Positions 1 to 64,000 of a stretch of 64,000 nucleotides of DNA are shown here, in pieces (within the stretch, counting starts at the first letter, position 1; every line of letters starts with the position of its first letter). The notes beneath the pieces are model-generated. The model was given only the letters and a program-made list of their open reading frames with translations. It made no database searches and was not told where the DNA came from. The translations under genes and the position numbers were made by a program. This DNA comes from Candidatus Gastranaerophilales bacterium (GTDB lineage: Bacteria > Cyanobacteriota > Vampirovibrionia > Gastranaerophilales > Gastranaerophilaceae): the NCBI GenBank assembly GCA_944326585.1, contig CALVEN010000002.1, positions 1 to 64,000 of the forward strand, given 5' to 3'.

Positions 1-25
1 TTCTTTTAATGAGTTTCGTAGAATT

Positions 26-42
26 TCATCGTTCCACGATGA
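26..42. repeat. Short hairpin at window start
   Basis: A 7-bp perfect inverted repeat with a 3-nt loop (26-32 with 36-42). The flanks extend it imperfectly to about 18-48. It lies just before the terminator at 71-96, probably in the 3' region of a gene left of the window. Function unknown. Confidence 0.4.
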
Positions 43-70
43 ATCTACTACCTTTCCCCTTTTTTCCTTT

Positions 71-96
71 ACGACCTCTTCAGGTCGTTTTTTTTT
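71..96 (+). terminator. Rho-independent terminator of an upstream plus-strand gene
   Basis: A 7-bp stem (ACGACCT at 71-77 with AGGTCGT at 82-88) and a 4-nt loop, followed directly by a run of T on the plus strand. The T-run is on the plus side only, so it should end a transcript entering from left of the window, not the minus-strand gene that stops at 102. Confidence 0.7.
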
Positions 97-101
97 AGTT
101 A

Positions 102-881
102 TTATTCCGAAATTATTGATAAATTAGCAATTTCAATATCATCATAATCGACATATGCGGTTTGCATGAGATTGCGGCCGGCTTTTATGGTAACTTCGTT
201 TTGCTGTCCGGCTCTAATCAAATTATTCGGTATTTTAATCTTCTGGTTGTCACCGTTCAATTGAATCTCAGCGATTTTGGCACCGTTAAAAAATATTTCG
301 GGCGGGCTTGCATAAGAATTAACAATTTTATTTTGCCCCATAGAGCGTGCCATAAGAGTATCGACGCCTATTATTGAACCTATGACAAGATAATTACTGC
401 CGTTTTTAACTTCAGCACCGAGCTTAAATGTTTTTCTGAAATACGGACCGCTTGAACGAAGCCTGAAAGTTCCTGCACCGGATGAGGCATCAGAATAATT
501 GTCATCCCCCAGGTGAAATACATCTGAGGCAATTACAACATCTGAAATATTACTTTTTGTAATTCCTACAACCAGCGGACGGGCTGCTATTGTATCGTTT
601 ATAGTCAAAGAAAACGGTCTGTAGCCTTCTTTTTCAACAGACATAATTGTAGGACCCAAAACTTTGCCTATACTAAATGTTCCGTAACTGTCCGTATATG
701 TGCTGTAATTATATTTAGGCAGAGAAACTTTTGCATTGCCGACAGGGGCATTTGTAACCGCATCTACAATTTGATTCGCATTATTCATATCCATTTTTGA
801 AATACCGCCTGATACTGTTGCAGCATCTGCTGTTACCGTCAGAAAAAAAATAAACCCTAAGATTATAAATAAATTTTTCAT
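102..881 (-). CDS. Secreted protein with carboxypeptidase-regulatory-like domain
   Basis: 259 residues, function unknown. The N terminus is a clear Sec signal peptide (basic start, hydrophobic core, TADA-A cleavage site near residues 20-21), so the protein is exported. Residues about 35-95 look like a carboxypeptidase-regulatory-like beta-sandwich: a variable-loop segment, then TDSYGTFSI and a conserved EKEGYRPF stretch. The rest (about 120-259) is beta-rich and ends in a jelly-roll-like domain with YVDYDDIEI near the C terminus. Start supported by GAGG about 5 nt upstream. Such domains usually serve adhesion or glycan binding at the cell surface, but no ligand can be inferred. The gene stands alone, divergent from the tRNA-Leu gene. 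Confidence 0.75.
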   Translation of the reverse strand: MKNLFIILGFIFFLTVTADAATVSGGISKMDMNNANQIVDAVTNAPVGNAKVSLPKYNYSTYTDSYGTFSIGKVLGPTIMSVEKEGYRPFSLTINDTIAARPLVVGITKSNISDVVIASDVFHLGDDNYSDASSGAGTFRLRSSGPYFRKTFKLGAEVKNGSNYLVIGSIIGVDTLMARSMGQNKIVNSYASPPEIFFNGAKIAEIQLNGDNQKIKIPNNLIRAGQQNEVTIKAGRNLMQTAYVDYDDIEIANLSIISE

Positions 882-975
882 AAAACCTCAATACAAATCT
901 AACTTTTTGACATACATTTTAAATCAGTATTCCGGTAATATTTTAAGGATATTTTTAAAAAAGTAAAAATTTTAT

Positions 976-1004
976 TTGATATTTGAAAATGTTTTTGCTA
1001 TTAT
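976..1004 (+). promoter_or_regulatory. Promoter of tRNA-Leu
   Basis: TTGATA (976-981) and TATTAT (999-1004) with a 17-nt spacer form a good sigma-70-type promoter. Transcription would start near 1011, about 20 nt before the mature tRNA at 1032. Confidence 0.6.
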
Positions 1005-1031
1005 AAAAACATTGAAAGATTTATAGCAAAT

Positions 1032-1117
1032 GCCGATGTGATGAAATTGGTAGACGTGCCAGACTCAAAATCTGGTGTGGTTCACCCCACGTGCCGGTTC
1101 GACTCCGGCCATCGGCA
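1032..1117 (+). tRNA. tRNA-Leu(CAA)
   Basis: An 86-nt class II tRNA with a long variable arm. Acceptor stem GCCGATG (1032-1038) pairs with CATCGGC (1110-1116), discriminator A at 1117. The anticodon stem 1059-1063/1071-1075 holds loop CTCAAAA, anticodon CAA (1066-1068), reading UUG leucine codons. T stem 1093-1097/1105-1109 with loop TTCGACT. CCA is not encoded. A T-run follows directly (1118-1123). The last 16 nt are repeated downstream (see the repeat entries). Confidence 0.97.
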
Positions 1118-1264
1118 TTTTTTATTGCTCAAATGCATTCTTTACGGAGTCGAACCTTTCTGCGCCTCGCATTAAACGGATACTGCTTACGCCTTTCATC
1201 CTCTGCTCGGCTTGCGGTTCTCACCTCTCACAAAACGATACTCAATCGTTTTGCTCGGCAGAGT

Positions 1265-1375
1265 GGCCATCGGCAAATAAAAAGAGACACATTTGTGTCT
1301 CTTTTTATTTGGCTTATGCAAGAGTTGAACCCAAAGCGTCAGCTTTATCGGTTCGGCGCGAGCGAGCTGAGGCTG
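1265..1375. repeat. 111-bp direct repeat, copy 1
   Basis: Identical to 1453-1563 except at one position (A at 1333, G at 1521). It begins with GGCCATCGGCA, the last 11 nt of the upstream tRNA-Leu, then contains the 36-bp palindrome at 1275-1310. Confidence 0.9.
1275..1310. terminator. 36-bp palindrome / bidirectional terminator-like hairpin, copy 1
   Basis: A perfect 17-bp stem with a 2-nt centre: A-rich 5' arm, GAGACACA core, T-rich 3' arm. Symmetric A and T tracts allow termination in both directions. The same sequence recurs at 1463-1498. Confidence 0.65.
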
Positions 1376-1452
1376 GAGCATTTTTGCGTTTGTGCTAACA
1401 GCACATTAGCAAAATGCGGAATGCCGTTACACGCGAGCGAGCAAGACACTCC

Positions 1453-1563
1453 GGCCATCGGCAAATAAAAAGAGACACATTTGTGTCTCTTTTTATTTGG
1501 CTTATGCAAGAGTTGAACCCGAAGCGTCAGCTTTATCGGTTCGGCGCGAGCGAGCTGAGGCTG
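1453..1563. repeat. 111-bp direct repeat, copy 2
   Basis: Second copy of the repeat at 1265-1375, one mismatch. Here the tRNA 3'-end match reaches 16 nt (1448-1463 equals 1102-1117), as in a tRNA-derived attachment site. The copy ends about 14 bp past the stop codon of the YhcH-family gene. Confidence 0.9.
1463..1498. terminator. 36-bp palindrome / bidirectional terminator-like hairpin, copy 2
   Basis: Same 17-bp perfect stem as at 1275-1310. On the minus strand it lies about 80 nt after the stop of the YhcH gene and could end that operon's transcript. Confidence 0.65.
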
Positions 1564-1576
1564 AAGAAAAAATAGA

Positions 1577-2017
1577 TTATACTTTTATTTTAACAACCGC
1601 TTTTTTTACAGCACCGGATTGACTTCCTGTCCACAACTGCGGCATATGAGCTTCATAAGGATAAAAAACCGCAAATTCACCCTCATTCAATAGTAATTGA
1701 GAAGATTCCGATTTTTCATAGAAAACAATATCTTTTGTTTCATTATATTCTATTTTTACCGTTAAATCGTCAATACCCGTGAAATCTATACGTTCACAGC
1801 CCTGCAAAATTATTTGAATATCCGTAAATTTTTTATGCGATTCAAAAAGACCTTCCGCTGGTGATTTTGTGTTGTAACATTCAACATTCATATAGTCATC
1901 GGAATTAATCTCATGCCTGCCGCAATCAATACCGGAAGAAATATTTTTTATATATTCGCGTATTTCAACGGGAATTTCTAAATATTTATCAATATTTTGC
2001 AGTTTATCTTTAATCAT
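1577..2017 (-). CDS. YhcH/YjgK/YiaL (DUF386) family cupin-like protein
   Basis: 146 residues, the usual length for this family of small beta-barrel, metal-binding proteins linked to sugar or sialic-acid use. Family hallmarks are visible: GRHEI at 33-37, E59 and H61 with D66 and Q68 (likely metal site), and FYPYEAHMP at 118-126. The start overlaps the end of the transketolase-like gene by 4 nt (ATGA type), so it is translationally coupled and last in its operon. Relatives include the beta subunit of evolved beta-galactosidase (EbgC). The substrate here cannot be read from sequence; the partner genes suggest sugar metabolism. Confidence 0.85.
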   Translation of the reverse strand: MIKDKLQNIDKYLEIPVEIREYIKNISSGIDCGRHEINSDDYMNVECYNTKSPAEGLFESHKKFTDIQIILQGCERIDFTGIDDLTVKIEYNETKDIVFYEKSESSQLLLNEGEFAVFYPYEAHMPQLWTGSQSGAVKKAVVKIKV

Positions 2018-2841
2018 AACGCCAACTCTTTCATTGCTTTTTCATACTCATGATCATTAGGGGCTTTGCCATGCCAGCCGGCATTATTTTCCATAAAACT
2101 TACACCTTTGCCTTTTATTGTATCGGCAATTATAACTACAGGCTTATCATTTTGTTTTGCCTTTTCAATTGCATCATAAATTTCCTGCAAATTATGACCG
2201 TCAATTTCAATAACTTCCCAATTAAAAGCTTTCAACTTTGCATCAAGAGGATCAAGAGCCTTAATATTTTCGGTACAGCCGTCAATTTGCAAACGATTAC
2301 GGTCAACAATAACCGTCAAATTATCCAAATTTCTTTGCGGAGCTTGCATAAAAGCTTCCCAAACATTGCCTTCCTGAAGTTCACCGTCCCCCATTAACAC
2401 AAAAACATGTGCGGGATTTTTATCTAATTTTAAAGCCATTGCCATACCGCATGCAATAGACAACCCCTGACCTAAAGAACCCGTACAAACTTCGACCCCG
2501 GGGCAAAATAACGACGGATGCCCCTGCAGTCTTGTTCCTAATTTTCTGAATGTCATTAATTCATCTTTCGGGATATAACCCAATTGAGCAAGAACCGAAT
2601 AATACACCGGTGACACATGCCCTTTTGATAAAACGAATCTGTCACGAGAATTATAATTTTTATCTTCACGGCATTTAGGAACATTTTTCATACATTTATG
2701 GAACAATACAGTCATAATATCAGCACTGGATAAAGATCCTCCGATATGACCGGATTTTGCATTATGAACCATTTTTATAACATTCTGCCGATTTTCATTA
2801 GCGAGTTTTTCTAACTCTTTTATTTCTTTTTCCGATAACAT
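2014..2841 (-). CDS. Transketolase, N-terminal subunit (TPP-binding)
   Basis: 275 residues, equal to the N-terminal half of transketolase as found in split enzymes. Visible: GHIGGS (31-36), LSKGH (71-75), GQGLS (125-129), and the thiamine diphosphate/Mg motif GDGE (151-154) to DRNRLQ (180-185). A working enzyme needs a C-terminal subunit (pyrimidine-binding plus C-terminal domain). None follows; the next gene is a YhcH protein. The partner must be elsewhere, or this half works with another protein. It lies 1 nt from the TagA/WecG gene (stop/start spacing) in a minus-strand operon. Confidence 0.9.
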   Translation of the reverse strand: MLSEKEIKELEKLANENRQNVIKMVHNAKSGHIGGSLSSADIMTVLFHKCMKNVPKCREDKNYNSRDRFVLSKGHVSPVYYSVLAQLGYIPKDELMTFRKLGTRLQGHPSLFCPGVEVCTGSLGQGLSIACGMAMALKLDKNPAHVFVLMGDGELQEGNVWEAFMQAPQRNLDNLTVIVDRNRLQIDGCTENIKALDPLDAKLKAFNWEVIEIDGHNLQEIYDAIEKAKQNDKPVVIIADTIKGKGVSFMENNAGWHGKAPNDHEYEKAMKELAL

Positions 2842-2842
2842 A

Positions 2843-3541
2843 TTAACTCCATTTTTCTTTCAAAACTTTTAAAACAAATAAAGGCAATGCCGGGAAAATT
2901 CGTTTGAATCTTTTAGGCTCTTTTAAGGTTCTGTATAACCATTCTAACCACAATTTTTGATAAATTTGAGGAGCCCTCTCAACTTCTCCCGACCAAACAT
3001 CAAAACTCCCGCCCACACCTATCATTAACGTGTCAGGCAGCATTTTCTTCAATCTGTATATAAATTCTTCCTGCTTGGGAGAACCAAGTGCCGCAAGAAC
3101 AAGCTCAGGTTCTTTTGCACAAACTTCATCCAAAATTTTATCAGTATCCTCAAAGTATCCGTCATGGACGTAAACTAAATTCAAATTCGGATACTCATTT
3201 TTTAAATTTTCAACGGCTTTTTGAATAACATTAGGCTTTGCACCGATTAAGGCAACAGGACGGCCTTCTAATTCCGCAATCAAACGTTTTGCGAATTCAA
3301 TACCCGGAATACGCTTAATATTATGCCCAAGAATCTTTAATCCCAATTGCACACCTATCCCGTCAGGGATAACAAGCTCCGCATTTTTAATAATACTCGC
3401 AAATTCTGCATTTTTAGCCGCATAATCAATCATTTCAGGATTAATTGTTACAACCTGACCTTTTTTTGACTTTGCATACTCTATTGCTTCATCAAAAGTA
3501 TATTTATCTATATCAATGCCAAGAAGATTAACTCTTTCCAT
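2843..3541 (-). CDS. WecG/TagA/CpsF family glycosyltransferase
   Basis: 232 residues, a normal full length for GT26. These enzymes transfer an N-acetyl-aminosugar (for example ManNAc or ManNAcA) to a lipid-linked GlcNAc on the inner membrane face during surface polysaccharide synthesis. Family signatures: the LLGIDID start, TINPEM, VIPDGIG, then VLAALGSPKQEEF with the catalytic-region Asp/Gly residues, and VGGSFDVWSGEVERAP near 175-190. The C-terminal basic/aromatic tail (LYRTLKEPKRFKRI) suits membrane association. Start predicted to be leaderless (see the promoter at 3548-3553). Confidence 0.92.
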   Translation of the reverse strand: MERVNLLGIDIDKYTFDEAIEYAKSKKGQVVTINPEMIDYAAKNAEFASIIKNAELVIPDGIGVQLGLKILGHNIKRIPGIEFAKRLIAELEGRPVALIGAKPNVIQKAVENLKNEYPNLNLVYVHDGYFEDTDKILDEVCAKEPELVLAALGSPKQEEFIYRLKKMLPDTLMIGVGGSFDVWSGEVERAPQIYQKLWLEWLYRTLKEPKRFKRIFPALPLFVLKVLKEKWS

Positions 3542-3547
3542 AATTTA

Positions 3548-3553
3548 ATTATA
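3548..3553 (-). promoter_or_regulatory. -10 box, leaderless start of the WecG/TagA gene
   Basis: On the minus strand TATAAT (3553 down to 3548) ends 6 nt before the ATG at 3541, so transcription should begin at or next to the A of the start codon. No Shine-Dalgarno is present. A weak -35 (TTTACC at 3576-3571) lies 17 nt upstream of the -10. Confidence 0.55.
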
Positions 3554-3703
3554 GCGTATCCTAAGATTTTGGTAAATACTTTAAAATATTTTAACAGGCT
3601 CTTTAACCATCATTCTGCAATCACGCGCCACATCTTTGCACATTTACACTTAAACGCTCGGAGTTATTTTCCCCGTCGGCTGTTCTTCAGCAACATAAAT
3701 TTC

Positions 3704-4735
3704 CTAATTTACCACATTTGCCAATTTAAACAAATAATCGTCTTTTGCGGACAATTGCAGACCTTTCGGAACAAAATGATCTTTGAATCTTTCAACCGCA
3801 AATCTGTCTGTCATGCCTGAGATATAATCCGTGACTATTCTTTCAATTTTACTTTCATCACATACTGATTTTAACATATCACTGTATAAAAAGAAAAGTT
3901 CTCTGATAACTTTACGTGCTTTTTCTTCTTCAAATTTCGCAGGAGAATCCACATAGACGTTATCAAACATCCATTGTCTGAGCTTTGTTGTATAATACCA
4001 GCCTTCTTCACTCATTGCGACATTAGGCTTCCCTATTGAATTTGTAACGATTTCAGTTATCATTTTATTAAGACGTTTTGATTGAATTGACGAAAAATAT
4101 TCAATGCAGTCTTTTGGCAAATCCTTTTCACTGATTACACCGGCACGCACTGAATCTTCAATGTCATGATTTATATAAGCGACTTTATCTGCCAGCTGAA
4201 CAACCTGAGCCTCAGGAGTTTTCGGAGTGTAACCCCATGTATGAGTCAAAATCCCGTCGATTGTTTCCCGGCATAAATTCAAATTTTCCAAAACTTCAAC
4301 AACTCTGACACTTTGGATATTATGATGAAATCCGCCTTTTACAAGCTCATCCAGAACACCTTCCCCGCAATGTCCGAAAGGAGTATGTCCCAAATCATGC
4401 CCGAGGGAAATTGCCTCAACCAAATCTTCATTCAAATCCAACGCACGCGCAATTGTTCTGCCTATTTGAGAAACTTCAAGCGTATGAGTTAATCTGGTTC
4501 TGAAATGATCATCAAACGGAGACAAAAACACCTGAGTTTTATGCTTTAGTCTGCGAAAAGCTTTTGAATGAAGAATTCTGTCACGATCTCTTTGAAAACA
4601 CGTCCTTAAATCCGATTCTTCTATAGGATTTTTACGTCCTTTGGAAAATCTGCTCTTTGTAGCATACTCGCTCAGATTTACTATTTCCCGCTGTTCGAGT
4701 TTATATCTTATGGTGTCTTTATTTGCAGTGTTCAT
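3704..4735 (-). CDS. dgt: dGTP triphosphohydrolase-family HD hydrolase
   Basis: About 343 residues from the ATG at 4735. A TTG six codons further upstream (4753) is possible, with AAAGG in front, so the start is uncertain. HD-superfamily dNTPase that cleaves dGTP to deoxyguanosine and triphosphate. Motifs: ESDLRTCFQRDRDRILHS, AFRRLKHKTQVF, then the metal-binding RLTHTLEVSQ and HDLGHTPFGHCGE, and the later VQLADKVAYINHDIED. The length matches the short (type 2, dGTPase-like) family rather than E. coli Dgt (about 505 residues). It follows the 562-residue membrane protein closely on the same strand. Confidence 0.92.
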   Translation of the reverse strand: MNTANKDTIRYKLEQREIVNLSEYATKSRFSKGRKNPIEESDLRTCFQRDRDRILHSKAFRRLKHKTQVFLSPFDDHFRTRLTHTLEVSQIGRTIARALDLNEDLVEAISLGHDLGHTPFGHCGEGVLDELVKGGFHHNIQSVRVVEVLENLNLCRETIDGILTHTWGYTPKTPEAQVVQLADKVAYINHDIEDSVRAGVISEKDLPKDCIEYFSSIQSKRLNKMITEIVTNSIGKPNVAMSEEGWYYTTKLRQWMFDNVYVDSPAKFEEEKARKVIRELFFLYSDMLKSVCDESKIERIVTDYISGMTDRFAVERFKDHFVPKGLQLSAKDDYLFKLANVVN

Positions 4736-4759
4736 AGCAATATCATAACACAAACAAGT

Positions 4760-6448
4760 TTAAACCTTTTTAGTATTAATTTCGGCTTTAACGACCTCGG
4801 CGTGTTTAATGTCTTCATGCTTTTTATTATATTGCTTTCTTGACTTATCAACCTTTGACCCCACAATATTCATCGCCATGCCGGACAAACCGCTTATTAC
4901 CATGGCTTTAATACCGGCTACAAGACCTACCGTCAAAGCAATTGACGTTGCGACACTGCCTATAATCGGAATACCGTATTCCAGAGTTGCTGAAATTCGT
5001 TCGTCTTTATTATCAGCTGTTGTCAAACCTAAACCTACACCGCCTATTGAACCCACTAACGACAAAGCATCCGTCGGACCGGAACCAAGTTTTAAATCTC
5101 GTAATTTATCATAAAATAAATCGTTTTCGGTTTTTATGGCTTTATCAAGCGAATTCAAAGTTTTTGTGGTTTTTCCGCGTAACTTCAAATATTCTTCCTG
5201 CGGCAGCAATCGTTTATATATAGAAAGGATTTCCTGTATCTCTCCTTTTGAACTTTTGCCAAGAATATTTTCTATTTCATCAATATAAGCCGTTACCTGA
5301 GATATTGCGGATTTATCATAATTAAATTGTTCTGATGTTTTGGTCAGATGTTCGGAAACAGATTTTAAACCCGCCAAAATTTCTTCATTCACCTTTCCGC
5401 GCAATTGCTTTTCATCATGACCTGAAAGTTTTTTATAAGTATTAAGTTTTGAACGCAGTTCTTTTATTAATTCATAAGACTTTTGATCACTCGGATCAAG
5501 GAATGAATTTATATTATCAAGCGCTTTTGATGAGGCATGATAATTATCCAAAATACTGTGTGTTATTTTATTACGTGCCAGATCCACACGGCGTGTTATT
5601 GCTAATTTATCAGCAGCAATTGCGTCTTCCGCAATGAATGTTGTAAGAATTTTATTGTTGCGCTGTGTATCTCTTTTATTTGCAAATGTACGCCAAACTT
5701 TATCTTCCAGACCGTCTGTAGCTTTTTTCATACGTATATAACGTGATTGACGGGCTTTAGCTCCAAACCCCCGTTCAAGACCGATTTTAATATTATTCTG
5801 CTTAACCCTAAGCTCATCAATCCATTCCGAAGCCTTTTTGGTAACGTTATTAACTGTTACAAGTCTATCAGGATTGTCTTTCAATATAGCTTTATTCATT
5901 TCCGAATAATTTTCAAACAGTTTTACAAATTGTTTATCCGTTGATTTATACGCACTTACAACGGATTTCCTTGCCATACGCTCAAATACTGTCGTAATTT
6001 TTTCATGAATTTTTCTTGTGTATTTATTTTTGTACATTACTTTTGTAAATAATAAATCTTTCAAAGAACCGATATTATTTACACCTTTTGCTTTTTCTGA
6101 CCACACCGTGACATTTTTCAATAATTTATTGTAAAATGTTGTGACAGGTCCGCTTTTTCCTGCTGATTTCCGCTTATTAACATTACTCTCCAAATGCCGT
6201 CCCCATTTTTGCAGCCATCTGTAAGTGTTTTTAGGCAAGCCTTTTACAAGCGCGAATATACCTATCGCAGCAGCTAACGAACTTATAACTATTATTAACC
6301 CCGTCTTTTTACGTTTTTTGGCTTTATTTTTTTCACCTGCATCAAATATATCCTGTGCCGTACCTGTCGTAATATAATAACTGCTCCGACTTTTGGCAAA
6401 GGGATTCTGTTGAATATTTACAATATTATTTTGAACACTGCTAACCAT
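4760..6448 (-). CDS. Unknown lysine-rich membrane protein with coiled-coil segments
   Basis: 562 residues, not recognised. A polar 45-residue N terminus, then a lysine patch and one hydrophobic helix (about 49-70, GLIIVISSLAAAIG), so not a cleaved signal peptide. A long charged alpha-helical central part (about 100-440, rich in K, E and N) follows. Near the C terminus lie glycine-rich hydrophobic stretches (about 455-475 and 490-530), which could form a membrane hairpin, then a charged tail. The start at 6448 has no Shine-Dalgarno; a TATAGT box ends 7 nt upstream on the minus strand, so the mRNA may be leaderless. The gene precedes dgt on the same strand. Probably a lineage-specific envelope protein. 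Confidence 0.6.
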   Translation of the reverse strand: MVSSVQNNIVNIQQNPFAKSRSSYYITTGTAQDIFDAGEKNKAKKRKKTGLIIVISSLAAAIGIFALVKGLPKNTYRWLQKWGRHLESNVNKRKSAGKSGPVTTFYNKLLKNVTVWSEKAKGVNNIGSLKDLLFTKVMYKNKYTRKIHEKITTVFERMARKSVVSAYKSTDKQFVKLFENYSEMNKAILKDNPDRLVTVNNVTKKASEWIDELRVKQNNIKIGLERGFGAKARQSRYIRMKKATDGLEDKVWRTFANKRDTQRNNKILTTFIAEDAIAADKLAITRRVDLARNKITHSILDNYHASSKALDNINSFLDPSDQKSYELIKELRSKLNTYKKLSGHDEKQLRGKVNEEILAGLKSVSEHLTKTSEQFNYDKSAISQVTAYIDEIENILGKSSKGEIQEILSIYKRLLPQEEYLKLRGKTTKTLNSLDKAIKTENDLFYDKLRDLKLGSGPTDALSLVGSIGGVGLGLTTADNKDERISATLEYGIPIIGSVATSIALTVGLVAGIKAMVISGLSGMAMNIVGSKVDKSRKQYNKKHEDIKHAEVVKAEINTKKV

Positions 6449-6510
6449 AACACTTACTATATATAATAAATGCTAAAATACCTATAAAATTGCGAGTTTT
6501 AAAGACTTGA

Positions 6511-7641
6511 TTAAGAATTATTACAAAATTCTTCCGCAATAACTTTTGCCGCTTCTTTTGAAGAAATTTTATCGGATAACAATTCTTTAACCTCGCCCAA
6601 TTGCCTTATGTAATCGGCTCTGTACGAATCATTGAATAATATCTTTTCTATTTGGTAAGAAATATTTTTAACCGAAACATCTTTTTGAATAATTTCCGGA
6701 ACAATCATTCTGTCGGCAATAATATTAGGCAGCGAAACTTTTTTTATACATCTGACCATCAAATAGATAAAATATAAAATCCACGGTCCGCGATATGCAA
6801 TTATCATCGGCACCCGATAAAGACAGGCTTCCAGTGCAACCGTTCCAGATGCCAAAATCAAAGCGTCAGAACAACTTAAAAGCGCCTGATTTTCTCCTTT
6901 TATTACCTTAAAACTATTATGTTTAAGATATTTATTGTAAACATCATCCGGCAAATTCGGCGCATGAGAAATACAAAATTGCAAATCCGGATGATTTTTC
7001 TGTAAACGTTCAGCGGATTTAATAAATATCTTCATTAGCTGTTTTAATTCAAATTTTCTTGAACCGGGAAAAACCGAAACCAGTTTTTTATTTATATCCA
7101 GACCGTGTTTTTTGAAAAATTCTTCTTTATCCGCTTTCGGCGCAAGCTGCGACACAAGAGGATGACCGCAATAATGCGTCGGTATTCCATAACTTTCATA
7201 CATCGGTTTTTCAAACGGGAATATACACAAAACCTTATCAATACATTTTTTAATTGTATTGATACGCCATTTTCGGCTTGCCCAAACTTGAGGCGGAATA
7301 TAATAAAAAACTTTTATACCCGCTTTTTTCAAAAATTTGGCAACATTCAAATTAAACGCGCCGTAATCAATACACAATACCAAATCCGGCTTAAAATCAT
7401 TTTTTAAATAATCGACTACACGTTTCCCGAGTAAAAAATGATTCCAGATAATTGCAGGTGAAATTCCGACAGCAGACATTTTTTTGTGATCCGAAAAAAG
7501 TTTTACTCCTGCATTTTTCAAATTATCACCGCCTATACCTTCGATAATTATATCGGGATATATTTTTTTCAATTCTTCTGCCACATGCGAGGCGTGAATG
7601 TCACCTGAATATTCTCCTGTTATAATAAAAAGTTTTTTCAT
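6511..7641 (-). CDS. lpxB: Lipid-A-disaccharide synthase
   Basis: 376 residues, full length. GT19 enzyme joining UDP-2,3-diacylglucosamine and lipid X at the inner membrane to give the lipid A disaccharide. Signatures: GEYSGDIHAS at 8-17, IEGIGGDNL, MSAVGI, CIDYGAFNL, FYYIPPQVWASRKWR (about 115-130), FPFEKP, VFPGSRKFEL (about 190-200) and ASGTVALEA (about 264-272). It sits 2 nt after lpxI; LpxI makes one of its two substrates. Last gene of the envelope operon that starts near 12.6 kb. Confidence 0.96.
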   Translation of the reverse strand: MKKLFIITGEYSGDIHASHVAEELKKIYPDIIIEGIGGDNLKNAGVKLFSDHKKMSAVGISPAIIWNHFLLGKRVVDYLKNDFKPDLVLCIDYGAFNLNVAKFLKKAGIKVFYYIPPQVWASRKWRINTIKKCIDKVLCIFPFEKPMYESYGIPTHYCGHPLVSQLAPKADKEEFFKKHGLDINKKLVSVFPGSRKFELKQLMKIFIKSAERLQKNHPDLQFCISHAPNLPDDVYNKYLKHNSFKVIKGENQALLSCSDALILASGTVALEACLYRVPMIIAYRGPWILYFIYLMVRCIKKVSLPNIIADRMIVPEIIQKDVSVKNISYQIEKILFNDSYRADYIRQLGEVKELLSDKISSKEAAKVIAEEFCNNS

Positions 7642-7643
7642 AC

Positions 7644-8459
7644 CTACACTGCCATAATCACTATATTATTGTCATCAGCAAATTTAATAACATTTTCCTG
7701 ATCAACAATAATGGTTTCATTAGCTTCAACTGCAAGCAAAGAAGCTTTATATCTTTTCATTGTTTTTAAAGTTCTTAAACCAACTGCCGGAATATCAAAA
7801 CGCTTGTCCTGTTTCGGTTTGGAGACTTTTATAACACACGCGTTTTTCTTTGCAAGTTTTGCACCGCGTTTAATACAAACATCAGTACCCTCAATTGCTT
7901 CAACAGCCATAATCATTTTATCTTTTATAACAACGGACTGTCCGACATCAACGCCGCCCATTTCTTTTGCCAGCCAAAATCCGTAATTTACATCCTCAAG
8001 CTGCTCGGGTGTAGGTTTATGTTTGCCTAAAACACCTGCAGGTATCATAAGATTTTTTATAAATATTGTCTGATCCAAAACAGTTATTCCGGCCTTTTCA
8101 AACTCTCTTACTATCAAAAGCATAACTTCATCATCATTAAGACGTTTCATTGTTTTTAAAAGTTCAATTGCTCTTGCATCAAATTTATACAATTGAAGCA
8201 GTACGCGCTTGTGAACTTTACCTAAAAATGTTGCCTGTTTAATTTCTTCTTCTTTTAAAATTTTCTCTATTTTATTTATCTCACCGGGATGGCAGGAGTA
8301 AACTTTTGAACAGTATTTTTTCAACTGCTTTACATTGTCACCTGCCAAAGAAATACAAATGACATCAAATCCGTTTTCTTTGGCATACTGAGCCATTTTA
8401 ACCGGTAAAATACCGTCTCCCGCTATTAATCCCTGTTTACTTTCCAACATTACCGACAC
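7644..8459 (-). CDS. lpxI: UDP-2,3-diacylglucosamine pyrophosphatase LpxI
   Basis: 271 residues, typical LpxI (DUF1009) length. It hydrolyses UDP-2,3-diacylglucosamine to lipid X and UMP, replacing LpxH. Seen: GLIAGDGILPVKMA near the N terminus, LGKVHKR, GVDVGQSVVIKDKMIMAVEAIEGTD (in overlapping parts, about 173-197), VIKVSKPKQDKRFDIPAVG. The annotated start is GTG at 8459 with AGAGG 9 nt upstream; the ATG three codons in (8450) is an alternative. Co-directional with lpxB 2 nt downstream. Confidence 0.95.
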   Translation of the reverse strand: MSVMLESKQGLIAGDGILPVKMAQYAKENGFDVICISLAGDNVKQLKKYCSKVYSCHPGEINKIEKILKEEEIKQATFLGKVHKRVLLQLYKFDARAIELLKTMKRLNDDEVMLLIVREFEKAGITVLDQTIFIKNLMIPAGVLGKHKPTPEQLEDVNYGFWLAKEMGGVDVGQSVVIKDKMIMAVEAIEGTDVCIKRGAKLAKKNACVIKVSKPKQDKRFDIPAVGLRTLKTMKRYKASLLAVEANETIIVDQENVIKFADDNNIVIMAV

Positions 8460-8461
8460 TT

Positions 8462-9091
8462 TTATTTACCTCTCAATATATTTATCTCTTTTACCTGTTC
8501 TTCATTTAGCAAAACCGCGCCGCCCAGCATTTTTGTATTAAACACAACCTGTGCATATGATTCTGCCAATTCCAACTTTAAATATGCATCTTTTACAGTT
8601 TTTCCGCCGACAATAAACCCGTGATTTGCCATCAAAACAGCATCAAAATCTTTGAAATATTTTGCGGTTTTTTCTACCAGATCCGTAGAAGACGGCATTC
8701 CGTATTCAGCAAGCGGAATTGAACCGAAATAAAAAACATTTTCAGCCATTATCGGCTCATCAAGAGCTATTCCCGCTGATGCAAATGAACTCAAATAAGG
8801 AGAATGTACATGTACTATATAATTTATATCCTGCCTCATTTTATAAAATTCGACATGCAGCATTTTTTCACTTGAAGGCTTTTTATCACCCTCGACCACA
8901 TTTCCGTCAAAATCAATCACGACAAAATCATCTTCCGACAGATATCCGTTTGCGGAACCTGAAACAGTAATTACAATATTTTGACCGTATCTTGCGGACA
9001 GGTTACCGGAGACCCCGGGTGTCAAATTCTTCTTACCTGCGAGCTTGCCGTATTTTATTAATTCTTTTTTTATATCTTTTAAATCTTTCAT
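8462..9091 (-). CDS. Class II aldolase/adducin family protein
   Basis: 209 residues, similar in length to L-fuculose-phosphate aldolase. Zinc-dependent aldolases of this family cleave or form sugar phosphates. Seen: GVSGNLSAR (about 24-32, phosphate/backbone loop), KPSSEKMLHVEFY with the likely catalytic Glu at about 79, IVHVHSPY with two zinc-ligand histidines, and NHGFIVGGK with the third. It lies between lpxI and the lptD-like gene with 1-2 nt gaps, an unusual place for an aldolase. It may supply or remove a sugar phosphate for LPS, but this is inference; a methylthioribulose or fuculose substrate is equally possible. Confidence 0.85.
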   Translation of the reverse strand: MKDLKDIKKELIKYGKLAGKKNLTPGVSGNLSARYGQNIVITVSGSANGYLSEDDFVVIDFDGNVVEGDKKPSSEKMLHVEFYKMRQDINYIVHVHSPYLSSFASAGIALDEPIMAENVFYFGSIPLAEYGMPSSTDLVEKTAKYFKDFDAVLMANHGFIVGGKTVKDAYLKLELAESYAQVVFNTKMLGGAVLLNEEQVKEINILRGK

Positions 9092-11334
9092 TATATACTT
9101 TCCTTATTCGGATCTTCTATATCAATAACTTCGGCATACTGCAATTTTTTAGACGCCGATACTTTTGGAGTGCCTGACTTAAATGCAACACTGTTATCAT
9201 CCTTTTTCTTATCGGAATGCCCCAAACGTTCGGGGTTTTTTATTTCCATTTTGTCAAATTCAACCGTAGTGCCTTTAGTATCCACCAATACCGCAACCGT
9301 AAAATAAGTTGTCTGACGCATAAAATCATAACCTAAATTAACCTTGAAATCATCAGGTCCCAATGAAACTATAAAAGCATTTTCCTGAAACATTTCACCG
9401 TTTGGAGAATCATTTGTCAAAGTTACTGACCCCCACCAGCCGACAGTAAGATATTTATTTACACGAAGAGCTTCTCTTATATAAATATTGGAATGTCCGT
9501 AACGGTACATATCATAAACCGGCATTGGCGTATGATCGGAATATCCTGTCAGAAAATAACCTATATCCTGCATCCAGTATTTATATTGTGTATGAATTCT
9601 CGGTCCGATACGTCCGACAAATTGAGTATCACCGGTGCCATACACTGCAGCCGATCCTTGCATTACCATACTTAATTCTAAAGAACGTCTGTTTTCTTCA
9701 TCCAAATATTTATAAAGTGATTGATCAACCTCTGCCATATACCGGAATCGCATTGTACCGATATTTGTACTTTTTATACTTTCCGTATGCAAATTGTAGT
9801 CACCGTCATGTGCGTATGCTGCAGATGCGCGATGTCTAAATCGCAAATCTTTTCCTTCCGCCAGAAAATCTTTTACCGTTGTACCTTTGTCATAAACAAG
9901 TTCTGCCAAATATTTAGGCATCCTGCGTCCTAAAAACCAGTTATCCATATACGCATTTGAACCGTACTGGAAAAATAAATTATCATCCAATTCCTGACGC
10001 CCGCGCAATACAAATACATCAGCACCCGAACCGTACATAAATTGAGTTCTGTTAAAGGCAGAATTATATTTAATTGCACCGCCTATTCCAAAATCATCTT
10101 TATAATTCACAAGCGGTACGAGTTTTACAACAGAGCCGAATGGTGCGTCAAAAACAAACCCCGGACCTGCAAACATACCTATTCTTGACATTGAACCCAA
10201 TTCCGGATAATTTGCTTCTACAAATTCCTGATTTTTATTTGTATGAGCAGTAAAAGACGGGAAAGTAAAAAGATACTTGTCATTATGATATAATTCCGCA
10301 TCTTTAATCTGGACGGTGTCATGTTCTTTTTTTGAATCTACATAAATTTCAGAAGCCGAAAGCCGCCATCTTGTATCTCCGCCGGACATAAGAAGATTCT
10401 GATCATCTTCGCTTATAATCATCCGGCTGAAATCAGGTCCTATCATTCTTGACACGAATCTGTATTTAAAAGAATTATCGGAATACATTCTTCCGTCGTT
10501 AAGTATAAGTTTATTATTATCGCTTGTTGCCTTTTTAGCACAAATTTTCATGGTAGTTGTTGAGGTTGTAATATTATCCATAAATATGTTTTCTTCATTC
10601 ATATTTACCTGAATATAATCACCGTAAACCGGCATACCATCTTTTGTTAAAACCACATTACCAATGGCTTTTAAAATATTTGAATCCTTGTTATAGGTCA
10701 TTTTATCCGCGGTCATTTTAATTTTTTGAGGCGGAAAAATCAAAACAGGATTTCCGACAGCTTCAATATCACCGTTGGAGTCGTTATAAACAACATCGTC
10801 GCAGTCCAAAACCATTTCGTTTTCCGTTGCCTGTTCTTTAACACCGCCGACAAGCTCTACATCAGCATTTTTGAGTTGCTCCTTATCGGATTTTTTTTCT
10901 TTTTTTACCTTTTTGGAATTTGAAATTTTAACTTCATTTTCATCAGAATCAACACCGAAACCTTCTTCCATTTCAAATAAATCCGCGTCCAAATCCTGAA
11001 GCTCACTCTCACCGCTTAACCAATCTGGAGCCTGTTTTTTTGCATTTTTTTCAAGACGTTTTTCCTGCATTTTTTTATTACGCGCATTAAAAAAACCTTG
11101 AATTCTCAATCTTGTTTGTTTAAAAAACGGCATGTGGTCTTTATATTTTTCTTCTTCAGTAATAATTTTGGAGTCATCTTCAACCTTGACCTCCGGTGCC
11201 GGAATTAATGCCGATTCGAAAAATTTATTATCAATATTATTAAGCTCCTGATACATTTTTTCTACTTGCTCTGCCGCAAACACATTTGTACAGGAGAATA
11301 ATATTATTAAACTTGTAATTAATATCTTTTTCAA
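9091..11334 (-). CDS. lptD: LptD-like LPS-assembly outer membrane protein
   Basis: 747 residues with a signal peptide (about 1-20, CTNVFA-A). A charged linker (about 40-165) leads into an OstA/LptA-like beta-jellyroll (about 170-290: VLDCDDVVYND, KMTADKMTYN, AIGNVVLTKDG, YGDYIQVNM), then an LptD-type beta-barrel region (about 340-700: PSFTAH, GSMSRIGMFAGPGF, RHRASAAYAHDGDYN). LptD with LptE inserts LPS into the outer leaflet. I see none of the well-spaced cysteine pairs used for the disulfide-dependent assembly of E. coli LptD. Its stop/start region overlaps the aldolase start by 1 nt, and it is 11 nt from the M23 gene. Confidence 0.88.
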   Translation of the reverse strand: MKKILITSLIILFSCTNVFAAEQVEKMYQELNNIDNKFFESALIPAPEVKVEDDSKIITEEEKYKDHMPFFKQTRLRIQGFFNARNKKMQEKRLEKNAKKQAPDWLSGESELQDLDADLFEMEEGFGVDSDENEVKISNSKKVKKEKKSDKEQLKNADVELVGGVKEQATENEMVLDCDDVVYNDSNGDIEAVGNPVLIFPPQKIKMTADKMTYNKDSNILKAIGNVVLTKDGMPVYGDYIQVNMNEENIFMDNITTSTTTMKICAKKATSDNNKLILNDGRMYSDNSFKYRFVSRMIGPDFSRMIISEDDQNLLMSGGDTRWRLSASEIYVDSKKEHDTVQIKDAELYHNDKYLFTFPSFTAHTNKNQEFVEANYPELGSMSRIGMFAGPGFVFDAPFGSVVKLVPLVNYKDDFGIGGAIKYNSAFNRTQFMYGSGADVFVLRGRQELDDNLFFQYGSNAYMDNWFLGRRMPKYLAELVYDKGTTVKDFLAEGKDLRFRHRASAAYAHDGDYNLHTESIKSTNIGTMRFRYMAEVDQSLYKYLDEENRRSLELSMVMQGSAAVYGTGDTQFVGRIGPRIHTQYKYWMQDIGYFLTGYSDHTPMPVYDMYRYGHSNIYIREALRVNKYLTVGWWGSVTLTNDSPNGEMFQENAFIVSLGPDDFKVNLGYDFMRQTTYFTVAVLVDTKGTTVEFDKMEIKNPERLGHSDKKKDDNSVAFKSGTPKVSASKKLQYAEVIDIEDPNKESI

Positions 11335-11345
11335 TGTATTCCTTC

Positions 11346-12467
11346 TTATATATAGTTCAACGGATTATTCGGTTTGCCGTTTATTCTTACCTCAAAATGA
11401 CAGTGAGGACCTGTACTGTAACCTGTTGTACCTTCAAGTCCGACAACCTGACCTTTTTTAACGTAATCGCCCTGCTTAACTTTTATTGTGGACATATGCG
11501 CATAAAGTGTTGTCATCGGATTACCGTTAATTGTACCATGATCAATTATAACAACCTTACCGTAACCTCCGTACCAACCCGAATAAATAACTTTTCCGGA
11601 ATTTGAGGCAAGAATATTACCGTAATTAGGACCGCCGATATCAACACCTGAGTGAAAAGTTCTGCTATTAAATATCGGGTGAGTTCTCCAGCCGAAAGGT
11701 GATGTTATACGCCCGCCGATTGGCTTCATAAAGCCTGAGGATGAAACTTTTACCGTTGTATCCTGAGGTTTTTTACTTATCATTGTTTGAAGATTCTGAG
11801 ACTGGCGTGCGAGTTCTCTTTCTGTTTGCTCATAATATCTTCTGTCGGTTTTTAATTTATTAATCATATTCTGATTTTGAGCAATAGCACGTTCAATATC
11901 GCGCTGCTGAGAATTTATCGTTTTAATTGACTGTGCAAGATATTTTTTCTTTGCCTCAACGTCTTTTTTCATTTGAGAAATTTTTTGAGCTTTATCTTTC
12001 ACAGCAACCATGTGTTTATAATCATTTCTGATAATCAATCGTTCAAAATAAATAACATCCAGAAGCGAATTCAAATCTTTTGCGGAAAGAATAAGTTCAA
12101 ACATACCTGTTCTTTGGGATTTGAACACCTGTCTTATTCTCTGTTTTAATTGAGCATCAACTGAATTAAATTCTGAGGTGGCGCTTGCAAGCTCGCTTTC
12201 CAATCGGTTCAGCTGAGATTCAATATTGTTATACTGATTTTTAGATGCCTGCAAATTATTTGAAGTATTTTCAAGCTTGCGCTGATTTTTTACGAGTTTG
12301 CTTTTTTCGGCATTCTCAAGTATTTTCAGCTGTCTTATTTTTTCTTTTGTCTGCTGATGTTTTTGCTCTACACTTGTTGCGCCAAAAGCCGTTGGTGCCG
12401 CGATAAAATTAAAGACAAACACCAATAATACAGATATCGTGATTATTTTTAAAGTTCTAATATTCAT
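11346..12467 (-). CDS. EnvC/NlpD-like murein hydrolase activator, M23 domain
   Basis: 373 residues. Signal peptide (about 1-29), long coiled coil (about 33-235, KHQQTKEKIRQL onwards) and C-terminal M23/LytM domain (about 250-373: ITSPFGWRTHP, FHSGVDIGGP, LYAHMSTI, GPHCHFEVRINGK). H in FHSGVD, D in VDIG and the HCH pair form the zinc site, so this may be an active endopeptidase rather than a degenerate EnvC. Periplasmic. It is preceded by a 34-codon membrane ORF whose stop lies 2 nt upstream of this ATG, and I see no clear Shine-Dalgarno, so translation is probably coupled. Confidence 0.93.
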   Translation of the reverse strand: MNIRTLKIITISVLLVFVFNFIAAPTAFGATSVEQKHQQTKEKIRQLKILENAEKSKLVKNQRKLENTSNNLQASKNQYNNIESQLNRLESELASATSEFNSVDAQLKQRIRQVFKSQRTGMFELILSAKDLNSLLDVIYFERLIIRNDYKHMVAVKDKAQKISQMKKDVEAKKKYLAQSIKTINSQQRDIERAIAQNQNMINKLKTDRRYYEQTERELARQSQNLQTMISKKPQDTTVKVSSSGFMKPIGGRITSPFGWRTHPIFNSRTFHSGVDIGGPNYGNILASNSGKVIYSGWYGGYGKVVIIDHGTINGNPMTTLYAHMSTIKVKQGDYVKKGQVVGLEGTTGYSTGPHCHFEVRINGKPNNPLNYI

Positions 12468-12469
12468 AT

Positions 12470-12574
12470 TTATTTAATTAAAACCGGAAGCAGCATCAAG
12501 CCTACAGTCCAGGCAATAAATGTTACTGCTATAACGGCAATTATAATTTTTTGATGTTTTCTGAAAAATTCCAT
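12470..12574 (-). CDS. 34-residue single-pass membrane microprotein
   Basis: ATG at 12574, stop TAA at 12472-12470. The product begins MEFFRKHQKIII, has one hydrophobic helix (about 10-31, IIIAVIAVTFIAW...LMLLPVL) and ends LIK. A GGGGAA motif lies 4-5 nt before the ATG, and the stop is 2 nt from the M23 gene, which supports real translation and coupling. The N-terminal pattern (short polar stretch FFRKHQK, then a TM helix) recalls the membrane anchor of SurA/PpiD-type chaperones, but no chaperone domain follows. Either an anchor-like microprotein or the remnant of a longer gene. Function unknown. Confidence 0.6.
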   Translation of the reverse strand: MEFFRKHQKIIIAVIAVTFIAWTVGLMLLPVLIK

Positions 12575-12640
12575 ATTTTCCCCGTTTATTACTAATATAA
12601 TACTATTAAAAAAAACAAAGTGCAATTATTTAAAATAAAT

Positions 12641-12669
12641 TTGCAAAAAAATGTAAAATCATTTAATAT
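12641..12669 (+). promoter_or_regulatory. Promoter of the STAND-like ATPase gene (leaderless)
   Basis: TTGCAA (12641-12646), a 17-nt spacer and TAATAT (12664-12669), which ends 6 nt before the ATG at 12676. No Shine-Dalgarno lies between, so the mRNA is predicted to begin at the start codon. Confidence 0.6.
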
Positions 12670-12675
12670 AGCGTT

Positions 12676-15072
12676 ATGGAATACAATTTTACAAGCAGAG
12701 AGTTTGATCAAAAAACACTTTATAAAAATGAATTAAGCGGAATAAACCCGTTTGTGTTGGAAAACAGCACCAAACAAATTGACGGCATCTTCAATTTTTT
12801 ACAAAGTAATACTCCTCTGCTTTTGGTCAACGGATTTTTAGGGACGGGAAAATCCGCTATAGTTAATCACTGTTTAACAACAGCACTGGATAAAGACGCC
12901 GTCATATTGCAATATGACTGTTTTGAAACAACCATACTGGATGACATTTTACTTGCCTTTTTTGAAGAATTTAAAAAACTTACGGCGCTTGAAAAAATAA
13001 CCGTTCCGAAAATAAAAACAGAAAATTTTACACAGAAGATCAATGCCTATTTTCAATCAGTAAATAAGCCCGTAGTGGTTGTAATCAACTCATTTGAACA
13101 AATTTTAAAATCAAATAAACAAGAAATTTTAGGTTTTATATTTCATTTATGCGGACTAAAAAACTTAAAAGTTATTTTAACGTCAAGAAATTTTGATTTC
13201 TCTGAATTTGAGGGTAAAGTCAAATATGAAAAAGTTACGATACTTGCCTTGCAAAAATCAATATTTGAAAAATATCTCAGGGCAGAAGATTTCAAACAAA
13301 TAGGACCGTTGTCCGATGAGCTGTACAAACTTACGCGCGGTTACTTTTTTTACACTACACTATCCTTAAAAATAATGAAATTAAGACAATTGGATTTAGG
13401 CAAATTTCTTGACGGATATTCAAAAAGCTTTTTAAGTTTCAATGATTTTATTCTGCGGGAAGCACTTGCTCTGGTGGATCCGGTAAGCGGACATTTATTC
13501 AGATTTTTAACTGTAATAAGACATCCTGTAAGTGTAAAACTTTTAAAGACAATTCACCTCTGGGATGAAGAAAAAATGTTATTTTTTACAAATAATCTTG
13601 TCCTTTCAAAATCCGGAGAATACGCGTATCTGAAAGATTATTACAAAATTATTGCGGAAAATTCAATCCCCGCAAATGTAGCTGTAAAACTTCATCAGGG
13701 ATGTGTTGATTTATATAATACCCAACTTCCCTTAAAACCGCTTGAACGTGACATTATAATATCTCGCCAGACAATGCGCAACGAAATTGAATACCATTCA
13801 ATGTTTATACCCAAAAAACACTACGTTCCGGTGCAAGATATAACGCAAAAGGCTGAATATACTGAATACAGCGAACAGGCAAACGAATTAAAAAATGAAA
13901 AGTTTGAACAGCCTAAAGAAGAAAAAATTCAAAACATTTCGTTCATTTTTGATGACGATAATACAGGTGTTCTGGATAAAATTGCCGACTCAATAAAAAA
14001 TTTCCTAACATTCAGTGATGAACGTGCAAAACAGGAGAAAGAAGAAAACAAGCTTACGCTTACGGAACTTATGAATAGAGCAAAACAGGAAGAAACTTCA
14101 TTCAATTACAAACACGCAATCTCGCTTTATCAAAAATGCCTGACACAAAAAAATGACGACGATTACTACACTTATCTGCCGACCATATATACGAAACTTG
14201 CACAAAATTACCAGAATATATCCGACTGGTACGATGCCCAAAAATATTTTGAAATGGCGGGAGAGTTTTATACATCAACCGGAGATTCGGAAAAAATTAA
14301 CGAGATAAAATTCAATATAGCAAATATTTTCTATATGACCTTTAAACGCGACAAAGCAAAGACACTGCTTTTAGAAATCGAAAAGAACAATATTTCCGAT
14401 GAATTAAGAATAAAAGTTTTGAATGCACTTGCAAATTTAAGCAGCGACAGCAATATTATCTATAATTATTATCAAAAAGCCCTTGAAATCAACCCTGTTA
14501 ACATAAGCAAAGATGTTCTGTCCGAACTTTATTACAAATTCGCACTTGTAAATGAGGACAGAAATGATGAGAAAACCGCTGTTGAATATTACAAAAAATG
14601 TATAAATTTGGATTCAAATCCGAAAAACAACCCGAATCTGTCGAACGCACTTTCAAATATTGCGCTTTTATATGACGATCTTGGAGAATCCGACACGGCA
14701 ATAAAATACTATCTTGAAAGTATTAAACTTGACGAACAAACCAAAAACTTAAACGGCATATATTCCTCCTCAATGAAATTGGCGGAAATATATGCTGCAA
14801 AATCACCGGAAAAAGCCATTGAATACTACAATCAGGCTTTAAATTACGCCAATATGCTGAATGAACCGTTTTATATAATTTCAACCTCGACGGCTCTGGG
14901 AGATTTTTACTATAACAGAAAAGACGATGCCCTTGCTCTCAAAAATTATAAACATGCTTATAATTTTGCAAATGAAGGGATTTACAAAGAAAATGCACAA
15001 AAGATTCTCCAAAGAATTGAAGACATAAAAATGCGTGTCGGTGAAGAAAGGTTTAACGAGCTTGAAAAATAA
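12676..15072 (+). CDS. STAND-like P-loop ATPase with C-terminal TPR repeats
   Basis: 798 residues, no signal peptide or membrane segment, so cytosolic. Walker A GFLGTGKS at 53-60. The Walker B-like strand VVVVINSFEQ (133-142) has Asn where an Asp is usual; VILTSRN (166-172) follows as in STAND/ORC-type ATPases. Residues about 200-340 look like a winged-helix/helical arm, about 360-450 is a charged linker, and about 460-790 holds at least six TPR-like units (AISLYQKCL, YYKKCINLD, AIKYYLESIKLDE, AIEYYNQALNYA). This is the plan of signal-integrating STAND NTPases (scaffold plus switch). Its C terminus overlaps or abuts rsmG. Partner and signal unknown. Confidence 0.75.
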   Translation: MEYNFTSREFDQKTLYKNELSGINPFVLENSTKQIDGIFNFLQSNTPLLLVNGFLGTGKSAIVNHCLTTALDKDAVILQYDCFETTILDDILLAFFEEFKKLTALEKITVPKIKTENFTQKINAYFQSVNKPVVVVINSFEQILKSNKQEILGFIFHLCGLKNLKVILTSRNFDFSEFEGKVKYEKVTILALQKSIFEKYLRAEDFKQIGPLSDELYKLTRGYFFYTTLSLKIMKLRQLDLGKFLDGYSKSFLSFNDFILREALALVDPVSGHLFRFLTVIRHPVSVKLLKTIHLWDEEKMLFFTNNLVLSKSGEYAYLKDYYKIIAENSIPANVAVKLHQGCVDLYNTQLPLKPLERDIIISRQTMRNEIEYHSMFIPKKHYVPVQDITQKAEYTEYSEQANELKNEKFEQPKEEKIQNISFIFDDDNTGVLDKIADSIKNFLTFSDERAKQEKEENKLTLTELMNRAKQEETSFNYKHAISLYQKCLTQKNDDDYYTYLPTIYTKLAQNYQNISDWYDAQKYFEMAGEFYTSTGDSEKINEIKFNIANIFYMTFKRDKAKTLLLEIEKNNISDELRIKVLNALANLSSDSNIIYNYYQKALEINPVNISKDVLSELYYKFALVNEDRNDEKTAVEYYKKCINLDSNPKNNPNLSNALSNIALLYDDLGESDTAIKYYLESIKLDEQTKNLNGIYSSSMKLAEIYAAKSPEKAIEYYNQALNYANMLNEPFYIISTSTALGDFYYNRKDDALALKNYKHAYNFANEGIYKENAQKILQRIEDIKMRVGEERFNELEK

Positions 15073-15703
15073 AGAATTTTATACAGAATATATGCAGGCT
15101 TTTTTACGCCAAAACGCAACAGTTAATTTAATTTCCCAAAATGACGAAAAACTTTTGTGGGAAAAACACGTTTTTGACAGCCTTTCAATAGAAAAATTCT
15201 TTGAAAAATATTTACATCTGTCTTTGGGAGAGGGAAATATTTCAACGCGAAGTATGAGTGTTAGAAATTCGGGCGTAAAGCTGCTTGACATCGGAACAGG
15301 CGGAGGATTTCCGGCCGTTCCTATTGCATTAACCTATCCTGATTTAAAAGTCACGGCACTCGACAGCATAAGAAAAAAAATTAATGCCATAGAAAATATT
15401 AAACAGGAATTAAATATCCAAAACCTGACAACAATTTGTAATAGAGCGGAGAATTTAGCTGAAAAATTTGACATAATAACCTCGCGCGCAGTTGCGTCAC
15501 TTGATAAAATCTGTACATACGCACTGCCTTTATTAAAAAAAGACGGATATTTTATCGCCTACAAATCCCGCAAAACACCCGAAGAAATTGCTGATGCCGA
15601 AAAAATTCTAAAAAAATACCATGCCAAAATCATTGATATTATAGAATACAAACTGCCGCTTGAAGAAAATTTCACGAGAAATTTAATAATTATCAAAGGC
15701 TGA
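15062..15703 (+). CDS. rsmG: 16S rRNA (guanine527-N7)-methyltransferase
   Basis: About 213 residues from TTG 15062, which has AAAGG 10 nt upstream. GTG at 15035 or 15041 are alternatives, all overlapping the preceding stop. RsmG methylates G527 of 16S rRNA using SAM. Core motifs: WEKHVFDSL, LLDIGTGGGFPAVPIAL (SAM motif I), VTALDSIRKK, ITSRAVASLDKI, YKSRK. Odd: about 20 extra residues (LHLSLGEGNISTRSMSVRNSG region, nt about 15214-15276) sit just before motif I, where E. coli RsmG has only a short loop. The insertion keeps the frame and carries a 12-mer shared with the intergenic repeats near 17.17 kb. Confidence 0.93.
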   Translation: MKNKEFYTEYMQAFLRQNATVNLISQNDEKLLWEKHVFDSLSIEKFFEKYLHLSLGEGNISTRSMSVRNSGVKLLDIGTGGGFPAVPIALTYPDLKVTALDSIRKKINAIENIKQELNIQNLTTICNRAENLAEKFDIITSRAVASLDKICTYALPLLKKDGYFIAYKSRKTPEEIADAEKILKKYHAKIIDIIEYKLPLEENFTRNLIIIKG

Positions 15704-15712
15704 TTTATTGTC

Positions 15713-15848
15713 GTGCCGTTGGCACTTTTGACAATAACATATGAGTGTCACTCAACCTTGTCAAACATGTTATCGTGCCTTTGGCACCTTTGAAAATAAC
15801 ATATGAGTGTCACAAACTTTGTCAAACATGTTATCATGCCTTTGGCAC
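15713..15848. repeat. Tandem 61-62-bp repeat (2.2 copies)
   Basis: Unit 1 at 15713-15774, unit 2 at 15775-15835, partial unit 3 at 15836-15848. Each unit begins with GTGCC-nnn-GGCAC (small hairpin) and contains AATAACATATGAGTGTCA, with ACATGTTATC at its end. ATAACAT and ATGTTAT pair across the unit, and TGAGTG-T-CACTCA forms another hairpin in unit 1. The strong internal symmetry suggests an RNA-level or mobile palindromic element placed after rsmG. Confidence 0.85.
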
Positions 15849-15856
15849 AAAAAAAA

Positions 15857-15883
15857 CCACTCAACAAGTGAGTGGGTCGTTTT
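15857..15883 (+). terminator. Terminator-like hairpin after rsmG
   Basis: A 7-bp stem CCACTCA/TGAGTGG with a 5-nt loop, an A-tract before it and TCGTTTT after it. It probably ends the ATPase-rsmG transcript. Confidence 0.55.
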
Positions 15884-16225
15884 CTGCATCCTAATGGTCT
15901 CTTTTAGTGTTTATTATTTAGGAGTTTATATGTTTTTGGGGTTAATGAATCTATTTATATTTAGTGTTTCGACTACACTTAAATCTTACTTTATTATTAT
16001 TGCATATCAGATTTTAAATGTCAATAAATTGTTTTAATAAATTTTTTGCAAGCCTGAAAAGCCTACAATAGTGTACATTTTACACTTTACAAAACTTAAC
16101 ATATGCTGTAATTGTTGTAAAATAAGGGAATAATAGACATGGGGATAGTTATTTTTCTTAACAAAAAGGCAATTATTTACCCGGTATATACTTTATATAT
16201 ATAAGAGTATAAAAAAGGAAAAAGT

Positions 16226-16474
16226 ATGCAAAATTTTTTCAACACAAAATTTGCAGCGCTTAATCAAGCGACATACAGACCAATGAACCTAAAAACAGAC
16301 AAGATGACAAACGAAGGGTTTGCAATGGCCGCATACGGGAACACAAATGAATACAATGTAACCGGAGCTGACTTTGGATTTGGGACACACGGGTATGTAA
16401 ATGCGCGCGAACAGGCAATACTGAATAACGGTGAAGCCGTAGTCAAAGGACAAAATTTAAATCTTTTCGGATGA
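16226..16474 (+). CDS. Small unknown protein, 82 residues
   Basis: Not recognised. It has a strong ribosome binding site (AAGGAAAAAGT before the ATG). The composition is soluble and low in charge, rich in N, A, G and T. There is no signal peptide or TM helix. It contains a Gly/aromatic motif GADFGFGTHGYVNAREQA (about 48-65) and ends in NLNLFG. It is followed 11 nt later by a second small ORF with its own GAGG, and one terminator serves both, so they form a two-gene operon. The shared bias to N, Q, T and G suggests they interact or form an extracellular or structural assembly, but this is a guess. Confidence 0.65.
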   Translation: MQNFFNTKFAALNQATYRPMNLKTDKMTNEGFAMAAYGNTNEYNVTGADFGFGTHGYVNAREQAILNNGEAVVKGQNLNLFG

Positions 16475-16485
16475 GGTAACAACAA

Positions 16486-16782
16486 ATGTCAAACGGTGAC
16501 AATTTAGCAATAGGCGGCGTTAAAGACCTGAATATACAAGCATTAGGAGTTGATTCGGCAAGTATCGGCTCCACACCGGTTACGCTGCCCAATAGTGATT
16601 ACAACTCATTCAGAGCAAATCAAACAAATAATCAGACACAATTTTTAAGTCTTACAGCACAGCATACAACAACAAAATTCAATTCATATAATTTTGACTT
16701 TCAATTTGGAACGACATCCGGATTAAACCCTAATCAAAAACTATCGCAAGATCAGGGCAAATTACTCCATACCATAGGATAA
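16486..16782 (+). CDS. Small unknown protein, 98 residues
   Basis: Not recognised. Start supported by GATGAGG 8-9 nt upstream. No signal peptide or membrane segment. Rich in N, Q, S and T, with a NQTNNQTQFLSL stretch (N47-T51 region), a short aromatic segment FNSYNFDFQFG (about 70-80), and almost no Lys or Arg in the first half. Second gene of the pair at 16.2-16.8 kb; its stop codon runs into the terminator. No homologous family comes to mind. Confidence 0.6.
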   Translation: MSNGDNLAIGGVKDLNIQALGVDSASIGSTPVTLPNSDYNSFRANQTNNQTQFLSLTAQHTTTKFNSYNFDFQFGTTSGLNPNQKLSQDQGKLLHTIG

Positions 16783-16807
16783 AAAGACGCTTCTATAAGC
16801 GTCTTTT
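16782..16807 (+). terminator. Terminator of the small-protein operon
   Basis: An 11-bp perfect stem AAAAGACGCTT/AAGCGTCTTTT with loop CTAT, starting at the stop codon and ending in TTTT. Confidence 0.85.
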
Positions 16808-16809
16808 CT

Positions 16810-17355
16810 ACATAAAAACTATTATCGGAAGTTATTTTTATTTATTATTTTATAGCCTCCGGCGGGTGCTACGCGCACGGCAATCGCTTTTGGTGGCAAA
16901 AGCGACGCAAAACCACCGCACGCTTCGTTCACTAATAACTTGTACACCTCAACATAAAGGCGTGTAAACTCGCTCATGTCACCCTGAACTTGTTTCAGGG
17001 TCTCTTATACTCTACCGCTCAGACAATACACGCCTATGAAGTTTGTTTCGGCTACAGTTATTGTTCACTCCGCTATCGCGGTATTAATGCTGCGTAGCAG
17101 CTCCGCGCCATAATTATAGGCGCGGTAAAAGATTGCAGAATTTTAGCCCCTCTCCCGTCACTGCGTGACACCCTCTCCCCAAAGGGGCGAGGGATAAAAT
17201 ACTGCAACGGCACGTATGTGCGCCCGTCAGGGCTTGAGCAATCCAAAGGATTGCAAATAAATAGCGTGTTTTTCTTTTTCGGTTCACTTTTTCTTTTTAC
17301 ATCGCAATAAAAAGAAAAAGTGAACAAAATAAGATACCTATAATAGTTTTTATGT
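16810..17355. mobile_element. 546-bp segment bounded by 16-bp perfect inverted repeats (MITE-like candidate)
   Basis: ACATAAAAACTATTAT at 16810-16825 and its exact reverse complement at 17340-17355. The interior has no transposase gene and consists of palindromic repeat pieces. I see no clear target-site duplication. It could be a non-autonomous element, a composite of several insertions, or two arms formed by duplicated terminator-flanking DNA. Confidence 0.4.
17282..17325. repeat. 17-bp perfect inverted repeat
   Basis: GTTCACTTTTTCTTTTT (17282-17298) pairs perfectly with 17309-17325 around a 10-nt loop. The left arm half is also directly repeated just upstream (TTTTTCTTTTTCGGTTCAC, about 17269-17287). 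Confidence 0.85.
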
Positions 17356-17361
17356 AAAAAT

Positions 17362-17391
17362 TTAAGCGTCCCCTTTTATGGGGACGCTTAA
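17362..17391 (-). terminator. Terminator of the DegT-family aminotransferase gene
   Basis: A 12-bp perfect stem TTAAGCGTCCCC/GGGGACGCTTAA with loop TTTTAT. On the minus strand it is followed by ATTTTTAC and lies 15 nt past the stop at 17406. Confidence 0.8.
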
Positions 17392-17405
17392 TTACAAATT
17401 ATAAA

Positions 17406-18530
17406 TTAAACTCCGACTTTGGATTTTGATTTATTAATACAGTCAATCAAAGTTTTTGCAACTGTTTGTTGTTCTTCTTCGGTAAGTTCAGGGAACATAG
17501 GAAGTGAAATAACCATTTCCGTATTTTTTTCGGTAACAGGCAATGAGCCTTTTCCTACACCCAAATATTCATGAACTTTTTGCAGGTGAAGCGGAATAGG
17601 ATAATAAAGCATTGCACCTATGCCGTTTTCCTGAAGCATTTTGTGAACTTCATCTCTATTGGGAATTTTAACCGTATACTGGTGATAAACACAATATGTA
17701 TCGTGCAATTCTTTCGGAGTCTGAATATCAGCACAATCTTTAAACAATTCATTGTAATAGTAAGCATGCTTGCGGCGCATTTCATTCCACTGTTTAACAT
17801 GCGGAAGTTTTACACGCAAGATTGCAGCCTGAATTTCATCAAGACGGCTGTTAACACCGATTTCGTCATGGTGATAACGAATTGCACCGCCGTGGTTACG
17901 TAATGCAACAACTCTATCTCTTAATTTTTCATCATTAGTCATAATAAGACCGCCGTCGCCCATGCCGCCTAAATTTTTGGTCGGATAGAAGCTTAAGCAA
18001 CCAAAATCGCCGAATGTACCCACCATTTTGCCTTTATACAAAGCACCGATTGCCTGACAGCAATCTTCTATTACATGTAAATTATGGCGTTTTGCGACAT
18101 CCATAATAACATCCATATCACACGGCTGACCGTAAAGGTGAACCGGTATAATTGCTTTTGTTCTCGGAGTAATTGCAGCTTCCAATTTTGAAGCATCAAG
18201 ATTGAATGTATCAGGATCGATATCGACAAAAACAGGTTTAGCACCCACAATTCCAATAGCTTCCGTTGTAGCAACAAATGTAAATGCAACAGTTATAACT
18301 TCATCACCTGCACCTATATCCAATGCTCTTAATGCCAAATGTAAAGCGTCTGTTCCTGAGTTTAAACCAACAGTATATTTACAACCGATAAAATCAGCCA
18401 ATTCCTGCTCCAATGCTTTAGCATTCGGTCCCAAAATATAAGAACCCGAACGTAAAACATCACAAACAGCTTTTTCAACTTCCGCACCGATTGTTGCGTA
18501 CTGACGTTTAGAATCTAAAATAGGTATCAT
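17406..18530 (-). CDS. DegT/DnrJ/EryC1/StrS-family sugar aminotransferase
   Basis: 374 residues, full length. PLP enzyme that aminates nucleotide-linked keto sugars. Seen: GSGTDAL-type phosphate loop (LNSGTDALHLALRAL, about 55-69), EDCCQAIGALYKG with the PLP-ring Asp, and CLSFYPTKNLGGMGDGG with the Schiff-base Lys (about 185). The C-terminal substrate region HQYTVKIPNRD...YYPIPLHLQ fits VioA/QdtB-like or UDP-sugar enzymes. SD GAAGGAG about 8 nt before the ATG. First gene after an envelope gene group on the minus strand; it probably supplies an aminosugar for LPS or capsule. The exact sugar cannot be told. Confidence 0.92.
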   Translation of the reverse strand: MIPILDSKRQYATIGAEVEKAVCDVLRSGSYILGPNAKALEQELADFIGCKYTVGLNSGTDALHLALRALDIGAGDEVITVAFTFVATTEAIGIVGAKPVFVDIDPDTFNLDASKLEAAITPRTKAIIPVHLYGQPCDMDVIMDVAKRHNLHVIEDCCQAIGALYKGKMVGTFGDFGCLSFYPTKNLGGMGDGGLIMTNDEKLRDRVVALRNHGGAIRYHHDEIGVNSRLDEIQAAILRVKLPHVKQWNEMRRKHAYYYNELFKDCADIQTPKELHDTYCVYHQYTVKIPNRDEVHKMLQENGIGAMLYYPIPLHLQKVHEYLGVGKGSLPVTEKNTEMVISLPMFPELTEEEQQTVAKTLIDCINKSKSKVGV

Positions 18531-18604
18531 ATATAATTCTCCTTCTTAACTACCCTTAATTTAAGTTTACCACACCTTTTTTATGCCTTTATAAAAGCTT
18601 TATA

Positions 18605-19933
18605 TCAGACATTTGCAAAGTCAGTATTTTTATAACTGTATGCAGAGATAACTGCCACCATAGTCCAGAAAACAAACTGAATCTGCGGTCTGAAAAATAC
18701 CGTATCCACAAGCCCGTGAAACATTACGGCAAGTATTGATATCAAAGCCGCAGATACAAAAATTATTTTTTCAATATCAATAGAATTCAATATCATTTTT
18801 ACGGAATCTTTAACCAGTAGAATTAAAAATCCCAAAAATGCAACAAGGGCAAAAATTCCGCTTTCAACCGCGATTTCCAGAAAAATATTATAAGCGCTTA
18901 AAGCGTCAAACCCTGTTTTCATATAAAGTCCGTAAATTTCCCTGAAATTTCTGTTTCCGACGCCGATTCCCAAAAGCCAGTTATCTTTGAACATTTCAAT
19001 CGATGATTGATATACGTTAAATCTGAAAGAATTTGATGAATCCTGCCGCATTGCAAAAATAGACAAAAATCTTGCTCTTAAAGATGTAACAAATATCAAT
19101 GCAGCAGTAAATAATCCGACTGCAGCGCCGATTAGGGATAAATAAATTGTCTTATATTTTTCCCAGAAAAATTTTGCGGAAACAAGAAACGTAAGAGCAA
19201 GAATTAAAAGCAAAGCAAGATATGCCCCCCTGCAGCCTGTCAAAAACAATGCAAGAACCGCCAGCAAAGAAAAAAACGCAAAAAATATCATGCGTTTATA
19301 ATTTTTATGAAACAAAAAATACGCGCACATTCCGAAAAGCGCCGGAATTCCGGCAACGAAATATCCGCCTAAAAGATTCGGATTAAACGGCTTCAAAGTT
19401 CCGTAAACCCTGGTCATAATTTCTTCCGGATTATGTCCTGTTGTATCCTGCCAGCCGGATATTGCCTCAACATGCGCCGAATTTTGCAAAACCGCAATAA
19501 TACTTTCAAACCCGATACACAATGCTATTGCTGCAATAACATAGGGAATTTTAGACAAATTATTTTTAAAATAATGCGCTGCCGAAAAATAAAAGCCTAT
19601 ATAGATAAAAGTTTTTAAAAACCCTTTCAAACTTAATGCAAAAAGACTTGATCCGGCAAGGCTTATAAGAACAATCATAAAATAAGCAGCCAAAAACAAT
19701 TCAAAATGATTGAACGTAAATTTGTCACCCTGTTTTGTCATAATTTTCACAAAGGTCAAAAACATTGTCACAAGCGCAATGAACCCTATGTAATCCGATG
19801 ACAAAAAAGTTGACACGAAAATTACCGCAACAATAGACCCGAAAATAAATGTATCTATCTTCTGCAAAAAGAGGCTGTTATCATATAAATATTTCAGTTT
19901 ATCCTGAACTTTGAATATTATTTTACTGAACAT
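18605..19933 (-). CDS. O-antigen ligase/IctB-family membrane protein
   Basis: 442 residues with about 10-12 hydrophobic helices and a large periplasmic loop, as in WaaL/Wzy_C proteins. Typical residues: NPNLLGGYF (about 184-192), FLTGCRGAYLAL (about 229-240), and LGIGVGNRNFREIYGLYMKTGFDALSAYNIFLEIAVESGI (in pieces, about 318-357). The last segment closely follows the pattern of cyanobacterial IctB proteins. Once described as a bicarbonate transporter, IctB belongs to the O-antigen ligase/polymerase family. With heptose kinase nearby, a role in joining glycan to the lipid A core is likely. Overlaps the DUF4330 gene by 11 nt. Confidence 0.85.
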   Translation of the reverse strand: MFSKIIFKVQDKLKYLYDNSLFLQKIDTFIFGSIVAVIFVSTFLSSDYIGFIALVTMFLTFVKIMTKQGDKFTFNHFELFLAAYFMIVLISLAGSSLFALSLKGFLKTFIYIGFYFSAAHYFKNNLSKIPYVIAAIALCIGFESIIAVLQNSAHVEAISGWQDTTGHNPEEIMTRVYGTLKPFNPNLLGGYFVAGIPALFGMCAYFLFHKNYKRMIFFAFFSLLAVLALFLTGCRGAYLALLLILALTFLVSAKFFWEKYKTIYLSLIGAAVGLFTAALIFVTSLRARFLSIFAMRQDSSNSFRFNVYQSSIEMFKDNWLLGIGVGNRNFREIYGLYMKTGFDALSAYNIFLEIAVESGIFALVAFLGFLILLVKDSVKMILNSIDIEKIIFVSAALISILAVMFHGLVDTVFFRPQIQFVFWTMVAVISAYSYKNTDFANV

Positions 19934-20489
19934 CGTATGCGGTACTTTGATTATTAATTACGTCATGGCTGTCAGGAACCGGCACAAGCTGCAAGTCTGA
20001 AACTATACCGTTAAACTTGTAATCTTCTCCCTCTAATGTAATCGGCAGCCCCATTTTAATTTTATTACCGCCCACAACAGCACCGTCTTTTGTAATTTTA
20101 GCTGTATCTTCAAGAGTTACGATAATATCATAAAGGCTTGCCTGCGAAACATCTTCAACCACGACAACTTTTTTTGAATTAAATGTCGGCAAAACTATTT
20201 TTTTTCTGTCTGATTGAACGTCCACTATATCCAAATCCGAATAAGGAACATTTCTTATGCTGATAAACGTTTTTTCACCTTTTGCCATAGGAATTTTGTT
20301 GCTGGTCAGAGTGACGCTTCTTATATAAACCTGAAATCTGATTTTAGAAGTTGCTTCAATCTGTTTATCCGCAGTTTGTCTGAAATTTGTAAACGTAAAA
20401 AATCCGACAATTAAAGCAATAACAACACCGACAATTATAATTATATCAATCGGTCTGACTTTTTTAAGTAAATCCAAAAACTTTTGCAT
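19923..20489 (-). CDS. DUF4330 family membrane-anchored protein
   Basis: 188 residues. One N-terminal TM helix (about 15-33, IIIIVGVVIALIVGFFTF) after a basic start, then an extracytoplasmic beta-rich domain with alternating strands (RFQVYIRSVTL, TFISIRNVPYSDLDIVDVQ, GLPITLEGEDYKFNGIV). This matches DUF4330, known mainly from cyanobacteria and relatives; function unknown. SD GGAGAATGTT before the ATG. It overlaps the O-antigen ligase-like gene and follows the heptose kinase by 9 nt, so an envelope-glycan role is plausible. Confidence 0.75.
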   Translation of the reverse strand: MQKFLDLLKKVRPIDIIIIVGVVIALIVGFFTFTNFRQTADKQIEATSKIRFQVYIRSVTLTSNKIPMAKGEKTFISIRNVPYSDLDIVDVQSDRKKIVLPTFNSKKVVVVEDVSQASLYDIIVTLEDTAKITKDGAVVGGNKIKMGLPITLEGEDYKFNGIVSDLQLVPVPDSHDVINNQSTAYDVQ

Positions 20490-20498
20490 AACATTCTC

Positions 20499-21503
20499 CT
20501 ATAATTTTGCGGCAGCATCCAGCAATTCATGAATAGTTGTCGTTGCACAGCCGAATTGTCTTACGACAAGGCTTGCCGCAATATTCCCGATAATGGCGGC
20601 ATGGACGAAATCCGCGCCGGCAGCAAGTGCAAGTGTATAAACCGCAGTGACCGTATCGCCGGCACCTGTTACGTCAAACACTTCCGACTTATTAAATACC
20701 GGAATTTTAGTATATTTCTTTTTGGGTTCTGCGACAAACATGCCGTCAGCCCCGCAGGTTATCAAAATTGCTTTTGCTTTTGTATCTGAAAGCAATTTGT
20801 CACCCGCTTTTTTCAAATCTTCATCATTTTTCAGTTCAAACCCTACGGCTTTTTCAGTATCCGGAAGGTTCGGAGTCATTGAAGTAATATTTTTGTAAAT
20901 ATTCAAATCTTTTTGGGCATCAACAATAACAATTTTATTGTATTTGTTCGCAAGTTTTATGGTTGTTTCAATAATTTTTTTTGTAAGAGTTCCGATATGA
21001 TAGTTTGATAATATAACCGCATCATACTCAGGAATTGCTTTTTCAATATTATCTATAATTTTATTTTCAGTTTCGGTGGAAACAGGCTCATTTGTCTGCC
21101 TGTCAATACGAACAATCTGCTGGGTAATTGATGTTGTAATTGATCCGGAAATACGCGTTTTTGTGATTGTTTTTCTCGCAGGGTCTTTTACTATATATTT
21201 GCAATCCACATTAGCTTTCTCAAAAGTATCAATCAGCTGACCCGACTGATAATCATCTCCGCAGACACCGATTACACCGACCTTGCCTTTATTTAATGTT
21301 GAAGCATTGTGAGCAGCGTTTGAGGCGCCGCCTAAAATGATTTTTGTTCTTGTATGCTGCAAAATAAGAACAGGAGCTTCACGCGAAATACGCTCGGCAT
21401 CACCGTAAATCATTTCATCTATAGCTAAATCACCAATAACTAATATTTTCGGTTCGGTTAGTTTCTTAATGTAAGAAACGAGTTTTTCTTTATCCATATT
21501 CAT
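20499..21503 (-). CDS. rfaE1: D-glycero-beta-D-manno-heptose-7-phosphate kinase-like (PfkB family)
   Basis: 334 residues, the size of the kinase half of HldE. It phosphorylates heptose-7-phosphate at O1 in ADP-heptose synthesis for LPS core. Seen: VIGDLAIDEMIYGDAERISREAPV (in two parts, about 17-40), GGASNAAHN (about 58-66), IGVCGDD, the PfkB signature VFDVTGAGDTVTAVYTLALAAG with catalytic Asp (about 283). There is no C-terminal adenylyltransferase domain, so a separate rfaE2 is needed; it is not in this window. The start may be either ATG of MNM. Confidence 0.9.
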   Translation of the reverse strand: MNMDKEKLVSYIKKLTEPKILVIGDLAIDEMIYGDAERISREAPVLILQHTRTKIILGGASNAAHNASTLNKGKVGVIGVCGDDYQSGQLIDTFEKANVDCKYIVKDPARKTITKTRISGSITTSITQQIVRIDRQTNEPVSTETENKIIDNIEKAIPEYDAVILSNYHIGTLTKKIIETTIKLANKYNKIVIVDAQKDLNIYKNITSMTPNLPDTEKAVGFELKNDEDLKKAGDKLLSDTKAKAILITCGADGMFVAEPKKKYTKIPVFNKSEVFDVTGAGDTVTAVYTLALAAGADFVHAAIIGNIAASLVVRQFGCATTTIHELLDAAAKL

Positions 21504-21564
21504 AAAATCTGCTTTCTAAAAAAATCCTCGTAAATACACTATAACACAAAAATAAAAATTACAA

Positions 21565-22296
21565 CTAAATGTGGCGTATAACAGGATTAATAAGCAATTC
21601 AGCCAATTTATCGGCACCTTCAAAACTTCTTACACGAAGCTGTTCGGCAGCTTTTTCTCTGTCATAATCTACAAACTTATGCCTGATATTAAAAATACCG
21701 TTTTCGAAATCTATCACCGCATAACAGGCTAAAGGAGTCGGTGTCATAGGGCGTCCTACACTGCCGACATTAACAACGGTTTGTTTATTATTGGTTTGAT
21801 ATCCGCAGGGGATATGAGTATGACCGCACAAAATCAAATCCGCATCAACGCCTGATATAATTTCTTCAATTTCAGTGAGCTCTCTGTTGGGCAAAATATC
21901 CTCATTGTTTGCACGCGGAGAACCGTGGACAAAAAGAACTTTTACACCTTCAATCTCCATTTCCGTTTGAGGAGGAAGTTCACTTAAAAATTTTTGATCC
22001 TCGTCTGTTATATAATTCATATCATCAACTATTGCATTAGCCATAACCGGATATTTTTCTTTCATCATATCAAGAACATCCTGACCGTATTCAGCAATAA
22101 GTTTGTCGGTATTTCCCTGAATCATAGTCCAGTTCTGCTGTTTAACAAACTCTAATATACTTATCGGCTGAGGACCTGCAAGAACTATATCTCCCAAACA
22201 CACGATATGTTCACAATTTTCTTTTTCAATATCTTTTAAAACTTCTTCTAAAGCAATAAGATTTGCATGGATATCAGATATAACGGCAACTCTCAT
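21565..22296 (-). CDS. Calcineurin-like metallophosphoesterase (YfcE/MJ0936 type)
   Basis: 243 residues. Metal-binding motifs in order: SDIHAN (7-12), CLGDIVLAGP (about 33-42), IQGNTDK (about 59-65), VHGSPR (about 123-128), ILCGHTHIP (about 156-164). These are the classic D-x-H, GD, GN, GH and GHTH blocks of two-metal phosphodiesterases. The substrate is not predictable. Strong SD AAAGGAG about 7 nt before the ATG. It is divergent from ispG, with about 64 nt between the two starts. Confidence 0.88.
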   Translation of the reverse strand: MRVAVISDIHANLIALEEVLKDIEKENCEHIVCLGDIVLAGPQPISILEFVKQQNWTMIQGNTDKLIAEYGQDVLDMMKEKYPVMANAIVDDMNYITDEDQKFLSELPPQTEMEIEGVKVLFVHGSPRANNEDILPNRELTEIEEIISGVDADLILCGHTHIPCGYQTNNKQTVVNVGSVGRPMTPTPLACYAVIDFENGIFNIRHKFVDYDREKAAEQLRVRSFEGADKLAELLINPVIRHI

Positions 22297-22360
22297 ATAA
22301 AATTCTCCTTTACGGTATCAAGTATAACACAAATAATTATTTTTATACTAAAATAATATT

Positions 22361-23416
22361 ATGATAAAAAGACGGCAATCAAAACAGATTTCAATAGGCG
22401 ATATAAAAATAGGCGGGAATGCACCCATAAGCGTTCAATCTATGTGTAATACAGATACACGCGATGTGAATGCGACTTTAGCCCAGATTAACGAACTTGC
22501 GGCAAAAGGCTGCGAAATTGTCCGCCTTGCAGTATTAAATAAAGATGCGGCAGAAGCTGTTAAAGATATTGTTAAAAAATCTCCTGTTCCGCTTGTTGCA
22601 GATATCCACTTTGATTACCGTCTTGCAATACAATGTATAAATAACGGGATAAACGCACTCAGACTTAATCCCGGAAATATCGGCAAACGCGAAAATGTTG
22701 AAAAAGTTGTAAATCTTGCCAAACAACAGCAAATTCCGATAAGAATAGGAGTCAATGCAGGTTCTCTGGAAAAAGAACTTACGGATGAAAATATTCCGCT
22801 TTCGGAAAAAATGGTTAAAAGTGCGATGAAACACATCCAAATTCTGGAAGATTTGGATTTCGATTTAATAAAAGTTTCATTAAAATCGTCAGATGTTTTG
22901 ACAACAATAGAGGCTTACCGTTTAATAGCAGAAAAAATTCCTTATCCTCTGCACCTTGGTGTAACAGAGGCCGGAACTCTCAGAGGCGGTTTAATTAAAT
23001 CCTCAGTCGGACTCGGAACACTGCTTGCGGAAGGTATCGGCGATACTATAAGAGTTTCATTAACCGAAAATCCGACGGAAGAAGTTAGCGCGGGTTTTGA
23101 TATTTTAAAAAGTTTAGGACTAAGACAGGGCGGAGTTAATTTTATATCATGCCCGACCTGCGGAAGAACACAAATTGATTTAATCGGTCTTGCAAAACGT
23201 GTGGAAGAAAAATTCAAAAATCTGGATAAAAATATTACAATAGCAACCATGGGCTGCGCAGTTAACGGCCCGGGCGAAGCTCGACACGCTGATTTCGGTA
23301 TTGCCGGCGGCATAAATGAAGGGTATGTATTCAAAAAAGGCGAAATAGTCGCAAAAGTTCCTGAAAACGAATTATTGGAAAAATTAGAAGAAATTATAAT
23401 AAAATCATACGAATAG
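22361..23416 (+). CDS. ispG: 4-hydroxy-3-methylbut-2-enyl diphosphate synthase
   Basis: 351 residues, the short bacterial form. Iron-sulfur enzyme converting MEcPP to HMBPP in the MEP isoprenoid pathway. Seen: GNAPISVQSMCNTDTRD, GCEIVRLAV, LVADIHFDYRLA, ALRLNPGNIG (N-terminal TIM barrel), then CPTCGR (about 264-269) and MGCAVNGPGEARHADFGIAGG, whose three cysteines and Glu bind the 4Fe-4S cluster. TATACT ends 11 nt upstream of the ATG and no clear Shine-Dalgarno is present, so the leader is probably very short. Confidence 0.97.
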   Translation: MIKRRQSKQISIGDIKIGGNAPISVQSMCNTDTRDVNATLAQINELAAKGCEIVRLAVLNKDAAEAVKDIVKKSPVPLVADIHFDYRLAIQCINNGINALRLNPGNIGKRENVEKVVNLAKQQQIPIRIGVNAGSLEKELTDENIPLSEKMVKSAMKHIQILEDLDFDLIKVSLKSSDVLTTIEAYRLIAEKIPYPLHLGVTEAGTLRGGLIKSSVGLGTLLAEGIGDTIRVSLTENPTEEVSAGFDILKSLGLRQGGVNFISCPTCGRTQIDLIGLAKRVEEKFKNLDKNITIATMGCAVNGPGEARHADFGIAGGINEGYVFKKGEIVAKVPENELLEKLEEIIIKSYE

Positions 23417-23491
23417 TACAGGAAAGTGTAACAAAAATATAATATATTTGTATTAAATATAAAAAACAAATATAATAAAATTGAGGTGTAT

Positions 23492-23815
23492 ATGAGAATA
23501 AAACTTTTATTAACAGCTTTAATTCTTACATTTGCGGCAATGCCTTCATTCGCGGAAATAACTCCGGAAGAAGCATCTTCTGCAAGCTATCTGTATACTC
23601 ATGGGCATTCAACCGCTACCGTGGATATTGTTCAAAAAAACAAAGCCAATATTAACGGTGAAGAATATATTTCCGCTGAAGAGGCAAGGCATGCCAACCG
23701 CTCAGGATTTGTAAGATGGGTTAGAAATGTACTTATCTATTTAGATCCTGCATTGGATGACGGCAAATTTATGCAGCACGAGATAAAAACATCTCCGAGT
23801 TATGAAGACCTGTAA
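23492..23815 (+). CDS. Small secreted protein of unknown function
   Basis: About 107 residues from ATG 23492 (GAGG 6 nt upstream); a GTG two codons earlier is less likely. Signal peptide about 1-21 (ending MPSFA-E). The mature part contains TPEEASSASYLYTHGHS, an acidic motif EEYISAEEARHANRSGFVRW (in parts) and LDPALDDGKF. Not recognised. It overlaps the next gene (secreted TPR protein) by 14 nt and begins an operon with that gene and the GHL10 glycosidase. Confidence 0.65.
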   Translation: MRIKLLLTALILTFAAMPSFAEITPEEASSASYLYTHGHSTATVDIVQKNKANINGEEYISAEEARHANRSGFVRWVRNVLIYLDPALDDGKFMQHEIKTSPSYEDL

Positions 23816-24452
23816 AAAAATACTATATATTTTTATATGCTTTTTTATCTTCGTACTTCCGGTTTTTTCAGTCGAAAAAGGTTCCGTGAAGTACGAAGAT
23901 AATTTAATGGATTATTCTGTATTGGACGGTCAAAAAATTCTTCAGGAAGCTGACAGTTTTTTTGAGCAGTATGAAATGACAAAAGACCCGAAATATTTAA
24001 GCACCGCAATGGGTAAATATTATATTGTCACCAAAATTTTCCCTGTTGAAATTTATCCTATGGTACAACTTGCAAGAACTTATGACGAAAAAAAACTTGA
24101 CAGATTTGCAAAAGAATATTTCAGCATATGCTATGACATAAACAAAAAAGACCCTTATCTTAATTATTATATGGGGGATTTTTACTACAAAAGAAATGAC
24201 TTTAAACGAGCCTTAAGATACTTCAAACGTGCATACGAAAACGGATACGGCGAATACTATGATTTAAATTTAAAAATTGCTACAATATATGAAAAATTTG
24301 CAGATCTTTTAACTGCAAAGTATTATTATGAAAAGGCTTTTTCTTTAAACAGTGAAAATACAAATTTAAAAGACAAAGCATTACAGATAGAATCTTTAAA
24401 TTATCCGAATTCAGGATATTATAATAACAATTCTATCAGGGATGAAAAATGA
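23802..24452 (+). CDS. Exported TPR protein
   Basis: 216 residues. Signal peptide about 1-23 (FICFFIFVLPVFS). Then about five helix pairs of TPR type: KYLSTAMGKYYIVTKIFP, VQLARTYDEK, LNYYMGDFYYKRNDFKRALRYFKRAYENG, LKIATIYEKFADLLTAKYYYEKAFSLN (quoted in parts). A periplasmic protein-protein interaction scaffold. Overlaps the previous gene by 14 nt and the next by 4 nt (ATGA), so the three products are made together. Probably assists the GHL10 enzyme or envelope assembly; unproven. Confidence 0.75.
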   Translation: MKTCKKILYIFICFFIFVLPVFSVEKGSVKYEDNLMDYSVLDGQKILQEADSFFEQYEMTKDPKYLSTAMGKYYIVTKIFPVEIYPMVQLARTYDEKKLDRFAKEYFSICYDINKKDPYLNYYMGDFYYKRNDFKRALRYFKRAYENGYGEYYDLNLKIATIYEKFADLLTAKYYYEKAFSLNSENTNLKDKALQIESLNYPNSGYYNNNSIRDEK

Positions 24453-26251
24453 GAATATTCAAACTAACGATTATATTAATAACATTACTTTTTACGTCAA
24501 AAGCATTCGCTGATGATACAATATATAATCCCGTAAAATTTGCGCGCAATGAGGTTATATTCTCAAATTCACAAATACCTGTAAGCGTAACCGACCCCAC
24601 GCCAAAAAACAACGCTTCAGGAAGCATTTTCCCGGGCGGTCGAGGATCAAACCAGCTTGTAATATATACACCGGCATTCGGAGATCGTACAAATACAAAT
24701 GAATACGGTACGGAAGCAATAGTGCAAAAAAATATCGTCACCATGATAAGCGGCGCAAACTCATTTATTCCGATTGACGGCGTTGTAATAAGCGGACACG
24801 GCAAAGCAAAAAATTGGATGAATCAAAATATTACGGTAGGGACAAAAGTTTATATAGATAAAAATATCTTAAATGTATACACGACCTCCGAAAGTTATAT
24901 GTTTGAGGCTGAAAACAAAATCTCCGAGGCAAAAGACATGGCGGATTATTATAAAGGTAAAACCGCATACTACAATCCTAAGCTTACAAATAAACATATA
25001 GCAGAGGCTGAAAATTATCTTAAAAAAGCAAAAAAAGACACGGATGATCAGGAACACGTAAAAAAATATTCAAAACTTGCCGTTGAAAAGGCAAACGACG
25101 CGATTATATCGTCATTGCCTTTTATGCCGGATGAACTGAAAGGAGTCTGGATAAGACCTACAGAAACCTCCGAATCTCAAATTATATCCACCCTGAATAA
25201 AATGAAAGATATTGGCATAGACAGCGTATTTTTGGAAACCTTTTACCACGGCAAAACTATTTTTCCGAGCCAGACAATGAAAGATTACGGATTTATTATC
25301 CAAAACGAACAATTCAACAAATTTGATCCGCTTAAAATCTGGATAAAAGAAGCACACAAGAGAGATATAAAAATCCACATATGGTTTCAATCTTTTTACG
25401 TGGGTAATATTCCGCCTTCAAACAACAGCATACTTGCGGTACATCCGGAATGGGGCAACAAAATAAAATCCGACTACCTGTCAAAAGGTCCTACCTGTTC
25501 AAAATCCGAACATAACGGGTATTTTTTGGATCCTGCAAACCCTGCCGTTCAAGATTTTTTGATAAAACTGTTAACCGAAATAATAACAGTATACTGTCCT
25601 GACGGAATAAATTTGGATTACATCAGATACCCTCAGTCAGTTTCAAAATACGAAACCGGAAGCTGGGGATATACCGAATTTGCAAGAAAAGATTTTAAAG
25701 ATATGTATAAAAAAGATCCGGTAGATATAAAAGGCAGTGATAATTTATGGAAAGATTGGGAAAATTACCGCAGGGAAAAAATAACAAACTTTGTTGCAAA
25801 GGCGGGTACACTCGGACGACAGAATAAAGTTTTCATAAGCACCGTAATTTTTCCGGATCTTGAAAGCGCGCTTAACACAAAACAGCAGGATTGGAGAACC
25901 TGGTCAAAAAGAGATTTTGTAGACGGATTTACACCGCTATTTTTAACCTACGATCCAAAAACGGTTTCTTCAATGATGAATGACGTTATGAAAATTAAAG
26001 GCGGCAAAACAAATATTTATGCGGGTATTTTTGTAACCTTTATGGGCGGCTCAAAAGAAGACTTGATAAGACAAATTCACGAAACCAGAAAACTAAAATC
26101 CAATGGCGTAATTCTCTTTGACTACGCACATACAAAAGGAGTTTATGCAGAAACACTATCCGACGGCGCATTCAAACCAGTAAAACAATCTCAAACAAAA
26201 CACCCCAAACAAAAGAAAAAATGGTTTCAATTTTTCAAAAAACAAAAATAA
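24449..26251 (+). CDS. GHL10-type (family 10-like, DUF187) secreted glycoside hydrolase
   Basis: 600 residues. Signal peptide about 1-21 (LLFTSKAFA-D). Residues about 25-140 form a beta-rich domain, about 150-215 a charged helical linker, and about 229-570 the TIM-barrel domain: KGVWIRPTETSESQI, DSVFLETFYHGKT, FDPLKIWIKEAHKRDIKIHIWFQ, HPEW, GYFLDPANPAVQDF, CPDGINLDYIRYP. These are hallmarks of the Glyco_hydro_10-like family, common in cyanobacteria and gut bacteria; a related enzyme acts on peptidoglycan-type glycans. Asp/Glu in NLDYIRYP and the FLET strand are candidate catalytic acids. A basic C-terminal tail (HPKQKKKW) ends the protein. Confidence 0.85.
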   Translation: MRIFKLTIILITLLFTSKAFADDTIYNPVKFARNEVIFSNSQIPVSVTDPTPKNNASGSIFPGGRGSNQLVIYTPAFGDRTNTNEYGTEAIVQKNIVTMISGANSFIPIDGVVISGHGKAKNWMNQNITVGTKVYIDKNILNVYTTSESYMFEAENKISEAKDMADYYKGKTAYYNPKLTNKHIAEAENYLKKAKKDTDDQEHVKKYSKLAVEKANDAIISSLPFMPDELKGVWIRPTETSESQIISTLNKMKDIGIDSVFLETFYHGKTIFPSQTMKDYGFIIQNEQFNKFDPLKIWIKEAHKRDIKIHIWFQSFYVGNIPPSNNSILAVHPEWGNKIKSDYLSKGPTCSKSEHNGYFLDPANPAVQDFLIKLLTEIITVYCPDGINLDYIRYPQSVSKYETGSWGYTEFARKDFKDMYKKDPVDIKGSDNLWKDWENYRREKITNFVAKAGTLGRQNKVFISTVIFPDLESALNTKQQDWRTWSKRDFVDGFTPLFLTYDPKTVSSMMNDVMKIKGGKTNIYAGIFVTFMGGSKEDLIRQIHETRKLKSNGVILFDYAHTKGVYAETLSDGAFKPVKQSQTKHPKQKKKWFQFFKKQK

Positions 26252-26278
26252 TTTCCATGTTATAATTCCCTTGTTGGA

Positions 26279-28669
26279 ATGCTAAGAGAATATATAAATT
26301 CAACATTACAAAGCAAAAATGCCGTAATGTTTATAACGTCATTTATGTTTATGGCAGGTATACTGTCATATTTTAACAACTGCGAAATTACGGCTGCCGC
26401 GATTTTTACAATAATCGGCGTAATTTTAATATTACAAAGAAAATTATCCGTGAAATATGTAATCTTTTGGATAATAATTTTTTATTTTGGATTTTTTAAT
26501 TCATATTTCCGAATAAACACAAGCGACGGATTATATGATATTGCGCCTCTGGACACGAACATTGAAGGACAAATTGTATCAATACCGAATACAACGGATG
26601 ATAAAACAAAATTTTTCTTTGAAGTAAATAAAGCAGACGGCGCAGGACTCAAGGCAAAAACCTATGTTACATTATACCGGAATTCAAAAACACAAGAGTT
26701 AGACATCGGAGATTACCTGTCAATTGACGCAAAAGTAAGACGTCCTTTCAAAGCAGGCAACCCGTCACAATTTGATTACGGGAGATACCTGCAGAATTTT
26801 AACGCCTTTACAACAGTCTATGCAGATTACACGGACTGTACCGTATTAAGCGGAGAAATGACACTTCATTGGAAATTTTTAAGAAAATTAAATGAAGTCA
26901 GAAACGGAATATTAAAAAGCCATTCCAAATATCTGCAGTCACCGAATTTAGAAATTCTGGGCGGAGTTGTATTCGGCGACGATGCAGTAGCTCCGCCGGA
27001 TTATATCAAAACCAATTTTATCAATTCAGGATTATTGCATATACTTGCGGCATCAGGTATGAACGTTGCATTTATTTTCGGATTCTGGTTTTTCATAATG
27101 AGATTTTTCAGAGTGCCTTATAAAATAAATGTAACCGGCGGAATGGTTATGGTAATACTCTATACTCTCATGACTGGACTTGGAGCATCAGTTTTACGTG
27201 CGGCATTAATGCTGTTGTTTATCCAGATAGGAAAACTTATTGACAGAGATGCACACAGTGTAGCACTATTATCTTTTGTTGCATTTTTAATGCTAATATA
27301 TAATCCGTCATACATAAACGATGTCGGATTTCAGTTATCATTCATTGTAACATTCGGACTTTTAACAACCGGTATGGTTGTATTTGAAAAATTCAAAGAC
27401 ATACAGCTTCCCGAATGGATAAAAGGCGGAATTCTAATCCCGATTATTGCACAAATCTGGGTAGCACCGTTACAGATGTTTTATTTTAACACTTTCAGCA
27501 CTTACTCAATTTTAGCGAATATACTGACAGTACCTTTTTTGAGCGTAATAAGTTTCGGCGGATTTGTAAGCTCAATACTTGCCGCAATAAAACCGGTAGC
27601 GGATTTTATTTGTATGATTTTTGACTTTGTTTTAAAATACGCATTGGATATAATCGTTGCAATCTCAAATTATTTTGCATCCCTGCCGAATTCAATTATT
27701 AACACAACACATCCGAATATTGTACAAATTCTGATTTTCTACGGAATAATACTACTGATTACGATTTTAATGAAAAAAGGCTTTAACAAAAGACTTTTTG
27801 CTGTAATTATGACAGCAATTACAATACTTTTGCTTTCTACGATAAACATTCCGAACCGTAATCTTGAGATTATAACATTTGATGTCGGTAATGCCGATGC
27901 GTTTCTCATAAAAACTCCTGACAACAAATATTTTATAATTGACACTGCCAAAATGAGTTATAAAAGTTCCTCTTCAACCGCAAAACTTGTAATTGCAAAA
28001 TACTTAAAAGACAGAGGCATAAAAAATATTGAAGGAATGATTTTAACCCATTTTGACGTAGACCATGCAGGCGGTGCGGCAGATTTAATTGAAGCACTAA
28101 ATATCAAAACGATTTACGTAAATTCCTTAAAGCGAGACTCTTATACCGTTATCAAAATTTTTGATGCGATTGATAAATATAAAATAAACACCTCACTTGC
28201 AGAAAACAACAATATTATTTACAAAGAACCTGATTTAAAAATCAAAACATTTATAGCAAATATACAGGAAAGCGATAATGAAAATTCAATAATAACACTT
28301 TTGAGCTACAAAGATTTTGACATGCTGTTTATGGGCGATGCCGGCGTGATTGCTTTTGATAAAATTAAGAATGAACTTCCGCAAAATATTGAAGTTTTAA
28401 AAGTCGGACACCACGGCGGCAAAAACGTAGTCAATAAACCAATGCTTGATTATCTCAAAAACAGCATCTCAATAATTTCAACCGGTCCGAATAATTTCGG
28501 ACACCCGAACAGAACCACTCTTGACATTTTGCGTCATACCGGAACCTACAGAACCGACTATAACAATTCCATTAAAATCACAACGGACGGCAAAATATAC
28601 CAATTAAACACCTTTAATCGGACAAAAAAGAAATACCTTAAAACAGAAGAATTGACCTCGGTCAACTGA
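26279..28669 (+). CDS. comEC: ComEC/Rec2 DNA-uptake channel
   Basis: 796 residues, full length. N-terminal TM helices and DUF4131 region (about 1-190), competence membrane domain (about 225-510: GGVVFGDDA, LLHILAASGMNVAFIFG, GASVLRAALMLLF, NDVGFQLSFIVTFGLL), then a C-terminal metallo-beta-lactamase-like domain (about 530-770: FDVGNADAFLIKTPD, THFDVDHAGGA, LFMGDAG, VGHHGGKN). It carries transforming ssDNA through the inner membrane; the MBL domain may be the nuclease degrading the other strand. TATAAT lies 12 nt before the ATG. Its stop overlaps the convergent rmuC stop by 8 bp. No other com gene is in the window. Confidence 0.95.
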   Translation: MLREYINSTLQSKNAVMFITSFMFMAGILSYFNNCEITAAAIFTIIGVILILQRKLSVKYVIFWIIIFYFGFFNSYFRINTSDGLYDIAPLDTNIEGQIVSIPNTTDDKTKFFFEVNKADGAGLKAKTYVTLYRNSKTQELDIGDYLSIDAKVRRPFKAGNPSQFDYGRYLQNFNAFTTVYADYTDCTVLSGEMTLHWKFLRKLNEVRNGILKSHSKYLQSPNLEILGGVVFGDDAVAPPDYIKTNFINSGLLHILAASGMNVAFIFGFWFFIMRFFRVPYKINVTGGMVMVILYTLMTGLGASVLRAALMLLFIQIGKLIDRDAHSVALLSFVAFLMLIYNPSYINDVGFQLSFIVTFGLLTTGMVVFEKFKDIQLPEWIKGGILIPIIAQIWVAPLQMFYFNTFSTYSILANILTVPFLSVISFGGFVSSILAAIKPVADFICMIFDFVLKYALDIIVAISNYFASLPNSIINTTHPNIVQILIFYGIILLITILMKKGFNKRLFAVIMTAITILLLSTINIPNRNLEIITFDVGNADAFLIKTPDNKYFIIDTAKMSYKSSSSTAKLVIAKYLKDRGIKNIEGMILTHFDVDHAGGAADLIEALNIKTIYVNSLKRDSYTVIKIFDAIDKYKINTSLAENNNIIYKEPDLKIKTFIANIQESDNENSIITLLSYKDFDMLFMGDAGVIAFDKIKNELPQNIEVLKVGHHGGKNVVNKPMLDYLKNSISIISTGPNNFGHPNRTTLDILRHTGTYRTDYNNSIKITTDGKIYQLNTFNRTKKKYLKTEELTSVN

Positions 28670-29699
28670 TTTCTTCCGGAATTTCCGGCATATTTTTTGA
28701 CCCTTTTACGCCGAGTTCTTCAATCCTATTCAGTTGATTAATTATGTTGTCCTTGCCGGTAAGTTTGGTGACTGCCGCATTATAAGCATTTTTTATCTTA
28801 CTCAAATCGCCGAGCAAATCAGAAAATTTATCAATCATACGTGAACAAATTCTTGAAATTTCAAGCGCATTTTTATTCTGCCTGTCAACGATATGGAATG
28901 AATTAATAATTTTCAAAGCAGCAAGCAAAGTAGAAGGCGATACAGGCATTACCTTATTTTTCCAGGCAAAATCCCACAGAGCGCAATCCTCACAAAACAG
29001 CATTGCATAACAGCTTTCAATAGGAATAAACATTAAAACGTAATCCGGTGATCTGTCATCGGATGAATAATCCCGTTTCGCAAGACCTGCAATGTGAGCT
29101 TTTGTAGATTCAATAAACTGCTTAAGATGAACGTCTTTCTCATATTCATTATCCGAATTTACGTAACCTTCGAATGATGCAAAAGAAGTTTTGGAATCAA
29201 TATAAATACACCTGTTATCAGGCAGAAAAACTGTTGCATCCGGCCTGCCCTCAGAGGATCCGGCCTGAATTTTATATTCTTCATCCTTTCTTAAGCCCGA
29301 CGCTTCCAGAACTCTTTCAAGGACGATTTCGCCCCACTTGCCGGAAGTACGGTTGTCGGACTTCATAACATTTACAAGCGCGTTTGCATCCATTGAAATC
29401 TTTTTACCCGTTTCAAGAAAATTTTTGATATTCAAATCAAATATTGTAAAATTTTCTTTTTCCTGTTTAAAATTATCTTCAGTTCTCTTTTCAAAATCCT
29501 CAATGCGTTCTTTAAAAAGTTTAAAAAATTCGTCCAGACGTTCACGATTTTGTGCTGATAACTCAACGGAATTTTCTTTAAAAATTTTATTTGCAAGATT
29601 TTCAAACTCTGCTCTTGTATTTTTCTGTGCGGTAAAAAACGGGATAAAAACACATACTGCGCCAAAAACAAATCCCCCTATAAAAATTAATATATCCAT
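28662..29699 (-). CDS. rmuC: DNA recombination protein RmuC
   Basis: About 345 residues from ATG 29699 (AAGGAG 6 nt upstream). One N-terminal TM helix (ILIFIGGFVFGAVCVFIPFF), a coiled coil (about 25-105), then the PD-(D/E)XK-like domain: SGKWGEIVLERVLEASGLR (about 120-138), PDATVFLPDNRCIYIDSKTSF (about 160-180, putative nuclease residues D and D-x-K), VLMFIPIE and ALWDFAWKNKVMPVSPSTLLA. RmuC proteins limit inversions between short inverted repeats in E. coli. Convergent with comEC. Confidence 0.93.
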   Translation of the reverse strand: MDILIFIGGFVFGAVCVFIPFFTAQKNTRAEFENLANKIFKENSVELSAQNRERLDEFFKLFKERIEDFEKRTEDNFKQEKENFTIFDLNIKNFLETGKKISMDANALVNVMKSDNRTSGKWGEIVLERVLEASGLRKDEEYKIQAGSSEGRPDATVFLPDNRCIYIDSKTSFASFEGYVNSDNEYEKDVHLKQFIESTKAHIAGLAKRDYSSDDRSPDYVLMFIPIESCYAMLFCEDCALWDFAWKNKVMPVSPSTLLAALKIINSFHIVDRQNKNALEISRICSRMIDKFSDLLGDLSKIKNAYNAAVTKLTGKDNIINQLNRIEELGVKGSKNMPEIPEEIS

Positions 29700-29775
29700 T
29701 ACACTCTCCTTAATCCGAATTATACCACAATTGTTGTATATCAAAAAATGTAACTAAAAAATATTTACAAAAAAA

Positions 29776-29813
29776 TCAACCATGCCGCCAATCATGGTCT
29801 AGAGCATGGTTGA
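29776..29813. repeat. 10-bp perfect inverted repeat upstream of the response regulator
   Basis: TCAACCATGC (29776-29785) and GCATGGTTGA (29804-29813), with CATGGT again in the 18-nt loop. It lies about 145 nt before the response regulator ATG, in a 200-nt divergent region. No T-run follows, so it is more likely an operator or mRNA structure than a terminator. Confidence 0.6.
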
Positions 29814-29956
29814 GGCAAATTATCAATCCAAAGATGTACGCCAAATTCTCAAACCGCCATGACTACAATATCAATCGGGTCATGGATGAATACCCCCTCT
29901 AAAAATAGTAGTATGTAAAGTGTAGTTAAGGTTACAAAAAATAAAGGGGAGATAAA

Positions 29957-30655
29957 ATGAGAGAGTTTAGAGGGAAATTAAGAGTTCTGTTAATTGATGA
30001 TAATGCAGATCATTTAAGAGGCGTTAAAGAATTAATCACTCTTGAAAGCAGTTATGACGTAGTCGGCGCAACAACAAGCGCAAATATCGGCATCAACCTT
30101 ATTAAAAAATATCATCCGGATGTTGTTTTGATGGACATCAATATGCCTGAAAAAGACGGTCTTCAAGCAATACAGGAAATCGAAAGATTAGGGCTTGATA
30201 CAAGAGTAATTGCCTTGAGCGGCTATGATGATTCCGATTTAATTTTCCGCGCAATGAAACTCGGAGCAAAAGGTTATATTTTAAAGACTATGGCGTCAGC
30301 ACAATTAATTTATGCAATAGATGAAGTTGCAGCAGGCAAGATTTATCTTCCTTCAGCACTTTCTTCAAGATTCTTCGAATACTTCCAGAATTCTTACAAA
30401 GAAGAAGCATCAGCAAGCGATTCGGAAAATCTTCTCACATACCTGACAGCACGCGAAGAAGAAGTTCTTGATCTTTTAACTCAGGGTAATAACTACAAGG
30501 GTATTGCAGGAAAATTATTTATATCGGAAACTACTGTTAAAACACACGTTAACAATATTTTCCAAAAATTACAGGTAAACGACAGAACACAAGCTGTATT
30601 ATACGCATTGAACAACGGCTTTGCTAACAAAAGACGTGTAAAAATGGCAGTATAA
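29957..30655 (+). CDS. NarL/FixJ-family response regulator
   Basis: 232 residues. Receiver domain about 8-128: acidic pair D14-D15, phospho-acceptor D60 in VVLMDINMP, switch Ser in VIALSGY, Lys114 in GYILKTM. LuxR-type HTH about 160-225 (LTAREEEVLDLLTQGNNYKGIAGKLFISETTVKTHVNNIFQKL in pieces). SD AAAGGGGAG 7 nt before the ATG. Followed by a hairpin (30678-30703) and a soluble histidine kinase gene, a likely cognate pair. The divergent region upstream holds a 10-bp inverted repeat that might be an autoregulatory site. Confidence 0.95.
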   Translation: MREFRGKLRVLLIDDNADHLRGVKELITLESSYDVVGATTSANIGINLIKKYHPDVVLMDINMPEKDGLQAIQEIERLGLDTRVIALSGYDDSDLIFRAMKLGAKGYILKTMASAQLIYAIDEVAAGKIYLPSALSSRFFEYFQNSYKEEASASDSENLLTYLTAREEEVLDLLTQGNNYKGIAGKLFISETTVKTHVNNIFQKLQVNDRTQAVLYALNNGFANKRRVKMAV

Positions 30656-30677
30656 AACTTATAAGTAAAGAGGTTAT

Positions 30678-30703
30678 AAAGGTTCAGCTGCGGCTGAACC
30701 TTT
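30678..30703 (+). terminator. Hairpin between response regulator and kinase genes
   Basis: An 11-bp perfect stem AAAGGTTCAGC/GCTGAACCTTT with loop TGCG. The following T-run is weak (TTTATATT), so it may be a leaky terminator or an mRNA-processing hairpin that sets a lower level of kinase than regulator. Confidence 0.65.
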
Positions 30704-30721
30704 ATATTAAGAAAGGTCTGA

Positions 30722-31381
30722 ATGAACGAGACAGATATAATCAAATTACAAACAAGATACGTATCGCATGAAATTCGCAACCACATTTCAATCTGCGAAA
30801 TGTACACGGAAATTTTGAAAAAAAATCTTGAAAAAGACGGCTACAAAAATAATTCCGTTGAAAACGCACTTGAATGTATAAAAAAATCATTAAAAATTAT
30901 CAGCACATCACTTTTGGACTTGAAATCCGTCAATAATTTTGCACCTCAAAACTGCGATTTTAAAACACTTTCAGAAGAAGGAGCAAGACTTTCAGACGCA
31001 TATATTCAGGGCAAAAACATTAAAATAACTTGCTTCATAAAAAACACCGCACAGATTTACGTTGATGAAAACAAATTTTTAGCCTGTGTTGTAAATATAA
31101 TTAAAAATGCCATAGAAGCAATCGATATTAAAGGTGAAATTAACATAATAGGCGAAGTTAAAGATAAATTTGCGCATCTTCGAATTTCCAACAACGGAAA
31201 GATGATATCAAAAGAAAAACAAAAAGAAATTTTTGAAGAAGGATATACAACAAAGCAAACAGGAAGCGGGCTGGGACTGCATATTTGTAAAAGCAATCTG
31301 CAAGCGCAAAATGCCGAATTAAAACTCAATAAATCCACCAAATCCGTCACGGAATTTGAAATCACAATCCCTGTTGTTTGA
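30722..31381 (+). CDS. Soluble sensor histidine kinase, no sensor domain
   Basis: 219 residues, no TM helix or recognisable input domain. H-box at the very N terminus: SHEIRNHISIC with His16 as the phosphate site. N-box NIIKNAIEAID (about 122-132), G1 ISNNGKMIS, F-box region FEEGYTTKQ, G2 GSGLGLHICK. The HExRN order resembles HisKA kinases (usual HELRNPL), with His replacing Pro at the turn. SD AGAAAGG 5 nt before the ATG. It probably relies on a partner protein for sensing and acts on the regulator encoded 66 nt upstream. Confidence 0.88.
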   Translation: MNETDIIKLQTRYVSHEIRNHISICEMYTEILKKNLEKDGYKNNSVENALECIKKSLKIISTSLLDLKSVNNFAPQNCDFKTLSEEGARLSDAYIQGKNIKITCFIKNTAQIYVDENKFLACVVNIIKNAIEAIDIKGEINIIGEVKDKFAHLRISNNGKMISKEKQKEIFEEGYTTKQTGSGLGLHICKSNLQAQNAELKLNKSTKSVTEFEITIPVV

Positions 31382-31432
31382 AATTTAATCTTTTTGTAAT
31401 AAAATAAGATTACCCCTAAAAAAGGAGAGAAC

Positions 31433-31672
31433 ATGGAAAATATTTCTTTACTGGAAGACGGAATGATAATATTATGTATAGGAATGGGCGTTGTATTTTC
31501 CTTCCTTATAATTATGGTCTGGGCAATGAACATCATGTCAGCTGTAATTAAAAAAATAAACAATATTTTTCCTGAAGAAATTCCTGACGAAAACAAATAT
31601 TCAAAGAAAAATAAAATTTCCTCCGACAGTGAAATAGCTCTTGCAATAGCCCTTGCATACTCCCGCAAGTAA
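31433..31672 (+). CDS. OadG-like (Na+-pump decarboxylase gamma chain) small membrane protein
   Basis: 79 residues. One TM helix (about 10-33, IILCIGMGVVFSFLIIMVWAM), a polar linker, and the C-terminal SDSEIALAIALAYSRK, which matches the EIAxAIAxA tail of OadG. In oxaloacetate/methylmalonyl-CoA decarboxylase pumps OadG holds alpha and beta subunits together and binds zinc through a C-terminal His, which I do not see here. No alpha, beta or biotin-carrier gene is adjacent. SD AAAGGAGAG before the ATG. Confidence 0.75.
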   Translation: MENISLLEDGMIILCIGMGVVFSFLIIMVWAMNIMSAVIKKINNIFPEEIPDENKYSKKNKISSDSEIALAIALAYSRK

Positions 31673-31687
31673 ATTATATTTTTGGGT

Positions 31688-31693
31688 TATAAT
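31688..31693 (+). promoter_or_regulatory. -10 box, leaderless start of the GH13 gene
   Basis: TATAAT ends 6 nt before ATG 31700. No Shine-Dalgarno and no good -35 were found. The frame stays open to a TTG at 31682, but the -10 overlaps that extension, so ATG 31700 is the better start. Confidence 0.5.
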
Positions 31694-31699
31694 AAATTT

Positions 31700-33742
31700 A
31701 TGCTGAATGTATCCAAATTTATAGTTCTTTTACTTACGCTTGTATTTTCGTTTAATTATGCGGGCTTATACAATATTGCTTTTTCAAAAGAAGAAATAAC
31801 CGCACAGATTTCGGAACAAATCACCCTGCCTGTAATTCCGATAAAGGCAGAAAAGGAAATAAAATCAGCACTTTCTAAAATATACGGACCACAAAATGTC
31901 GACATAATATATTCTAATATTGAACGTATAGCAGAAGAAACAAAACTCAGCCGTCCGCAAAGCCTGAAGAATGACGATTTACAAAGAACTGACGACTGGT
32001 ATAAAGACGAAGTAATCTATATGTTTTATGCCGACCAATTCGGGGTAAAAAATACAAACACTCCGAATACTTTTAAAGACGACATAAAAATGCTGGATTA
32101 CCTGAAAGATTTAGGGGTTACAACCATATATATTCTGCCTTTTGCAGATTCACCGATGAAAGATTCGGGATTTGACGTAAGAAACCCGAGAGATATCAGA
32201 GCAGATTTAGGCGGGATGAAGGAATTCAAAGAGTTTGTGACAGCCGCAAGGGAAAAAGGCTTCAAAATCAAAGCCGATTTAGTGTTAAATCACTTTTCGG
32301 ATGAACACGTATGGTTTAAAGACGCACAAAACGGCGACCTTGAAAAATTAAATTACTTTGTCGTCACAGAACAAATGCCTGAATATACAACTTACAAAGA
32401 CGAAAAACTCGGTCAGGTTGTGGAATATAAAGAACCCGACGGAAAAATTTCAAAAAGACGGCTTATTTTTCCGGAAATTACGGAAAATCACTACAGAAAA
32501 GTAACAATAAATGATAAAGATTACTATTTATACCACACTTTTTACCCGTTTCAACTTGATATAAACTGGAAAAATCCTCAAGTTTTATACTACAACCTTG
32601 AAACAATAAGCTTCTGGGCGAATCTGGGAATAGATATTTTCAGGATGGATGCAATTCCTTATTTAATAAAAGAGGAAGGAACAAATGCCGAAAATCTCGC
32701 AAACACGCACCGTATAATAAAAATCTTAAGTCTTTATATACAATCCGTTGCACCGCGCTCGGTTATTCAAGCGGAGGCATGCCAGTTTCCGAATAAGATT
32801 CTTCCGTATTTCGGGACGGAACAAAAAATCAAACCGGTAATTAACGGTGAACAAAGGGAGCTGACGAGAACCGATGAAGTTCAAATAGCCTATCATTTTC
32901 CATATATGCCCGCAATCTGGGCGTCGCTTGTTTCAGGCGATAACAGCTATTTCTGGAAAGCATATAAACATACCCCGCAAATCCCGAATTCCGCAGCCTG
33001 GGCAATATTTTTACGTGTACATGATGAATTGACGCTTGAAATGGTAAATTCCAAAACAAGAGAACTTTTATTTGAAGATTTAGCGCCGAAAGGTGCCGGC
33101 TTCAGAAAAGGTTTTGGCGTAAGCGGCAGAATGGCAAGCTTTTTGGATAATAATCCGGACAGAATAGGCATGGCATTTTCGATTCTCCTGTCGCTTCCGG
33201 GAATTCCCATAATCTACTACGGTGATGAAATAGGTATTCAGAACAATTTTGCTAACGCAAAACGCAGTGCGAAACTTCGCGAATATAAACAAATACAGAG
33301 CAAAAATAAAGTCAAACTCCTGAGCTACTTTGACAGCCGTGACATAAACAGAGGTCCGATTACAGAGGAAACCTTTAAAAAAGCCGTCACTCAAAAAGGT
33401 ACATTCAATAACAAAGTTTATGAACGAGTCAAAAAACTCATAACCCTCAGAAAAAATTATCCTGTTATGACTCGCGGCAATTTTACGGAACTAAAAACCG
33501 GCTCGCCGGAAGTTTTTGCCTATATGCGCACACTCGATAATACAAGAGTCGTTGTCATTAATAACCTTTCAAACAAAAGAATAAAAGCAACCGTATATCT
33601 TTCAAATGACGATTTTGGCAAAAAAACAAAAGAAATCTACTTTAATGACCTGTTAACCGATAAAAAAACAAAATCTCAGGTAAAAGAAAAACAAATAACA
33701 GTCCGGCTTAAGCCTTATGACGCGATGTGGCTTAAAATGTAG
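31700..33742 (+). CDS. Exported GH13 alpha-glucan enzyme, TreS-like
   Basis: About 680 residues from ATG 31700. A hydrophobic signal sequence (about 5-28) predicts export. Catalytic (beta/alpha)8 barrel with GH13 regions: KADLVLNHFSDEH (I), GIDIFRMDAIPYL with the nucleophile Asp (II), VIQAEACQ with the acid/base Glu (III), FLRVHDELTLEMV with the transition-state Asp (IV). Region IV and DEVQIAYHFPYMPAIWASL match trehalose synthase (maltose alpha-glucosyltransferase, usual FLRNHDELTLEMV), with Val for Asn. C-terminal beta domain (about 600-680). TreS is normally cytosolic, so an exported version suggests maltose or trehalose conversion or glucan cleavage outside the inner membrane. Confidence 0.85.
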   Translation: MLNVSKFIVLLLTLVFSFNYAGLYNIAFSKEEITAQISEQITLPVIPIKAEKEIKSALSKIYGPQNVDIIYSNIERIAEETKLSRPQSLKNDDLQRTDDWYKDEVIYMFYADQFGVKNTNTPNTFKDDIKMLDYLKDLGVTTIYILPFADSPMKDSGFDVRNPRDIRADLGGMKEFKEFVTAAREKGFKIKADLVLNHFSDEHVWFKDAQNGDLEKLNYFVVTEQMPEYTTYKDEKLGQVVEYKEPDGKISKRRLIFPEITENHYRKVTINDKDYYLYHTFYPFQLDINWKNPQVLYYNLETISFWANLGIDIFRMDAIPYLIKEEGTNAENLANTHRIIKILSLYIQSVAPRSVIQAEACQFPNKILPYFGTEQKIKPVINGEQRELTRTDEVQIAYHFPYMPAIWASLVSGDNSYFWKAYKHTPQIPNSAAWAIFLRVHDELTLEMVNSKTRELLFEDLAPKGAGFRKGFGVSGRMASFLDNNPDRIGMAFSILLSLPGIPIIYYGDEIGIQNNFANAKRSAKLREYKQIQSKNKVKLLSYFDSRDINRGPITEETFKKAVTQKGTFNNKVYERVKKLITLRKNYPVMTRGNFTELKTGSPEVFAYMRTLDNTRVVVINNLSNKRIKATVYLSNDDFGKKTKEIYFNDLLTDKKTKSQVKEKQITVRLKPYDAMWLKM

Positions 33743-33761
33743 ATTATAAAAAATTTTGTTT

Positions 33762-33767
33762 TATAAT
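33762..33767 (+). promoter_or_regulatory. -10 box, leaderless start of the C_GCAxxG gene
   Basis: TATAAT ends 6 nt before ATG 33774; no Shine-Dalgarno. The frame runs back to a TTG at 33756, but the -10 overlaps that extension. Confidence 0.5.
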
Positions 33768-33773
33768 TTTAAT

Positions 33774-34217
33774 ATGGAAACAAAATCCGAAAAAGCTGTC
33801 GAATTATTTCATACGGGCTATAACTGCGCTCAATCAGTATTCTGCGCGTTTTGTGAAGATTTCGGAATGGATTTTGAAACAGGGTTAAAGCTATCATCTT
33901 CCTTTGGCGGCGGAATGGGAAGATTACGCGAGGTTTGCGGAGCCGTAAGTGCAATGTTTATGATAGCAGGTCTTAAATACGGTTATACGGAACCCAATAA
34001 CGATACCGTTAAACAGGCACACTACCGGCGTATCCAAAAACTGGCGGAAGAATTTGTAGAAAAACACAAAACAATTATCTGCCGCGAAATTCTTGGTCTG
34101 CCAAAAGGCAAAGATTCACCCGTTCCGTCCAAACGTACAGAAGAATATTATGCCTCACGCCCCTGCGAAAAATGTATTGCTGATGCCGCCCGAATAATCG
34201 AAAAATTTATATCCTGA
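33774..34217 (+). CDS. C_GCAxxG_C_C family redox protein
   Basis: About 147 residues from ATG 33774. Family cysteines visible: GYNCAQSVFCAF (about 17-28), LREVCGAVSAMFM with the GCAxxG-like motif as CGAVSA, IICREILG, and RPCEKCIADAA near the C terminus. The glycine run SSFGGGMGRL precedes the central motif. These small helical proteins are thought to bind metal or an Fe-S cluster; function unproven. It stands just before the convergent arsR gene (stop codons adjacent). Confidence 0.88.
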   Translation: METKSEKAVELFHTGYNCAQSVFCAFCEDFGMDFETGLKLSSSFGGGMGRLREVCGAVSAMFMIAGLKYGYTEPNNDTVKQAHYRRIQKLAEEFVEKHKTIICREILGLPKGKDSPVPSKRTEEYYASRPCEKCIADAARIIEKFIS

Positions 34218-34568
34218 TTATTCACATACATGTTCCAATGCTTTTTCCAAAATTAATTTTACATGATGGTCATTCAAAGAATAATAAACATTTTTGCCTT
34301 TTTTTTCGGCTCTCACAAGCTTTGCCACCCGCAAAACTTTTAATTGATGTGATACGGCAGACTTTGTCATATTTAACAATACCGCAAGATCTCCCACACA
34401 CATCTCGCTTTCTTCCAGCGCCCACAACAACTGTATTCGTGTGCCGTCGCCCATAACCTTGAAAAAATCCGACAATTCATACAACAAATTCATCTCAGGC
34501 ATCTTTGGTCTGACTTTTTCTACAATATCAATATTTATTGCTTCGCAATCAGTTCTTTTATTTTCCAT
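34218..34568 (-). CDS. ArsR/SmtB-family metal-sensing repressor
   Basis: 116 residues. Winged helix with SEMCVGDLAVLLNMTKSAVSHQLKVLR (in parts, about 55-81) as recognition region. The C-terminal alpha5 motif DHHVKLILEKALEHVCE supplies Asp, His, His and Glu at the spacing of the SmtB/CzrA zinc site; Cys in EMCVGDL recalls the CadC site. So it should sense Zn, Cd or Co and release DNA when metal binds. It is divergent from a P1B-type ATPase. Its own promoter (TATAAT at 34580-34575) ends 6 nt before the ATG and overlaps one operator, indicating leaderless, autoregulated expression. Confidence 0.92.
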   Translation of the reverse strand: MENKRTDCEAINIDIVEKVRPKMPEMNLLYELSDFFKVMGDGTRIQLLWALEESEMCVGDLAVLLNMTKSAVSHQLKVLRVAKLVRAEKKGKNVYYSLNDHHVKLILEKALEHVCE

Positions 34569-34574
34569 ATTAAT

Positions 34575-34602
34575 ATTATACCACGATTGAACAATTATTC
34601 AA
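34575..34602 (-). promoter_or_regulatory. arsR promoter with overlapping operator O1
   Basis: Minus strand TATAAT (34580-34575) lies 6 nt before the arsR ATG; TTGAAT (34602-34597) is a -35 with a 16-nt spacer. The dyad TTGAACA-AT-TATTCAA (34587-34602, one mismatch between arms) covers the spacer and -35 and matches the half-sites of O2. Confidence 0.65.
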
Positions 34603-34640
34603 CTATTGTAAATTTTTGTTGCATTTCTGTAATCTCACAC

Positions 34641-34670
34641 TTGACAATTGAACAGTTGTTCAATTATAAT
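34641..34670 (+). promoter_or_regulatory. Metal-ATPase promoter with operator O2 in its spacer
   Basis: TTGACA (34641-34646), an 18-nt spacer and TATAAT (34665-34670). The perfect 9-2-9 palindrome AATTGAACA-GT-TGTTCAATT (34646-34665) fills the spacer exactly. Repressor bound there would block RNA polymerase until metal is present. The long spacer and central dyad also fit distortion-type control, but the regulator beside it is of ArsR type. Confidence 0.8.
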
Positions 34671-34688
34671 ATTGATATAGAGGCAATT

Positions 34689-36563
34689 ATGTGCGAACAT
34701 CATCACCATCATAATGAAACAAACAACAAAAAAGAAGCCGCCGTAATCATTGCTGCGGCAGCAGTTTTTACGGTTGCATTTTTGATGCAATCAACAGGTA
34801 CAGGCCGATTTTTGATATTCTTGGCTGCATATCTGATAGCAGGCGGAGAAATTTTATGGAAAGCCGTTAAAAATATTTTAAGAGGAGAAATTTTTGACGA
34901 AAACTTTTTAATGGGTGTTGCAACACTTGGCGCAATGGCAATAGGCGAGTATCCGGAAGCTGTTATGGTAATGATTTTGTACAGAATAGGCGAATATTTT
35001 CAAGGGTTGGCAGTTAAAAAGTCACGGAAATCAATAACTGATTTAATGGACATAAGACCCGAACACGCAAATGTTGAAGAAAACGGTATAATTATCACAA
35101 AATCACCCGAAAAAGTCAAAATAAACGACATAATTATAGTAAAAGCCGGTGAAAAAATTCCGCTTGACGGAGAGATTATTGAAGGAAAAGCAATAATAGA
35201 CACCTCGGCGCTTACGGGCGAATCAATTCCGTGTGAAGCTCAAAAAGGCGACGCGGTTCTCAGCGGGTGCATAAACACAAACGGACTTATTAAAATACGT
35301 GTTACAAAAGAATTTACGGACTCAACCGTTTCCAAAATTCTTGAACTCGTTGAACATGCAAGCTCAAAAAAAGCAAAAGCCGAAAATTTCATAACTAAAT
35401 TTGCACATTACTACACGCCGGTCGTTGTATTCGGAGCATTGCTGCTTGCAACAATTCCGCCCGTTCTGACAGGCACGGCATTCAACATCTGGATAGAACG
35501 CGCGCTGACATTTCTTGTAATATCCTGCCCGTGTGCGCTTGTAATATCCGTACCGTTAAGCTTTTTTGCAGGAATCGGCGGTGCTTCAAAATGCGGCATA
35601 TTAATCAAAGGCAGCAGTTACCTTGAATTACTGTCAAAACCTGACAGTGTGGTATTTGATAAAACAGGAACGCTGACAAAAGGTTCTTTTAAAGTTACCA
35701 AAATCAACCCTCAAGACGGCATAACCCGGGAAGAACTTCTCGAATTAACAGCAGCGGCAGAGAATTTTTCAAACCACCCGATTGCAATATCAATCAAAAA
35801 TGCTTACGGGAAAGAAATCAACCCGACAGCCATCACGGACGTTGTTGAAGATGCAGGAAACGGTGTATCCGCAAACATAAACGGAATAAGAGTTCTCGCA
35901 GGCAATGCCAAGCTTATGGAAAAATACAATATAAATTTCAAACAATCCAATGAGAGCGGGACTATAATTTATACAGCTAAAAACAATGAATTTATAGGCT
36001 ATATTGTAATCTCAGACGAAATAAAACCGGATTCAACAGATGCCGTAAAAGAATTAAAAAAACTCGTAAATAATATTGTAATGCTTACGGGAGATTCCGA
36101 AAACACTGCACGGCATATTGCAGCCAAACTCGGTATTGAAAAATATTATTCGGAACTCTTGCCGGCTGACAAAGTAGCCAAAATAGAAGAAATTATACAA
36201 AACAAAACAAAAAACAAAAGCGTAATATTTACGGGCGACGGAATAAACGATGCGCCGGTGCTGGCACGGGCCGATATCGGCATTGCAATGGGCGGTCTGG
36301 GTTCTGATGCCGCGATTGAGGCGAGTGATGTTGTAATTATGGATGACAAACCGTCTAAAATTCCGGCAGCAGTTAAGATTGCACAAAAAACAATGCTTAT
36401 AGTAAGGCAAAACATAATTTTTGCAATAGGCGTAAAAGTTCTTTTTCTAATGCTTGGAGCATTCGGCCATATGACAATGTGGGGAGCCGTATTTGCAGAT
36501 GTAGGCGTAACCCTTCTGGCTGTTTTAAATTCACTCAGAGCATTAAAAAGCCCTCAAATATAG
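34689..36563 (+). CDS. P1B-type heavy-metal efflux ATPase (Zn/Cd/Pb group)
   Basis: About 624 residues from ATG 34689 (AGAGG 6 nt upstream); a longer frame to 34587 would cover promoter and operator and is rejected. His-rich N terminus CEHHHHHN in place of an HMA domain. Actuator TGES, membrane SCPCALVIS (CPC), phosphorylation site DKTGTLTKG, SNHPIAISI (HP locus), GDGINDAPVLA, and C-terminal GVKVLFLMLGAFGHMTMWGAVFADVGVT (in parts) with the Lys and DxG of the P1B-2 group. Exports Zn2+/Cd2+ from the cytosol; controlled by the divergent ArsR repressor. Its stop lies in the loop of the terminator at 36546-36572. Confidence 0.95.
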   Translation: MCEHHHHHNETNNKKEAAVIIAAAAVFTVAFLMQSTGTGRFLIFLAAYLIAGGEILWKAVKNILRGEIFDENFLMGVATLGAMAIGEYPEAVMVMILYRIGEYFQGLAVKKSRKSITDLMDIRPEHANVEENGIIITKSPEKVKINDIIIVKAGEKIPLDGEIIEGKAIIDTSALTGESIPCEAQKGDAVLSGCINTNGLIKIRVTKEFTDSTVSKILELVEHASSKKAKAENFITKFAHYYTPVVVFGALLLATIPPVLTGTAFNIWIERALTFLVISCPCALVISVPLSFFAGIGGASKCGILIKGSSYLELLSKPDSVVFDKTGTLTKGSFKVTKINPQDGITREELLELTAAAENFSNHPIAISIKNAYGKEINPTAITDVVEDAGNGVSANINGIRVLAGNAKLMEKYNINFKQSNESGTIIYTAKNNEFIGYIVISDEIKPDSTDAVKELKKLVNNIVMLTGDSENTARHIAAKLGIEKYYSELLPADKVAKIEEIIQNKTKNKSVIFTGDGINDAPVLARADIGIAMGGLGSDAAIEASDVVIMDDKPSKIPAAVKIAQKTMLIVRQNIIFAIGVKVLFLMLGAFGHMTMWGAVFADVGVTLLAVLNSLRALKSPQI

Positions 36564-36572
36564 AGGGCTTTT
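36546..36572. terminator. Bidirectional terminator between metal ATPase and ilvE
   Basis: A 10-bp stem AAAAGCCCTC/GAGGGCTTTT with a 7-nt loop, A-tract on one side and T-tract on the other, between convergent genes. It overlaps the ATPase stop codon. Confidence 0.85.
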
Positions 36573-36575
36573 AAT

Positions 36576-37598
36576 TTATTGAATAACTTTAATCCAGCCG
36601 TCAGGAGCTTCAATTCTGCCCATTTGAATTCCTGTTAAGGTATCGTATAATTTTTGAGTAATCACGCCCATTCTGTCTTTTCCGGACGGAAGATAAATAT
36701 GTTCACCGTGGTTTACGATTTCACCGACAGGAGAAAGAACAGCAGCGGTTCCGCATAGTGCGCATTCCGTAAAGTCTTTCAGTTCTTCCACGTGGATTTC
36801 TCTTTCCTCGGTTTTTAGCCCGAGATAATGTTCTGCAACATACATCAAAGAACGACGGGTAATTGACGGCAAAATAGTGCTTGACTTAGGTGTTACAACA
36901 ACGTTATCGGAAGTAACAAAAATAATATTAGCACCGCCGGTTTCCTCAACCTTTGTACGGGTTGCGGAATCAAGATACATATTTTCGTTATAGCCTTGTT
37001 TATGAGCGTCAACAATTGCGTGTAAACTCATAGCGTAATTAAGTCCTGCTTTTACATGACCCGTCCCTCTCGGGGCTGCTCTGTCAAAATCCGGAACTCG
37101 CAGAGTAATAGGCTTTACACCGCCTTTAAAATACGGGCCTACAGGGGTTGTAAAAATCCTGAACTGATATTCTTCAGCCGGCTTAACACCGATTACGGCG
37201 CTGCTTCCGAACATATACGGTCTTATGTATAAAGTTGCCCCCGTACCATAGGGCGGAACCCAATCAATATTAGCTTTTACCACTTTTTCGACAGCTTCAA
37301 CGAACTTTTCTTCCGGATAAACAGGCATTTCAAGTCTTTCACAGCTTGCTGCCATTCTTTGAGCGTTCAGATCGGGTCTGAAACATACAACATGCCCGTC
37401 TGCCGTGGTATAAGCTTTCAGCCCTTCAAAACATGTCTGAGCATACTGCAAAACACCGGCGCTTTCGCTCATTGTTATTTCGGAATCAGTTGAAAGCTCG
37501 CCCTCATCCCATTTGCCGTCCTTGTAGTTCGATACAAAACGATAATCCGTTTTAATATAACCAAATCCTAAATTTTTCCAATCAATATCTTTTTTCAT
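36576..37598 (-). CDS. ilvE: Branched-chain amino acid aminotransferase
   Basis: About 340 residues from ATG 37598 (CGGGAG upstream). Class IV PLP enzyme, last step in Leu, Ile and Val synthesis. Seen: the long form (BCAT type II, like yeast/Bacillus YwaA): GVLQYAQTCFEGLKAY, FRPDLNAQRMAASCERL, YIRPYMFGSS, RGTGHVKAGLNYA with the PLP Lys (about 190), DSATRTKVEETGGANI, ALCGTAAVLSPVGEI. The ORF upstream of the chosen ATG has no supporting features. Stands alone, convergent with the metal ATPase. Confidence 0.95.
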   Translation of the reverse strand: MKKDIDWKNLGFGYIKTDYRFVSNYKDGKWDEGELSTDSEITMSESAGVLQYAQTCFEGLKAYTTADGHVVCFRPDLNAQRMAASCERLEMPVYPEEKFVEAVEKVVKANIDWVPPYGTGATLYIRPYMFGSSAVIGVKPAEEYQFRIFTTPVGPYFKGGVKPITLRVPDFDRAAPRGTGHVKAGLNYAMSLHAIVDAHKQGYNENMYLDSATRTKVEETGGANIIFVTSDNVVVTPKSSTILPSITRRSLMYVAEHYLGLKTEEREIHVEELKDFTECALCGTAAVLSPVGEIVNHGEHIYLPSGKDRMGVITQKLYDTLTGIQMGRIEAPDGWIKVIQ

Positions 37599-37665
37599 AA
37601 TTTTCTCCCGCTTCATATAAGTTTTAGCACACAAATACCTTTATGTCGAGAAAAGATTACGAAAT

Positions 37666-38523
37666 TTATACAGCTAATGAATTATTGAGTATCACTTTAC
37701 CGGAGCATTTCATAACCGCATCTTCGGATATAATTTCACCGACGCTGTCCGCCTTTATAATTCCTGATCTTGGATTTTTAACGGATACTATATGTCCTTT
37801 AATATCAGCCTGAACATCGGAATATTCAAAAGATAAATCCGTATTTTCCATTACGCAGTTTATAAGCTTCAAATTTTTACAGTAGCAAAGAGGCTGGGTG
37901 CCTATGATTTTACAATTAATAAAAGTAAGATTTTCACTGAACCACCCGAGATATTCGCCTTTAACGGTTGAATTTTCTACAATAATATTTTTGCTGTGCC
38001 AGAAAGCGTCTTTCGTATCCAGTTCGCTGTTTGAAATAAAAAGATTTTTCATATATTGAAAAGAATATTTGCCGGTCATTTTAAGATTTTTAATCTCAAC
38101 ATTTTTGGATTCGAATAAAAAGTACATTGCATCAACAGAAGAATCATAAATTTTTATATTTTTACAACGCCAGCCAAACTCGGGAGAATTTATCGTGCAA
38201 TTATCAATAACAATATTTTTGCATTCCCTGAGGCATTTAATCCCGTTTATAAGACAATCCTTCATCAATCCGTCATTGGAATACCACAGAGGCGCCCTTG
38301 TTTTGTCATCCATAGATGAATTAATCAAAGAGAATTTTTTGGCATGCCACATAGGATACCTCAAAGAAAATGAACAGTCTTTGACAGTATAATTTCGGCC
38401 TTCTTTCAAAACCGACTCTCCGTCTGCCGGTCCCTCAAATTTGCAGTTAATCACTTCGGTATTTTTTATATTGTAGAGTGATCTTTCTTCGTCAAAAACT
38501 TTATCTTTGATTTGTTTTGTCAT
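37666..38523 (-). CDS. DUF3737 right-handed beta-helix protein
   Basis: About 285 residues from ATG 38523 (GGAG 6 nt upstream). Repeated short strands of the pattern CKNIxIxxCxI/SKNVEIKNLxM (about ten turns from 25 to 240) predict a right-handed parallel beta-helix. DVFDE-like start (KVFDEERSLYNIKN), PMWHAKK, APLWYSND and DAFWHSKN are DUF3737 features. Members are cytosolic proteins of unknown role, common in gut bacteria and often near redox or LysR genes. Divergent from the LysR regulator, which may control it. Confidence 0.85.
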   Translation of the reverse strand: MTKQIKDKVFDEERSLYNIKNTEVINCKFEGPADGESVLKEGRNYTVKDCSFSLRYPMWHAKKFSLINSSMDDKTRAPLWYSNDGLMKDCLINGIKCLRECKNIVIDNCTINSPEFGWRCKNIKIYDSSVDAMYFLFESKNVEIKNLKMTGKYSFQYMKNLFISNSELDTKDAFWHSKNIIVENSTVKGEYLGWFSENLTFINCKIIGTQPLCYCKNLKLINCVMENTDLSFEYSDVQADIKGHIVSVKNPRSGIIKADSVGEIISEDAVMKCSGKVILNNSLAV

Positions 38524-38633
38524 AAAAATCTCCAAACTTATTATACAACGTCAAAAGACAATATTATTTATATCTTTATTATTTACGATTTTTTTGAAAA
38601 TTACAAATACTTATATCAAATAAGTTAAAATGC

Positions 38634-38662
38634 TTGACGGGCATAATTAAAATAATTATAAT
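38634..38662 (+). promoter_or_regulatory. Promoter of the lysR gene (leaderless)
   Basis: TTGACG (38634-38639), a 17-nt spacer and TATAAT (38657-38662), ending 6 nt before the ATG at 38669. The best example in the window of a full sigma-70-type promoter with no room for a leader. Confidence 0.75.
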
Positions 38663-38668
38663 AAAATT

Positions 38669-39559
38669 ATGGAAATAAGGGTTCTCAAATATTTTTTAAC
38701 GGTCGCGAAAGAAGGAAGTATTACGAAAGCTGCTAATTCTCTGCATCTGACTCAGCCAACGCTTTCAAGACAATTGATGGATCTGGAAAAAGAACTCGGG
38801 CATAAACTTTTAATCCGCGGAAAATCAAATATATCTTTGACACCTGAAGGGATGATGCTCCGAAAACGGGCGGAAGAAATACTTGATATGGTCGAAAAAA
38901 CCGAGGCGGATTTCTGCGCGATGAATAAAATCATCAGCGGCGATATTTATATCGGCGGCGGCGAAACAGATTCAATGAAACACATTGCCGAAGTTATGAA
39001 AGACTTGCAAAATGAATATCCGGATATAAAATTTCATATCTACAGCGGCAATGCGGAAGATGTTACGGAAAAGCTTGAAAAAGGACTTCTGGATTTCGGA
39101 CTGCTTATACAGCCCATTGATTTATCAAAATACGATTATCTTCCTATGCCGAAAAAAGATGTATGGGGTGTTGCAATGCGAAAAGACAGCCCTCTTGCCG
39201 CAAAAAATGAGATAACAATTTATGATTTAAAAGACTTGCCGATTATTGCGTCAAGACAAATGTCAAAAAAATATTCAGCGGAAAGCGGATTTTTGGACTG
39301 GTTCGGAAAAGAATTTGATAATCTCAATATAACGGCAACCTACAATCTGGTTTATAACGCTGCAAAAATGGTTGAAGCGGGACTCGGTTATGCCGTAACG
39401 CTTGATAAATTGATAGACACATCCGACAGCTTGACTTTCAGGCCGCTCTCACCAAAACTTGAATCGGGTCTTGATATTGTCTGGAAAAAATATCAGGTAT
39501 TTTCACCCGCAGCAAAAATTTTTCTGGAAAAATTAAAAGACAAATTTATTCAACCATAA
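38669..39559 (+). CDS. LysR-family transcriptional regulator
   Basis: 296 residues. N-terminal winged HTH (about 1-60: YFLTVAKEGSITKAANSLHLTQPTLSRQLMDLEKELG in pieces), then the periplasmic-binding-protein-like effector domain (about 88-295) with GGGETDSMKHIAEVM and LLDFGLLIQP. It is divergent from DUF3737 and 51 nt before an exported flavodoxin. By the habit of LysR proteins it probably controls one or both. Effector unknown. Confidence 0.93.
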   Translation: MEIRVLKYFLTVAKEGSITKAANSLHLTQPTLSRQLMDLEKELGHKLLIRGKSNISLTPEGMMLRKRAEEILDMVEKTEADFCAMNKIISGDIYIGGGETDSMKHIAEVMKDLQNEYPDIKFHIYSGNAEDVTEKLEKGLLDFGLLIQPIDLSKYDYLPMPKKDVWGVAMRKDSPLAAKNEITIYDLKDLPIIASRQMSKKYSAESGFLDWFGKEFDNLNITATYNLVYNAAKMVEAGLGYAVTLDKLIDTSDSLTFRPLSPKLESGLDIVWKKYQVFSPAAKIFLEKLKDKFIQP

Positions 39560-39610
39560 AATGGATTTCCGTTTTCAAAATAGTACTATAATAAATTTAG
39601 AGAGGTAAAT

Positions 39611-40192
39611 ATGAAAAAATTATTATTGATTTTTGTATTGATTATAACTGCGGGAATAGCATTTGCAGTTACACAGCAAAGCACACCACCGGCACCGGAA
39701 GAAAATACCGTTTCAAACAAAAAAATACTTATAGCTTATTTTTCATGGAGCGGAAACACAAAAACCATTGCCGAAAAAATTCAAACACTGACCGGCGGAG
39801 AACTTTATGAAATAGTTCCTGAAACCCCGTATCCGACAGATCGCGAAGAACTAACTGTAACGGCTGCTGAAGAAAAAGAAAAAAATATCAACCCGCCTAT
39901 AAAAAACACCGTTGATATTGCAAATTATGATGTAATATTTATCGGAACCCCCGTCTGGTGGTACACGATGGCATCACCTGTCAGAACTTTTTTAACAACA
40001 AACAATTTTGAAGACAAAACAATAATTCCGTTTATTACACACGGCGGCGGGGGTGAATATTCAATTACGGAAGAAATGGGAAACTTTGCAAAAGGTGCTA
40101 AACTTTTGTCACCGGCATTTGTTGTCCATGAAGCAGGCAATATTGAAACCGACGATGAGTTAAAAAATTGGATTGATAATCTGGAATTTTAG
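39611..40192 (+). CDS. Exported flavodoxin-like protein
   Basis: 193 residues. N-terminal signal peptide or lipoprotein-free Sec signal (about 1-20, ITAGIAFA-V), a Pro-rich spacer (about 24-36), then a flavodoxin fold: ILIAYFSWSGNTKTIAEKI with the FMN phosphate loop (SWSGNTK, about 46-52), YDVIFIGTPVWWYTMASPVRTFL (FMN ring loop) and FITHGGGGEYSI. Flavodoxins are normally cytosolic; exported ones occur in gut bacteria and may serve extracytoplasmic electron transfer. SD AGAGG before the ATG, TATAAT at 39587-39592. Confidence 0.88.
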   Translation: MKKLLLIFVLIITAGIAFAVTQQSTPPAPEENTVSNKKILIAYFSWSGNTKTIAEKIQTLTGGELYEIVPETPYPTDREELTVTAAEEKEKNINPPIKNTVDIANYDVIFIGTPVWWYTMASPVRTFLTTNNFEDKTIIPFITHGGGGEYSITEEMGNFAKGAKLLSPAFVVHEAGNIETDDELKNWIDNLEF

Positions 40193-40195
40193 ACG

Positions 40196-40834
40196 ATGAA
40201 AGATGAAGCACTGGAGAATTACCTTACATATTTAATATTTTTGAACACAAAACTTGCAAAATTTTTTGCTTCACAAAAACAATTTATCTTTTGCGAGAAA
40301 GGATGTGCCAAATGCTGTAAAAATGCCGAATTTCCGTATTCGCAAATCGAACTCAAGTACCTTTTGTGCGGATTTCTGCAGCTTGATAATAAAACCCAAA
40401 ATAAAATTGAAGAGAATATAAAACGTATAGTCGAAGAAAAGAGCAAATACGAAGGTGATGCTTTCCGCTATACCTGCCCATTTCTCATTGACGACGTCTG
40501 CTCGGTTTACGATTACAGAGGAATTGTCTGCAGAACATTCGGTCTTTTGACAAAAGGTGTTGACGACAGAGTTAAGGTTCCTTTTTGCTGCTATGAAGGC
40601 TTAAATTATTCTAATGTTATGGATAAAAGAACCAAAAAAATTTCCGAGAAAAAAATCAAAAAACTTAAACTTGTTGACGAACCTCTGGGCTTTAATGTGA
40701 GTTATAAATTTCTGACGGATCCGGATTTTGAAAAAAGCTTCAAATTTGAATTCGGAGAAAAAAAGCCCTTAATCGACTGGTTTTACGAAATGAAAGATAA
40801 ACTTCCGGCGGAACCTGCCGTTCAAAATCAGTAA
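40196..40834 (+). CDS. YkgJ-family cysteine-cluster protein
   Basis: 212 residues. CEKGCAKCCKNAEF (about 35-48) and, further on, YTCPFLIDDVCSVYDYRGIVCRTFG (in pieces, about 90-117) form the CxxxCxxCC...C...C...C pattern of the UPF0153/YkgJ family, which binds zinc or an Fe-S cluster. Role unknown. It begins 3 nt after the flavodoxin stop, so it is in the same operon; a redox link is plausible. Confidence 0.85.
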   Translation: MKDEALENYLTYLIFLNTKLAKFFASQKQFIFCEKGCAKCCKNAEFPYSQIELKYLLCGFLQLDNKTQNKIEENIKRIVEEKSKYEGDAFRYTCPFLIDDVCSVYDYRGIVCRTFGLLTKGVDDRVKVPFCCYEGLNYSNVMDKRTKKISEKKIKKLKLVDEPLGFNVSYKFLTDPDFEKSFKFEFGEKKPLIDWFYEMKDKLPAEPAVQNQ

Positions 40835-40837
40835 TTT

Positions 40838-41668
40838 TTAAACACAATATAAAAATACATTTTTAAAATGGACTTCTTTTACGATATCCAAAATTTTGTT
40901 GATGAAATTTTTATAAGCCTGTCTGTCAGCTTCACCTGACAAAATTATATCCGCACTTTGTATAGTAGGGTAAATATGCACTTTTGCTTTATCAGACGCA
41001 TTTTTATATACCTCATCAACAGATGACCCCAGATTACGTTCATTGGCGCGTCTGTAAAAACGTTCTTTTTGCACATCGGATGACACATCAACATAAATTT
41101 TGAAATCAAAAGCATCAACAACATCTTCAGTTAATGTAAAAAGCCCTTCTGATATAACTATTTTAGACGGAACAGCAAGAGTCACATTATCTTCTCTTTT
41201 TGCAGTACCCGACATATCATATTTCGGCAGATAGACTTTTTCCCCGTTCAAAAGCGCCTTTATATGTTTTTTCATCAAAGATAATTCCAGCGCCTGCGGA
41301 ATATCAAGGTCATAATGCTTGGCAAATTCCGCAAAACTTCCGGCGGACTTTACCATATCCGATCTGTCATAATAATAATCATCCGTATTAATTCTGGTAA
41401 TTAAATCACTTATACCGAACTCTATTGCGAAAGTTTCAAGCGTATCAATTATATCATAAGCGATAGTCGACTTTCCGCTTGCGGTTTCGCCGGCAATGCC
41501 TATTGAACACGAACGCTTTGACGCACCTGACAAAAACATTGCCATTTTATGAATAACACTTTTTGAAACCATACGAAAAATGGAATTTTCAGATTCCATT
41601 TCTTCCAGAAAAACCTTCTCCAATCTCTTTTTAATAAAATAAAAAGAATTATTAATATTATTGTCCAT
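40838..41668 (-). CDS. Uridine kinase-like P-loop kinase
   Basis: About 276 residues from ATG 41668; a TTG 21 codons upstream (41731) is possible. Phosphoribulokinase/uridine kinase fold: SIGIAGETASGKSTIAYDI (Walker A, about 55-73), a DDYYYDRSDM lid/substrate motif, FDIPQALEL-like DLDIPQALELSLM, VYLPKYDMSGTAKRED, KIVISEGLFTL (Walker B-like), DFKIYVDVSSDVQKERFYRRANERN. It phosphorylates a nucleoside or pantothenate-like small molecule; uridine/cytidine is the default. The N-terminal 50 residues are extra compared with Udk. Convergent with the YkgJ gene. Confidence 0.8.
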   Translation of the reverse strand: MDNNINNSFYFIKKRLEKVFLEEMESENSIFRMVSKSVIHKMAMFLSGASKRSCSIGIAGETASGKSTIAYDIIDTLETFAIEFGISDLITRINTDDYYYDRSDMVKSAGSFAEFAKHYDLDIPQALELSLMKKHIKALLNGEKVYLPKYDMSGTAKREDNVTLAVPSKIVISEGLFTLTEDVVDAFDFKIYVDVSSDVQKERFYRRANERNLGSSVDEVYKNASDKAKVHIYPTIQSADIILSGEADRQAYKNFINKILDIVKEVHFKNVFLYCV

Positions 41669-41926
41669 AAAGGATATTTTATTATTATTTGAGTTAAAGG
41701 TTTTTGAGATAGTATTTTGCAATTTTTTCAAACCTCATATCAGCTTTTTTATCAATAAACCACAAACAAAGTTCAAATTGTCAAAAATGTTACAAATTTT
41801 TCAAAATTCTTTACACCGGATTTAAAAAATAAATCCTGCAATACTTCAAAAGATTATAAATTTTACCCGAATATTTGTTGAAAATTTTTAAATTTAATTA
41901 ATTTAGTAGCAAAAAAACAAATTTTG

Positions 41927-42946
41927 ATGTATTACAAAAATATGCACATACAATCCGTAAAATACAATTCATACCCTAAACAATACAATAATAAAGTTCC
42001 CAATCATTTTGTATTAAAAAATTCACCCCGCACCAGCATTAATTTTGGCGGGCATTTCAGCTATGACGATTTTTGTAAATATTTCCAAAAGTTTTACCCT
42101 GACGATACATTTAAAAACTCCGTATATTCTATAATAACAAATGCAAAAAATTATATGGCAAGCGGTTTTTATGCGGATATATATACTATCCCGAGCATAG
42201 AAAAATATCTTATAAGAATAGAGCGGGAAAATTTCAGATTAAAAAGCTTTATGCAAAATGAAATAACAGCCGCCCCGCAAAACGAATCTCTTCCGAACTT
42301 CGGACAATATATAGCAACAAACAACGAAGGATTTTTTATAGTAAAAAAAGTTCAGGGCGAATGCAATTCTATTCCGTACTGGCCAAAAAAAATTAAACAA
42401 CTTGAACTTGGAACTGCTGAAATCAATGAAAAAGAAGCACAATTTATTCTTAAAAAAATAAAAAAATTATCGGAATTTCCGCAAAAGAGTTATGACAAAC
42501 TCGCAAAAAAAATTCAAATAATAAACAAGAATACGGACTGCGAAATTGACATGATGAACCCCAATAATCTATTGATAAATAATGAAAACAAATCCATTAA
42601 CATAATTGATATATGGTACCAATCATACGGGGACGAAATAAAAGCGCCATATAACGGTATTGAAAGTATGCTGCATTTAATGCTTGACCCGCTTACACAC
42701 TGCAAAGTTTACGAAAAACTGCCGCCTGAAGATAAAATTAGGCTCATTCAATCATCCGAAAAAATAATACAAAAAGTTCTGGAGGCATCCGAAAAAAACG
42801 GACTTAAAAGCATTTCTCAAAATGTTATAACATCATATAAGAAACTGGACAAACGCCTGAATATAAATTTTGCAATACCTGCATATAATGATTTTTTAGA
42901 TTTATATCCGGTATTAACAAAATATACGACTTCATCAAAAATTTAA
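41927..42946 (+). CDS. Kinase-like (aminoglycoside-phosphotransferase-fold) protein of unknown function
   Basis: About 339 residues from ATG 41927 (TTG just upstream is less likely). No signal peptide. Residues about 60-100 hold SGFYADIYTIP and YLIRIER, like a glycine-rich loop and the Lys/Arg strand of a small kinase N-lobe. GFFIVKKVQGE resembles a hinge. DMMNPNNLLINNENKSINIIDIW (in parts, about 207-230) matches the catalytic Asp/Asn loop (D-x-x-N-x-N-N) and the metal-binding Asp (IID) of APH-type kinases. N-terminal segment SINFGGHFSYDD is unexplained. The residues needed for phosphotransfer seem to be there, but no known family is recognised. Confidence 0.55.
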   Translation: MYYKNMHIQSVKYNSYPKQYNNKVPNHFVLKNSPRTSINFGGHFSYDDFCKYFQKFYPDDTFKNSVYSIITNAKNYMASGFYADIYTIPSIEKYLIRIERENFRLKSFMQNEITAAPQNESLPNFGQYIATNNEGFFIVKKVQGECNSIPYWPKKIKQLELGTAEINEKEAQFILKKIKKLSEFPQKSYDKLAKKIQIINKNTDCEIDMMNPNNLLINNENKSINIIDIWYQSYGDEIKAPYNGIESMLHLMLDPLTHCKVYEKLPPEDKIRLIQSSEKIIQKVLEASEKNGLKSISQNVITSYKKLDKRLNINFAIPAYNDFLDLYPVLTKYTTSSKI

Positions 42947-43013
42947 TAAAAATTTGATTTATTATTTATTTTTATTGTATACTTTTCGTGAACACATAAA
43001 GATTAAAAATAAT

Positions 43014-44093
43014 ATGAAAGACACACTGCGTTATAAAAAAATCGGGATACCAAGAGCGATATCATATTACAATAATTACCCTTTTTATTACGGATTTTTC
43101 AAATCATTAGGGTTGGAGATAATTTTATCCGATAAAACCACTACCGCTATTATAAACAGCGGGACAAAATACGTTGTATCCGATACCTGTCTGCCCGTAA
43201 AAGTTTACGCAGGGCATGTAGTCAACCTGCTTGAAAAAGGCTGCGAAACTATATTTATCCCCTCAATCCAGTCAACGGATTATAAAATAAACAACTGCAG
43301 CAAAATCCGCGGGCTTCCGGAAATTATAAGAAACATAATTAACAAACCTTTTACAATAATAGAACCAACACTGGACAAAACAGAAGGCTTAGGTTTTTAT
43401 GATTTTTGGACAGAAACCGCAAACGCTCTCGGCATAAAAGACCAAAAGACAATAAAAAATGCCGTGGATGCAGGCTGGAAAATTTATGACGATTTTATGA
43501 CAATGACCAATTCCGGAGTTTCTTATAATGAAGCTTTGCAAAACGCAATTGAGGGAAAATTATTAAAGAAAACAGTAGACATTGTAAAACCTCTGTCCGT
43601 TGTTATTATGGCACATGGCTATAATCTTTTTGACGAAAGAATTTCTCTGAATTTAATCAAAAAACTTGAAAAAATGGGAGTAAAAGTATATACATCCTTA
43701 AATATTTCAAGAGAACAGTCACAAGAGGCTCTCAAAAAACTCGGCGAAATTCAATACTGGGCAAACGAACTTGAATTAACCGGATGTGCAGCACATTACC
43801 TTTTGAATAAAAAAGTTGACGGAATAATAGCGCTTTCCGCATTCGGCTGCGGTCCCGATTCATTAATGGTCGATGAAATTTCCCATCATTGCAAAGAAAA
43901 AGGCATGCCGTTAATTCATTTAACAATTGATGAACATACGGGAGAAGCCGGATTTATAACGCGCATTGAAGCTTTTGTCGATATGTTGATGAGAAAGAAA
44001 AGAAATACACTTATTCAAAACGCCAAACCAAAAGCTAAAGCGGATATTATTAATATCAAAAAAGAAAAAATTCTCACAGGTTCTGCAAAATGA
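43014..44093 (+). CDS. Acyl-CoA dehydratase activase-related protein (DUF2229-like), first of pair
   Basis: About 359 residues from ATG 43014. Resembles the DUF2229 part of the large activase-related proteins linked to 2-hydroxyacyl-CoA dehydratases, here as a stand-alone protein without the ATPase activator domain. Start RYKKIGIPRAISYYNNYPFY, cysteine motifs SDTCLPVKVYAGHV (about 61-74), GCETIF, INNCSKI, ELTGCAAHYLL (about 259-269), FGCGPDSLMVDE (about 285-296), then IDEHTGEAGFITRIEAFVDML. The cysteines may bind a 4Fe-4S cluster. TTGATT-N18-TATACT (42954-42983) is a likely promoter. Stop overlaps the PHP gene start by 4 nt. Confidence 0.8.
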   Translation: MKDTLRYKKIGIPRAISYYNNYPFYYGFFKSLGLEIILSDKTTTAIINSGTKYVVSDTCLPVKVYAGHVVNLLEKGCETIFIPSIQSTDYKINNCSKIRGLPEIIRNIINKPFTIIEPTLDKTEGLGFYDFWTETANALGIKDQKTIKNAVDAGWKIYDDFMTMTNSGVSYNEALQNAIEGKLLKKTVDIVKPLSVVIMAHGYNLFDERISLNLIKKLEKMGVKVYTSLNISREQSQEALKKLGEIQYWANELELTGCAAHYLLNKKVDGIIALSAFGCGPDSLMVDEISHHCKEKGMPLIHLTIDEHTGEAGFITRIEAFVDMLMRKKRNTLIQNAKPKAKADIINIKKEKILTGSAK

Positions 44094-45076
44094 ACACTAC
44101 AGCCTCTCAATTTCATATATTCCCGGGCGCAGTTCATATCCATACAACATTTTCAGACGGGACGGGAAATATTGATCAGATAACAAAAGCCGCAAAAAAA
44201 GCCGGTTTAAAATGGGTCATAATAACCGATCATAACAATACGGATATTGAAGAAGGCTTCTACAACGGGATTTGCGTAATAAAAGGAGAAGAAATATCAC
44301 CTGAAGCCTCTGACCATTACATTGCATTAGATATAAAAAATACCATAATTCCCGATAAAGGTATAAAAAATTCCGTACACGAGGTCAGAAATCAAGGCGG
44401 CTTCGGTTATGCCGCACATCCTGATGAATCCGACACACGAAAAAATAACGCAAGCCCCATCTGCTGGACGGATAAATCAGTTATTCCGGACGGAATAGAA
44501 ATATGGAACTGGTTTTCGGATTGGGCGGATAATTACGACAGTTCAAATATTTTTAAAATCGCATACGCATATTTTTTTAAACATAAGATTATAAAAGGAC
44601 CGCACACAGAAACTCTAAAGTGGTGGGATGACTTAAGCAAAGTATACCCTTGTATTCTTGCAATAGGCGGGGTTGACGCACATGCTCTAAAAATATCAAA
44701 ATATTTAATTCCGGTAACAATTTTTCCTTATAAAGACATGTTTAATACCATTGTAAATTATTTTATTTTAGAAGAATCTGTTCCGGAAAGCTTTGAAGAA
44801 CAGAAAAATCTTATTCTGAACCTGCTCAAAAGAGGCAAAAATATTATTATCAACCGTGCCGTGAAAAATATTTATCCACTGATATATAAAAACGACAATT
44901 ATTTGACGGTTAAATTATTTTGCCGTGCCGAAATAAGAATCATACATAATGGTGATATTATTTTTCAAAAACGCACTGACAATTTGAGTTATGAACTTGA
45001 ACCTGATAAAAAATACAGGATTGAAATTTACCTCAATAATACATCCTGGTTATACACTAATTTTATAAGTTTATGA
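44090..45076 (+). CDS. PHP-domain phosphoesterase
   Basis: 328 residues. Metal-site motifs of the polymerase/histidinol phosphatase family: VHIHTTFSDGTG (about 16-27), ITDHNNTD (about 44-51), KGEEIS (about 66-71), YAAHPDESD (about 105-113), GGVDAHAL (about 198-205). Short form, probably a small-molecule or nucleotide phosphatase; the C-terminal about 80 residues are beta-rich and look like a separate add-on domain. It lies between, and overlaps or closely abuts, the two activase-related genes, so it likely acts in the same pathway. Confidence 0.85.
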   Translation: MNTTASQFHIFPGAVHIHTTFSDGTGNIDQITKAAKKAGLKWVIITDHNNTDIEEGFYNGICVIKGEEISPEASDHYIALDIKNTIIPDKGIKNSVHEVRNQGGFGYAAHPDESDTRKNNASPICWTDKSVIPDGIEIWNWFSDWADNYDSSNIFKIAYAYFFKHKIIKGPHTETLKWWDDLSKVYPCILAIGGVDAHALKISKYLIPVTIFPYKDMFNTIVNYFILEESVPESFEEQKNLILNLLKRGKNIIINRAVKNIYPLIYKNDNYLTVKLFCRAEIRIIHNGDIIFQKRTDNLSYELEPDKKYRIEIYLNNTSWLYTNFISL

Positions 45077-45089
45077 TAGGATAATTTTT

Positions 45090-46238
45090 ATGGAAACAGA
45101 ACAAAAATTAGCTGAAAAAGAAATTAAAATTCGTGCAAAAGACAGAATAATCGCCTGGCCGAGAATGGGCAGAATTGATATACCTTTAAAGGCGCTTGTT
45201 CAATCACTCGGCGCAAAAGTCGTCATACCGCCGGCAAACAGCAATGAGGCGCTTGAATTGGGCGTTAGAAACAGTATAGAAGGAATTTGTCTTCCGTATA
45301 AATTAAATCTTGCAAATTACATGATGGCGCTGGATAAAGGTGCAAATACACTTATGATGTTTCAGGCTCCGGGGTCTTGCCGACTCGGAAATTACACCAA
45401 AATGGCTCAAAAGACTTTAAAACAAATGGGCTATAAATTTGACATGGTAATTTTTGATATGTACAAAAGTAAAATGGTGCAAACACTTCAGGCTTTCTGG
45501 CACGTAACTCACTGTCTTAATCCTTATTGTTATTATAAAGGTTTCAGCCTCGGATTTAATAAACTTTTTGCGATTGATACGGCAGAACGTTTATTATTTT
45601 ACACACGACCGAGGGAATTAAATAAAGGAGATGCCGAAAAATGTTACCATAAGTGGCTGAGAATCGCAGACGAAACGAATTCCGTAAGAAAGGCAAAACG
45701 TCTGAAAAAACAGGTAATAGAAGATTTTAAAAAAATTCCGATAGACAAAGACAAAAAAGTTCCGAAAGTCTATTTAATCGGAGAATTTTTTGTACTGCTG
45801 GATCCTTACACCAACCAGAATATAGAAAAGGAACTCGGGGAAATGGGAGTGGAAGTTCAGCGTCAGATAATGTTTTCGGATTGGCTGGAACACGTTTTGA
45901 AACCGTCAATTTTTTATAAAAAAGAATCCCACAGAGAACGATGCGTCAAATATGCAAAAAAATATATGAAACGTGCAATAGGCGGTGAATGCATTGAAAC
46001 AATAGGGGATACGGTTTATGCCGCAAAACACGGAATAGACGGTATTATACACATTTCACCGTTTTCCTGCATGCCGGAGATTGTTGCGCAAAATATTTTG
46101 CCTAAAGTGAGTAAAAATGAAAATATTCCGGTACTGTCGCTCGTTCTGGATGAGCAAACAGGCAAAGCAGGCTATATCACAAGGATTGAAGCCTTTATAG
46201 ATTTGATAAAACGCAGACAGCAAAAATATGCGATTTAA
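45090..46238 (+). CDS. Acyl-CoA dehydratase activase-related protein (DUF2229-like), second of pair
   Basis: 382 residues, paralogous in plan to the gene at 43.0 kb. Seen: IAWPRMGRIDIPLKALVQSLGAKVV, EGICLPYKLNLANYM (about 67-81), QAPGSCRLGNY (about 92-102), GGECIETIGD (about 294-303), SPFSCMPEIVAQNIL (about 322-336), LDEQTGKAGYITRIEAFIDLI. The C-terminal signature is almost the same as in the first protein, which suggests two homologous subunits that together make a cluster-binding heterodimer, like dehydratase component A/D chains. No ATPase activator or acyl-CoA dehydratase subunit is in the window. TTTTT-rich SD region is weak. Confidence 0.8.
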   Translation: METEQKLAEKEIKIRAKDRIIAWPRMGRIDIPLKALVQSLGAKVVIPPANSNEALELGVRNSIEGICLPYKLNLANYMMALDKGANTLMMFQAPGSCRLGNYTKMAQKTLKQMGYKFDMVIFDMYKSKMVQTLQAFWHVTHCLNPYCYYKGFSLGFNKLFAIDTAERLLFYTRPRELNKGDAEKCYHKWLRIADETNSVRKAKRLKKQVIEDFKKIPIDKDKKVPKVYLIGEFFVLLDPYTNQNIEKELGEMGVEVQRQIMFSDWLEHVLKPSIFYKKESHRERCVKYAKKYMKRAIGGECIETIGDTVYAAKHGIDGIIHISPFSCMPEIVAQNILPKVSKNENIPVLSLVLDEQTGKAGYITRIEAFIDLIKRRQQKYAI

Positions 46239-46335
46239 TATTAAGTTTGTAAAGCAATTATTACCCGAACAGGCTAATTTTTCTTGTAAATTGCGATGTT
46301 CATGATACAGTAAACTTATAAGAGGAGAGGTTAAG

Positions 46336-47391
46336 ATGCTTACAAAATCCCGAAATAATATGAATTTTGAACGATTAAAATATTACAGACATCTCGGCGG
46401 AGGAGCTTTGGAATGTATAGCAAGCCGTCTGTCTAAAACTCCGAAACCTTTGTGTTTTTCTTTGATGGTAACAAGTGCCTGCAACTGTGACTGCGATTTC
46501 TGTTTCTGGAAATCCAAAAAAGGGCAGGACGATATGCCCAAAGAAGAAATCATAAGACTTTTAACGGAAGCAGGACAAATCGGTTATCTGGACAGTATTC
46601 TCTGGGGCGGTGAACCTCTTTTAAGACAGGATTTTGATGAAATTTGCAAGGCCTCTCATGATGCCGGACTTTATACAAAAATCGCAACAAACGGCTGGTT
46701 TTTGGAATCCAATCCCGGTTTTGCAAAATATACGGATTTGATGTTTGTATCACTTGATGCAATCGGAAAAGCTCACGATGACATCCGCCATCTGCCCGGA
46801 ATCTGCGATAAAGTTATGAGCGGGATAGAATACCATAAAATTCATTCTCCCAAAATGAGAATTTATGTTTGCTGTACCGTATCAACACAAACCGATTTTG
46901 GACAAATAAAAGAGGTCGCTCAATATTGTAAAGATGCGGATATTTTATTATACTTTACGGTTAACAAAGCGGCTTCAATACCTGACGAAGCAGAAAATGT
47001 TATTGAAACAGAACTTGAAAACGACCAATTATCCGAAATGTTCATAAAGATTAAAGAACTTAAAAAACAGGGATATCCTATAAGAAATTCTTACTATTTT
47101 ATGGATTACATAATTAATAAGAAAACCTACTATGAATGCCACTGGCCGAGAATCGCCACCGTAATTTATTCTAACGGTGATATGCTGAGATGCTATGACA
47201 GAAAACCTTTTATAAGCGTCAGAAACAGACCTTTAAAAGACGTCATAAAAGATCCTTTGTTTATTGAAACCGTAAACAAATGCAAGGATTGCAAACTTGC
47301 TTGCGTCGGCAACTATGCGCTGGATGCGTCAGGTTTATGGCGACTTGAATGGCCGGCTATTAAATCATTGATGGAAATTGCTATAACTTAA
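46336..47391 (+). CDS. Radical SAM protein with SPASM-like C terminus
   Basis: 351 residues. CX3CX2C cluster motif in TSACNCDCDFCFW (about 48-60), GGEPL (about 92-96) as SAM-binding strand, then a C-terminal cysteine set (CHWPRIATVIYSNGDMLRCYDR and CKDCKLACVGNY, quoted in pieces, about 256-335) that may hold a second cluster as in SPASM/twitch proteins. Strong SD GAGGAGAGG before the ATG. It follows the activase-related pair by 97 nt and precedes the SLBB exporter by 12 nt. Substrate unknown. Confidence 0.85.
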   Translation: MLTKSRNNMNFERLKYYRHLGGGALECIASRLSKTPKPLCFSLMVTSACNCDCDFCFWKSKKGQDDMPKEEIIRLLTEAGQIGYLDSILWGGEPLLRQDFDEICKASHDAGLYTKIATNGWFLESNPGFAKYTDLMFVSLDAIGKAHDDIRHLPGICDKVMSGIEYHKIHSPKMRIYVCCTVSTQTDFGQIKEVAQYCKDADILLYFTVNKAASIPDEAENVIETELENDQLSEMFIKIKELKKQGYPIRNSYYFMDYIINKKTYYECHWPRIATVIYSNGDMLRCYDRKPFISVRNRPLKDVIKDPLFIETVNKCKDCKLACVGNYALDASGLWRLEWPAIKSLMEIAIT

Positions 47392-47403
47392 TAAAGGGAA
47401 ATT

Positions 47404-49866
47404 ATGAAAAAAATACTTACACTTTTCTTATTACTGGTATTTACAATTGAACCCGCAGCATTTGCAGCAGCGGCAACAGATTATTCATCTGCGGCGTCAA
47501 AAGTAAAAAGTATTCAAAATGAAGAAGAAGTAATAAATCTAAATGCGTTTGAAAACAATTATCAAGAAGCGGTAGAGCAAGCTTCTTCCGTACAATTAAG
47601 CCCTGTTGAACAGCTGTTTAACGATAAAGAAGCTGCCGCATCAGGTAATGCCTTATTGCAGGTCGGATATGATTTATTTACGGCAGGCAATGTCGGAGCA
47701 GGTACTACAGGTAAATTTGACAACTCGTATAAATTAAACATAGGCGAGAAAGTAAATGTCTATTCATACGGTGATTCAGTTGATGTAATGGCACTTTCCG
47801 GCGCCAGTCTTGTAAGTCCTTCATCTACCGTGGAAGTTGATTCAAAAGGCAATATTTTCATCCCCGGTATAGGATTAATAAAAGCAGAAAACAGAGCCTT
47901 GAGCGACGTAGAAGTCGAAGCAAACAGACTTGCGGCACAGAAATATAAAAATATGAAATTAAGATTAACCGTTGCTGCAGGTCAAGAATTTTCCGTATTT
48001 GTATACGGGCAGGTAAACAAACCCGGAAAAATTCTTGTAGGCAACAATTCATCCGTTCTTGATGCCTTGAATGCTGCAGGCGGAGTTAAAAAAACAGGTA
48101 CTCTGAGAAATATTTCCTACACCTCCAATTCCAAAACAAAAAATATTGACCTTTATAAAGCTTTATTTGAAGGTAACGACGACGGTGTGATTTTAAGACC
48201 AAATGACAAAATTTTTGTTGACAAAATCGGTGATGTTGTTGCTTTGAGAAACGGAGTAACCGTTCCCGGTATTTATGAAATAAAACAAGGCGAAAATATT
48301 GATAATGTAGTAAAATTTGCGGGAGGATTACTTCCTACAACCCAGCAAACCGAAATAACTTTAACGGGCTATAATACAGCCACTCAGGAAAGAACAGCAG
48401 AAAATATTCAATGGGAAACTGCCCGAAAAAAAGCTTTGAATAGCGGTGATTCAATACACTTTAGAGAATTATACAACACTGCTGAAAATATCGTCATACT
48501 GCAGGGTAACGTAAAACATCCGGCAACTTATGCTTATAAAGAAGGCATGAGACTTTCCGATATTTTAAAAAGCGAAGATGAACTTTTGGAAGAAACTTTT
48601 ATTAATCAGGCGGTCATAAGACGTATTTCGGGAAAAGATAATACTATTGAAACAATTCCGATATTTTTAAGCGAATTTTTTGCAGGCATGAATGATCCGG
48701 TGCTGCAGCCCAGAGATATTATCAACATTTATAAAAATACAAATTCATTGTTTGTTGATGTATACGGCTGTATAAACACACCTAAGCATCTTACATATAC
48801 CCAGAACATGACGCTAAATGACGTAATGGCGGATATACAATTTATTGAATCAGATGTGACAAATTTAGCAGATAATACTACGGATAAAGAAAATAATGAA
48901 ACTGAAGTTTCCTACAAAGGCGCTGTTGAAGAAAACAACGTCCAGTTAAAATCAAGCACATCAAATTCAAATAAACTTATTCCCACAGAACAGGTTGCAG
49001 TTGAAATAACTAATGCACAAAATATCACTCAGGTATATTATCTCTATGACATAATGATTAATTCCGACAGAATTAAATCAATTATGATAAATCCCGAGGA
49101 TAAAATATTTTTCCGCACCCTTAGAGGGAATGAAGTTATGAAAACCGTAAAAATTTCCGGTTTTGTCAAAACTCCGGGTGTTTACACATTTGTTGAAGGT
49201 AAAAGACTTATCGATGTAATAAATTTGGCAGGCGGCCTGACAAAAGAAGCCGATTTAAGAGGTATTGTATTCAAACGTACAAATCTTCAGGGTAAACAGG
49301 TAGAACTCGCTCATAAAAATAATGAACGTGACATAAAACTTATAGAAGGTCGTATGGCAAGCGCTTATAAACCCTCCGAAGGTGATCAAAAATCCAAAAT
49401 GGATATGCTTACAATGTTAAAGGCAGATGACCAAACACTTACGGACAAATATAACGGTCAAATTGCCTTAAATATTAAAAATAATGATTTGGATAAAATT
49501 AAAGACCTTGATAATATTGAAGTACAAGACGGCGATGATATTTATATTCCGCGGCTTTCAAACCATGTAAGCGTTATCGGCGAAGTCTATAATGAACAGT
49601 CTTTTGTTTACAAAAAAGGTGCAAATGCAAAATATTATATTAAAGAAGTCGGCGGCTACACCCCTAACGCAAACAAATTCAGGCTGTATAAAGTCAGTGT
49701 CAACGGACGTGCCGAAAAAATAGGCAACGGCAGCAGTATTGAACCGGGAGACACAATTGTTGTTCCGAGAAGAATTGCCGGCAATGACTGGATTACACCT
49801 GTTTGTGATACGTTAAAAGGCATTGCATCAATCATTGTTATGGCATTTGCTATTAACAAATGGTAA
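47404..49866 (+). CDS. SLBB-repeat polysaccharide export protein (Wza-like, long form)
   Basis: 820 residues. Signal peptide about 1-23 (EPAAFA-A). Polysaccharide export domain (about 105-205: YKLNIGEKVNVYSYG, TVEVDSKGNIFIPGIGLIKA, LRLTVAAG), then several SLBB domains: VFVYGQVNKPGKILV (about 200), GVTVPGIYEIKQGENI (about 282), ILQGNVKHPATYAYKEG (about 362), VDVYGCINTPKHLTY (about 455), VKISGFVKTPGVYTFVEGKRLIDVINLAGG (about 580) and VIGEVYNEQSFVYKKG (about 722). The C terminus has a hydrophobic helix. Forms or feeds the outer-membrane channel for capsule or exopolysaccharide; partner of Wzz at 52.9 kb. Confidence 0.88.
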   Translation: MKKILTLFLLLVFTIEPAAFAAAATDYSSAASKVKSIQNEEEVINLNAFENNYQEAVEQASSVQLSPVEQLFNDKEAAASGNALLQVGYDLFTAGNVGAGTTGKFDNSYKLNIGEKVNVYSYGDSVDVMALSGASLVSPSSTVEVDSKGNIFIPGIGLIKAENRALSDVEVEANRLAAQKYKNMKLRLTVAAGQEFSVFVYGQVNKPGKILVGNNSSVLDALNAAGGVKKTGTLRNISYTSNSKTKNIDLYKALFEGNDDGVILRPNDKIFVDKIGDVVALRNGVTVPGIYEIKQGENIDNVVKFAGGLLPTTQQTEITLTGYNTATQERTAENIQWETARKKALNSGDSIHFRELYNTAENIVILQGNVKHPATYAYKEGMRLSDILKSEDELLEETFINQAVIRRISGKDNTIETIPIFLSEFFAGMNDPVLQPRDIINIYKNTNSLFVDVYGCINTPKHLTYTQNMTLNDVMADIQFIESDVTNLADNTTDKENNETEVSYKGAVEENNVQLKSSTSNSNKLIPTEQVAVEITNAQNITQVYYLYDIMINSDRIKSIMINPEDKIFFRTLRGNEVMKTVKISGFVKTPGVYTFVEGKRLIDVINLAGGLTKEADLRGIVFKRTNLQGKQVELAHKNNERDIKLIEGRMASAYKPSEGDQKSKMDMLTMLKADDQTLTDKYNGQIALNIKNNDLDKIKDLDNIEVQDGDDIYIPRLSNHVSVIGEVYNEQSFVYKKGANAKYYIKEVGGYTPNANKFRLYKVSVNGRAEKIGNGSSIEPGDTIVVPRRIAGNDWITPVCDTLKGIASIIVMAFAINKW

Positions 49867-49867
49867 T

Positions 49868-50725
49868 TTATGATTTAATCAATTTAATTGATTTCGGGGC
49901 GATATTAATTACTATATCGCCTTTAAATTTTACTTTTTCACCGTCAATGTGACCTGTTGTGATGTCATTTTTTATTGTTAAATTTGTTGTCCGGAAATAC
50001 ATTGCCTTTGAATTTGAACTTTTTTTGTTAAAAATTATCTGCAAAAATTCAGCAAAAAACAAAAACGGATTTTTCACTTTTAAAATAAATACATCCATAA
50101 TCCCGTCATCAATTTGGCAATTTTTAGAAATAGAGAATAAATTCTTATACATATTACCGGCATTTGCGACTATTATACACGTTGCAAGAACAGATAACTT
50201 TTTGCCTGCAAATGTCATATAATACTTTTTTTGTTTAAGTCTGAGTGCAAACAGAATTCCGGCGATAAAATACGCAAAATAACCGAATTTGTTTTTCAAA
50301 GACTGCGGAGTTTTACAAATTATATCGGCATCATAGCCTAATCCCGCACGCAATATTGAATATTTATCCGCGACTTTAAATACATCAGCTTCAACAAAAT
50401 TTTGTCTGTCAATAATTTCAAGTGCCTTTTTAATATTAACCGGGATTCCGAGTTTTGCAGCAAGCAAATTCGCCGTGCCGCAAGGGATTATACCGAGTGC
50501 TTTATCGGTATTTATAATCAACGGAACGATTTTATTTACCGTTCCATCGCCGCCTATTGCAATAACCGTATCAAAATCTTCAATATTTATAAGATGCAGA
50601 TTCTCTAATGAAATACTTTTAAATTTTACGCCGCGGTCAAATAAAAAACGAATAACATTTTTCTTATACAATACTGATTTTTTTCTTCCGGCATTAGCAT
50701 TTTCTACGACCAATACATTTTTCAT
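49868..50725 (-). CDS. Diacylglycerol kinase-family lipid kinase
   Basis: 285 residues. Catalytic motif IAIGGDGTVNKIV (about 56-68) and GIIPCGTANLLA (about 78-89) of DAGK/YegS/DgkB-type kinases. C-terminal beta-sandwich (about 125-285: DDGIMDVFILK, GHIDGEKVKF). It should phosphorylate diacylglycerol or a related lipid at the membrane, recycling it to phosphatidate. Convergent with the SLBB gene; stop codons 1 nt apart. Leaderless promoter (see 50732-50737). Confidence 0.9.
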   Translation of the reverse strand: MKNVLVVENANAGRKKSVLYKKNVIRFLFDRGVKFKSISLENLHLINIEDFDTVIAIGGDGTVNKIVPLIINTDKALGIIPCGTANLLAAKLGIPVNIKKALEIIDRQNFVEADVFKVADKYSILRAGLGYDADIICKTPQSLKNKFGYFAYFIAGILFALRLKQKKYYMTFAGKKLSVLATCIIVANAGNMYKNLFSISKNCQIDDGIMDVFILKVKNPFLFFAEFLQIIFNKKSSNSKAMYFRTTNLTIKNDITTGHIDGEKVKFKGDIVINIAPKSIKLIKS

Positions 50726-50731
50726 AACCTA

Positions 50732-50737
50732 ATTATA
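50732..50737 (-). promoter_or_regulatory. -10 box, leaderless start of the lipid-kinase gene
   Basis: Minus-strand TATAAT (50737-50732) ends 6 nt before ATG 50725; TTGCTA (50759-50754) is a -35 candidate with a 16-nt spacer. No Shine-Dalgarno. Confidence 0.55.
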
Positions 50738-50825
50738 CACACTTAATAAAAGTTAGCAACAGAATTATTTTTAATAATATCTCTTTTGTTTGCGCTATAA
50801 TAATTATATTAATAAGGAGTATAAA

Positions 50826-52343
50826 ATGAGAGTAGAAAAACAATCCACAGTCTGGCAGCCGAATTCAATGGGCAGATTTGACAGATTAAAACTAAAATTT
50901 AACGACTTTGCAATTGATATGTTATTAAATTATTTAGGACATAATTTCAGCAAAGAAAAATTAATTAACCTTGCAAAAATATTCGAAAAAATTTCCGGCT
51001 CCAAAGGCGGAATAAATCACGCACGAAGAATGCAATGGCTTTTTAAATCCGAACATCCGCACCTTTATTGGTGGAAAAAGATTTTAACCGAATTACATCC
51101 AAATTGCCGCAACAAATGGATAAAAAACTTCTTTGTAAACGGATACTACGGCGACAATTTGAGAAAACGGACGAAATTCAACGAGAAAAACGGATTTTTC
51201 CCGCCGACAGTTCTGCTTGCAAGTATTACAAAACGCTGCAACTTCAACTGTAAAGGCTGCTGGGCGCATGAATATGACGTAAAAGAAGATTTATCAAAAG
51301 AAAAATGGAGAGAAATCTTTACGGAAGCCCGCGATGTTATGGGTATTCACATAATCCCTGTTGTGGGCGGCGAACCGTTTGCCAGAAAAGAATTTTTAGA
51401 GCTGGCTGAAGAATTTAATGACTGCGTATTCATAACATTTACAAACGGTTCATTAATTACCGAAAAGACAGTTGAAAAATTGAAAAAACTCGGAAATGTT
51501 CAGCCTATGTTTTCAATCGGCGGGATGAAAGAAAACACAGATACCGTAAGAGGCGAAGGCTGCTTTGATATGGTTATGGAAAAAATGGACATGTTGAAAA
51601 AAGCCGGAATATTTTTCGGTGCCAGCATAACCGCTACAAGCCAAAATTGTGATGAGGTTACATCGGATGAATTTATGAAAATGTTATCCGATAAAGGGTG
51701 TCTTTGGGCATGGTTCTTCCATTACGTACCTGTAGGCGACAGCCCTGACGTTAGTATGGTTCCTAATGCTCAGCAGCGTCAGCAGATTTTAAAAGCTGTA
51801 TATAATGCCAGAAACACTCTGCCTATGATGACAGTTGATTTTTGGGGTGACGGCCCTGAAATGATGGGATGTATTGCAGGCGGCAGACAGTATATTCATG
51901 TTAACCCGAGAGGAGATGTCGAACCATGTACTTTTGTTCACCTTGCAACACACAACCTGAAAGATTGCACGCTTACAGAAGCGCTTGCATCACCCTTTAT
52001 GCGTGCAATAAGGGATGGTATTCCTTATGAAGACGGTAATATGCTAAGACCGTGTATGATTGTCGATAGACCTGAGGTTTTGAGAAGCTATTATGAAAAA
52101 TTCAAGCCTTATGAAACTCACGAAAATGCGGCTGCATATTTGACCAATCCTGAAATTACATCTAAAATTGACCAGTATTCAAAAGATGTTAAAGAAATTC
52201 TGGATAAAGATTGGCGTGAAAACCTCTGGATGACGATATTCCCGCTTGAAGGCGAATATTATATCGACAGAGATCATTTCTGTTCAAAAGAAAAGCCGTC
52301 TGCCGTTAAATGCGAAGGAAAATGCGCATGCTGCGTAAAATAA
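50826..52343 (+). CDS. Radical SAM/SPASM-type enzyme, possibly lipid-linked
   Basis: About 505 residues from ATG 50826 (AAGGAG 6 nt upstream). N-terminal helical part (about 1-125, DFAIDMLLNYLGHNFSKEK), radical SAM core with CNFNCKGCWAHEYD (CX3CX2C, about 136-149), PVVGGEPFARKEF (about 176-188), FTNGS, and VNPRGDVEPCTFVH (about 358-371) plus later cysteines (RPCMIVD, KCEGKCACC at the very end). The terminal CxxxCxCC motif is unusual. Translationally coupled to a PAP2 phosphatase and opposite a lipid kinase. The substrate could be a membrane lipid, but a peptide or sugar is not excluded. Confidence 0.85.
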   Translation: MRVEKQSTVWQPNSMGRFDRLKLKFNDFAIDMLLNYLGHNFSKEKLINLAKIFEKISGSKGGINHARRMQWLFKSEHPHLYWWKKILTELHPNCRNKWIKNFFVNGYYGDNLRKRTKFNEKNGFFPPTVLLASITKRCNFNCKGCWAHEYDVKEDLSKEKWREIFTEARDVMGIHIIPVVGGEPFARKEFLELAEEFNDCVFITFTNGSLITEKTVEKLKKLGNVQPMFSIGGMKENTDTVRGEGCFDMVMEKMDMLKKAGIFFGASITATSQNCDEVTSDEFMKMLSDKGCLWAWFFHYVPVGDSPDVSMVPNAQQRQQILKAVYNARNTLPMMTVDFWGDGPEMMGCIAGGRQYIHVNPRGDVEPCTFVHLATHNLKDCTLTEALASPFMRAIRDGIPYEDGNMLRPCMIVDRPEVLRSYYEKFKPYETHENAAAYLTNPEITSKIDQYSKDVKEILDKDWRENLWMTIFPLEGEYYIDRDHFCSKEKPSAVKCEGKCACCVK

Positions 52344-52945
52344 TTGTTTTTACGGCAGTATTTTTGATATTTACATCGTTAATAGTCTTCTGTCCTGTTG
52401 TAACCCAATGGGACAGAAGTGTTATAATATTTTTGCAGGATAAGCTCGGATTTTTGCCAATACAAATTTTCAAACTGCCTGATTGTATTCTGTATTCCAT
52501 AATGATAGCACTGCCGCTTGTAGGGTTCGGGGTGTATTTTGTAACTAAAAAGTTATACAAAGACGCTGTTTTTTTATGCTCAGTGCCTTTAGTGACATAT
52601 ATTTTAAATTACATACTAAAACACATCATATGCCGTCCAAGACCGCCTTTCGAATTGCAAATCGCAGGAATTCATCCGGATAGTTACAGCTATGTATCAA
52701 CGCACAGTCTTGTAATGTTTTGCCTCTGGGGAATGGTTATATGGTATTTGTATAAATATTGTAATAATAAATCGTGGCGTATAATCGGGATTAGTATTTC
52801 AGTATTATGGATTTTATTTGTAGGCTTAAGCAGAGTTATGACAGGTGTCCATAACCCCACAGACGTTTTGGGCGCGTATCTTTTGGGAATAGTTCTATTG
52901 ATTTGCTTTTTGGATTTGAGGAATTATTTAATCAAAACTTCCTGA
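52328..52945 (+). CDS. PAP2-family membrane phosphatase
   Basis: About 205 residues. Six or so TM helices. Motifs KHIICRPRPP (K-x6-RP), YVSTHSLV (usual PSGH; Thr replaces Gly, Ser before it) and SRVMTGVHNPTDVLGAY (SR-x5-H-x3-D). Dephosphorylates lipid phosphates such as undecaprenyl pyrophosphate or phosphatidate on the periplasmic side. Overlaps the end of the radical SAM gene; the start could be any of three ATGs (52310, 52322, 52328), with GAAGG favouring the last. Its end overlaps the convergent wzz gene by 22 bp. Confidence 0.88.
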   Translation: MLRKIIVFTAVFLIFTSLIVFCPVVTQWDRSVIIFLQDKLGFLPIQIFKLPDCILYSIMIALPLVGFGVYFVTKKLYKDAVFLCSVPLVTYILNYILKHIICRPRPPFELQIAGIHPDSYSYVSTHSLVMFCLWGMVIWYLYKYCNNKSWRIIGISISVLWILFVGLSRVMTGVHNPTDVLGAYLLGIVLLICFLDLRNYLIKTS

Positions 52946-54285
52946 GCAACTTTTTTGTTCATTTCCATAAGCATTGTTTTTATTTGTTTATAAAGCTTGG
53001 AATTTGTTTTGCCGACAGTTGCAAATATTATAACTTCAGCCGAATTTTTAACGCTTTCGACAAATTCACCGGAGATATCCGCCTTTATCAGATGAATATT
53101 TCTAAAGCTTTGTAATTGCGGAATAATATTTTCAGGGATATTCTCAAAACAAACAAGAGAAATATTTTTGTCCTGATTTGCCAGTAATAATAACTTCAAA
53201 TCCGAAAAATCATTTTCTAAATCGTAAATAATATTTTCTCCGAGCATTGAATATGTAAGCTTTTTATCTGTTATTTCAGCAAAAATTACTGCAAATAATG
53301 ACGCAATAAAACCAAAAACAATACCCAGAAGAATGTTTATAAGAAGCTTGGGTGAAGAATATTCAAAATCTCTGAGTTTTTGCGGCTCCTTGATTACAAG
53401 TACTTTAGAGGAATCAGACATTTTGTCAACCATTTTTGCCCATTCAAGTTTTGAGGATAAATTTGCAACTTTGGCAGCTTCTTCAGTAACTTCAATTCTG
53501 GAACGTTCACCGGAAACTACCTGACCTTTTAGCGTTGACAAAGCCCTCTGTGCACTATTTGAGAATGCCCCCATTGCAGCAAGATTACCTGTAGACATCA
53601 TTGATTGCTCGGGTAATCCGCTCATCGTATTAACTTTTTGATTTAATGCCTGCTTGGCTCTATTATATTCAGCTTCTAAAATCTTTTGGTCAGATTTAGC
53701 TTTATCGCTGTTTAATTGTTTGTGAAGTTCAATGTAATTGTTTATAATAGAATTAACGACGTTATAAGCTAACTCCGGATCTTTATTTTTATACTCAATC
53801 GATAAAACATTTGTGCCTTTTTTGTTTTCAAAAGAAATATTCTTTTTTAAAAATGCTTTTGTAGAAATAAATTCGCCTTCTTTTTTATTAGGAATGATGC
53901 CCCATCTTTTTTTATAGACTAAATTGTTTTCACGAATAACTTTATCAATAACCAGTGGTGATTGGATAAGTTCCATTTCATTTATTAAAGTTCCTCCACC
54001 ACCTGCCATTAATGCTGCGACACCACCTGCGCCGCCTAATTCTTCTATAGCATATGGGTTAATTTCCATCATATTTGAACTGTTCGCTTTGTTTATATAT
54101 AAATCGCTTTCAACAGAATATTTTTTAGGCAATATAAAAGTTAATGTTATAAATAAAACTAATATTGTAAAGAATATTTTAATAATCAAATATTTTTTAT
54201 TCCAAAGTACGAAAAATATTTTTTTTAAATCAATCGTTAATTCTTCATCAATTTCTTCCTGCGGGATATAAACTGCCTGCTGCAT
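52924..54285 (-). CDS. wzz: Wzz/polysaccharide co-polymerase
   Basis: 453 residues. N-terminal TM (about 31-52, LIIKIFFTILVLFITLTFIL), periplasmic helical domain (about 55-310) and C-terminal TM (about 318-340, PKLLINILLGIVFGFIASLF) with Pro-Lys before it. A C-terminal cytosolic tail of about 110 residues follows (LENDFSDLKLLLLANQDKNISLV) without a Walker A, so it is not a functional Wzc tyrosine kinase but a degenerate one is possible. Sets chain length of a Wzy-dependent polymer with the SLBB exporter. SD AAAGGAG before the ATG. First gene read from the locus on the minus strand boundary. Confidence 0.9.
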   Translation of the reverse strand: MQQAVYIPQEEIDEELTIDLKKIFFVLWNKKYLIIKIFFTILVLFITLTFILPKKYSVESDLYINKANSSNMMEINPYAIEELGGAGGVAALMAGGGGTLINEMELIQSPLVIDKVIRENNLVYKKRWGIIPNKKEGEFISTKAFLKKNISFENKKGTNVLSIEYKNKDPELAYNVVNSIINNYIELHKQLNSDKAKSDQKILEAEYNRAKQALNQKVNTMSGLPEQSMMSTGNLAAMGAFSNSAQRALSTLKGQVVSGERSRIEVTEEAAKVANLSSKLEWAKMVDKMSDSSKVLVIKEPQKLRDFEYSSPKLLINILLGIVFGFIASLFAVIFAEITDKKLTYSMLGENIIYDLENDFSDLKLLLLANQDKNISLVCFENIPENIIPQLQSFRNIHLIKADISGEFVESVKNSAEVIIFATVGKTNSKLYKQIKTMLMEMNKKVAQEVLIK

Positions 54286-54344
54286 AAAATCTCCTTTAAT
54301 ATTAAAATAATTATATTACAAACAACCAGAATCTACAAGAAAAT

Positions 54345-55928
54345 TTAAGCAACAGGTTGTTTTATTTTATACAAAGTAGATGTTATAAAATTAATATTAA
54401 TTTTTTTAGACAATTTAGAAATTTCCTCTGACATAATATCATTTCTTTCATCAAATTCATTTACCTTAGCATTATTTATCAAATCATCAGAAACATAATT
54501 ATCCGTTGCAACTGGGCTGAAGCCGTCGAGTCCTGCCATTGTAACTGATTTTATACCTATTTTTATAAACAAATTCAACAACATCAAAGCTACATTATCA
54601 AACATCTTTGAATCATTCAAATAAGATGAGTAATTAAGGACACGAGCCTGTGGAGGAATATCTTCAATATTGGAAGAAACAACCAACGGCGTCATATAAT
54701 TGTTCAATGTGGTAAAACGTTTCATATTAGTCACAAATACAAGATTTTCCTTAAATTGCTCCGGAATAAAGTTCAAAGAAATTATAAAAGGATTTTCCTG
54801 TTTTATAAAATTATTAATTTTCTGTAGTTCTTCTTTCAAAGATTTACCGGGTGCAAGAATAAGAATCTTCTTATTTGTAAGCAAATTTTTCATATATTCA
54901 ACAGTTTTGCTGTCATCAACAACCTTTGAAAATTTATCCAAATACAATTGTTTAATCAAATTTGCATCATAGATAGACTTTTTGTTATCAGGAATTGATT
55001 TCAAAAGATTATTAATAAATTCTACAGGTACAGTCTGTTTATCCACAAGGTATTTTGCATAATTCGGGTGACAGTGATTTGTCGCGGCTAAATAATATGG
55101 TACTGAATATCCCCAAGGAGTTTTAGCGAATATCGGATTTATTTGTTCATCTATTATTTTTAATATTGGAATTATATCATAATGTCCGTTATAATTATCG
55201 TTAATGTACTGTGTGATAAGCTCAGTACAAAGATTCCCTGCGCCACGTCCCATACCAAAAACGGTTGAATCGATAATAAGTTCTCTATTTTTGCAAACTT
55301 TCATTAAACATTGTGCATTTGAAAATGATAATTGCAAATTATTATGGGAATGGAAGCATAGAGCAATATCTTTGTTTAAATTATGATCAATTAAATAGTA
55401 TAATCTTAACAAATCGTCTTCTTTTAAGACTCCCATAGAATCTACTATTGACATTCCATAAGGCCTGATATCATTTATATCTTTAATTACATCAAGTATT
55501 TCTTCATCAGTAAATTGATCAATAAAAGTTGGATTAATAAAAAGTTTATACCCCTTTGATTTCAACTTTTTACAGTAAACCATTGCCTTATCTTTTTGGC
55601 TTTTCTTAAAAATTAATCTTATTCCTTTAATAATTGAATCTTTAACATCAGGAACTTTTTCAATAGAAAATTTACCATAAGTAATCATACCGAACAATTT
55701 TTCTTTATCAATATTAAAAGGCACAAATCTTTTAATATCTTCAAATGAATTAAATAAGGTTTTTGAAACTGTTGTTGTTTCCTCTGTTAAAAAACCTGTT
55801 TCAATATAATCAATATTCGATTTTGATAACGAAGCTAATATTTGTCTGCATTTATCAAGTCCAAAATCCCATTCGTTTATATATCCACCATCACGCAAGG
55901 TACAGTCTAAAACTTTTATATTTAACAT
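54345..55928 (-). CDS. HMGL-type aldolase with C-terminal unknown domain
   Basis: 527 residues. N-terminal TIM barrel of the HMG-CoA lyase/4-hydroxy-2-oxovalerate aldolase group: DCTLRDGGY (8-16, metal Asp and Arg), YIETGF (41-46), SIVDSMG (160-166), CFHSHNN (191-197, two metal His), VFGMGRGAGN (223-232). The domain ends near 345. Residues about 353-527 (ILILAPGKSLKEEL, FVTNMKRFTTL, VTMAGLDGFSP) recall the GT42/MptE-DUF115 fold (GxGxSL start), not proved. Such aldolases join pyruvate to an aldehyde. In a glycan locus it may make a keto-sugar acid. Overlaps the cytidylyltransferase-like gene by 7 nt. Confidence 0.8.
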   Translation of the reverse strand: MLNIKVLDCTLRDGGYINEWDFGLDKCRQILASLSKSNIDYIETGFLTEETTTVSKTLFNSFEDIKRFVPFNIDKEKLFGMITYGKFSIEKVPDVKDSIIKGIRLIFKKSQKDKAMVYCKKLKSKGYKLFINPTFIDQFTDEEILDVIKDINDIRPYGMSIVDSMGVLKEDDLLRLYYLIDHNLNKDIALCFHSHNNLQLSFSNAQCLMKVCKNRELIIDSTVFGMGRGAGNLCTELITQYINDNYNGHYDIIPILKIIDEQINPIFAKTPWGYSVPYYLAATNHCHPNYAKYLVDKQTVPVEFINNLLKSIPDNKKSIYDANLIKQLYLDKFSKVVDDSKTVEYMKNLLTNKKILILAPGKSLKEELQKINNFIKQENPFIISLNFIPEQFKENLVFVTNMKRFTTLNNYMTPLVVSSNIEDIPPQARVLNYSSYLNDSKMFDNVALMLLNLFIKIGIKSVTMAGLDGFSPVATDNYVSDDLINNAKVNEFDERNDIMSEEISKLSKKININFITSTLYKIKQPVA

Positions 55929-56602
55929 ATTCCATTCATCCTATATTTTTTATACATAAATTCAGCAAACTCAAAATCTATTTCATTATCTATATCAATA
56001 CACTCTATAGAATCTAATTCATATAGTAAAGGGTGATTCCCGACAATACTTGAATTTTTAATACCATATTCTTTAGTGAAAATATTTATTGCAAAATTTA
56101 AAGCAAATATATTAGGGAGATCCTGGCTTTTAGGCATTTTGTCAATTGAATAATTTAAAGGAATATTATCTTTCCACAAAAATTCCTTAATTAAATGTGC
56201 CGAATTTAATGTATCATATTTATTTGATTTGTTCAGAAATGTTTTTATTGCTTGATTTAAAGAAGTATCCATAAGAAGAGGATTTGTGGCATTAACATAA
56301 ACGATTATATCAGCATTTGTTGTTTCTGAAATATTCTTATATACTTCATTGATAGAAACTGTTGATGATGCAAAATAAGGATCTCGTTTAAACGTTTCCG
56401 CACCAAGAGATTTTGCAATATCTAACATCTCGTCGCTGTCTGAATTTACTACTACTCCGTCTAATTCTTTTATTCTTTGCATTTGTCTTATTTTTATTTC
56501 CAATAAACTGCTGTTTGCAAAGGGACGTATATTTTTATTTTTTACTCTTTGAGAACCAGCTCTTACAGGTATAACTGCTTTTATAATTTTTTCGTTTATC
56601 AC
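55922..56602 (-). CDS. Acylneuraminate cytidylyltransferase-like (NeuA/KdsB family) enzyme
   Basis: 226 residues, usual length. PVRAGSQRVKNKNIRPF (about 11-27) is the CTP-binding signature, with VVVNSDSDEMLDIAK, ADIIVYVNATNPLL (about 104-117) and DNEIDFEFAEF near the C terminus. It should activate a 2-keto sugar acid as CMP-sugar. The sugar could be a nonulosonic acid or other keto-acid made by the adjoining aldolase gene. Two nt from the HAD gene, in the same minus operon. Confidence 0.88.
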   Translation of the reverse strand: MINEKIIKAVIPVRAGSQRVKNKNIRPFANSSLLEIKIRQMQRIKELDGVVVNSDSDEMLDIAKSLGAETFKRDPYFASSTVSINEVYKNISETTNADIIVYVNATNPLLMDTSLNQAIKTFLNKSNKYDTLNSAHLIKEFLWKDNIPLNYSIDKMPKSQDLPNIFALNFAINIFTKEYGIKNSSIVGNHPLLYELDSIECIDIDNEIDFEFAEFMYKKYRMNGIC

Positions 56603-56603
56603 T

Positions 56604-57314
56604 TCATAACTCCTTTATTTGTTTTATTATTTCTTCATAATTATCTGATTTAATATTTGGGGTGACATACCCCCATTTGGCTTGTATACATTTTAAATTT
56701 TTTATATTTTCACACTTTCTTAAATTATCTTCGCTATCGTCTATAAATATCGCTTTCTCTACATTGCGCAATTTCATATAAGCCTTTATAAAATTAGCCT
56801 TGGTTTGATATTCTTTTAATTTTTCTTTACCTATTATTCTTTCCTCACTCAAAATGAATTTATAATCATCAAAGTGATTTTTTATCGCAAACTCATTCTT
56901 TGTAGACAAAATAATTATATCATAATCATTTTTAATGGAATTGATCATGTAAAAAAATGGATAAGGTGCTTCTAAACTTTTCCAAAATTCATAATCACGT
57001 TCTATTAAATATTTTCGTTGCTCTTGATATTTTTTATCAAACAAACCATCTCTCACTAACATACGGTTTTTTATAAGTCTATAATATTCCTGCTCAAAAA
57101 TGTCATTATCAGTGCCACTATCTATCAACTTTAGAATATAATAATAATGCCAAGAATGAGTTATTAGATAACGATATTTTTTAAATTTCAGATAATGAAT
57201 TGCATCTATTTTTTCTTTTATTGGTATGTTATAAAATGAATATCTAGCTAATAAATAGGCCTCTTTTACACTATCAAACAAAACGCCATCAAAATCTAAG
57301 AATATTGTTTTCAT
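56604..57314 (-). CDS. HAD-superfamily hydrolase
   Basis: 236 residues. Motif I FLDFDGVLFDS (about 5-15, nucleophile Asp), motif II IILSTKN (about 132-138), motif III Lys in VEKAIFIDD, motif IV IFIDDSEDN (about 191-199). Size and cap suit a sugar-phosphate phosphatase. In this operon it may dephosphorylate a sugar acid phosphate before CMP activation, as NeuD/KdsC-type steps do. Overlaps the PP-loop gene by 4 nt. Confidence 0.87.
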   Translation of the reverse strand: MKTIFLDFDGVLFDSVKEAYLLARYSFYNIPIKEKIDAIHYLKFKKYRYLITHSWHYYYILKLIDSGTDNDIFEQEYYRLIKNRMLVRDGLFDKKYQEQRKYLIERDYEFWKSLEAPYPFFYMINSIKNDYDIIILSTKNEFAIKNHFDDYKFILSEERIIGKEKLKEYQTKANFIKAYMKLRNVEKAIFIDDSEDNLRKCENIKNLKCIQAKWGYVTPNIKSDNYEEIIKQIKEL

Positions 57315-58837
57315 ACTTTTACCTCTTCTGAAAATTCTAAAGTATTCATTTTGTTATAAAAATTTTTATACACTTCTTGTTCATACTGCCTGAATGTTTT
57401 TTCTTGTTTTATCTCTTTTTTATAATTTTTCTTTTTCTTGATATTTGGCATTTCATAATGAAATACATCTTTTAGAATTTTATATACTACTGATTTAGGA
57501 TGATAAATTTCATATTTATAATCTGTATTTTGAACTGTTGAATAAATAATTTGGGGTGTACCAAACATAAATATTGAATGAAAACCATATTTTTCACAGT
57601 TTTGAACATTTACATAATTATCAGAACCTTGTATAAAACCAAATATTTTTAAATACATCATTTTAGCAAATTTATTAGAAAAATTTGTACATAATTGATT
57701 AAGAATTGATTTAATCATATTAAAATATTTTTCATTCTTGTCTTTATCAATTAATGGCATATAAAATTTTTCATCATAAAATGCAATAAAATATTCTTTA
57801 ATATTTTTAACATTTTTTAAATTACGACATTGAGGTCTAAAAATTTTTATTATCATCAAAAACAATCTGCTTAATAAACAAAATGGCTTATTTAATATTG
57901 TACGGATAAAAAATTGCCCGATATTCTTTTCTGTTGGACCAAAACCTAATATAGAATCAGCTGCTTGTCCATTTAGCAAAACTATATCCTCTCCATATTT
58001 TTCTTTCAATTCTTCAACTACAACAAAAAACAATTGAGTAATACTCCTATCCATAAACATCGTATCAATAATCTCGGTATCAATATGTTTTGTTGTATTA
58101 ATTTTAATTTCAGCAAGTTCAATTCCCAATTTGTCAGCAGAATATAGAACTTTCAATGTATCATCATAATTCATAGAATTTGTTGGGATATGTTTTGCAA
58201 AAACCGGTATAAAATCAACATTTTGTTCTTGCAACATTTTTACACAAAGAGTTGAATCTGCTCCCCCTGAAAATAATAGAAATTTTTTCTGTGGTAAATT
58301 CTTTATCAAAGAAACAGTATCTCTCATATCAGCTAAAACTTCTTCAAAATGTCTTTTTCGATTTGGTTTATTTTCTAAATCTTTAAAATATAAATTTTCT
58401 TCAATTTTGTCAGGATAAAATTTATAAATATGGGCCGGTTTAATTTTATGAATTTTTGTACAAACAGTTTCTCCACCGGTTGTATAACGATGTTTATCCC
58501 AATATTCTATTTCAAATTTATTAGGTTCACGTTCTTCTTTTGAGAACATATTAAACAAAATTAAAAAATCATTGGAAAAATAAGTTGTATCATCCTTTTG
58601 CATATAATATGTTCTATAATTTGCCATAATGTCATTTATAATTTCGATATAATCATCATAAAATTTTATAAACGTGTAATAACCCTTTATTTTATCAATC
58701 TGTGTTTTATTGAAATTTTCAACATCCATATTATAAGGAAATCCCATTACAATAGTATTTTCGTCCTCATAATATGGTTTGTGTTTGAATATAAATTTAA
58801 AAGTTTTATTGCCGATTTTAATTTCTTTATTTAACAT
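57311..58837 (-). CDS. Asparagine synthase-like PP-loop amidotransferase protein
   Basis: 508 residues. PP-loop ATP motif FLLFSGGADSTLCVKML (about 186-202) with SGGADS at 190-195 as in AsnB C-terminal domains. The N-terminal about 150 residues resemble an eroded glutaminase domain (GYYTFIKFYDD, YFSNDFLIL) but the protein starts MLNKEI with no Cys2, so glutamine hydrolysis is unlikely. It would need ammonia or an amine from elsewhere. In surface-glycan loci relatives amidate sugar acids or build amidines. Overlaps the HAD gene by 4 nt. Confidence 0.8.
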   Translation of the reverse strand: MLNKEIKIGNKTFKFIFKHKPYYEDENTIVMGFPYNMDVENFNKTQIDKIKGYYTFIKFYDDYIEIINDIMANYRTYYMQKDDTTYFSNDFLILFNMFSKEEREPNKFEIEYWDKHRYTTGGETVCTKIHKIKPAHIYKFYPDKIEENLYFKDLENKPNRKRHFEEVLADMRDTVSLIKNLPQKKFLLFSGGADSTLCVKMLQEQNVDFIPVFAKHIPTNSMNYDDTLKVLYSADKLGIELAEIKINTTKHIDTEIIDTMFMDRSITQLFFVVVEELKEKYGEDIVLLNGQAADSILGFGPTEKNIGQFFIRTILNKPFCLLSRLFLMIIKIFRPQCRNLKNVKNIKEYFIAFYDEKFYMPLIDKDKNEKYFNMIKSILNQLCTNFSNKFAKMMYLKIFGFIQGSDNYVNVQNCEKYGFHSIFMFGTPQIIYSTVQNTDYKYEIYHPKSVVYKILKDVFHYEMPNIKKKKNYKKEIKQEKTFRQYEQEVYKNFYNKMNTLEFSEEVKV

Positions 58838-60088
58838 TTAATTCTCCTTATAAATCCATAATTTATGTTTATACACTCCGTATGCTCTTATTGAAAGCAT
58901 TATTACATAAGGTAAAATTGTCAGATATGCAAGAGTCATCATATCCAATACTTTCATAAAATATAATATACAGAGCATAATACCATGAATCAATGCAGCT
59001 ATAGGAAGTGATATATTAACAATTTTTGAATATCCCATTGCACCTAAAAGCGGATAACCAATCAACCCTGAAACAGATGAAAACAAAACTGTTATACAGA
59101 ATATTCTTAATACTTTATATGCTTCTAACATTTCAATACCATAAAAAATAGCTATAATCTCTTTTGCAAAAATAAATACAAAACCAGATATTAAGAACAT
59201 TGCAATAACCGTAGGATAAAAAATTTTTTTATATAAATTTACATTTTTATTTTTAGAAATTTGAGGATAAATAGCTGTCGCTATCGGAGATGTAAGCATA
59301 TGAATTGCATTAAAAATTTTTTCAGCCGCTACATAATATCCGACCAAAATAGGAGGCGCAACAACTCCCAAAACAAAAGCATTTGTATTTGTATAAATGG
59401 TATTGGCAATATTGGCAGAAAAATATTCAAAACTATATTTGAATTCATGCAAAATACTACTCCATTTAGGAATTGTCAATTTTAGACCAAAACGTCTATT
59501 TGCAATAATAATACTTAAAATTCCAGCAATCACAAAACCTAATGAATTTAGAACTGCGACATATAAATAGTCGTCAGGTGATTTTATGAAAATAAATATT
59601 AGGATTAAAAATACACTTTGCGAAACAATTTTAAGAAAAGTTACATATTTCATGTGTTCAATGCCTTGAAAATACCAAATTGGATAGATTGCATTACCAA
59701 TGACCATAAAAAAAGTTAAAAAGAATAATAGCCATTCATTATTGAATTTTGGCACAAATAAAACCAATAAAAATAAAACAATAAAACATAAAATTATCAA
59801 TATAAATTTAACACCCATAACCGAATTAAAAACTTCAGAAATTTTTTCTTTATCATCTTTTGCTATAGCAATTTCTCTTGAAGCCGACCAATTGAATCCA
59901 TATTCTGTTATCAGCATAAAATATTGAATACAGGCTTGTGCCCAAAAAACAAGCCCAAACTTTTCAACTCCCAAAACTCTTGATAAGTAAGGAAGCGAAA
60001 CTAGTGGTATAACATAAGTAATAACTTGTGTTAATCCTATTGCTATTACATTTTCAAAAAGCTTTTTTTTATTTGATTTTGCAGACAT
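58838..60088 (-). CDS. wzx: Wzx-type polysaccharide flippase
   Basis: 416 residues with about 12 TM helices, MOP superfamily (RfbX/Wzx). Start FENVIAIGLTQVITYVIPLVSLPYLSRVLGVEKFG is the usual N-terminal signature, with WYFQGIEHMKYV and VVAPPILVGYYVAAEKI later. It moves the undecaprenyl-linked repeat unit to the periplasm. Overlaps the upstream acyltransferase gene by 20 nt. Third core element with Wzy-like and Wzz proteins. Confidence 0.93.
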   Translation of the reverse strand: MSAKSNKKKLFENVIAIGLTQVITYVIPLVSLPYLSRVLGVEKFGLVFWAQACIQYFMLITEYGFNWSASREIAIAKDDKEKISEVFNSVMGVKFILIILCFIVLFLLVLFVPKFNNEWLLFFLTFFMVIGNAIYPIWYFQGIEHMKYVTFLKIVSQSVFLILIFIFIKSPDDYLYVAVLNSLGFVIAGILSIIIANRRFGLKLTIPKWSSILHEFKYSFEYFSANIANTIYTNTNAFVLGVVAPPILVGYYVAAEKIFNAIHMLTSPIATAIYPQISKNKNVNLYKKIFYPTVIAMFLISGFVFIFAKEIIAIFYGIEMLEAYKVLRIFCITVLFSSVSGLIGYPLLGAMGYSKIVNISLPIAALIHGIMLCILYFMKVLDMMTLAYLTILPYVIMLSIRAYGVYKHKLWIYKEN

Positions 60089-61067
60089 TTCTAAAACCTT
60101 TGATTAATTTTGTTATATATATTTTTATGTAATAAAACAGATAGTAATATAAAATCCCAATCGATAATGAAAGGAATAAATGTTCATAAAATAATAACTT
60201 TTCTTTCAAGAACATTACAACTAAAGATTCTATTAAAAAAATTTCAAGACTTCCCCCCCCAATAAAGTTTAATATTTTAACCAAATATTTCCCAATAGTC
60301 ATCTTGTTTATTAGATTTACAGTATTTACTAATAAAAATATAAGCCCAGGAATAAATAAAAGCATACTATAATACATTAAACCATATTTAAAACGTATTT
60401 TATAAAAAATAGTATAAGTGATTATTAAACATATAAAACCTATGGCAGATAAAAATATAGTAAACAAAAATGATTTTTTATTCAACTGAACTTGTTTTTT
60501 GAAATACTGACCGACACAAAGACCAATAAAAAATATTGGGACTCTAGCTATCCCTTGTATTCTTCCATCTCCCCAAAAAGGTATTGATAATAGCAGAATA
60601 AATAATAAAAATAAAATTTTATTGCTAATACTATGCAAATGTTTATTTATAATATCCACTAAAATCGGAGATAAAGTATAGCACAAAAAAGCATATGATA
60701 AATAACCAAAAGCTCTATTATCTAACCAAAAATTTTCAAGAGTAAAAATTCCGACAATTTGATGAAATATAGTTAACTTTATAATAAAAATATAAATTAT
60801 AAATATCGGAATTGCAGGCAGAAAACGTTTTATGCGTCTTAAATAAAAATTACCTAAATCATTATCCTTATATAAAGAACAATAAATCCCTAACCCTGAT
60901 AAAAATAAAAATATTTCAACTCCCCCATATCCTAATCCACAAAAAGGAAATCTTATAATTTGTGGAATATTAATAGAGATATGTGAATGCCCAAATATTA
61001 TCCATATAATAGCAATACCCATTAAAGAGTTTCTATATTTACTTATATAATTTAATGTATTTTCCAT
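60069..61067 (-). CDS. Acyltransferase family 3 (O-acetyltransferase-like), G8 tract inside
   Basis: 332 residues, about 10 TM helices. MGIAIIWIIFGHSHISI with the conserved His (about 27) and FLFLSGLGIYCSLYKDN, FYLRRIKRFLPAIPIF are OafA/Acyl_transf_3 signatures. It adds O-acyl groups to glycans. A run of eight G on the coding strand (plus-strand C8, 60253-60260) encodes Gly-Gly-Gly near residue 270 (FIGGGSLEIF). Slippage there would shift frame and remove the last about 60 residues, so ON/OFF switching is possible. Overlaps neighbouring genes by 16-20 nt. Confidence 0.88.
   Translation of the reverse strand: MENTLNYISKYRNSLMGIAIIWIIFGHSHISINIPQIIRFPFCGLGYGGVEIFLFLSGLGIYCSLYKDNDLGNFYLRRIKRFLPAIPIFIIYIFIIKLTIFHQIVGIFTLENFWLDNRAFGYLSYAFLCYTLSPILVDIINKHLHSISNKILFLLFILLLSIPFWGDGRIQGIARVPIFFIGLCVGQYFKKQVQLNKKSFLFTIFLSAIGFICLIITYTIFYKIRFKYGLMYYSMLLFIPGLIFLLVNTVNLINKMTIGKYLVKILNFIGGGSLEIFLIESLVVMFLKEKLLFYEHLFLSLSIGILYYYLFYYIKIYITKLIKGFRNVCKIK
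60253..60260 (-). repeat. G8 homopolymer in acyltransferase gene (phase-variation candidate)
   Basis: Eight consecutive C on the plus strand (G on the coding strand) inside a gene of otherwise very AT-rich DNA. The reading frame is intact with 8. Confidence 0.75.
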
Positions 61068-62236
61068 TTTTCTCCTATTCTTTTGTTTTCTGATAATAGT
61101 GGTTTTGTTTTAAGAAATGTTTTATAATATTGGTTTAATGTTTCTTTTAATTCTTGCTTTGAAGTATTGCTAATATCAAAATTTAATAAAATAGAATAAT
61201 CTGGAGAATATTCTTTAACGATATGTTTAACAATATCTAATTTTCCACCTTTTTCATCAGTATGATTAATAGCTTTTTCGGTAACATGGCTAAAACAAGG
61301 TATTGAACTGTAATGGGCCAAAGTTAAAGAACTTGTAGACGATATTGATACTATCGCAACTACATCAAATTCATATAATTCTATTGGATATTTAGAATCG
61401 ATAAATTTTACATTGGGATTTCTATCAAATCCATAAAATTCACTATCTCTAGGATGTGGTTTATATAAAATTTTATATCCTTTATCTACTAGATCCTGAA
61501 TAACTTTTTTCTGAACTTTACTAAATTCATCTTTATTTAGTCCTGAAACTTCCCAATATATGCTACAGTACAAAATATATTTCTCATTAGTATCATAATT
61601 TATATTAATCGGATATTTTTTTGATAATATTTCACGAATTTTATTAAATTCCTGCATACTGATTTCATTAAAATTATATTTTTGAATATTGTTGATACCA
61701 TAAAAATCAAGTTTTCCCAAATATTTATGCATTTTTATTTCTTTTAAATTTTTGATATTTTCAATACCGTAATTGATTAAAGAGGCTGGCCCCTCATCAA
61801 TGAGAGTAATTTTGGCATTTGTATATAATTTTAAAACAGTTTTGAGATGAGCATTGTGATTTAACAAATACACTTCATCAACTTTAAAAAAATTGTTTAA
61901 AACAGCAATTATTCCAGAATTAACTTGATAACCAATATATATTTTTTTAAAGTTGTGTAAAGATGCAATTTCCATCTGATTTTCAATAAAATCTTTTCTG
62001 CCTTTCCCAGTATCAATAAAGAGATAATCTTCGTATTTATCAAAATTACCTATTTCATTTATAATAGACAGAATATTAACCAAAGATATATTTCCACTAG
62101 TTGAGAAAAATCTTATTATTTTTTTCTTTTTAACAAATTTATCCCAAATTTTATATTCTAACCTAATAATGGGTGATAGAATATAGAATAAAAGCCACTT
62201 TGTTATTCTTATAATTTTATAATCATTGATATTCAT
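61052..62236 (-). CDS. Polysialyltransferase-like glycosyltransferase
   Basis: 394 residues. Motifs of bacterial polysialyltransferases (GT38/GT52-like): LIDEGPASL with D-E-G at 147-149, LYKPHPRDSEF with HP at 261-262 (KPHPRD 259-264), and SISSTSSL (297-304). These are the D/E-D/E-G, HP and S-S motifs that bind CMP-sialic acid. The substrate-binding context, with the CMP-sugar synthetase 5 kb away, fits transfer of a CMP-activated acid to a lipid-linked glycan. Starts with a hydrophobic amphipathic stretch (WLLFYILSPII), so membrane-associated. Overlaps the acyltransferase gene by 16 nt. Confidence 0.78.
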   Translation of the reverse strand: MNINDYKIIRITKWLLFYILSPIIRLEYKIWDKFVKKKKIIRFFSTSGNISLVNILSIINEIGNFDKYEDYLFIDTGKGRKDFIENQMEIASLHNFKKIYIGYQVNSGIIAVLNNFFKVDEVYLLNHNAHLKTVLKLYTNAKITLIDEGPASLINYGIENIKNLKEIKMHKYLGKLDFYGINNIQKYNFNEISMQEFNKIREILSKKYPININYDTNEKYILYCSIYWEVSGLNKDEFSKVQKKVIQDLVDKGYKILYKPHPRDSEFYGFDRNPNVKFIDSKYPIELYEFDVVAIVSISSTSSLTLAHYSSIPCFSHVTEKAINHTDEKGGKLDIVKHIVKEYSPDYSILLNFDISNTSKQELKETLNQYYKTFLKTKPLLSENKRIGEKWKIH

Positions 62237-62239
62237 TAT

Positions 62240-63664
62240 TTAACCCTCTTTTGTAACTAAATAAAGACTTTTTTGAAATTGTTTATAATACATAATACAG
62301 GGGATCGTCATTCCATATAAAAACCAAAAGTAAATAAAATTTGAACGTATATCATAAATAGAAAGACAAATAATTGTAATATATGTTTGTCTTAATCCTA
62401 TAATAAATTGTTTAATCATTGTATCAGGAATTTTATTTTTTATAGCATTTAATTTTATGATGCTAAGTATAAGAAACGTATAAAATAATATTATTCCAAC
62501 ACTTCCTGTATCAGAAAGGGCATTCCAAAAAATAGAACCACTTAACGTAATAAATTTATTATTATTTGATATGTTAAACAGTTGTTTTCGCATTCCAGTA
62601 GGTAAAATATTATTTGTAGATTCTAGAACTTTATAGACCTGATATTCTGTATTTTTATAACCAACCCCAGTTATAGGATGTTGTAAAAAAATCTTAAATC
62701 TAGCTTTGTATCCAAGCACTCGAGTGGCAAGAGATTCATCTATAAATACAATATTTATACCTAAATTATTTGTAAAGTTGATAATTCGAGTTAAAGCTCC
62801 CCGAGGATTATAACGAAGATGAATCACACCTGTATTTATTACTATATTTGCACAAATAACAAGCATTAATATAATAATAAGCATAGTTTTAAAATATTTT
62901 ATAATTATTTTATAAAAATAAATTAAGTTTATTATTATAAATATTATTAACCATATTGGTGATTGCACAAGTATAAGAGTAACAATATATAATGGAATAA
63001 AAGATTTTTTAAAAAAATAGTTAATATATTTATTATAAAATACTTTGAATTTAGATAAAACGATATTATAAACGATTGGAATATTAATACAGATAAACCC
63101 ACCCATATACCCAGGTTCTTCAAAAACACTTAAGACTCTTGTTGTACTTATAAAATCACGTCTATTTACAATAATATTTTGTATTGGTTCTAATATTGGA
63201 ACATTAATTTTATTAAACAAAAATACCAATATACCATATAAACAAATTAAATATATACTAATAAGTAAATATCGTATTAAATTTTTTAAAGAAATAAAAT
63301 GTGGTACTAACAAAGTAGGATAAATATACCAACTAATATTGTTATAAAAGAAAAGAGCAATAGCAGCATATAAAAAAATGGGAAATTTATAAATACCCAT
63401 AAATACCAAAAAGATACCACTGACAAATACCCAAGCTATATATAGCCACAATACTTTATAATATAGTTCCTTAAAAGTGAAAAATCTGATAAAGAATTTG
63501 GGATTAATTAGAATTAATAAAAAAAATGAAAGACCAATTATAATATCATAAAAAGGGATATTTGTTCCTGGAACATAAAAGCTTTGCAAAAATAAAAAGA
63601 ACAATGGTAAAAAAATTATGAATATTACTATTTTTTTAGGAATCATAGTTAATAAATTATTCAT
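62240..63664 (-). CDS. wzy: Wzy-type O-antigen/capsule polymerase
   Basis: 474 residues with about 12 TM helices, a large periplasmic loop (about 285-385) and another short one. Wzy proteins vary strongly in sequence; support is the topology, GVGYKNTEYQVYKVL (as in O-antigen polymerase loops GxGxxN), and location between glycosyltransferases and the flippase gene. It joins repeat units in the periplasm. Four nt after the polysialyltransferase-like gene in reading order upstream, overlapping the glycosyltransferase gene by 8 nt. Confidence 0.82.
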   Translation of the reverse strand: MNNLLTMIPKKIVIFIIFLPLFFLFLQSFYVPGTNIPFYDIIIGLSFFLLILINPKFFIRFFTFKELYYKVLWLYIAWVFVSGIFLVFMGIYKFPIFLYAAIALFFYNNISWYIYPTLLVPHFISLKNLIRYLLISIYLICLYGILVFLFNKINVPILEPIQNIIVNRRDFISTTRVLSVFEEPGYMGGFICINIPIVYNIVLSKFKVFYNKYINYFFKKSFIPLYIVTLILVQSPIWLIIFIIINLIYFYKIIIKYFKTMLIIILMLVICANIVINTGVIHLRYNPRGALTRIINFTNNLGINIVFIDESLATRVLGYKARFKIFLQHPITGVGYKNTEYQVYKVLESTNNILPTGMRKQLFNISNNNKFITLSGSIFWNALSDTGSVGIILFYTFLILSIIKLNAIKNKIPDTMIKQFIIGLRQTYITIICLSIYDIRSNFIYFWFLYGMTIPCIMYYKQFQKSLYLVTKEG

Positions 63665-64000
63665 TTATCACCTCTTGAATAATTTTATCCCACTCATCAC
63701 CAACTTTTTCCCAAGAAAAATTATTTAGAATAAATTCTCTTGATTTTGTTGCAACATCATTTCGCAAACTATCATCTTTCATTATATCTATAACCTTTTT
63801 AGCAAAATCTTTTTCTGATATTGCAACTTTTAAAATATTTTCATCAGCCCCTATACCTTCTGCTCCCTCAGGAGTTGTTACAACTGGAATCCCCATAGAC
63901 ATAGCTTCTAAAATTTTATTTTGGATTCCTCCTGCAATTTTTACAGGACAAACTGATACTTTGCAGTCTTTCATATATTCTCTTACATCATCTACTCGTC
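63657..64000 (-). CDS. Glycosyltransferase (GT4-type), 3' part only
   Basis: Open to the window edge; at least 114 residues of the C-terminal Rossmann half. Seen: VDDVREYMKDC, VCPVKIAGGIQNKILEAMSMGIPVVTTPEGAEGI (in pieces), the GT-B nucleotide-sugar site (the Glu of LEAMSMG and GxP). The frame continues past 63974 into codons reading VDDVREY, so the methionine there is internal. Part of the minus-strand polysaccharide operon. Sugar donor unknown. Confidence 0.85.
   Translation of the reverse strand, partial: RVDDVREYMKDCKVSVCPVKIAGGIQNKILEAMSMGIPVVTTPEGAEGIGADENILKVAISEKDFAKKVIDIMKDDSLRNDVATKSREFILNNFSWEKVGDEWDKIIQEVINE

What the first reader, a model, noticed from the sequence alone, without database searches (positions are those of the whole stretch)
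43014..47391. Compact cluster of two activase-related proteins, PHP phosphoesterase and radical SAM protein
Seen: two homologous DUF2229-like proteins with conserved Cys motifs and an almost identical C-terminal TRIEAF signature; a PHP phosphoesterase between them (4-nt overlap with the first); a radical SAM/SPASM protein after. Known: these domains usually form part of large activase-linked proteins for 2-hydroxyacyl-CoA dehydratases, with an ATPase activator. Here ATPase and dehydratase are absent. Inference: the pair may form a stand-alone Fe-S heterodimer for a low-potential reaction on a phosphorylated substrate dephosphorylated by the PHP protein. I know of no described pathway with this set.
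Basis: partly seen in the sequence, partly recalled or inferred. Interest (0 to 1): 0.72.

Follow-up and report, generated by a model that had tools for sequence, protein, structure and literature searches.

The report
Co-inherited Fe-S reductase and radical-SAM envelope cassette
In gut-dwelling non-photosynthetic relatives of cyanobacteria, the spotted genes belong to a larger set that is inherited all together or not at all; it couples an oxygen-sensitive iron-sulphur reductase pair (relatives of the enzymes that make ether lipids in anaerobes) to two radical enzymes, lipid-phosphate enzymes and a polysaccharide exporter, so it probably makes an unusual cell-envelope lipid or glycan that nobody has described.

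Summary
The four genes are real and where described. The genome is a Gastranaerophilales MAG (non-photosynthetic Cyanobacteriota). The reading needs changing in three ways. (1) The two DUF2229 proteins (A2, B2) are not activases: each keeps exactly three invariant cysteines, and the B2 model matches benzoyl-CoA reductase, 2-hydroxyacyl-CoA dehydratase and DCCP catalytic subunits (Z 13-17). In fused plasmalogen-synthase/glycerol-ester-reductase-like proteins the order is ATPase-ATPase-A-B, so A2 and B2 are its two reductase modules, here split. (2) The ATPase is not absent: one stand-alone activase is encoded elsewhere, along with a housekeeping A1/B1 pair present throughout the family. (3) The cluster is longer: A2-PHP-B2-rSAM1-SLBB exporter-DAG kinase-rSAM2-PAP2. 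PHP, B2, rSAM1, SLBB and rSAM2 occur together in 23 of 97 family genomes and none of the five in 72; seven genera are mixed; the set stays complete when scattered over the chromosome. rSAM2-PAP2-DAGK is a constant trio. Best reading: an activase-driven Fe-S reductase in a lineage-specific envelope pathway, most likely lipid ester reduction with radical-SAM modification, tied to capsule export. The substrate is not shown. New variant of a known kind.

The parts
43014..44093 (+). A2: DUF2229 + HGD-D-tail protein; reductase-type Fe-S subunit, invariant C59 C95 C279
44090..45076 (+). PHP-family metallohydrolase (nearest NCBIfam model CehA/McbA, below its cut-off); metal-site residues H16 H18 H48 E68 H110 D196 H198 invariant in 47 sequences
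45090..46238 (+). B2: DUF2229-like reductase-type Fe-S subunit, invariant C67 C97 C327; predicted fold of BCR/HAD/DCCP catalytic subunits
46336..47391 (+). rSAM1: radical SAM protein, C49xxxC53xxC56 plus invariant C268 C286 C316 C319 C323
47404..49866 (+). SLBB/Poly_export outer-membrane polysaccharide-export type protein; same genome distribution as A2-PHP-B2
49868..50725 (-). DAGK_cat/YegS-type lipid kinase; constant neighbour of rSAM2
50826..52343 (+). rSAM2: radical SAM protein, C150xxxC154xxC157 (numbered from the TTG at 50790; conservation starts at Met13, so the start is probably ATG 50826)
52310..52945 (+). PAP2-family lipid phosphatase with complete motifs (K104..R111, S130..H132, S174 R175..H181); overlaps rSAM2 by 34 nt
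52924..54285 (-). Wzz-type chain-length protein, first gene of the adjoining capsule cluster; often next to rSAM2 elsewhere
54345..63664 (-). adjoining Wzx/Wzy-type polysaccharide cluster (HMGL-like, cytidylyltransferase, Asn-synthase-like, flippase, acyltransferase, polysialyltransferase-like, Wzy-like); context, not constant

Best explanation
A2 and B2 form a heterodimeric, oxygen-sensitive Fe-S reductase of the benzoyl-CoA reductase / 2-hydroxyacyl-CoA dehydratase superfamily. They correspond to the two 'Red' modules of plasmalogen synthase (PlsA) and glycerol ester reductase (Ger), encoded as separate genes and energised by the genome's single stand-alone activase ATPase, which also serves the housekeeping A1/B1 pair. 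The pair works in an optional pathway, inherited as a unit, that builds a modified envelope lipid. The reductase most likely converts a lipid-bound acyl ester (or hydroxyacyl group) to an ether or deoxy form; the PHP hydrolase and the PAP2 phosphatase/DAG kinase pair process the head group or the DAG/phosphatidate pool; the two radical-SAM enzymes modify the chain or glycan; and the product is coupled to SLBB/Wzz polysaccharide export, possibly as a lipid anchor. Shown: gene content, fold class of B2, cysteine triads, the single ATPase, co-inheritance, the rSAM2-PAP2-DAGK trio. Inferred: heterodimer, sharing of the ATPase, lipid substrate, ester-to-ether chemistry, order of steps, anchor role.
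For: Three invariant Cys in each of A and B across cassette, housekeeping, A-B-ATPase-operon and fused proteins. B2 model, pLDDT 87.6, top ten PDB matches all BCR/HAD/DCCP catalytic subunits, Z 13.2-16.8 over about 300 residues. Fused 1431-1432-aa proteins ordered ATP-ATP-A-B in Tepidibacter and Desulforamulus, a longer-branched one in Sporotomaculum, and an A-B fusion beside a separate ATPase in an Armatimonadota MAG; the fused architecture matches PlsA/Ger as described in PMC13274423 and PMC12838417. One activase in the genome, in all 83 good-quality family genomes. Co-occurrence of PHP, B2, rSAM1, SLBB, rSAM2: same 24 genomes with two fragmentary exceptions; Fisher p 3e-23 to 5e-20, not corrected for relatedness, but seven genera contain both complete-set and no-set genomes. 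Set complete though split over distant sites in G073, G012 and G044. rSAM2 adjoins PAP2 and DAGK at nine unlinked sites and in most linked loci; a PlsC-type acyltransferase follows SLBB in rumen lineages. PL23b MAGs carry rSAM2-B2-A-B1 in one cluster without PHP or exporter, so the rSAM2-B2 link predates the cassette.
Against: A2/B2 group with the separate A-B-ATPase operons, not with fused PlsA/Ger proteins, two of which have lost the TRIEAF motif. The function of that separate subfamily is unknown: PMC13274423 calls the role of PlsA homologues lacking activation domains unclear, and its neighbours in Desulfotomaculia are not lipid genes. Clostridial homologues of rSAM2 (34-40%) have no constant lipid neighbour. 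The exporter and capsule genes fit a sugar substrate as well. DUF2229 also occurs in aerobes such as Thermus. No lipid data on these uncultured bacteria were found.
Confidence: 0.42

Rival explanations
1. The cassette decorates a capsule sugar: the A2B2 reductase and the radical-SAM enzymes deoxygenate or rearrange a nucleotide-sugar or glycan unit that SLBB/Wzz exports; PAP2, DAGK and the acyltransferase serve the lipid carrier.
For: SLBB exporter has the same genome distribution as the cassette; Wzx/Wzy cluster adjoins it; SLBB follows rSAM1 in nearly every linked locus.
Against: The sugar genes around the cassette vary between genomes while rSAM2-PAP2-DAGK is constant; PL23b has rSAM2-B2-A-B1 without an exporter beside it; by general knowledge the characterised members of the superfamily act on CoA esters or acyl lipids, not sugars.
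Confidence: 0.26
2. The rSAM proteins are peptide or cofactor modifiers (SPASM-like) and A2B2 reduces a modified peptide or small cofactor; the envelope genes are bystanders.
For: Nearest NCBIfam models of both rSAM proteins are mostly cofactor or peptide maturases, far below their cut-offs.
Against: No conserved small precursor ORF was noticed in the 50 loci, though ORFs under 90 aa were not analysed; the lipid-type and exporter genes are co-inherited or constant neighbours, not bystanders.
Confidence: 0.1
3. A2/B2 is a spare copy of the housekeeping A1/B1 unit with the same reaction, and the gene neighbourhood is incidental.
For: B1 and B2 come from a duplication within Gastranaerophilales; same three cysteines.
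Against: B2 forms its own 100*-supported clade, only 43% identical to B1, and its presence is locked to PHP, rSAM1, rSAM2 and SLBB, while B-type housekeeping proteins are found throughout the 97 genomes.
Confidence: 0.1
4. One reading: a stand-alone heterodimer without ATPase acts on a phosphorylated small substrate that PHP then dephosphorylates.
For: PHP has a complete predicted metal site; no ATPase in the cluster.
Against: Activase ATPase present and universal in the good-quality genomes of the family; A and B are followed by the ATPase gene in most of the other phyla's operons.
Confidence: 0.06

Closest known systems
Plasmalogen synthase PlsA/PlsR and glycerol ester reductase Ger (Clostridium perfringens plsA-plsR; Thermotoga Tmari_0479)
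   Same: Same modules, activase ATPase plus A (Red1) plus B (Red2), with the three-cysteine pattern of each Red module in PlsA/Ger-like fused proteins; anaerobic host
   Different: Modules are separate genes; one shared ATPase far away; A2/B2 belong to the unfused subfamily; extra PHP, two radical SAM, exporter
Unfused A-B-ATPase operons of Bacillota, Chloroflexota, Deltaproteobacteria (DUF2229 with TIGR00241-type activase)
   Same: Same three proteins, 36-41% identity of B2, TRIEAF motifs, three Cys each
   Different: No PHP, rSAM1, rSAM2 or exporter in the operon; function unknown
2-Hydroxyacyl-CoA dehydratases, benzoyl-CoA reductases and DCCP
   Same: Fold of B2 and HGD-D tail; three Cys per subunit; ATP-dependent activator in the genome
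   Different: Sequence far below curated family models; no CoA-pathway genes alongside
Bacterial and archaeal membrane-spanning lipid synthases Mss and Tes
   Same: Enzymes thought to work with Ger-type reductases; rSAM2 is a radical SAM protein of Tes-like length
   Different: No Tes match for rSAM2 by sequence at E 0.001; Mss sequence not available here

Membership tests
BCR/HAD/DCCP superfamily, catalytic subunit | fold of the catalytic subunit | tested here: met
   B2 model: top ten PDB chains all of this superfamily, Z 13.2-16.8; A2 not modelled
BCR/HAD/DCCP superfamily, catalytic subunit | three Cys ligands per subunit | tested here: met
   exactly three invariant Cys in A and in B across four groups
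BCR/HAD/DCCP superfamily, catalytic subunit | ATP-dependent activator (TIGR00241) | tested here: met
   L005, 188.1 bits against cut-off 125.4, elsewhere in the genome
Double-cubane reductase equivalog NF040772 | curated score cut-off | tested here: not met
   A2 19.6 bits against 350; B2 no match
PlsA/Ger | activation domains fused to the reductase modules | tested here: not met
   A2 and B2 are separate 359- and 382-aa genes; own-genome DUF2229 hits lie in frames of 371-397 aa, none fused
PlsA/Ger | both A (Red1) and B (Red2) modules present | tested here: met
   A2 and B2 match the A and B parts of fused proteins
PlsA/Ger | groups with fused proteins in a tree | tested here: not met
   B2 groups with B1 and unfused operons; fused branches are very long, and no sequence of proven function was available
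PlsA/Ger | makes vinyl or alkyl ether lipids | not testable with these tools
   needs lipidomics or expression
Mss/Tes lipid-tail coupling radical SAM | sequence or fold match to Tes | tested here: inconclusive
   no Tes match for rSAM2 at E 0.001; rSAM2 model too poor to search, pLDDT 52
CehA/McbA PHP metallohydrolase NF038032 | curated score cut-off | tested here: not met
   55.2 bits against 80
PHP superfamily | metal-binding His/Asp/Glu set | tested here: met
   H16 H18 H48 E68 H110 D196 H198 invariant in 47
PTO1314 radical SAM family TIGR03961 | curated score cut-off | tested here: not met
   rSAM1 111 bits against 306

The most novel reading that the evidence does not exclude
An undescribed, unit-inherited envelope pathway of gut Gastranaerophilales in which a split Ger/PlsA-type Fe-S reductase and two radical-SAM enzymes make a special ether-type or tail-modified lipid that anchors or accompanies an SLBB-exported capsule; as far as I know it would be the first ether-lipid system assigned to this branch of the Cyanobacteriota.
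Probability: 0.28. Interest if true: 0.78.

Novelty: new variant of a known kind. Interest (0 to 1): 0.56.

Why it matters
PlsA-like proteins without activation domains are common in the genomes screened in the 2026 literature, and their role is stated there to be unclear (PMC13274423). Here one such pair is tied by inheritance to a defined partner set, in close relatives that do or do not have it. That gives a concrete comparison, positives against negatives within seven genera, to learn what these reductases act on, and it adds candidate lipid-modifying radical-SAM enzymes in an animal-gut lineage for which no lipid data were found.

Tried and rejected
rSAM2 structure: the alignment was too uniform, pLDDT 52, so no fold search was run. 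Clostridial homologues of rSAM2 (70 of 245 genomes): neighbourhoods vary (TetR regulators, ABC or ECF transporters), no lipid signal. Genes around A-B-ATPase operons in Desulfotruncus: spore germination, amino-acid decarboxylase, tRNA-related genes, no clue. Defence library: only generic radical-SAM matches to viperin models. Phage families: only generic radical-SAM matches. Promoter and terminator counts do not exceed shuffles. Horizontal spread: rSAM1, rSAM2, PHP and SLBB identities track the core ATPase (Spearman 0.76-0.86), B2 more weakly (0.57), which favours descent with repeated loss over recent transfer but does not prove it. Papers with the defining Mss/Ger and PlsA experiments (Science Advances 2022, ACS Chem Biol 2021) are not held.

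Full report
Observation. The four genes are present as described: A2 43014-44093, PHP 44090-45076 with an ATGA overlap, B2 45090-46238, and a radical SAM gene 46336-47391, all on the + strand. Pfam supports each: DUF2229 plus an HGD-D tail in A2 and B2, PHP, Radical_SAM; the SPASM match is just under the cut-off. The shared TRIEAF tail is the general HGD-D motif and is found across the unfused relatives examined.

Where it is. B2 finds 50 loci in public Gastranaerophilales MAGs or in records that look like them, gut or rumen by their isolate names where these tell. The window's genome is 1.7 Mb with completeness 99.7%. These bacteria are described as diderm fermenters that make lipid A and lack respiration (PMC4040986).

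What A2 and B2 are. They are not activases. An alignment of 75 A-type and 87 B-type proteins shows exactly three cysteines conserved in every group: A2 C59, C95, C279; B2 C67, C97, C327. The B2 model (pLDDT 87.6) matches only subunits of benzoyl-CoA reductase, 2-hydroxyisocaproyl-CoA dehydratase and double-cubane reductase at the top, Z 13.2-16.8 over about 300 residues, with the next unrelated rows at Z 10 over about 118 residues. In Tepidibacter and Desulforamulus a 1431-1432-aa protein has the order ATPase-ATPase-A-B, with a longer-branched third case in Sporotomaculum; an Armatimonadota MAG has A-B fused beside a separate ATPase. Papers give activation domains and reductase domains in one chain or operon as the plan of PlsA and Ger, which make vinyl and alkyl ether lipids (PMC12838417, PMC13274423). 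A2 and B2 are therefore the split reductase modules of that kind of enzyme. Assignment to PlsA or Ger itself fails: there is no fused activation domain, and A2/B2 group with unfused A-B-ATPase operons whose role is unknown.

The ATPase. The genome has one full activase, C3:30725-31729 (L005), a TIGR00241 member above cut-off, similar to HgdC and MbdQ. It is present in all 83 good-quality genomes of the family sample. A housekeeping pair is also present: A1 at C4:38686-39756 and B1 at C9:17097-18242, with B-type or A-type relatives in all 97 genomes. That the one ATPase serves both pairs is an inference from its being the only one.

The cluster is longer. In Gastranaerophilales loci A2-PHP-B2 is followed by rSAM1 and an 800-residue SLBB/Poly_export protein, then in many genomes by a DAG-kinase-type gene, rSAM2 and PAP2, and Wzz. 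In the same 97 genomes, PHP and B2 occur in the same 24; rSAM1 in 23 of these; rSAM2 and SLBB in 23 of these plus one fragmentary genome (G054). The one genome lacking the rest (G058) has its contig end inside B2. Seven genera contain both complete-set and no-set species. In G073, G012 and G044 the genes lie at distant sites, yet the set is complete, so linkage alone does not explain it. Where rSAM2 stands apart it is flanked by PAP2 and DAGK each time: nine sites, with two further contig fragments too short to judge. In rumen lineages a PlsC-type acyltransferase follows SLBB. A few loci keep A2-PHP-B2 without rSAM1 beside it (L088, L089, L101).

Origin. B1 and B2 arose by a duplication inside Gastranaerophilales. 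Two MAGs (PL23b) carry rSAM2-B2-A-B1 as one cluster without PHP or exporter beside it, so the rSAM2-B2 link is older than the cassette. A2 forms its own clade, next to the PL23b A protein with moderate support (89). Trees were quick searches with SH-aLRT support only. Identities of rSAM1, rSAM2, PHP and SLBB across genomes track the core ATPase, B2 less so; with the patchy distribution this suggests repeated loss more than recent transfer.

Mechanism. Shown: catalytic-type fold of B2, cysteine triads, a full set of predicted PHP and PAP2 active-site residues, CxxxCxxC motifs in both radical SAM proteins, a single activase, co-inheritance. Inferred: the activase delivers low-potential electrons with ATP to an A2B2 dimer; the dimer reduces a lipid-bound acyl ester or hydroxyacyl group; DAGK, PAP2, PHP and the acyltransferase set up or finish the glycerolipid; the radical-SAM enzymes act on chain or glycan; the product goes with an SLBB-exported polysaccharide. 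The lipid reading rests on the superfamily's described PlsA/Ger members and on the constant PAP2-DAGK-rSAM2 trio. The main rival is a capsule-sugar modification, because the exporter is part of the set.

Novelty. No paper describing this gene set was found in the held library. The parts belong to known superfamilies; the combination, its unit inheritance and its place in gut Cyanobacteriota are new. It is rated as a new variant of a known kind.

Noticed in passing
L109, L124: Two records labelled 'uncultured Acinetobacter' carry the Gastranaerophilales cassette, 78-80% identical in B2; the labels look wrong.
   Followed up: no
control genomes: DUF2229 also rings in Thermus and Deinobacterium, aerobes, although the relatives with known function are oxygen-sensitive enzymes.
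   Followed up: no
L128:5787-6350: In PL23b MAGs the rSAM2-B2-A-B1 cluster is preceded by an epoxyqueuosine reductase QueH gene and a protein that looks like a VKOR/thioredoxin-type disulphide enzyme (the latter read by eye).
   Followed up: partly
window 45090-46238 (B2 residues C142, C185, C301): Three further cysteines conserved in 47-50 of 50 cassette B2 proteins and mostly absent from other B proteins; could be extra ligands or simply close kinship.
   Followed up: no
window 54345-63664: Wzx/Wzy-type cluster with a polysialyltransferase-like protein, a cytidylyltransferase and an HMGL-like lyase; may make an acidic nonulosonate-like capsule.
   Followed up: partly
window 50790-50826: rSAM2's first 12 listed codons are not conserved and several genomes have a stop inside the match; the true start is probably the ATG at 50826.
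   Followed up: partly

Follow-up and report, generated by a model that had tools for sequence, protein, structure and literature searches.

A two-domain aldolase, a HAD-family hydrolase and a cytidylyltransferase encoded in a capsule gene cluster of a gut bacterium are, in our assessment, a probable cassette for supplying the capsule with a CMP-activated 3-deoxy-2-ulosonic acid made without PEP condensation. The aldolase would take the place of NeuB or KdsA in the known pathways. To our knowledge, every established route by which bacteria make CMP-activated ulosonic acids begins with a PEP-dependent synthase of the NeuB or KdsA type. Genome surveys predict sialic-acid-like sugars from genes of these types, and acidic surface sugars of this sort are important in recognition by the host, in the glycosylation of flagella and as receptors for phages. 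If our reading is correct, surveys by NeuB and KdsA miss a route in many gut bacteria, Gram-positives included, and the KdsB-like genes of KdsA-less genomes are explained. We found no description of an aldolase–cytidylyltransferase cassette in the open-access literature; other journals may hold prior work.

Results

The open reading frames of the window, the whole 64,000-nucleotide stretch analyzed, include a minus-strand capsule gene cluster of seven genes (54345-62236) with ends that overlap or nearly touch; the cytidylyltransferase and aldolase genes share 7 bases. The first-pass annotation had placed these seven genes in one minus operon, and the ORFs and Pfam matches bear out their positions and families. 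They are given below together with genes for Wzy-like and Wzz-like proteins.

52924..54285, minus strand: Wzz-like chain-length protein (PF02706, 35.6 bits; cut-off 25.5)
55928-54345, minus strand: two-domain aldolase, 527 aa (PF00682 HMGL-like, 59.2 bits; cut-off 29; E 5.3e-16)
54348..54923, minus strand: C-terminal domain of the aldolase, residues 336-527 (AF2 model and fold comparison)
56602-55922, minus strand: NeuA/PseF-like cytidylyltransferase, 226 aa (PF02348 CTP_transf_3, 85.3 bits; cut-off 22.6; E 7e-24)
57314-56604, minus strand: HAD-family hydrolase, 236 aa (weak Pfam and NCBIfam HAD matches, and motifs)
58837-57311, minus strand: AsnB-like PP-loop protein, 508 aa (PF00733 Asn_synthase, 27.9 bits; cut-off 21)
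60088-58838, minus strand: Wzx flippase (PF01943 Polysacc_synt, 192.5 bits; cut-off 28.2)
61067-60069, minus strand: Acyltransferase_3 family protein (PF01757 Acyl_transf_3, 66.4 bits; cut-off 31)
62236-61052, minus strand: polysialyltransferase-like GT (PF07388 A-2_8-polyST, 41.6 bits; gathering score 23.3)
62240..63664, minus strand: Wzy-like polymerase (PF04932, 28.2 bits, slightly below the cut-off of 31.7)

Beyond 64 kb the operon continues with genes for a GT, HddA, GmhA, HddC-GmhB and a WbaP-like protein (names read from the sequences) and then ends; HddA, GmhA and HddC-GmhB are GDP-heptose genes.

The cytidylyltransferase exceeds the gathering score of PF02348, which covers NeuA, PseF and KdsB, and at 87.4 bits falls under the PseF equivalog cut-off of 205.7. 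In Pfam, the HAD protein stays below the cut-off (18 bits vs 26.4), but it carries the motifs FLDFDG and FIDDS. In the GT, the DEG, HP and SS motifs of polysialyltransferases noticed at first pass are present as IDEGP, KPHP and SISSTSS. The AsnB-like protein had been described as lacking its catalytic Cys, and its N-terminus (MLNKEIK) indeed has no Cys2, with the PP-loop FSGGADS retained. It had also been assigned a step in the pathway, the addition of an amide or amidine. We rejected this step as part of the cassette, as a homologue lies near none of the aldolase relatives. By sequence comparison, the AsnB-like protein is thus a member of the operon outside the conserved cassette.

The locus had been reported to lack NeuB, and a PF03102 search extends this absence to the next 16 kb past 64 kb and to the whole genome, in which the sole match (32.8 bits) falls on a 349-aa DAHP-synthase-like ORF. 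A neuB- or kdsA-like gene just past 64 kb, named in the first-pass annotation as a finding that would overturn its proposal, is not present. A housekeeping KdsA above cut-off is encoded on another contig (C1:410502), outside the capsule locus, and the genome has a second CTP_transf_3 gene, KdsB-like and scoring higher than that of the window, which puts Kdo within reach of the NeuA-like enzyme. The cytidylyltransferase might then activate Kdo or another acid from a PEP-dependent synthase elsewhere, with the aldolase on a separate branch such as recycling or breakdown, as aldol reactions are reversible. Among 49 cassette genomes, 25 contain a strong NeuB or KdsA match, which is compatible with this explanation, but 24 have neither. 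Moreover, the aldolase adjoins a cytidylyltransferase across phyla and NeuB is never adjacent; we regard a separate branch as unlikely. The 24 genomes include the isolates Bacillus sp. EAC, Proteocatella, Niameybacter, Paenibacillus and Sporolactobacillus; Gram-positive isolates are represented. The partner cytidylyltransferase of Proteocatella scores above the KdsB equivalog cut-off.

The two-domain aldolase was found in 79 related loci from gut and other Bacteria and from two Thermoplasmata MAGs, with no relatives on viral contigs. The first-pass annotation had recommended comparing gene neighborhoods, and in a six-frame search a KdsB-like or NeuA/PseF-like cytidylyltransferase lay within 3 kb of the aldolase in 55 of the 79 loci, with an adjacent NeuB in none. 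A phosphatase was also present in 30 of these 55 loci and not detected in 25. MAGs make up most of the genomes compared, and loci that are related do not count as independent samples. At gene level, CTP genes (56/344 near the aldolase vs 4/533 among distant genes) and HAD genes (35/344 vs 1/533) were enriched, as counted with an ORF caller that missed some genes and returned wrong-strand ORFs in L099 and L101. The order HAD-CTP-ALD recurs in four loci (L064, L065, L068 and L045). Among relatives of the window, a cytidylyltransferase sits beside the aldolase in 9 of 9 two-domain genomes vs 1 of 27 single-domain aldolases. On the aldolase tree, loci with a KdsB-like partner are interspersed with loci that have a NeuA/PseF-like one, and well-supported branches force at least 10 changes per label; the aldolase has repeatedly switched between the two partner types. 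Of the NeuB-free route proposed at first pass, the linkage of aldolase, cytidylyltransferase and phosphatase across phyla supports a part, and the PP-loop step falls away.

An acetolactate-synthase-like TPP enzyme is encoded within 3 kb of the aldolase in 16 of the 79 loci, 10 of which also carry RfbF/RfbG/RfbH CDP-sugar genes. In about 15 of the 79, the TPP enzyme is beside the aldolase with no adjacent NeuA/KdsB-type cytidylyltransferase, which indicates that CMP activation is not the fate of the aldolase product in every locus. These loci raise the alternative that the aldolase feeds a hydroxylated 2-keto acid to the TPP enzyme for branched sugars, and that proximity to the cytidylyltransferase merely reflects clustering of surface-sugar genes. 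However, just one of the 55 loci with a cytidylyltransferase also has a TPP enzyme, and we saw no TPP enzyme gene in the window operon, leaving this alternative very unlikely. PolyST-like GTs occur within 5 kb in 19 of the 55 cytidylyltransferase-type loci vs 0 of the 16 TPP-type loci.

Residues 1-335 of the aldolase form a DmpG-like DRE-TIM/HMGL barrel. The AF2 model of the full protein (pLDDT 92) was ranked by Foldseek closest to 3dxi (E 1e-49), followed by 1nvm and 4lrs. The 3dxi entry, described in its title as an N-terminal domain, is the putative aldolase BVU_2661 of Bacteroides vulgatus and is known as a structure alone; an open-access literature search returned no function for it. Membership of the superfamily is indicated by the PF00682 score and by the Arg-Asp and His-x-His pairs, with the metal-site residues R12, D13, H193 and H195 invariant in the alignment of 52 members. 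The barrel fold and the RDG and HxH motifs are common to the DmpG group (1nvm, 4lrs, 4jn6). In contrast to that group, the aldolase has a sialyltransferase-like C-terminal domain and a capsule-locus context, and the catalytic His of DmpG (RDG-x-H motif) aligns from 1nvm to Tyr16 in 50 of the 52 members and to Phe in 2. We rejected a canonical DmpG identity on account of this replacement and of a score of 57.9 bits against the TIGR03217 equivalog cut-off of 286.

The same Tyr, together with the invariant W272, H287 and Y290 of the two-domain family, would also fit a barrel whose product is CMP-activated but whose nucleophile is not pyruvate. Another 2-keto acid, or an acyl-CoA in a Claisen reaction as in isopropylmalate synthase, could serve, and the DRE-TIM superfamily includes both chemistries. 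The nearest NCBIfam models are, however, 4-hydroxy-2-oxovalerate aldolases (63 bits vs 33 for isopropylmalate synthase), and aldolases top the structural ranking; we consider a different nucleophile quite unlikely.

The C-terminal domain (AF2 model, pLDDT 94.4) has the fold of GT42 and GT29 sialyltransferases, Maf and MptE, as the first-pass annotation had guessed for GT42 and MptE. The VIA Z scores of 8 to 11 (MptE 8sd5, 11.0; CstII 1ro8, 10.4; Maf 5mu5, 10.4; CstI, 9.7; GT29, 9.5) come from VIA-align, on which the assignment rests, Foldseek alone being weak (best E 1.8e-3, SteA). MptE-like PF01973 scored 17.9 bits in the window domain, below the gathering score of 34.6, and was sub-threshold in 19 of the 52 members (E up to 1, best 1.3e-6). 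An active sialyltransferase-like GT, so that one protein both makes and transfers the acid, would agree with the resemblance in fold to GT42, GT29 and Maf. Unlike these proteins and MptE, the domain is fused to an aldolase, is shorter (192 residues vs 248 in the CstII chain) and lacks a conserved histidine, with no alignment column holding His in at least 8 of the 52 sequences. It is also present in TPP-type loci, and we judge an active GT highly improbable. Nucleotide binding is more likely than sugar transfer; a cytidine nucleotide is the probable ligand, for which the domain would act as a feedback sensor or docking site.

Discussion

We propose that the metal-dependent DmpG-like barrel would join the enolate of pyruvate to an aldehyde. 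The likeliest aldehyde is a small aldose phosphate of central metabolism, given that no dedicated aldehyde-supplying gene recurs among neighbor clusters within 5 kb of the aldolase; a class II aldolase gene appears near it once (L055). The HAD protein, with an IMPase-family gene in its place in one relative, would then strip the phosphate. Coupling of the keto acid to CMP would fall to the NeuA/PseF-like enzyme, whose counterpart in many relatives is KdsB-like, and the polyST-like GT would transfer the activated acid, a role that GT2 or Maf proteins may take in relatives. In Clostridium sp. LS, the cassette adjoins a Maf-type protein. The DmpG fold and metal site, the gene linkage, the partner swapping and the genomes with no strong NeuB or KdsA match all support the cassette, as do the polyST-like GTs seen with the cytidylyltransferase subclass only and the KDG-kinase-like PfkB genes that 7 loci carry at most 3 kb from the aldolase. 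The Tyr in place of the DmpG catalytic His, the Kdo supply in the window's own genome, the TPP-type loci and the 25 cassettes without a detected phosphatase count against it. The prediction can be tested directly with three small proteins.

The cassette resembles the CMP-Kdo pathway (KdsD-KdsA-KdsC-KdsB) in keto-acid synthesis, a HAD phosphatase and CMP activation, often by a KdsB-like enzyme. It differs in having an aldolase for the PEP-dependent KdsA and another HAD type, and many hosts lack KdsA. With the nonulosonic acid pathways (NeuB/LegI/PseI with NeuA/LegF/PseF) it shares NeuA/PseF-like activation and polyST-like or Maf-like transferases, but not the NeuB-type synthase. Another near system, at the level of annotation, is the C. 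jejuni capsule locus CJ016 (PMC9858101).

A broader and more tentative proposal is that one widespread two-domain aldolase heads an unrecognized surface-sugar branch. Its 3-deoxy-2-keto acid might be CMP-activated by enzymes of the KdsB-like, the NeuA/PseF-like or possibly the TagD-like type, or might go to a TPP enzyme on the way to CDP-linked branched sugars, and the sialyltransferase-fold domain would sense the cytidine-linked product. If so, Gram-positives, and perhaps some archaea, would gain ulosonic-acid glycans without NeuB or KdsA.

The operon and its host genome

The gene content that the first-pass annotation assigned to region 54345-62236, a capsule locus lacking NeuB, held up on a sequence check. 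On the minus strand, the genes run in transcription order from a Wzy-like gene through a polysialyltransferase-like glycosyltransferase, an acyltransferase, Wzx, an AsnB-like PP-loop protein, a HAD protein and a NeuA/PseF-like cytidylyltransferase to the HMGL-type aldolase. Their ends overlap or nearly touch, and Wzz follows:

55928-54345, minus, two-domain HMGL-type aldolase (527 aa)
54285-52924, minus, Wzz, next after the aldolase

The window covers the first 64,000 bases of a 267,897-base contig in a 1.70-Mb genome that is 99.7% complete. Beyond 64 kb, the upstream part of the operon comprises a glycosyltransferase gene and HddA-, GmhA-, HddC-GmhB- and WbaP-like genes, the last four being, as named from their sequences, a predicted GDP-heptose route plus initiating transferase. 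A search found no neuB in this continuation either, extending the absence noted earlier, and the sole whole-genome match to NeuB (PF03102) scored 32.8 bits on a DAHP-synthase-like ORF. Besides KdsA, the same genome has another CTP_transf_3 gene, a strong match at 213 bits; both presumably serve LPS Kdo.

We propose that the aldolase, HAD phosphatase and cytidylyltransferase form a putative CMP-ulosonate pathway whose first enzyme differs from the known ones, a reading supported by the genome comparison below. The earlier suggestion that the aldolase may take NeuB's place gains from comparison, and its further step, assigned to the PP-loop protein, found no support. No description of this cassette was found in the open-access papers searched; in one on the Campylobacter jejuni capsule, a putative 4-hydroxy-2-ketovalerate aldolase is listed with no function assigned (PMC9858101).

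Gene linkage and missing synthases

Among relatives of the window genome, the two-domain aldolase lies beside a CTP_transf_3 gene in 9/9 genomes, none with a strong NeuB match, versus 1/27 for single-domain aldolases, which, with that one exception, are unlinked to cytidylyltransferases. The window's own genome carries such a single-domain paralogue outside the window (L010 1486-2493, contig C2:179681-180655; 335 aa, 49% identical), adjoining a response regulator; the 3.7 kb of sequence covered there shows no sugar genes.

A wider scan of one genome per species, using motifs of the aldolase alone, yielded 80 loci from Gastranaerophilales, Bacteroidales, many Firmicutes, Treponema, Fusobacterium, Akkermansia, Succinivibrionaceae and two Thermoplasmata MAGs. 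Of the 79 two-domain loci, 55 carry a cytidylyltransferase of KdsB-like or NeuA/PseF-like type on the aldolase's own strand, no more than 3 kb away; 30 of these 55 also have a HAD or IMPase-family phosphatase, and NeuB occurs within 3 kb in 0/79. An earlier gene-level count gave 56/344 near versus 4/533 distant genes for the cytidylyltransferase and 35/344 versus 1/533 for the HAD. The p-values are indicative only, since relatedness makes the loci non-independent samples, and linkage is argued more strongly by its spread across phyla. One locus (L046, G017:C5, 6997-14763) is densely packed, with two aldolases, a HAD and five cytidylyltransferases, some KdsB-like and others NeuA-like, perhaps forming two parallel cassettes. 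At another (L048, G006:C7:35276-36400), similarity to the query extends beyond the barrel into a stretch broken by stop codons; its C-terminal domain therefore appears degenerate, and no cytidylyltransferase gene was seen close by.

We looked for the known synthases in the 49 genomes whose aldolase locus includes a cytidylyltransferase. Twelve have a NeuB match of 137 bits or more, taken as strong, 18 have KdsA above cut-off, and 24 have neither. The last group includes the isolates Bacillus sp. EAC, Proteocatella sphenisci, Niameybacter massiliensis, Paenibacillus sp. HB172176 and Sporolactobacillus spathodeae; in most of the remainder absence is weaker evidence because they are MAGs. The Proteocatella partner cytidylyltransferase scores 160.7, above the KdsB equivalog cut-off of 155.2.

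Proposed product and substrate

CMP activation of 3-deoxy-2-keto sugar acids is common to the KdsB and NeuA/PseF types. On a quickly built aldolase tree the two partner labels interleave, and each must have changed at least 10 times given the well-supported branches. It is mainly because these swapped partners share that activation that we name a 3-deoxy-2-keto sugar acid as the probable product class.

Residues 1-335 form a DRE-TIM barrel (AlphaFold2 model of the aldolase, pLDDT 92). Among curated models, those for 4-hydroxy-2-oxovalerate aldolases come closest, with scores far under their cut-offs, and the closest solved structure is 3dxi, a putative aldolase N-terminal domain from Bacteroides vulgatus, followed by the DmpG group. 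Across 52 aligned family members, R12, D13, H193 and H195, which align with the DmpG metal-site residues, are invariant, as are W272, Y274, H287 and Y290; Tyr16 occupies the position of the DmpG catalytic His.

The neighbour clusters show no recurrent gene for synthesis of an unusual aldehyde, which suggests that the aldehyde is a common metabolite. KDG-kinase-like PfkB genes lie within 3 kb of the aldolase at seven loci; three that were tested score about 545 to 606 bits against the kinase portion of a KDPG-aldolase/kinase fusion model. A very tentative first guess is glyceraldehyde 3-phosphate as the aldehyde, giving a C6 (KDG-type) product. Polysialyltransferase-like glycosyltransferases occur within 5 kb in 19/55 cytidylyltransferase-type loci versus 0/16 loci with a thiamine diphosphate (TPP) enzyme. 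In Clostridium sp. LS (L126 9992-14171), flagellar genes and a Maf-type protein flank the aldolase and KdsB-like gene, which suggests flagellin glycosylation with the cassette product.

The C-terminal domain

The guess that this domain (residues 336-527) is GT42/MptE-like matched at the level of fold. Modelled alone (AlphaFold2, pLDDT 94), its VIA-align neighbours were MptE (Z 11.0), CstII (10.4), Maf (10.4), SteA (10.3) and CstI (9.7), with mammalian sialyltransferases also among the best; the assignment rests on VIA-align because Foldseek alone was weak (best E 1.8e-3, SteA). In the window protein the Pfam MptE-like match stays under threshold; with E values of up to 1 allowed, 19/52 members match (best 1.3e-6). 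Invariant residues include S419, N420, G466, D468, G469 and T516, with N386 kept in 50/52 and Y478 in 49/52; no position in the domain carries His in 8 or more of the 52 sequences. The domain is more probably nucleotide-binding than an active transferase.

Other locus types

Sixteen loci place an acetolactate-synthase-like TPP enzyme within 3 kb of the aldolase (two-domain examples include L113, L120, L121, L123, L129, L131, L136 and L140); one locus only has both this enzyme and a cytidylyltransferase partner. RfbF, RfbG or RfbH genes for CDP-3,6-dideoxy sugars accompany 10 of the 16. Here the aldolase may supply a keto-acid donor for a branched sugar, and these loci possibly encode a route to branched sugars whose side chains exceed that of yersiniose in length. 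Two further two-domain loci have, within 3 kb of the aldolase, a TagD-like nucleotidyltransferase (L111 8485-8946; L128 9513-9965) of the glycerol-3-phosphate cytidylyltransferase family, under cut-off; no phosphatase was detected at either. A cytidine-linked sugar is thus a likely recurrent end product across subclasses, which would fit a cytidine-sensing C-terminal domain. On a Desulfobaculum bizertense plasmid (L063, NZ_CP090010.1), an aldolase-barrel protein of about 337 aa follows RfbH and a split transketolase in a surface-sugar cluster.
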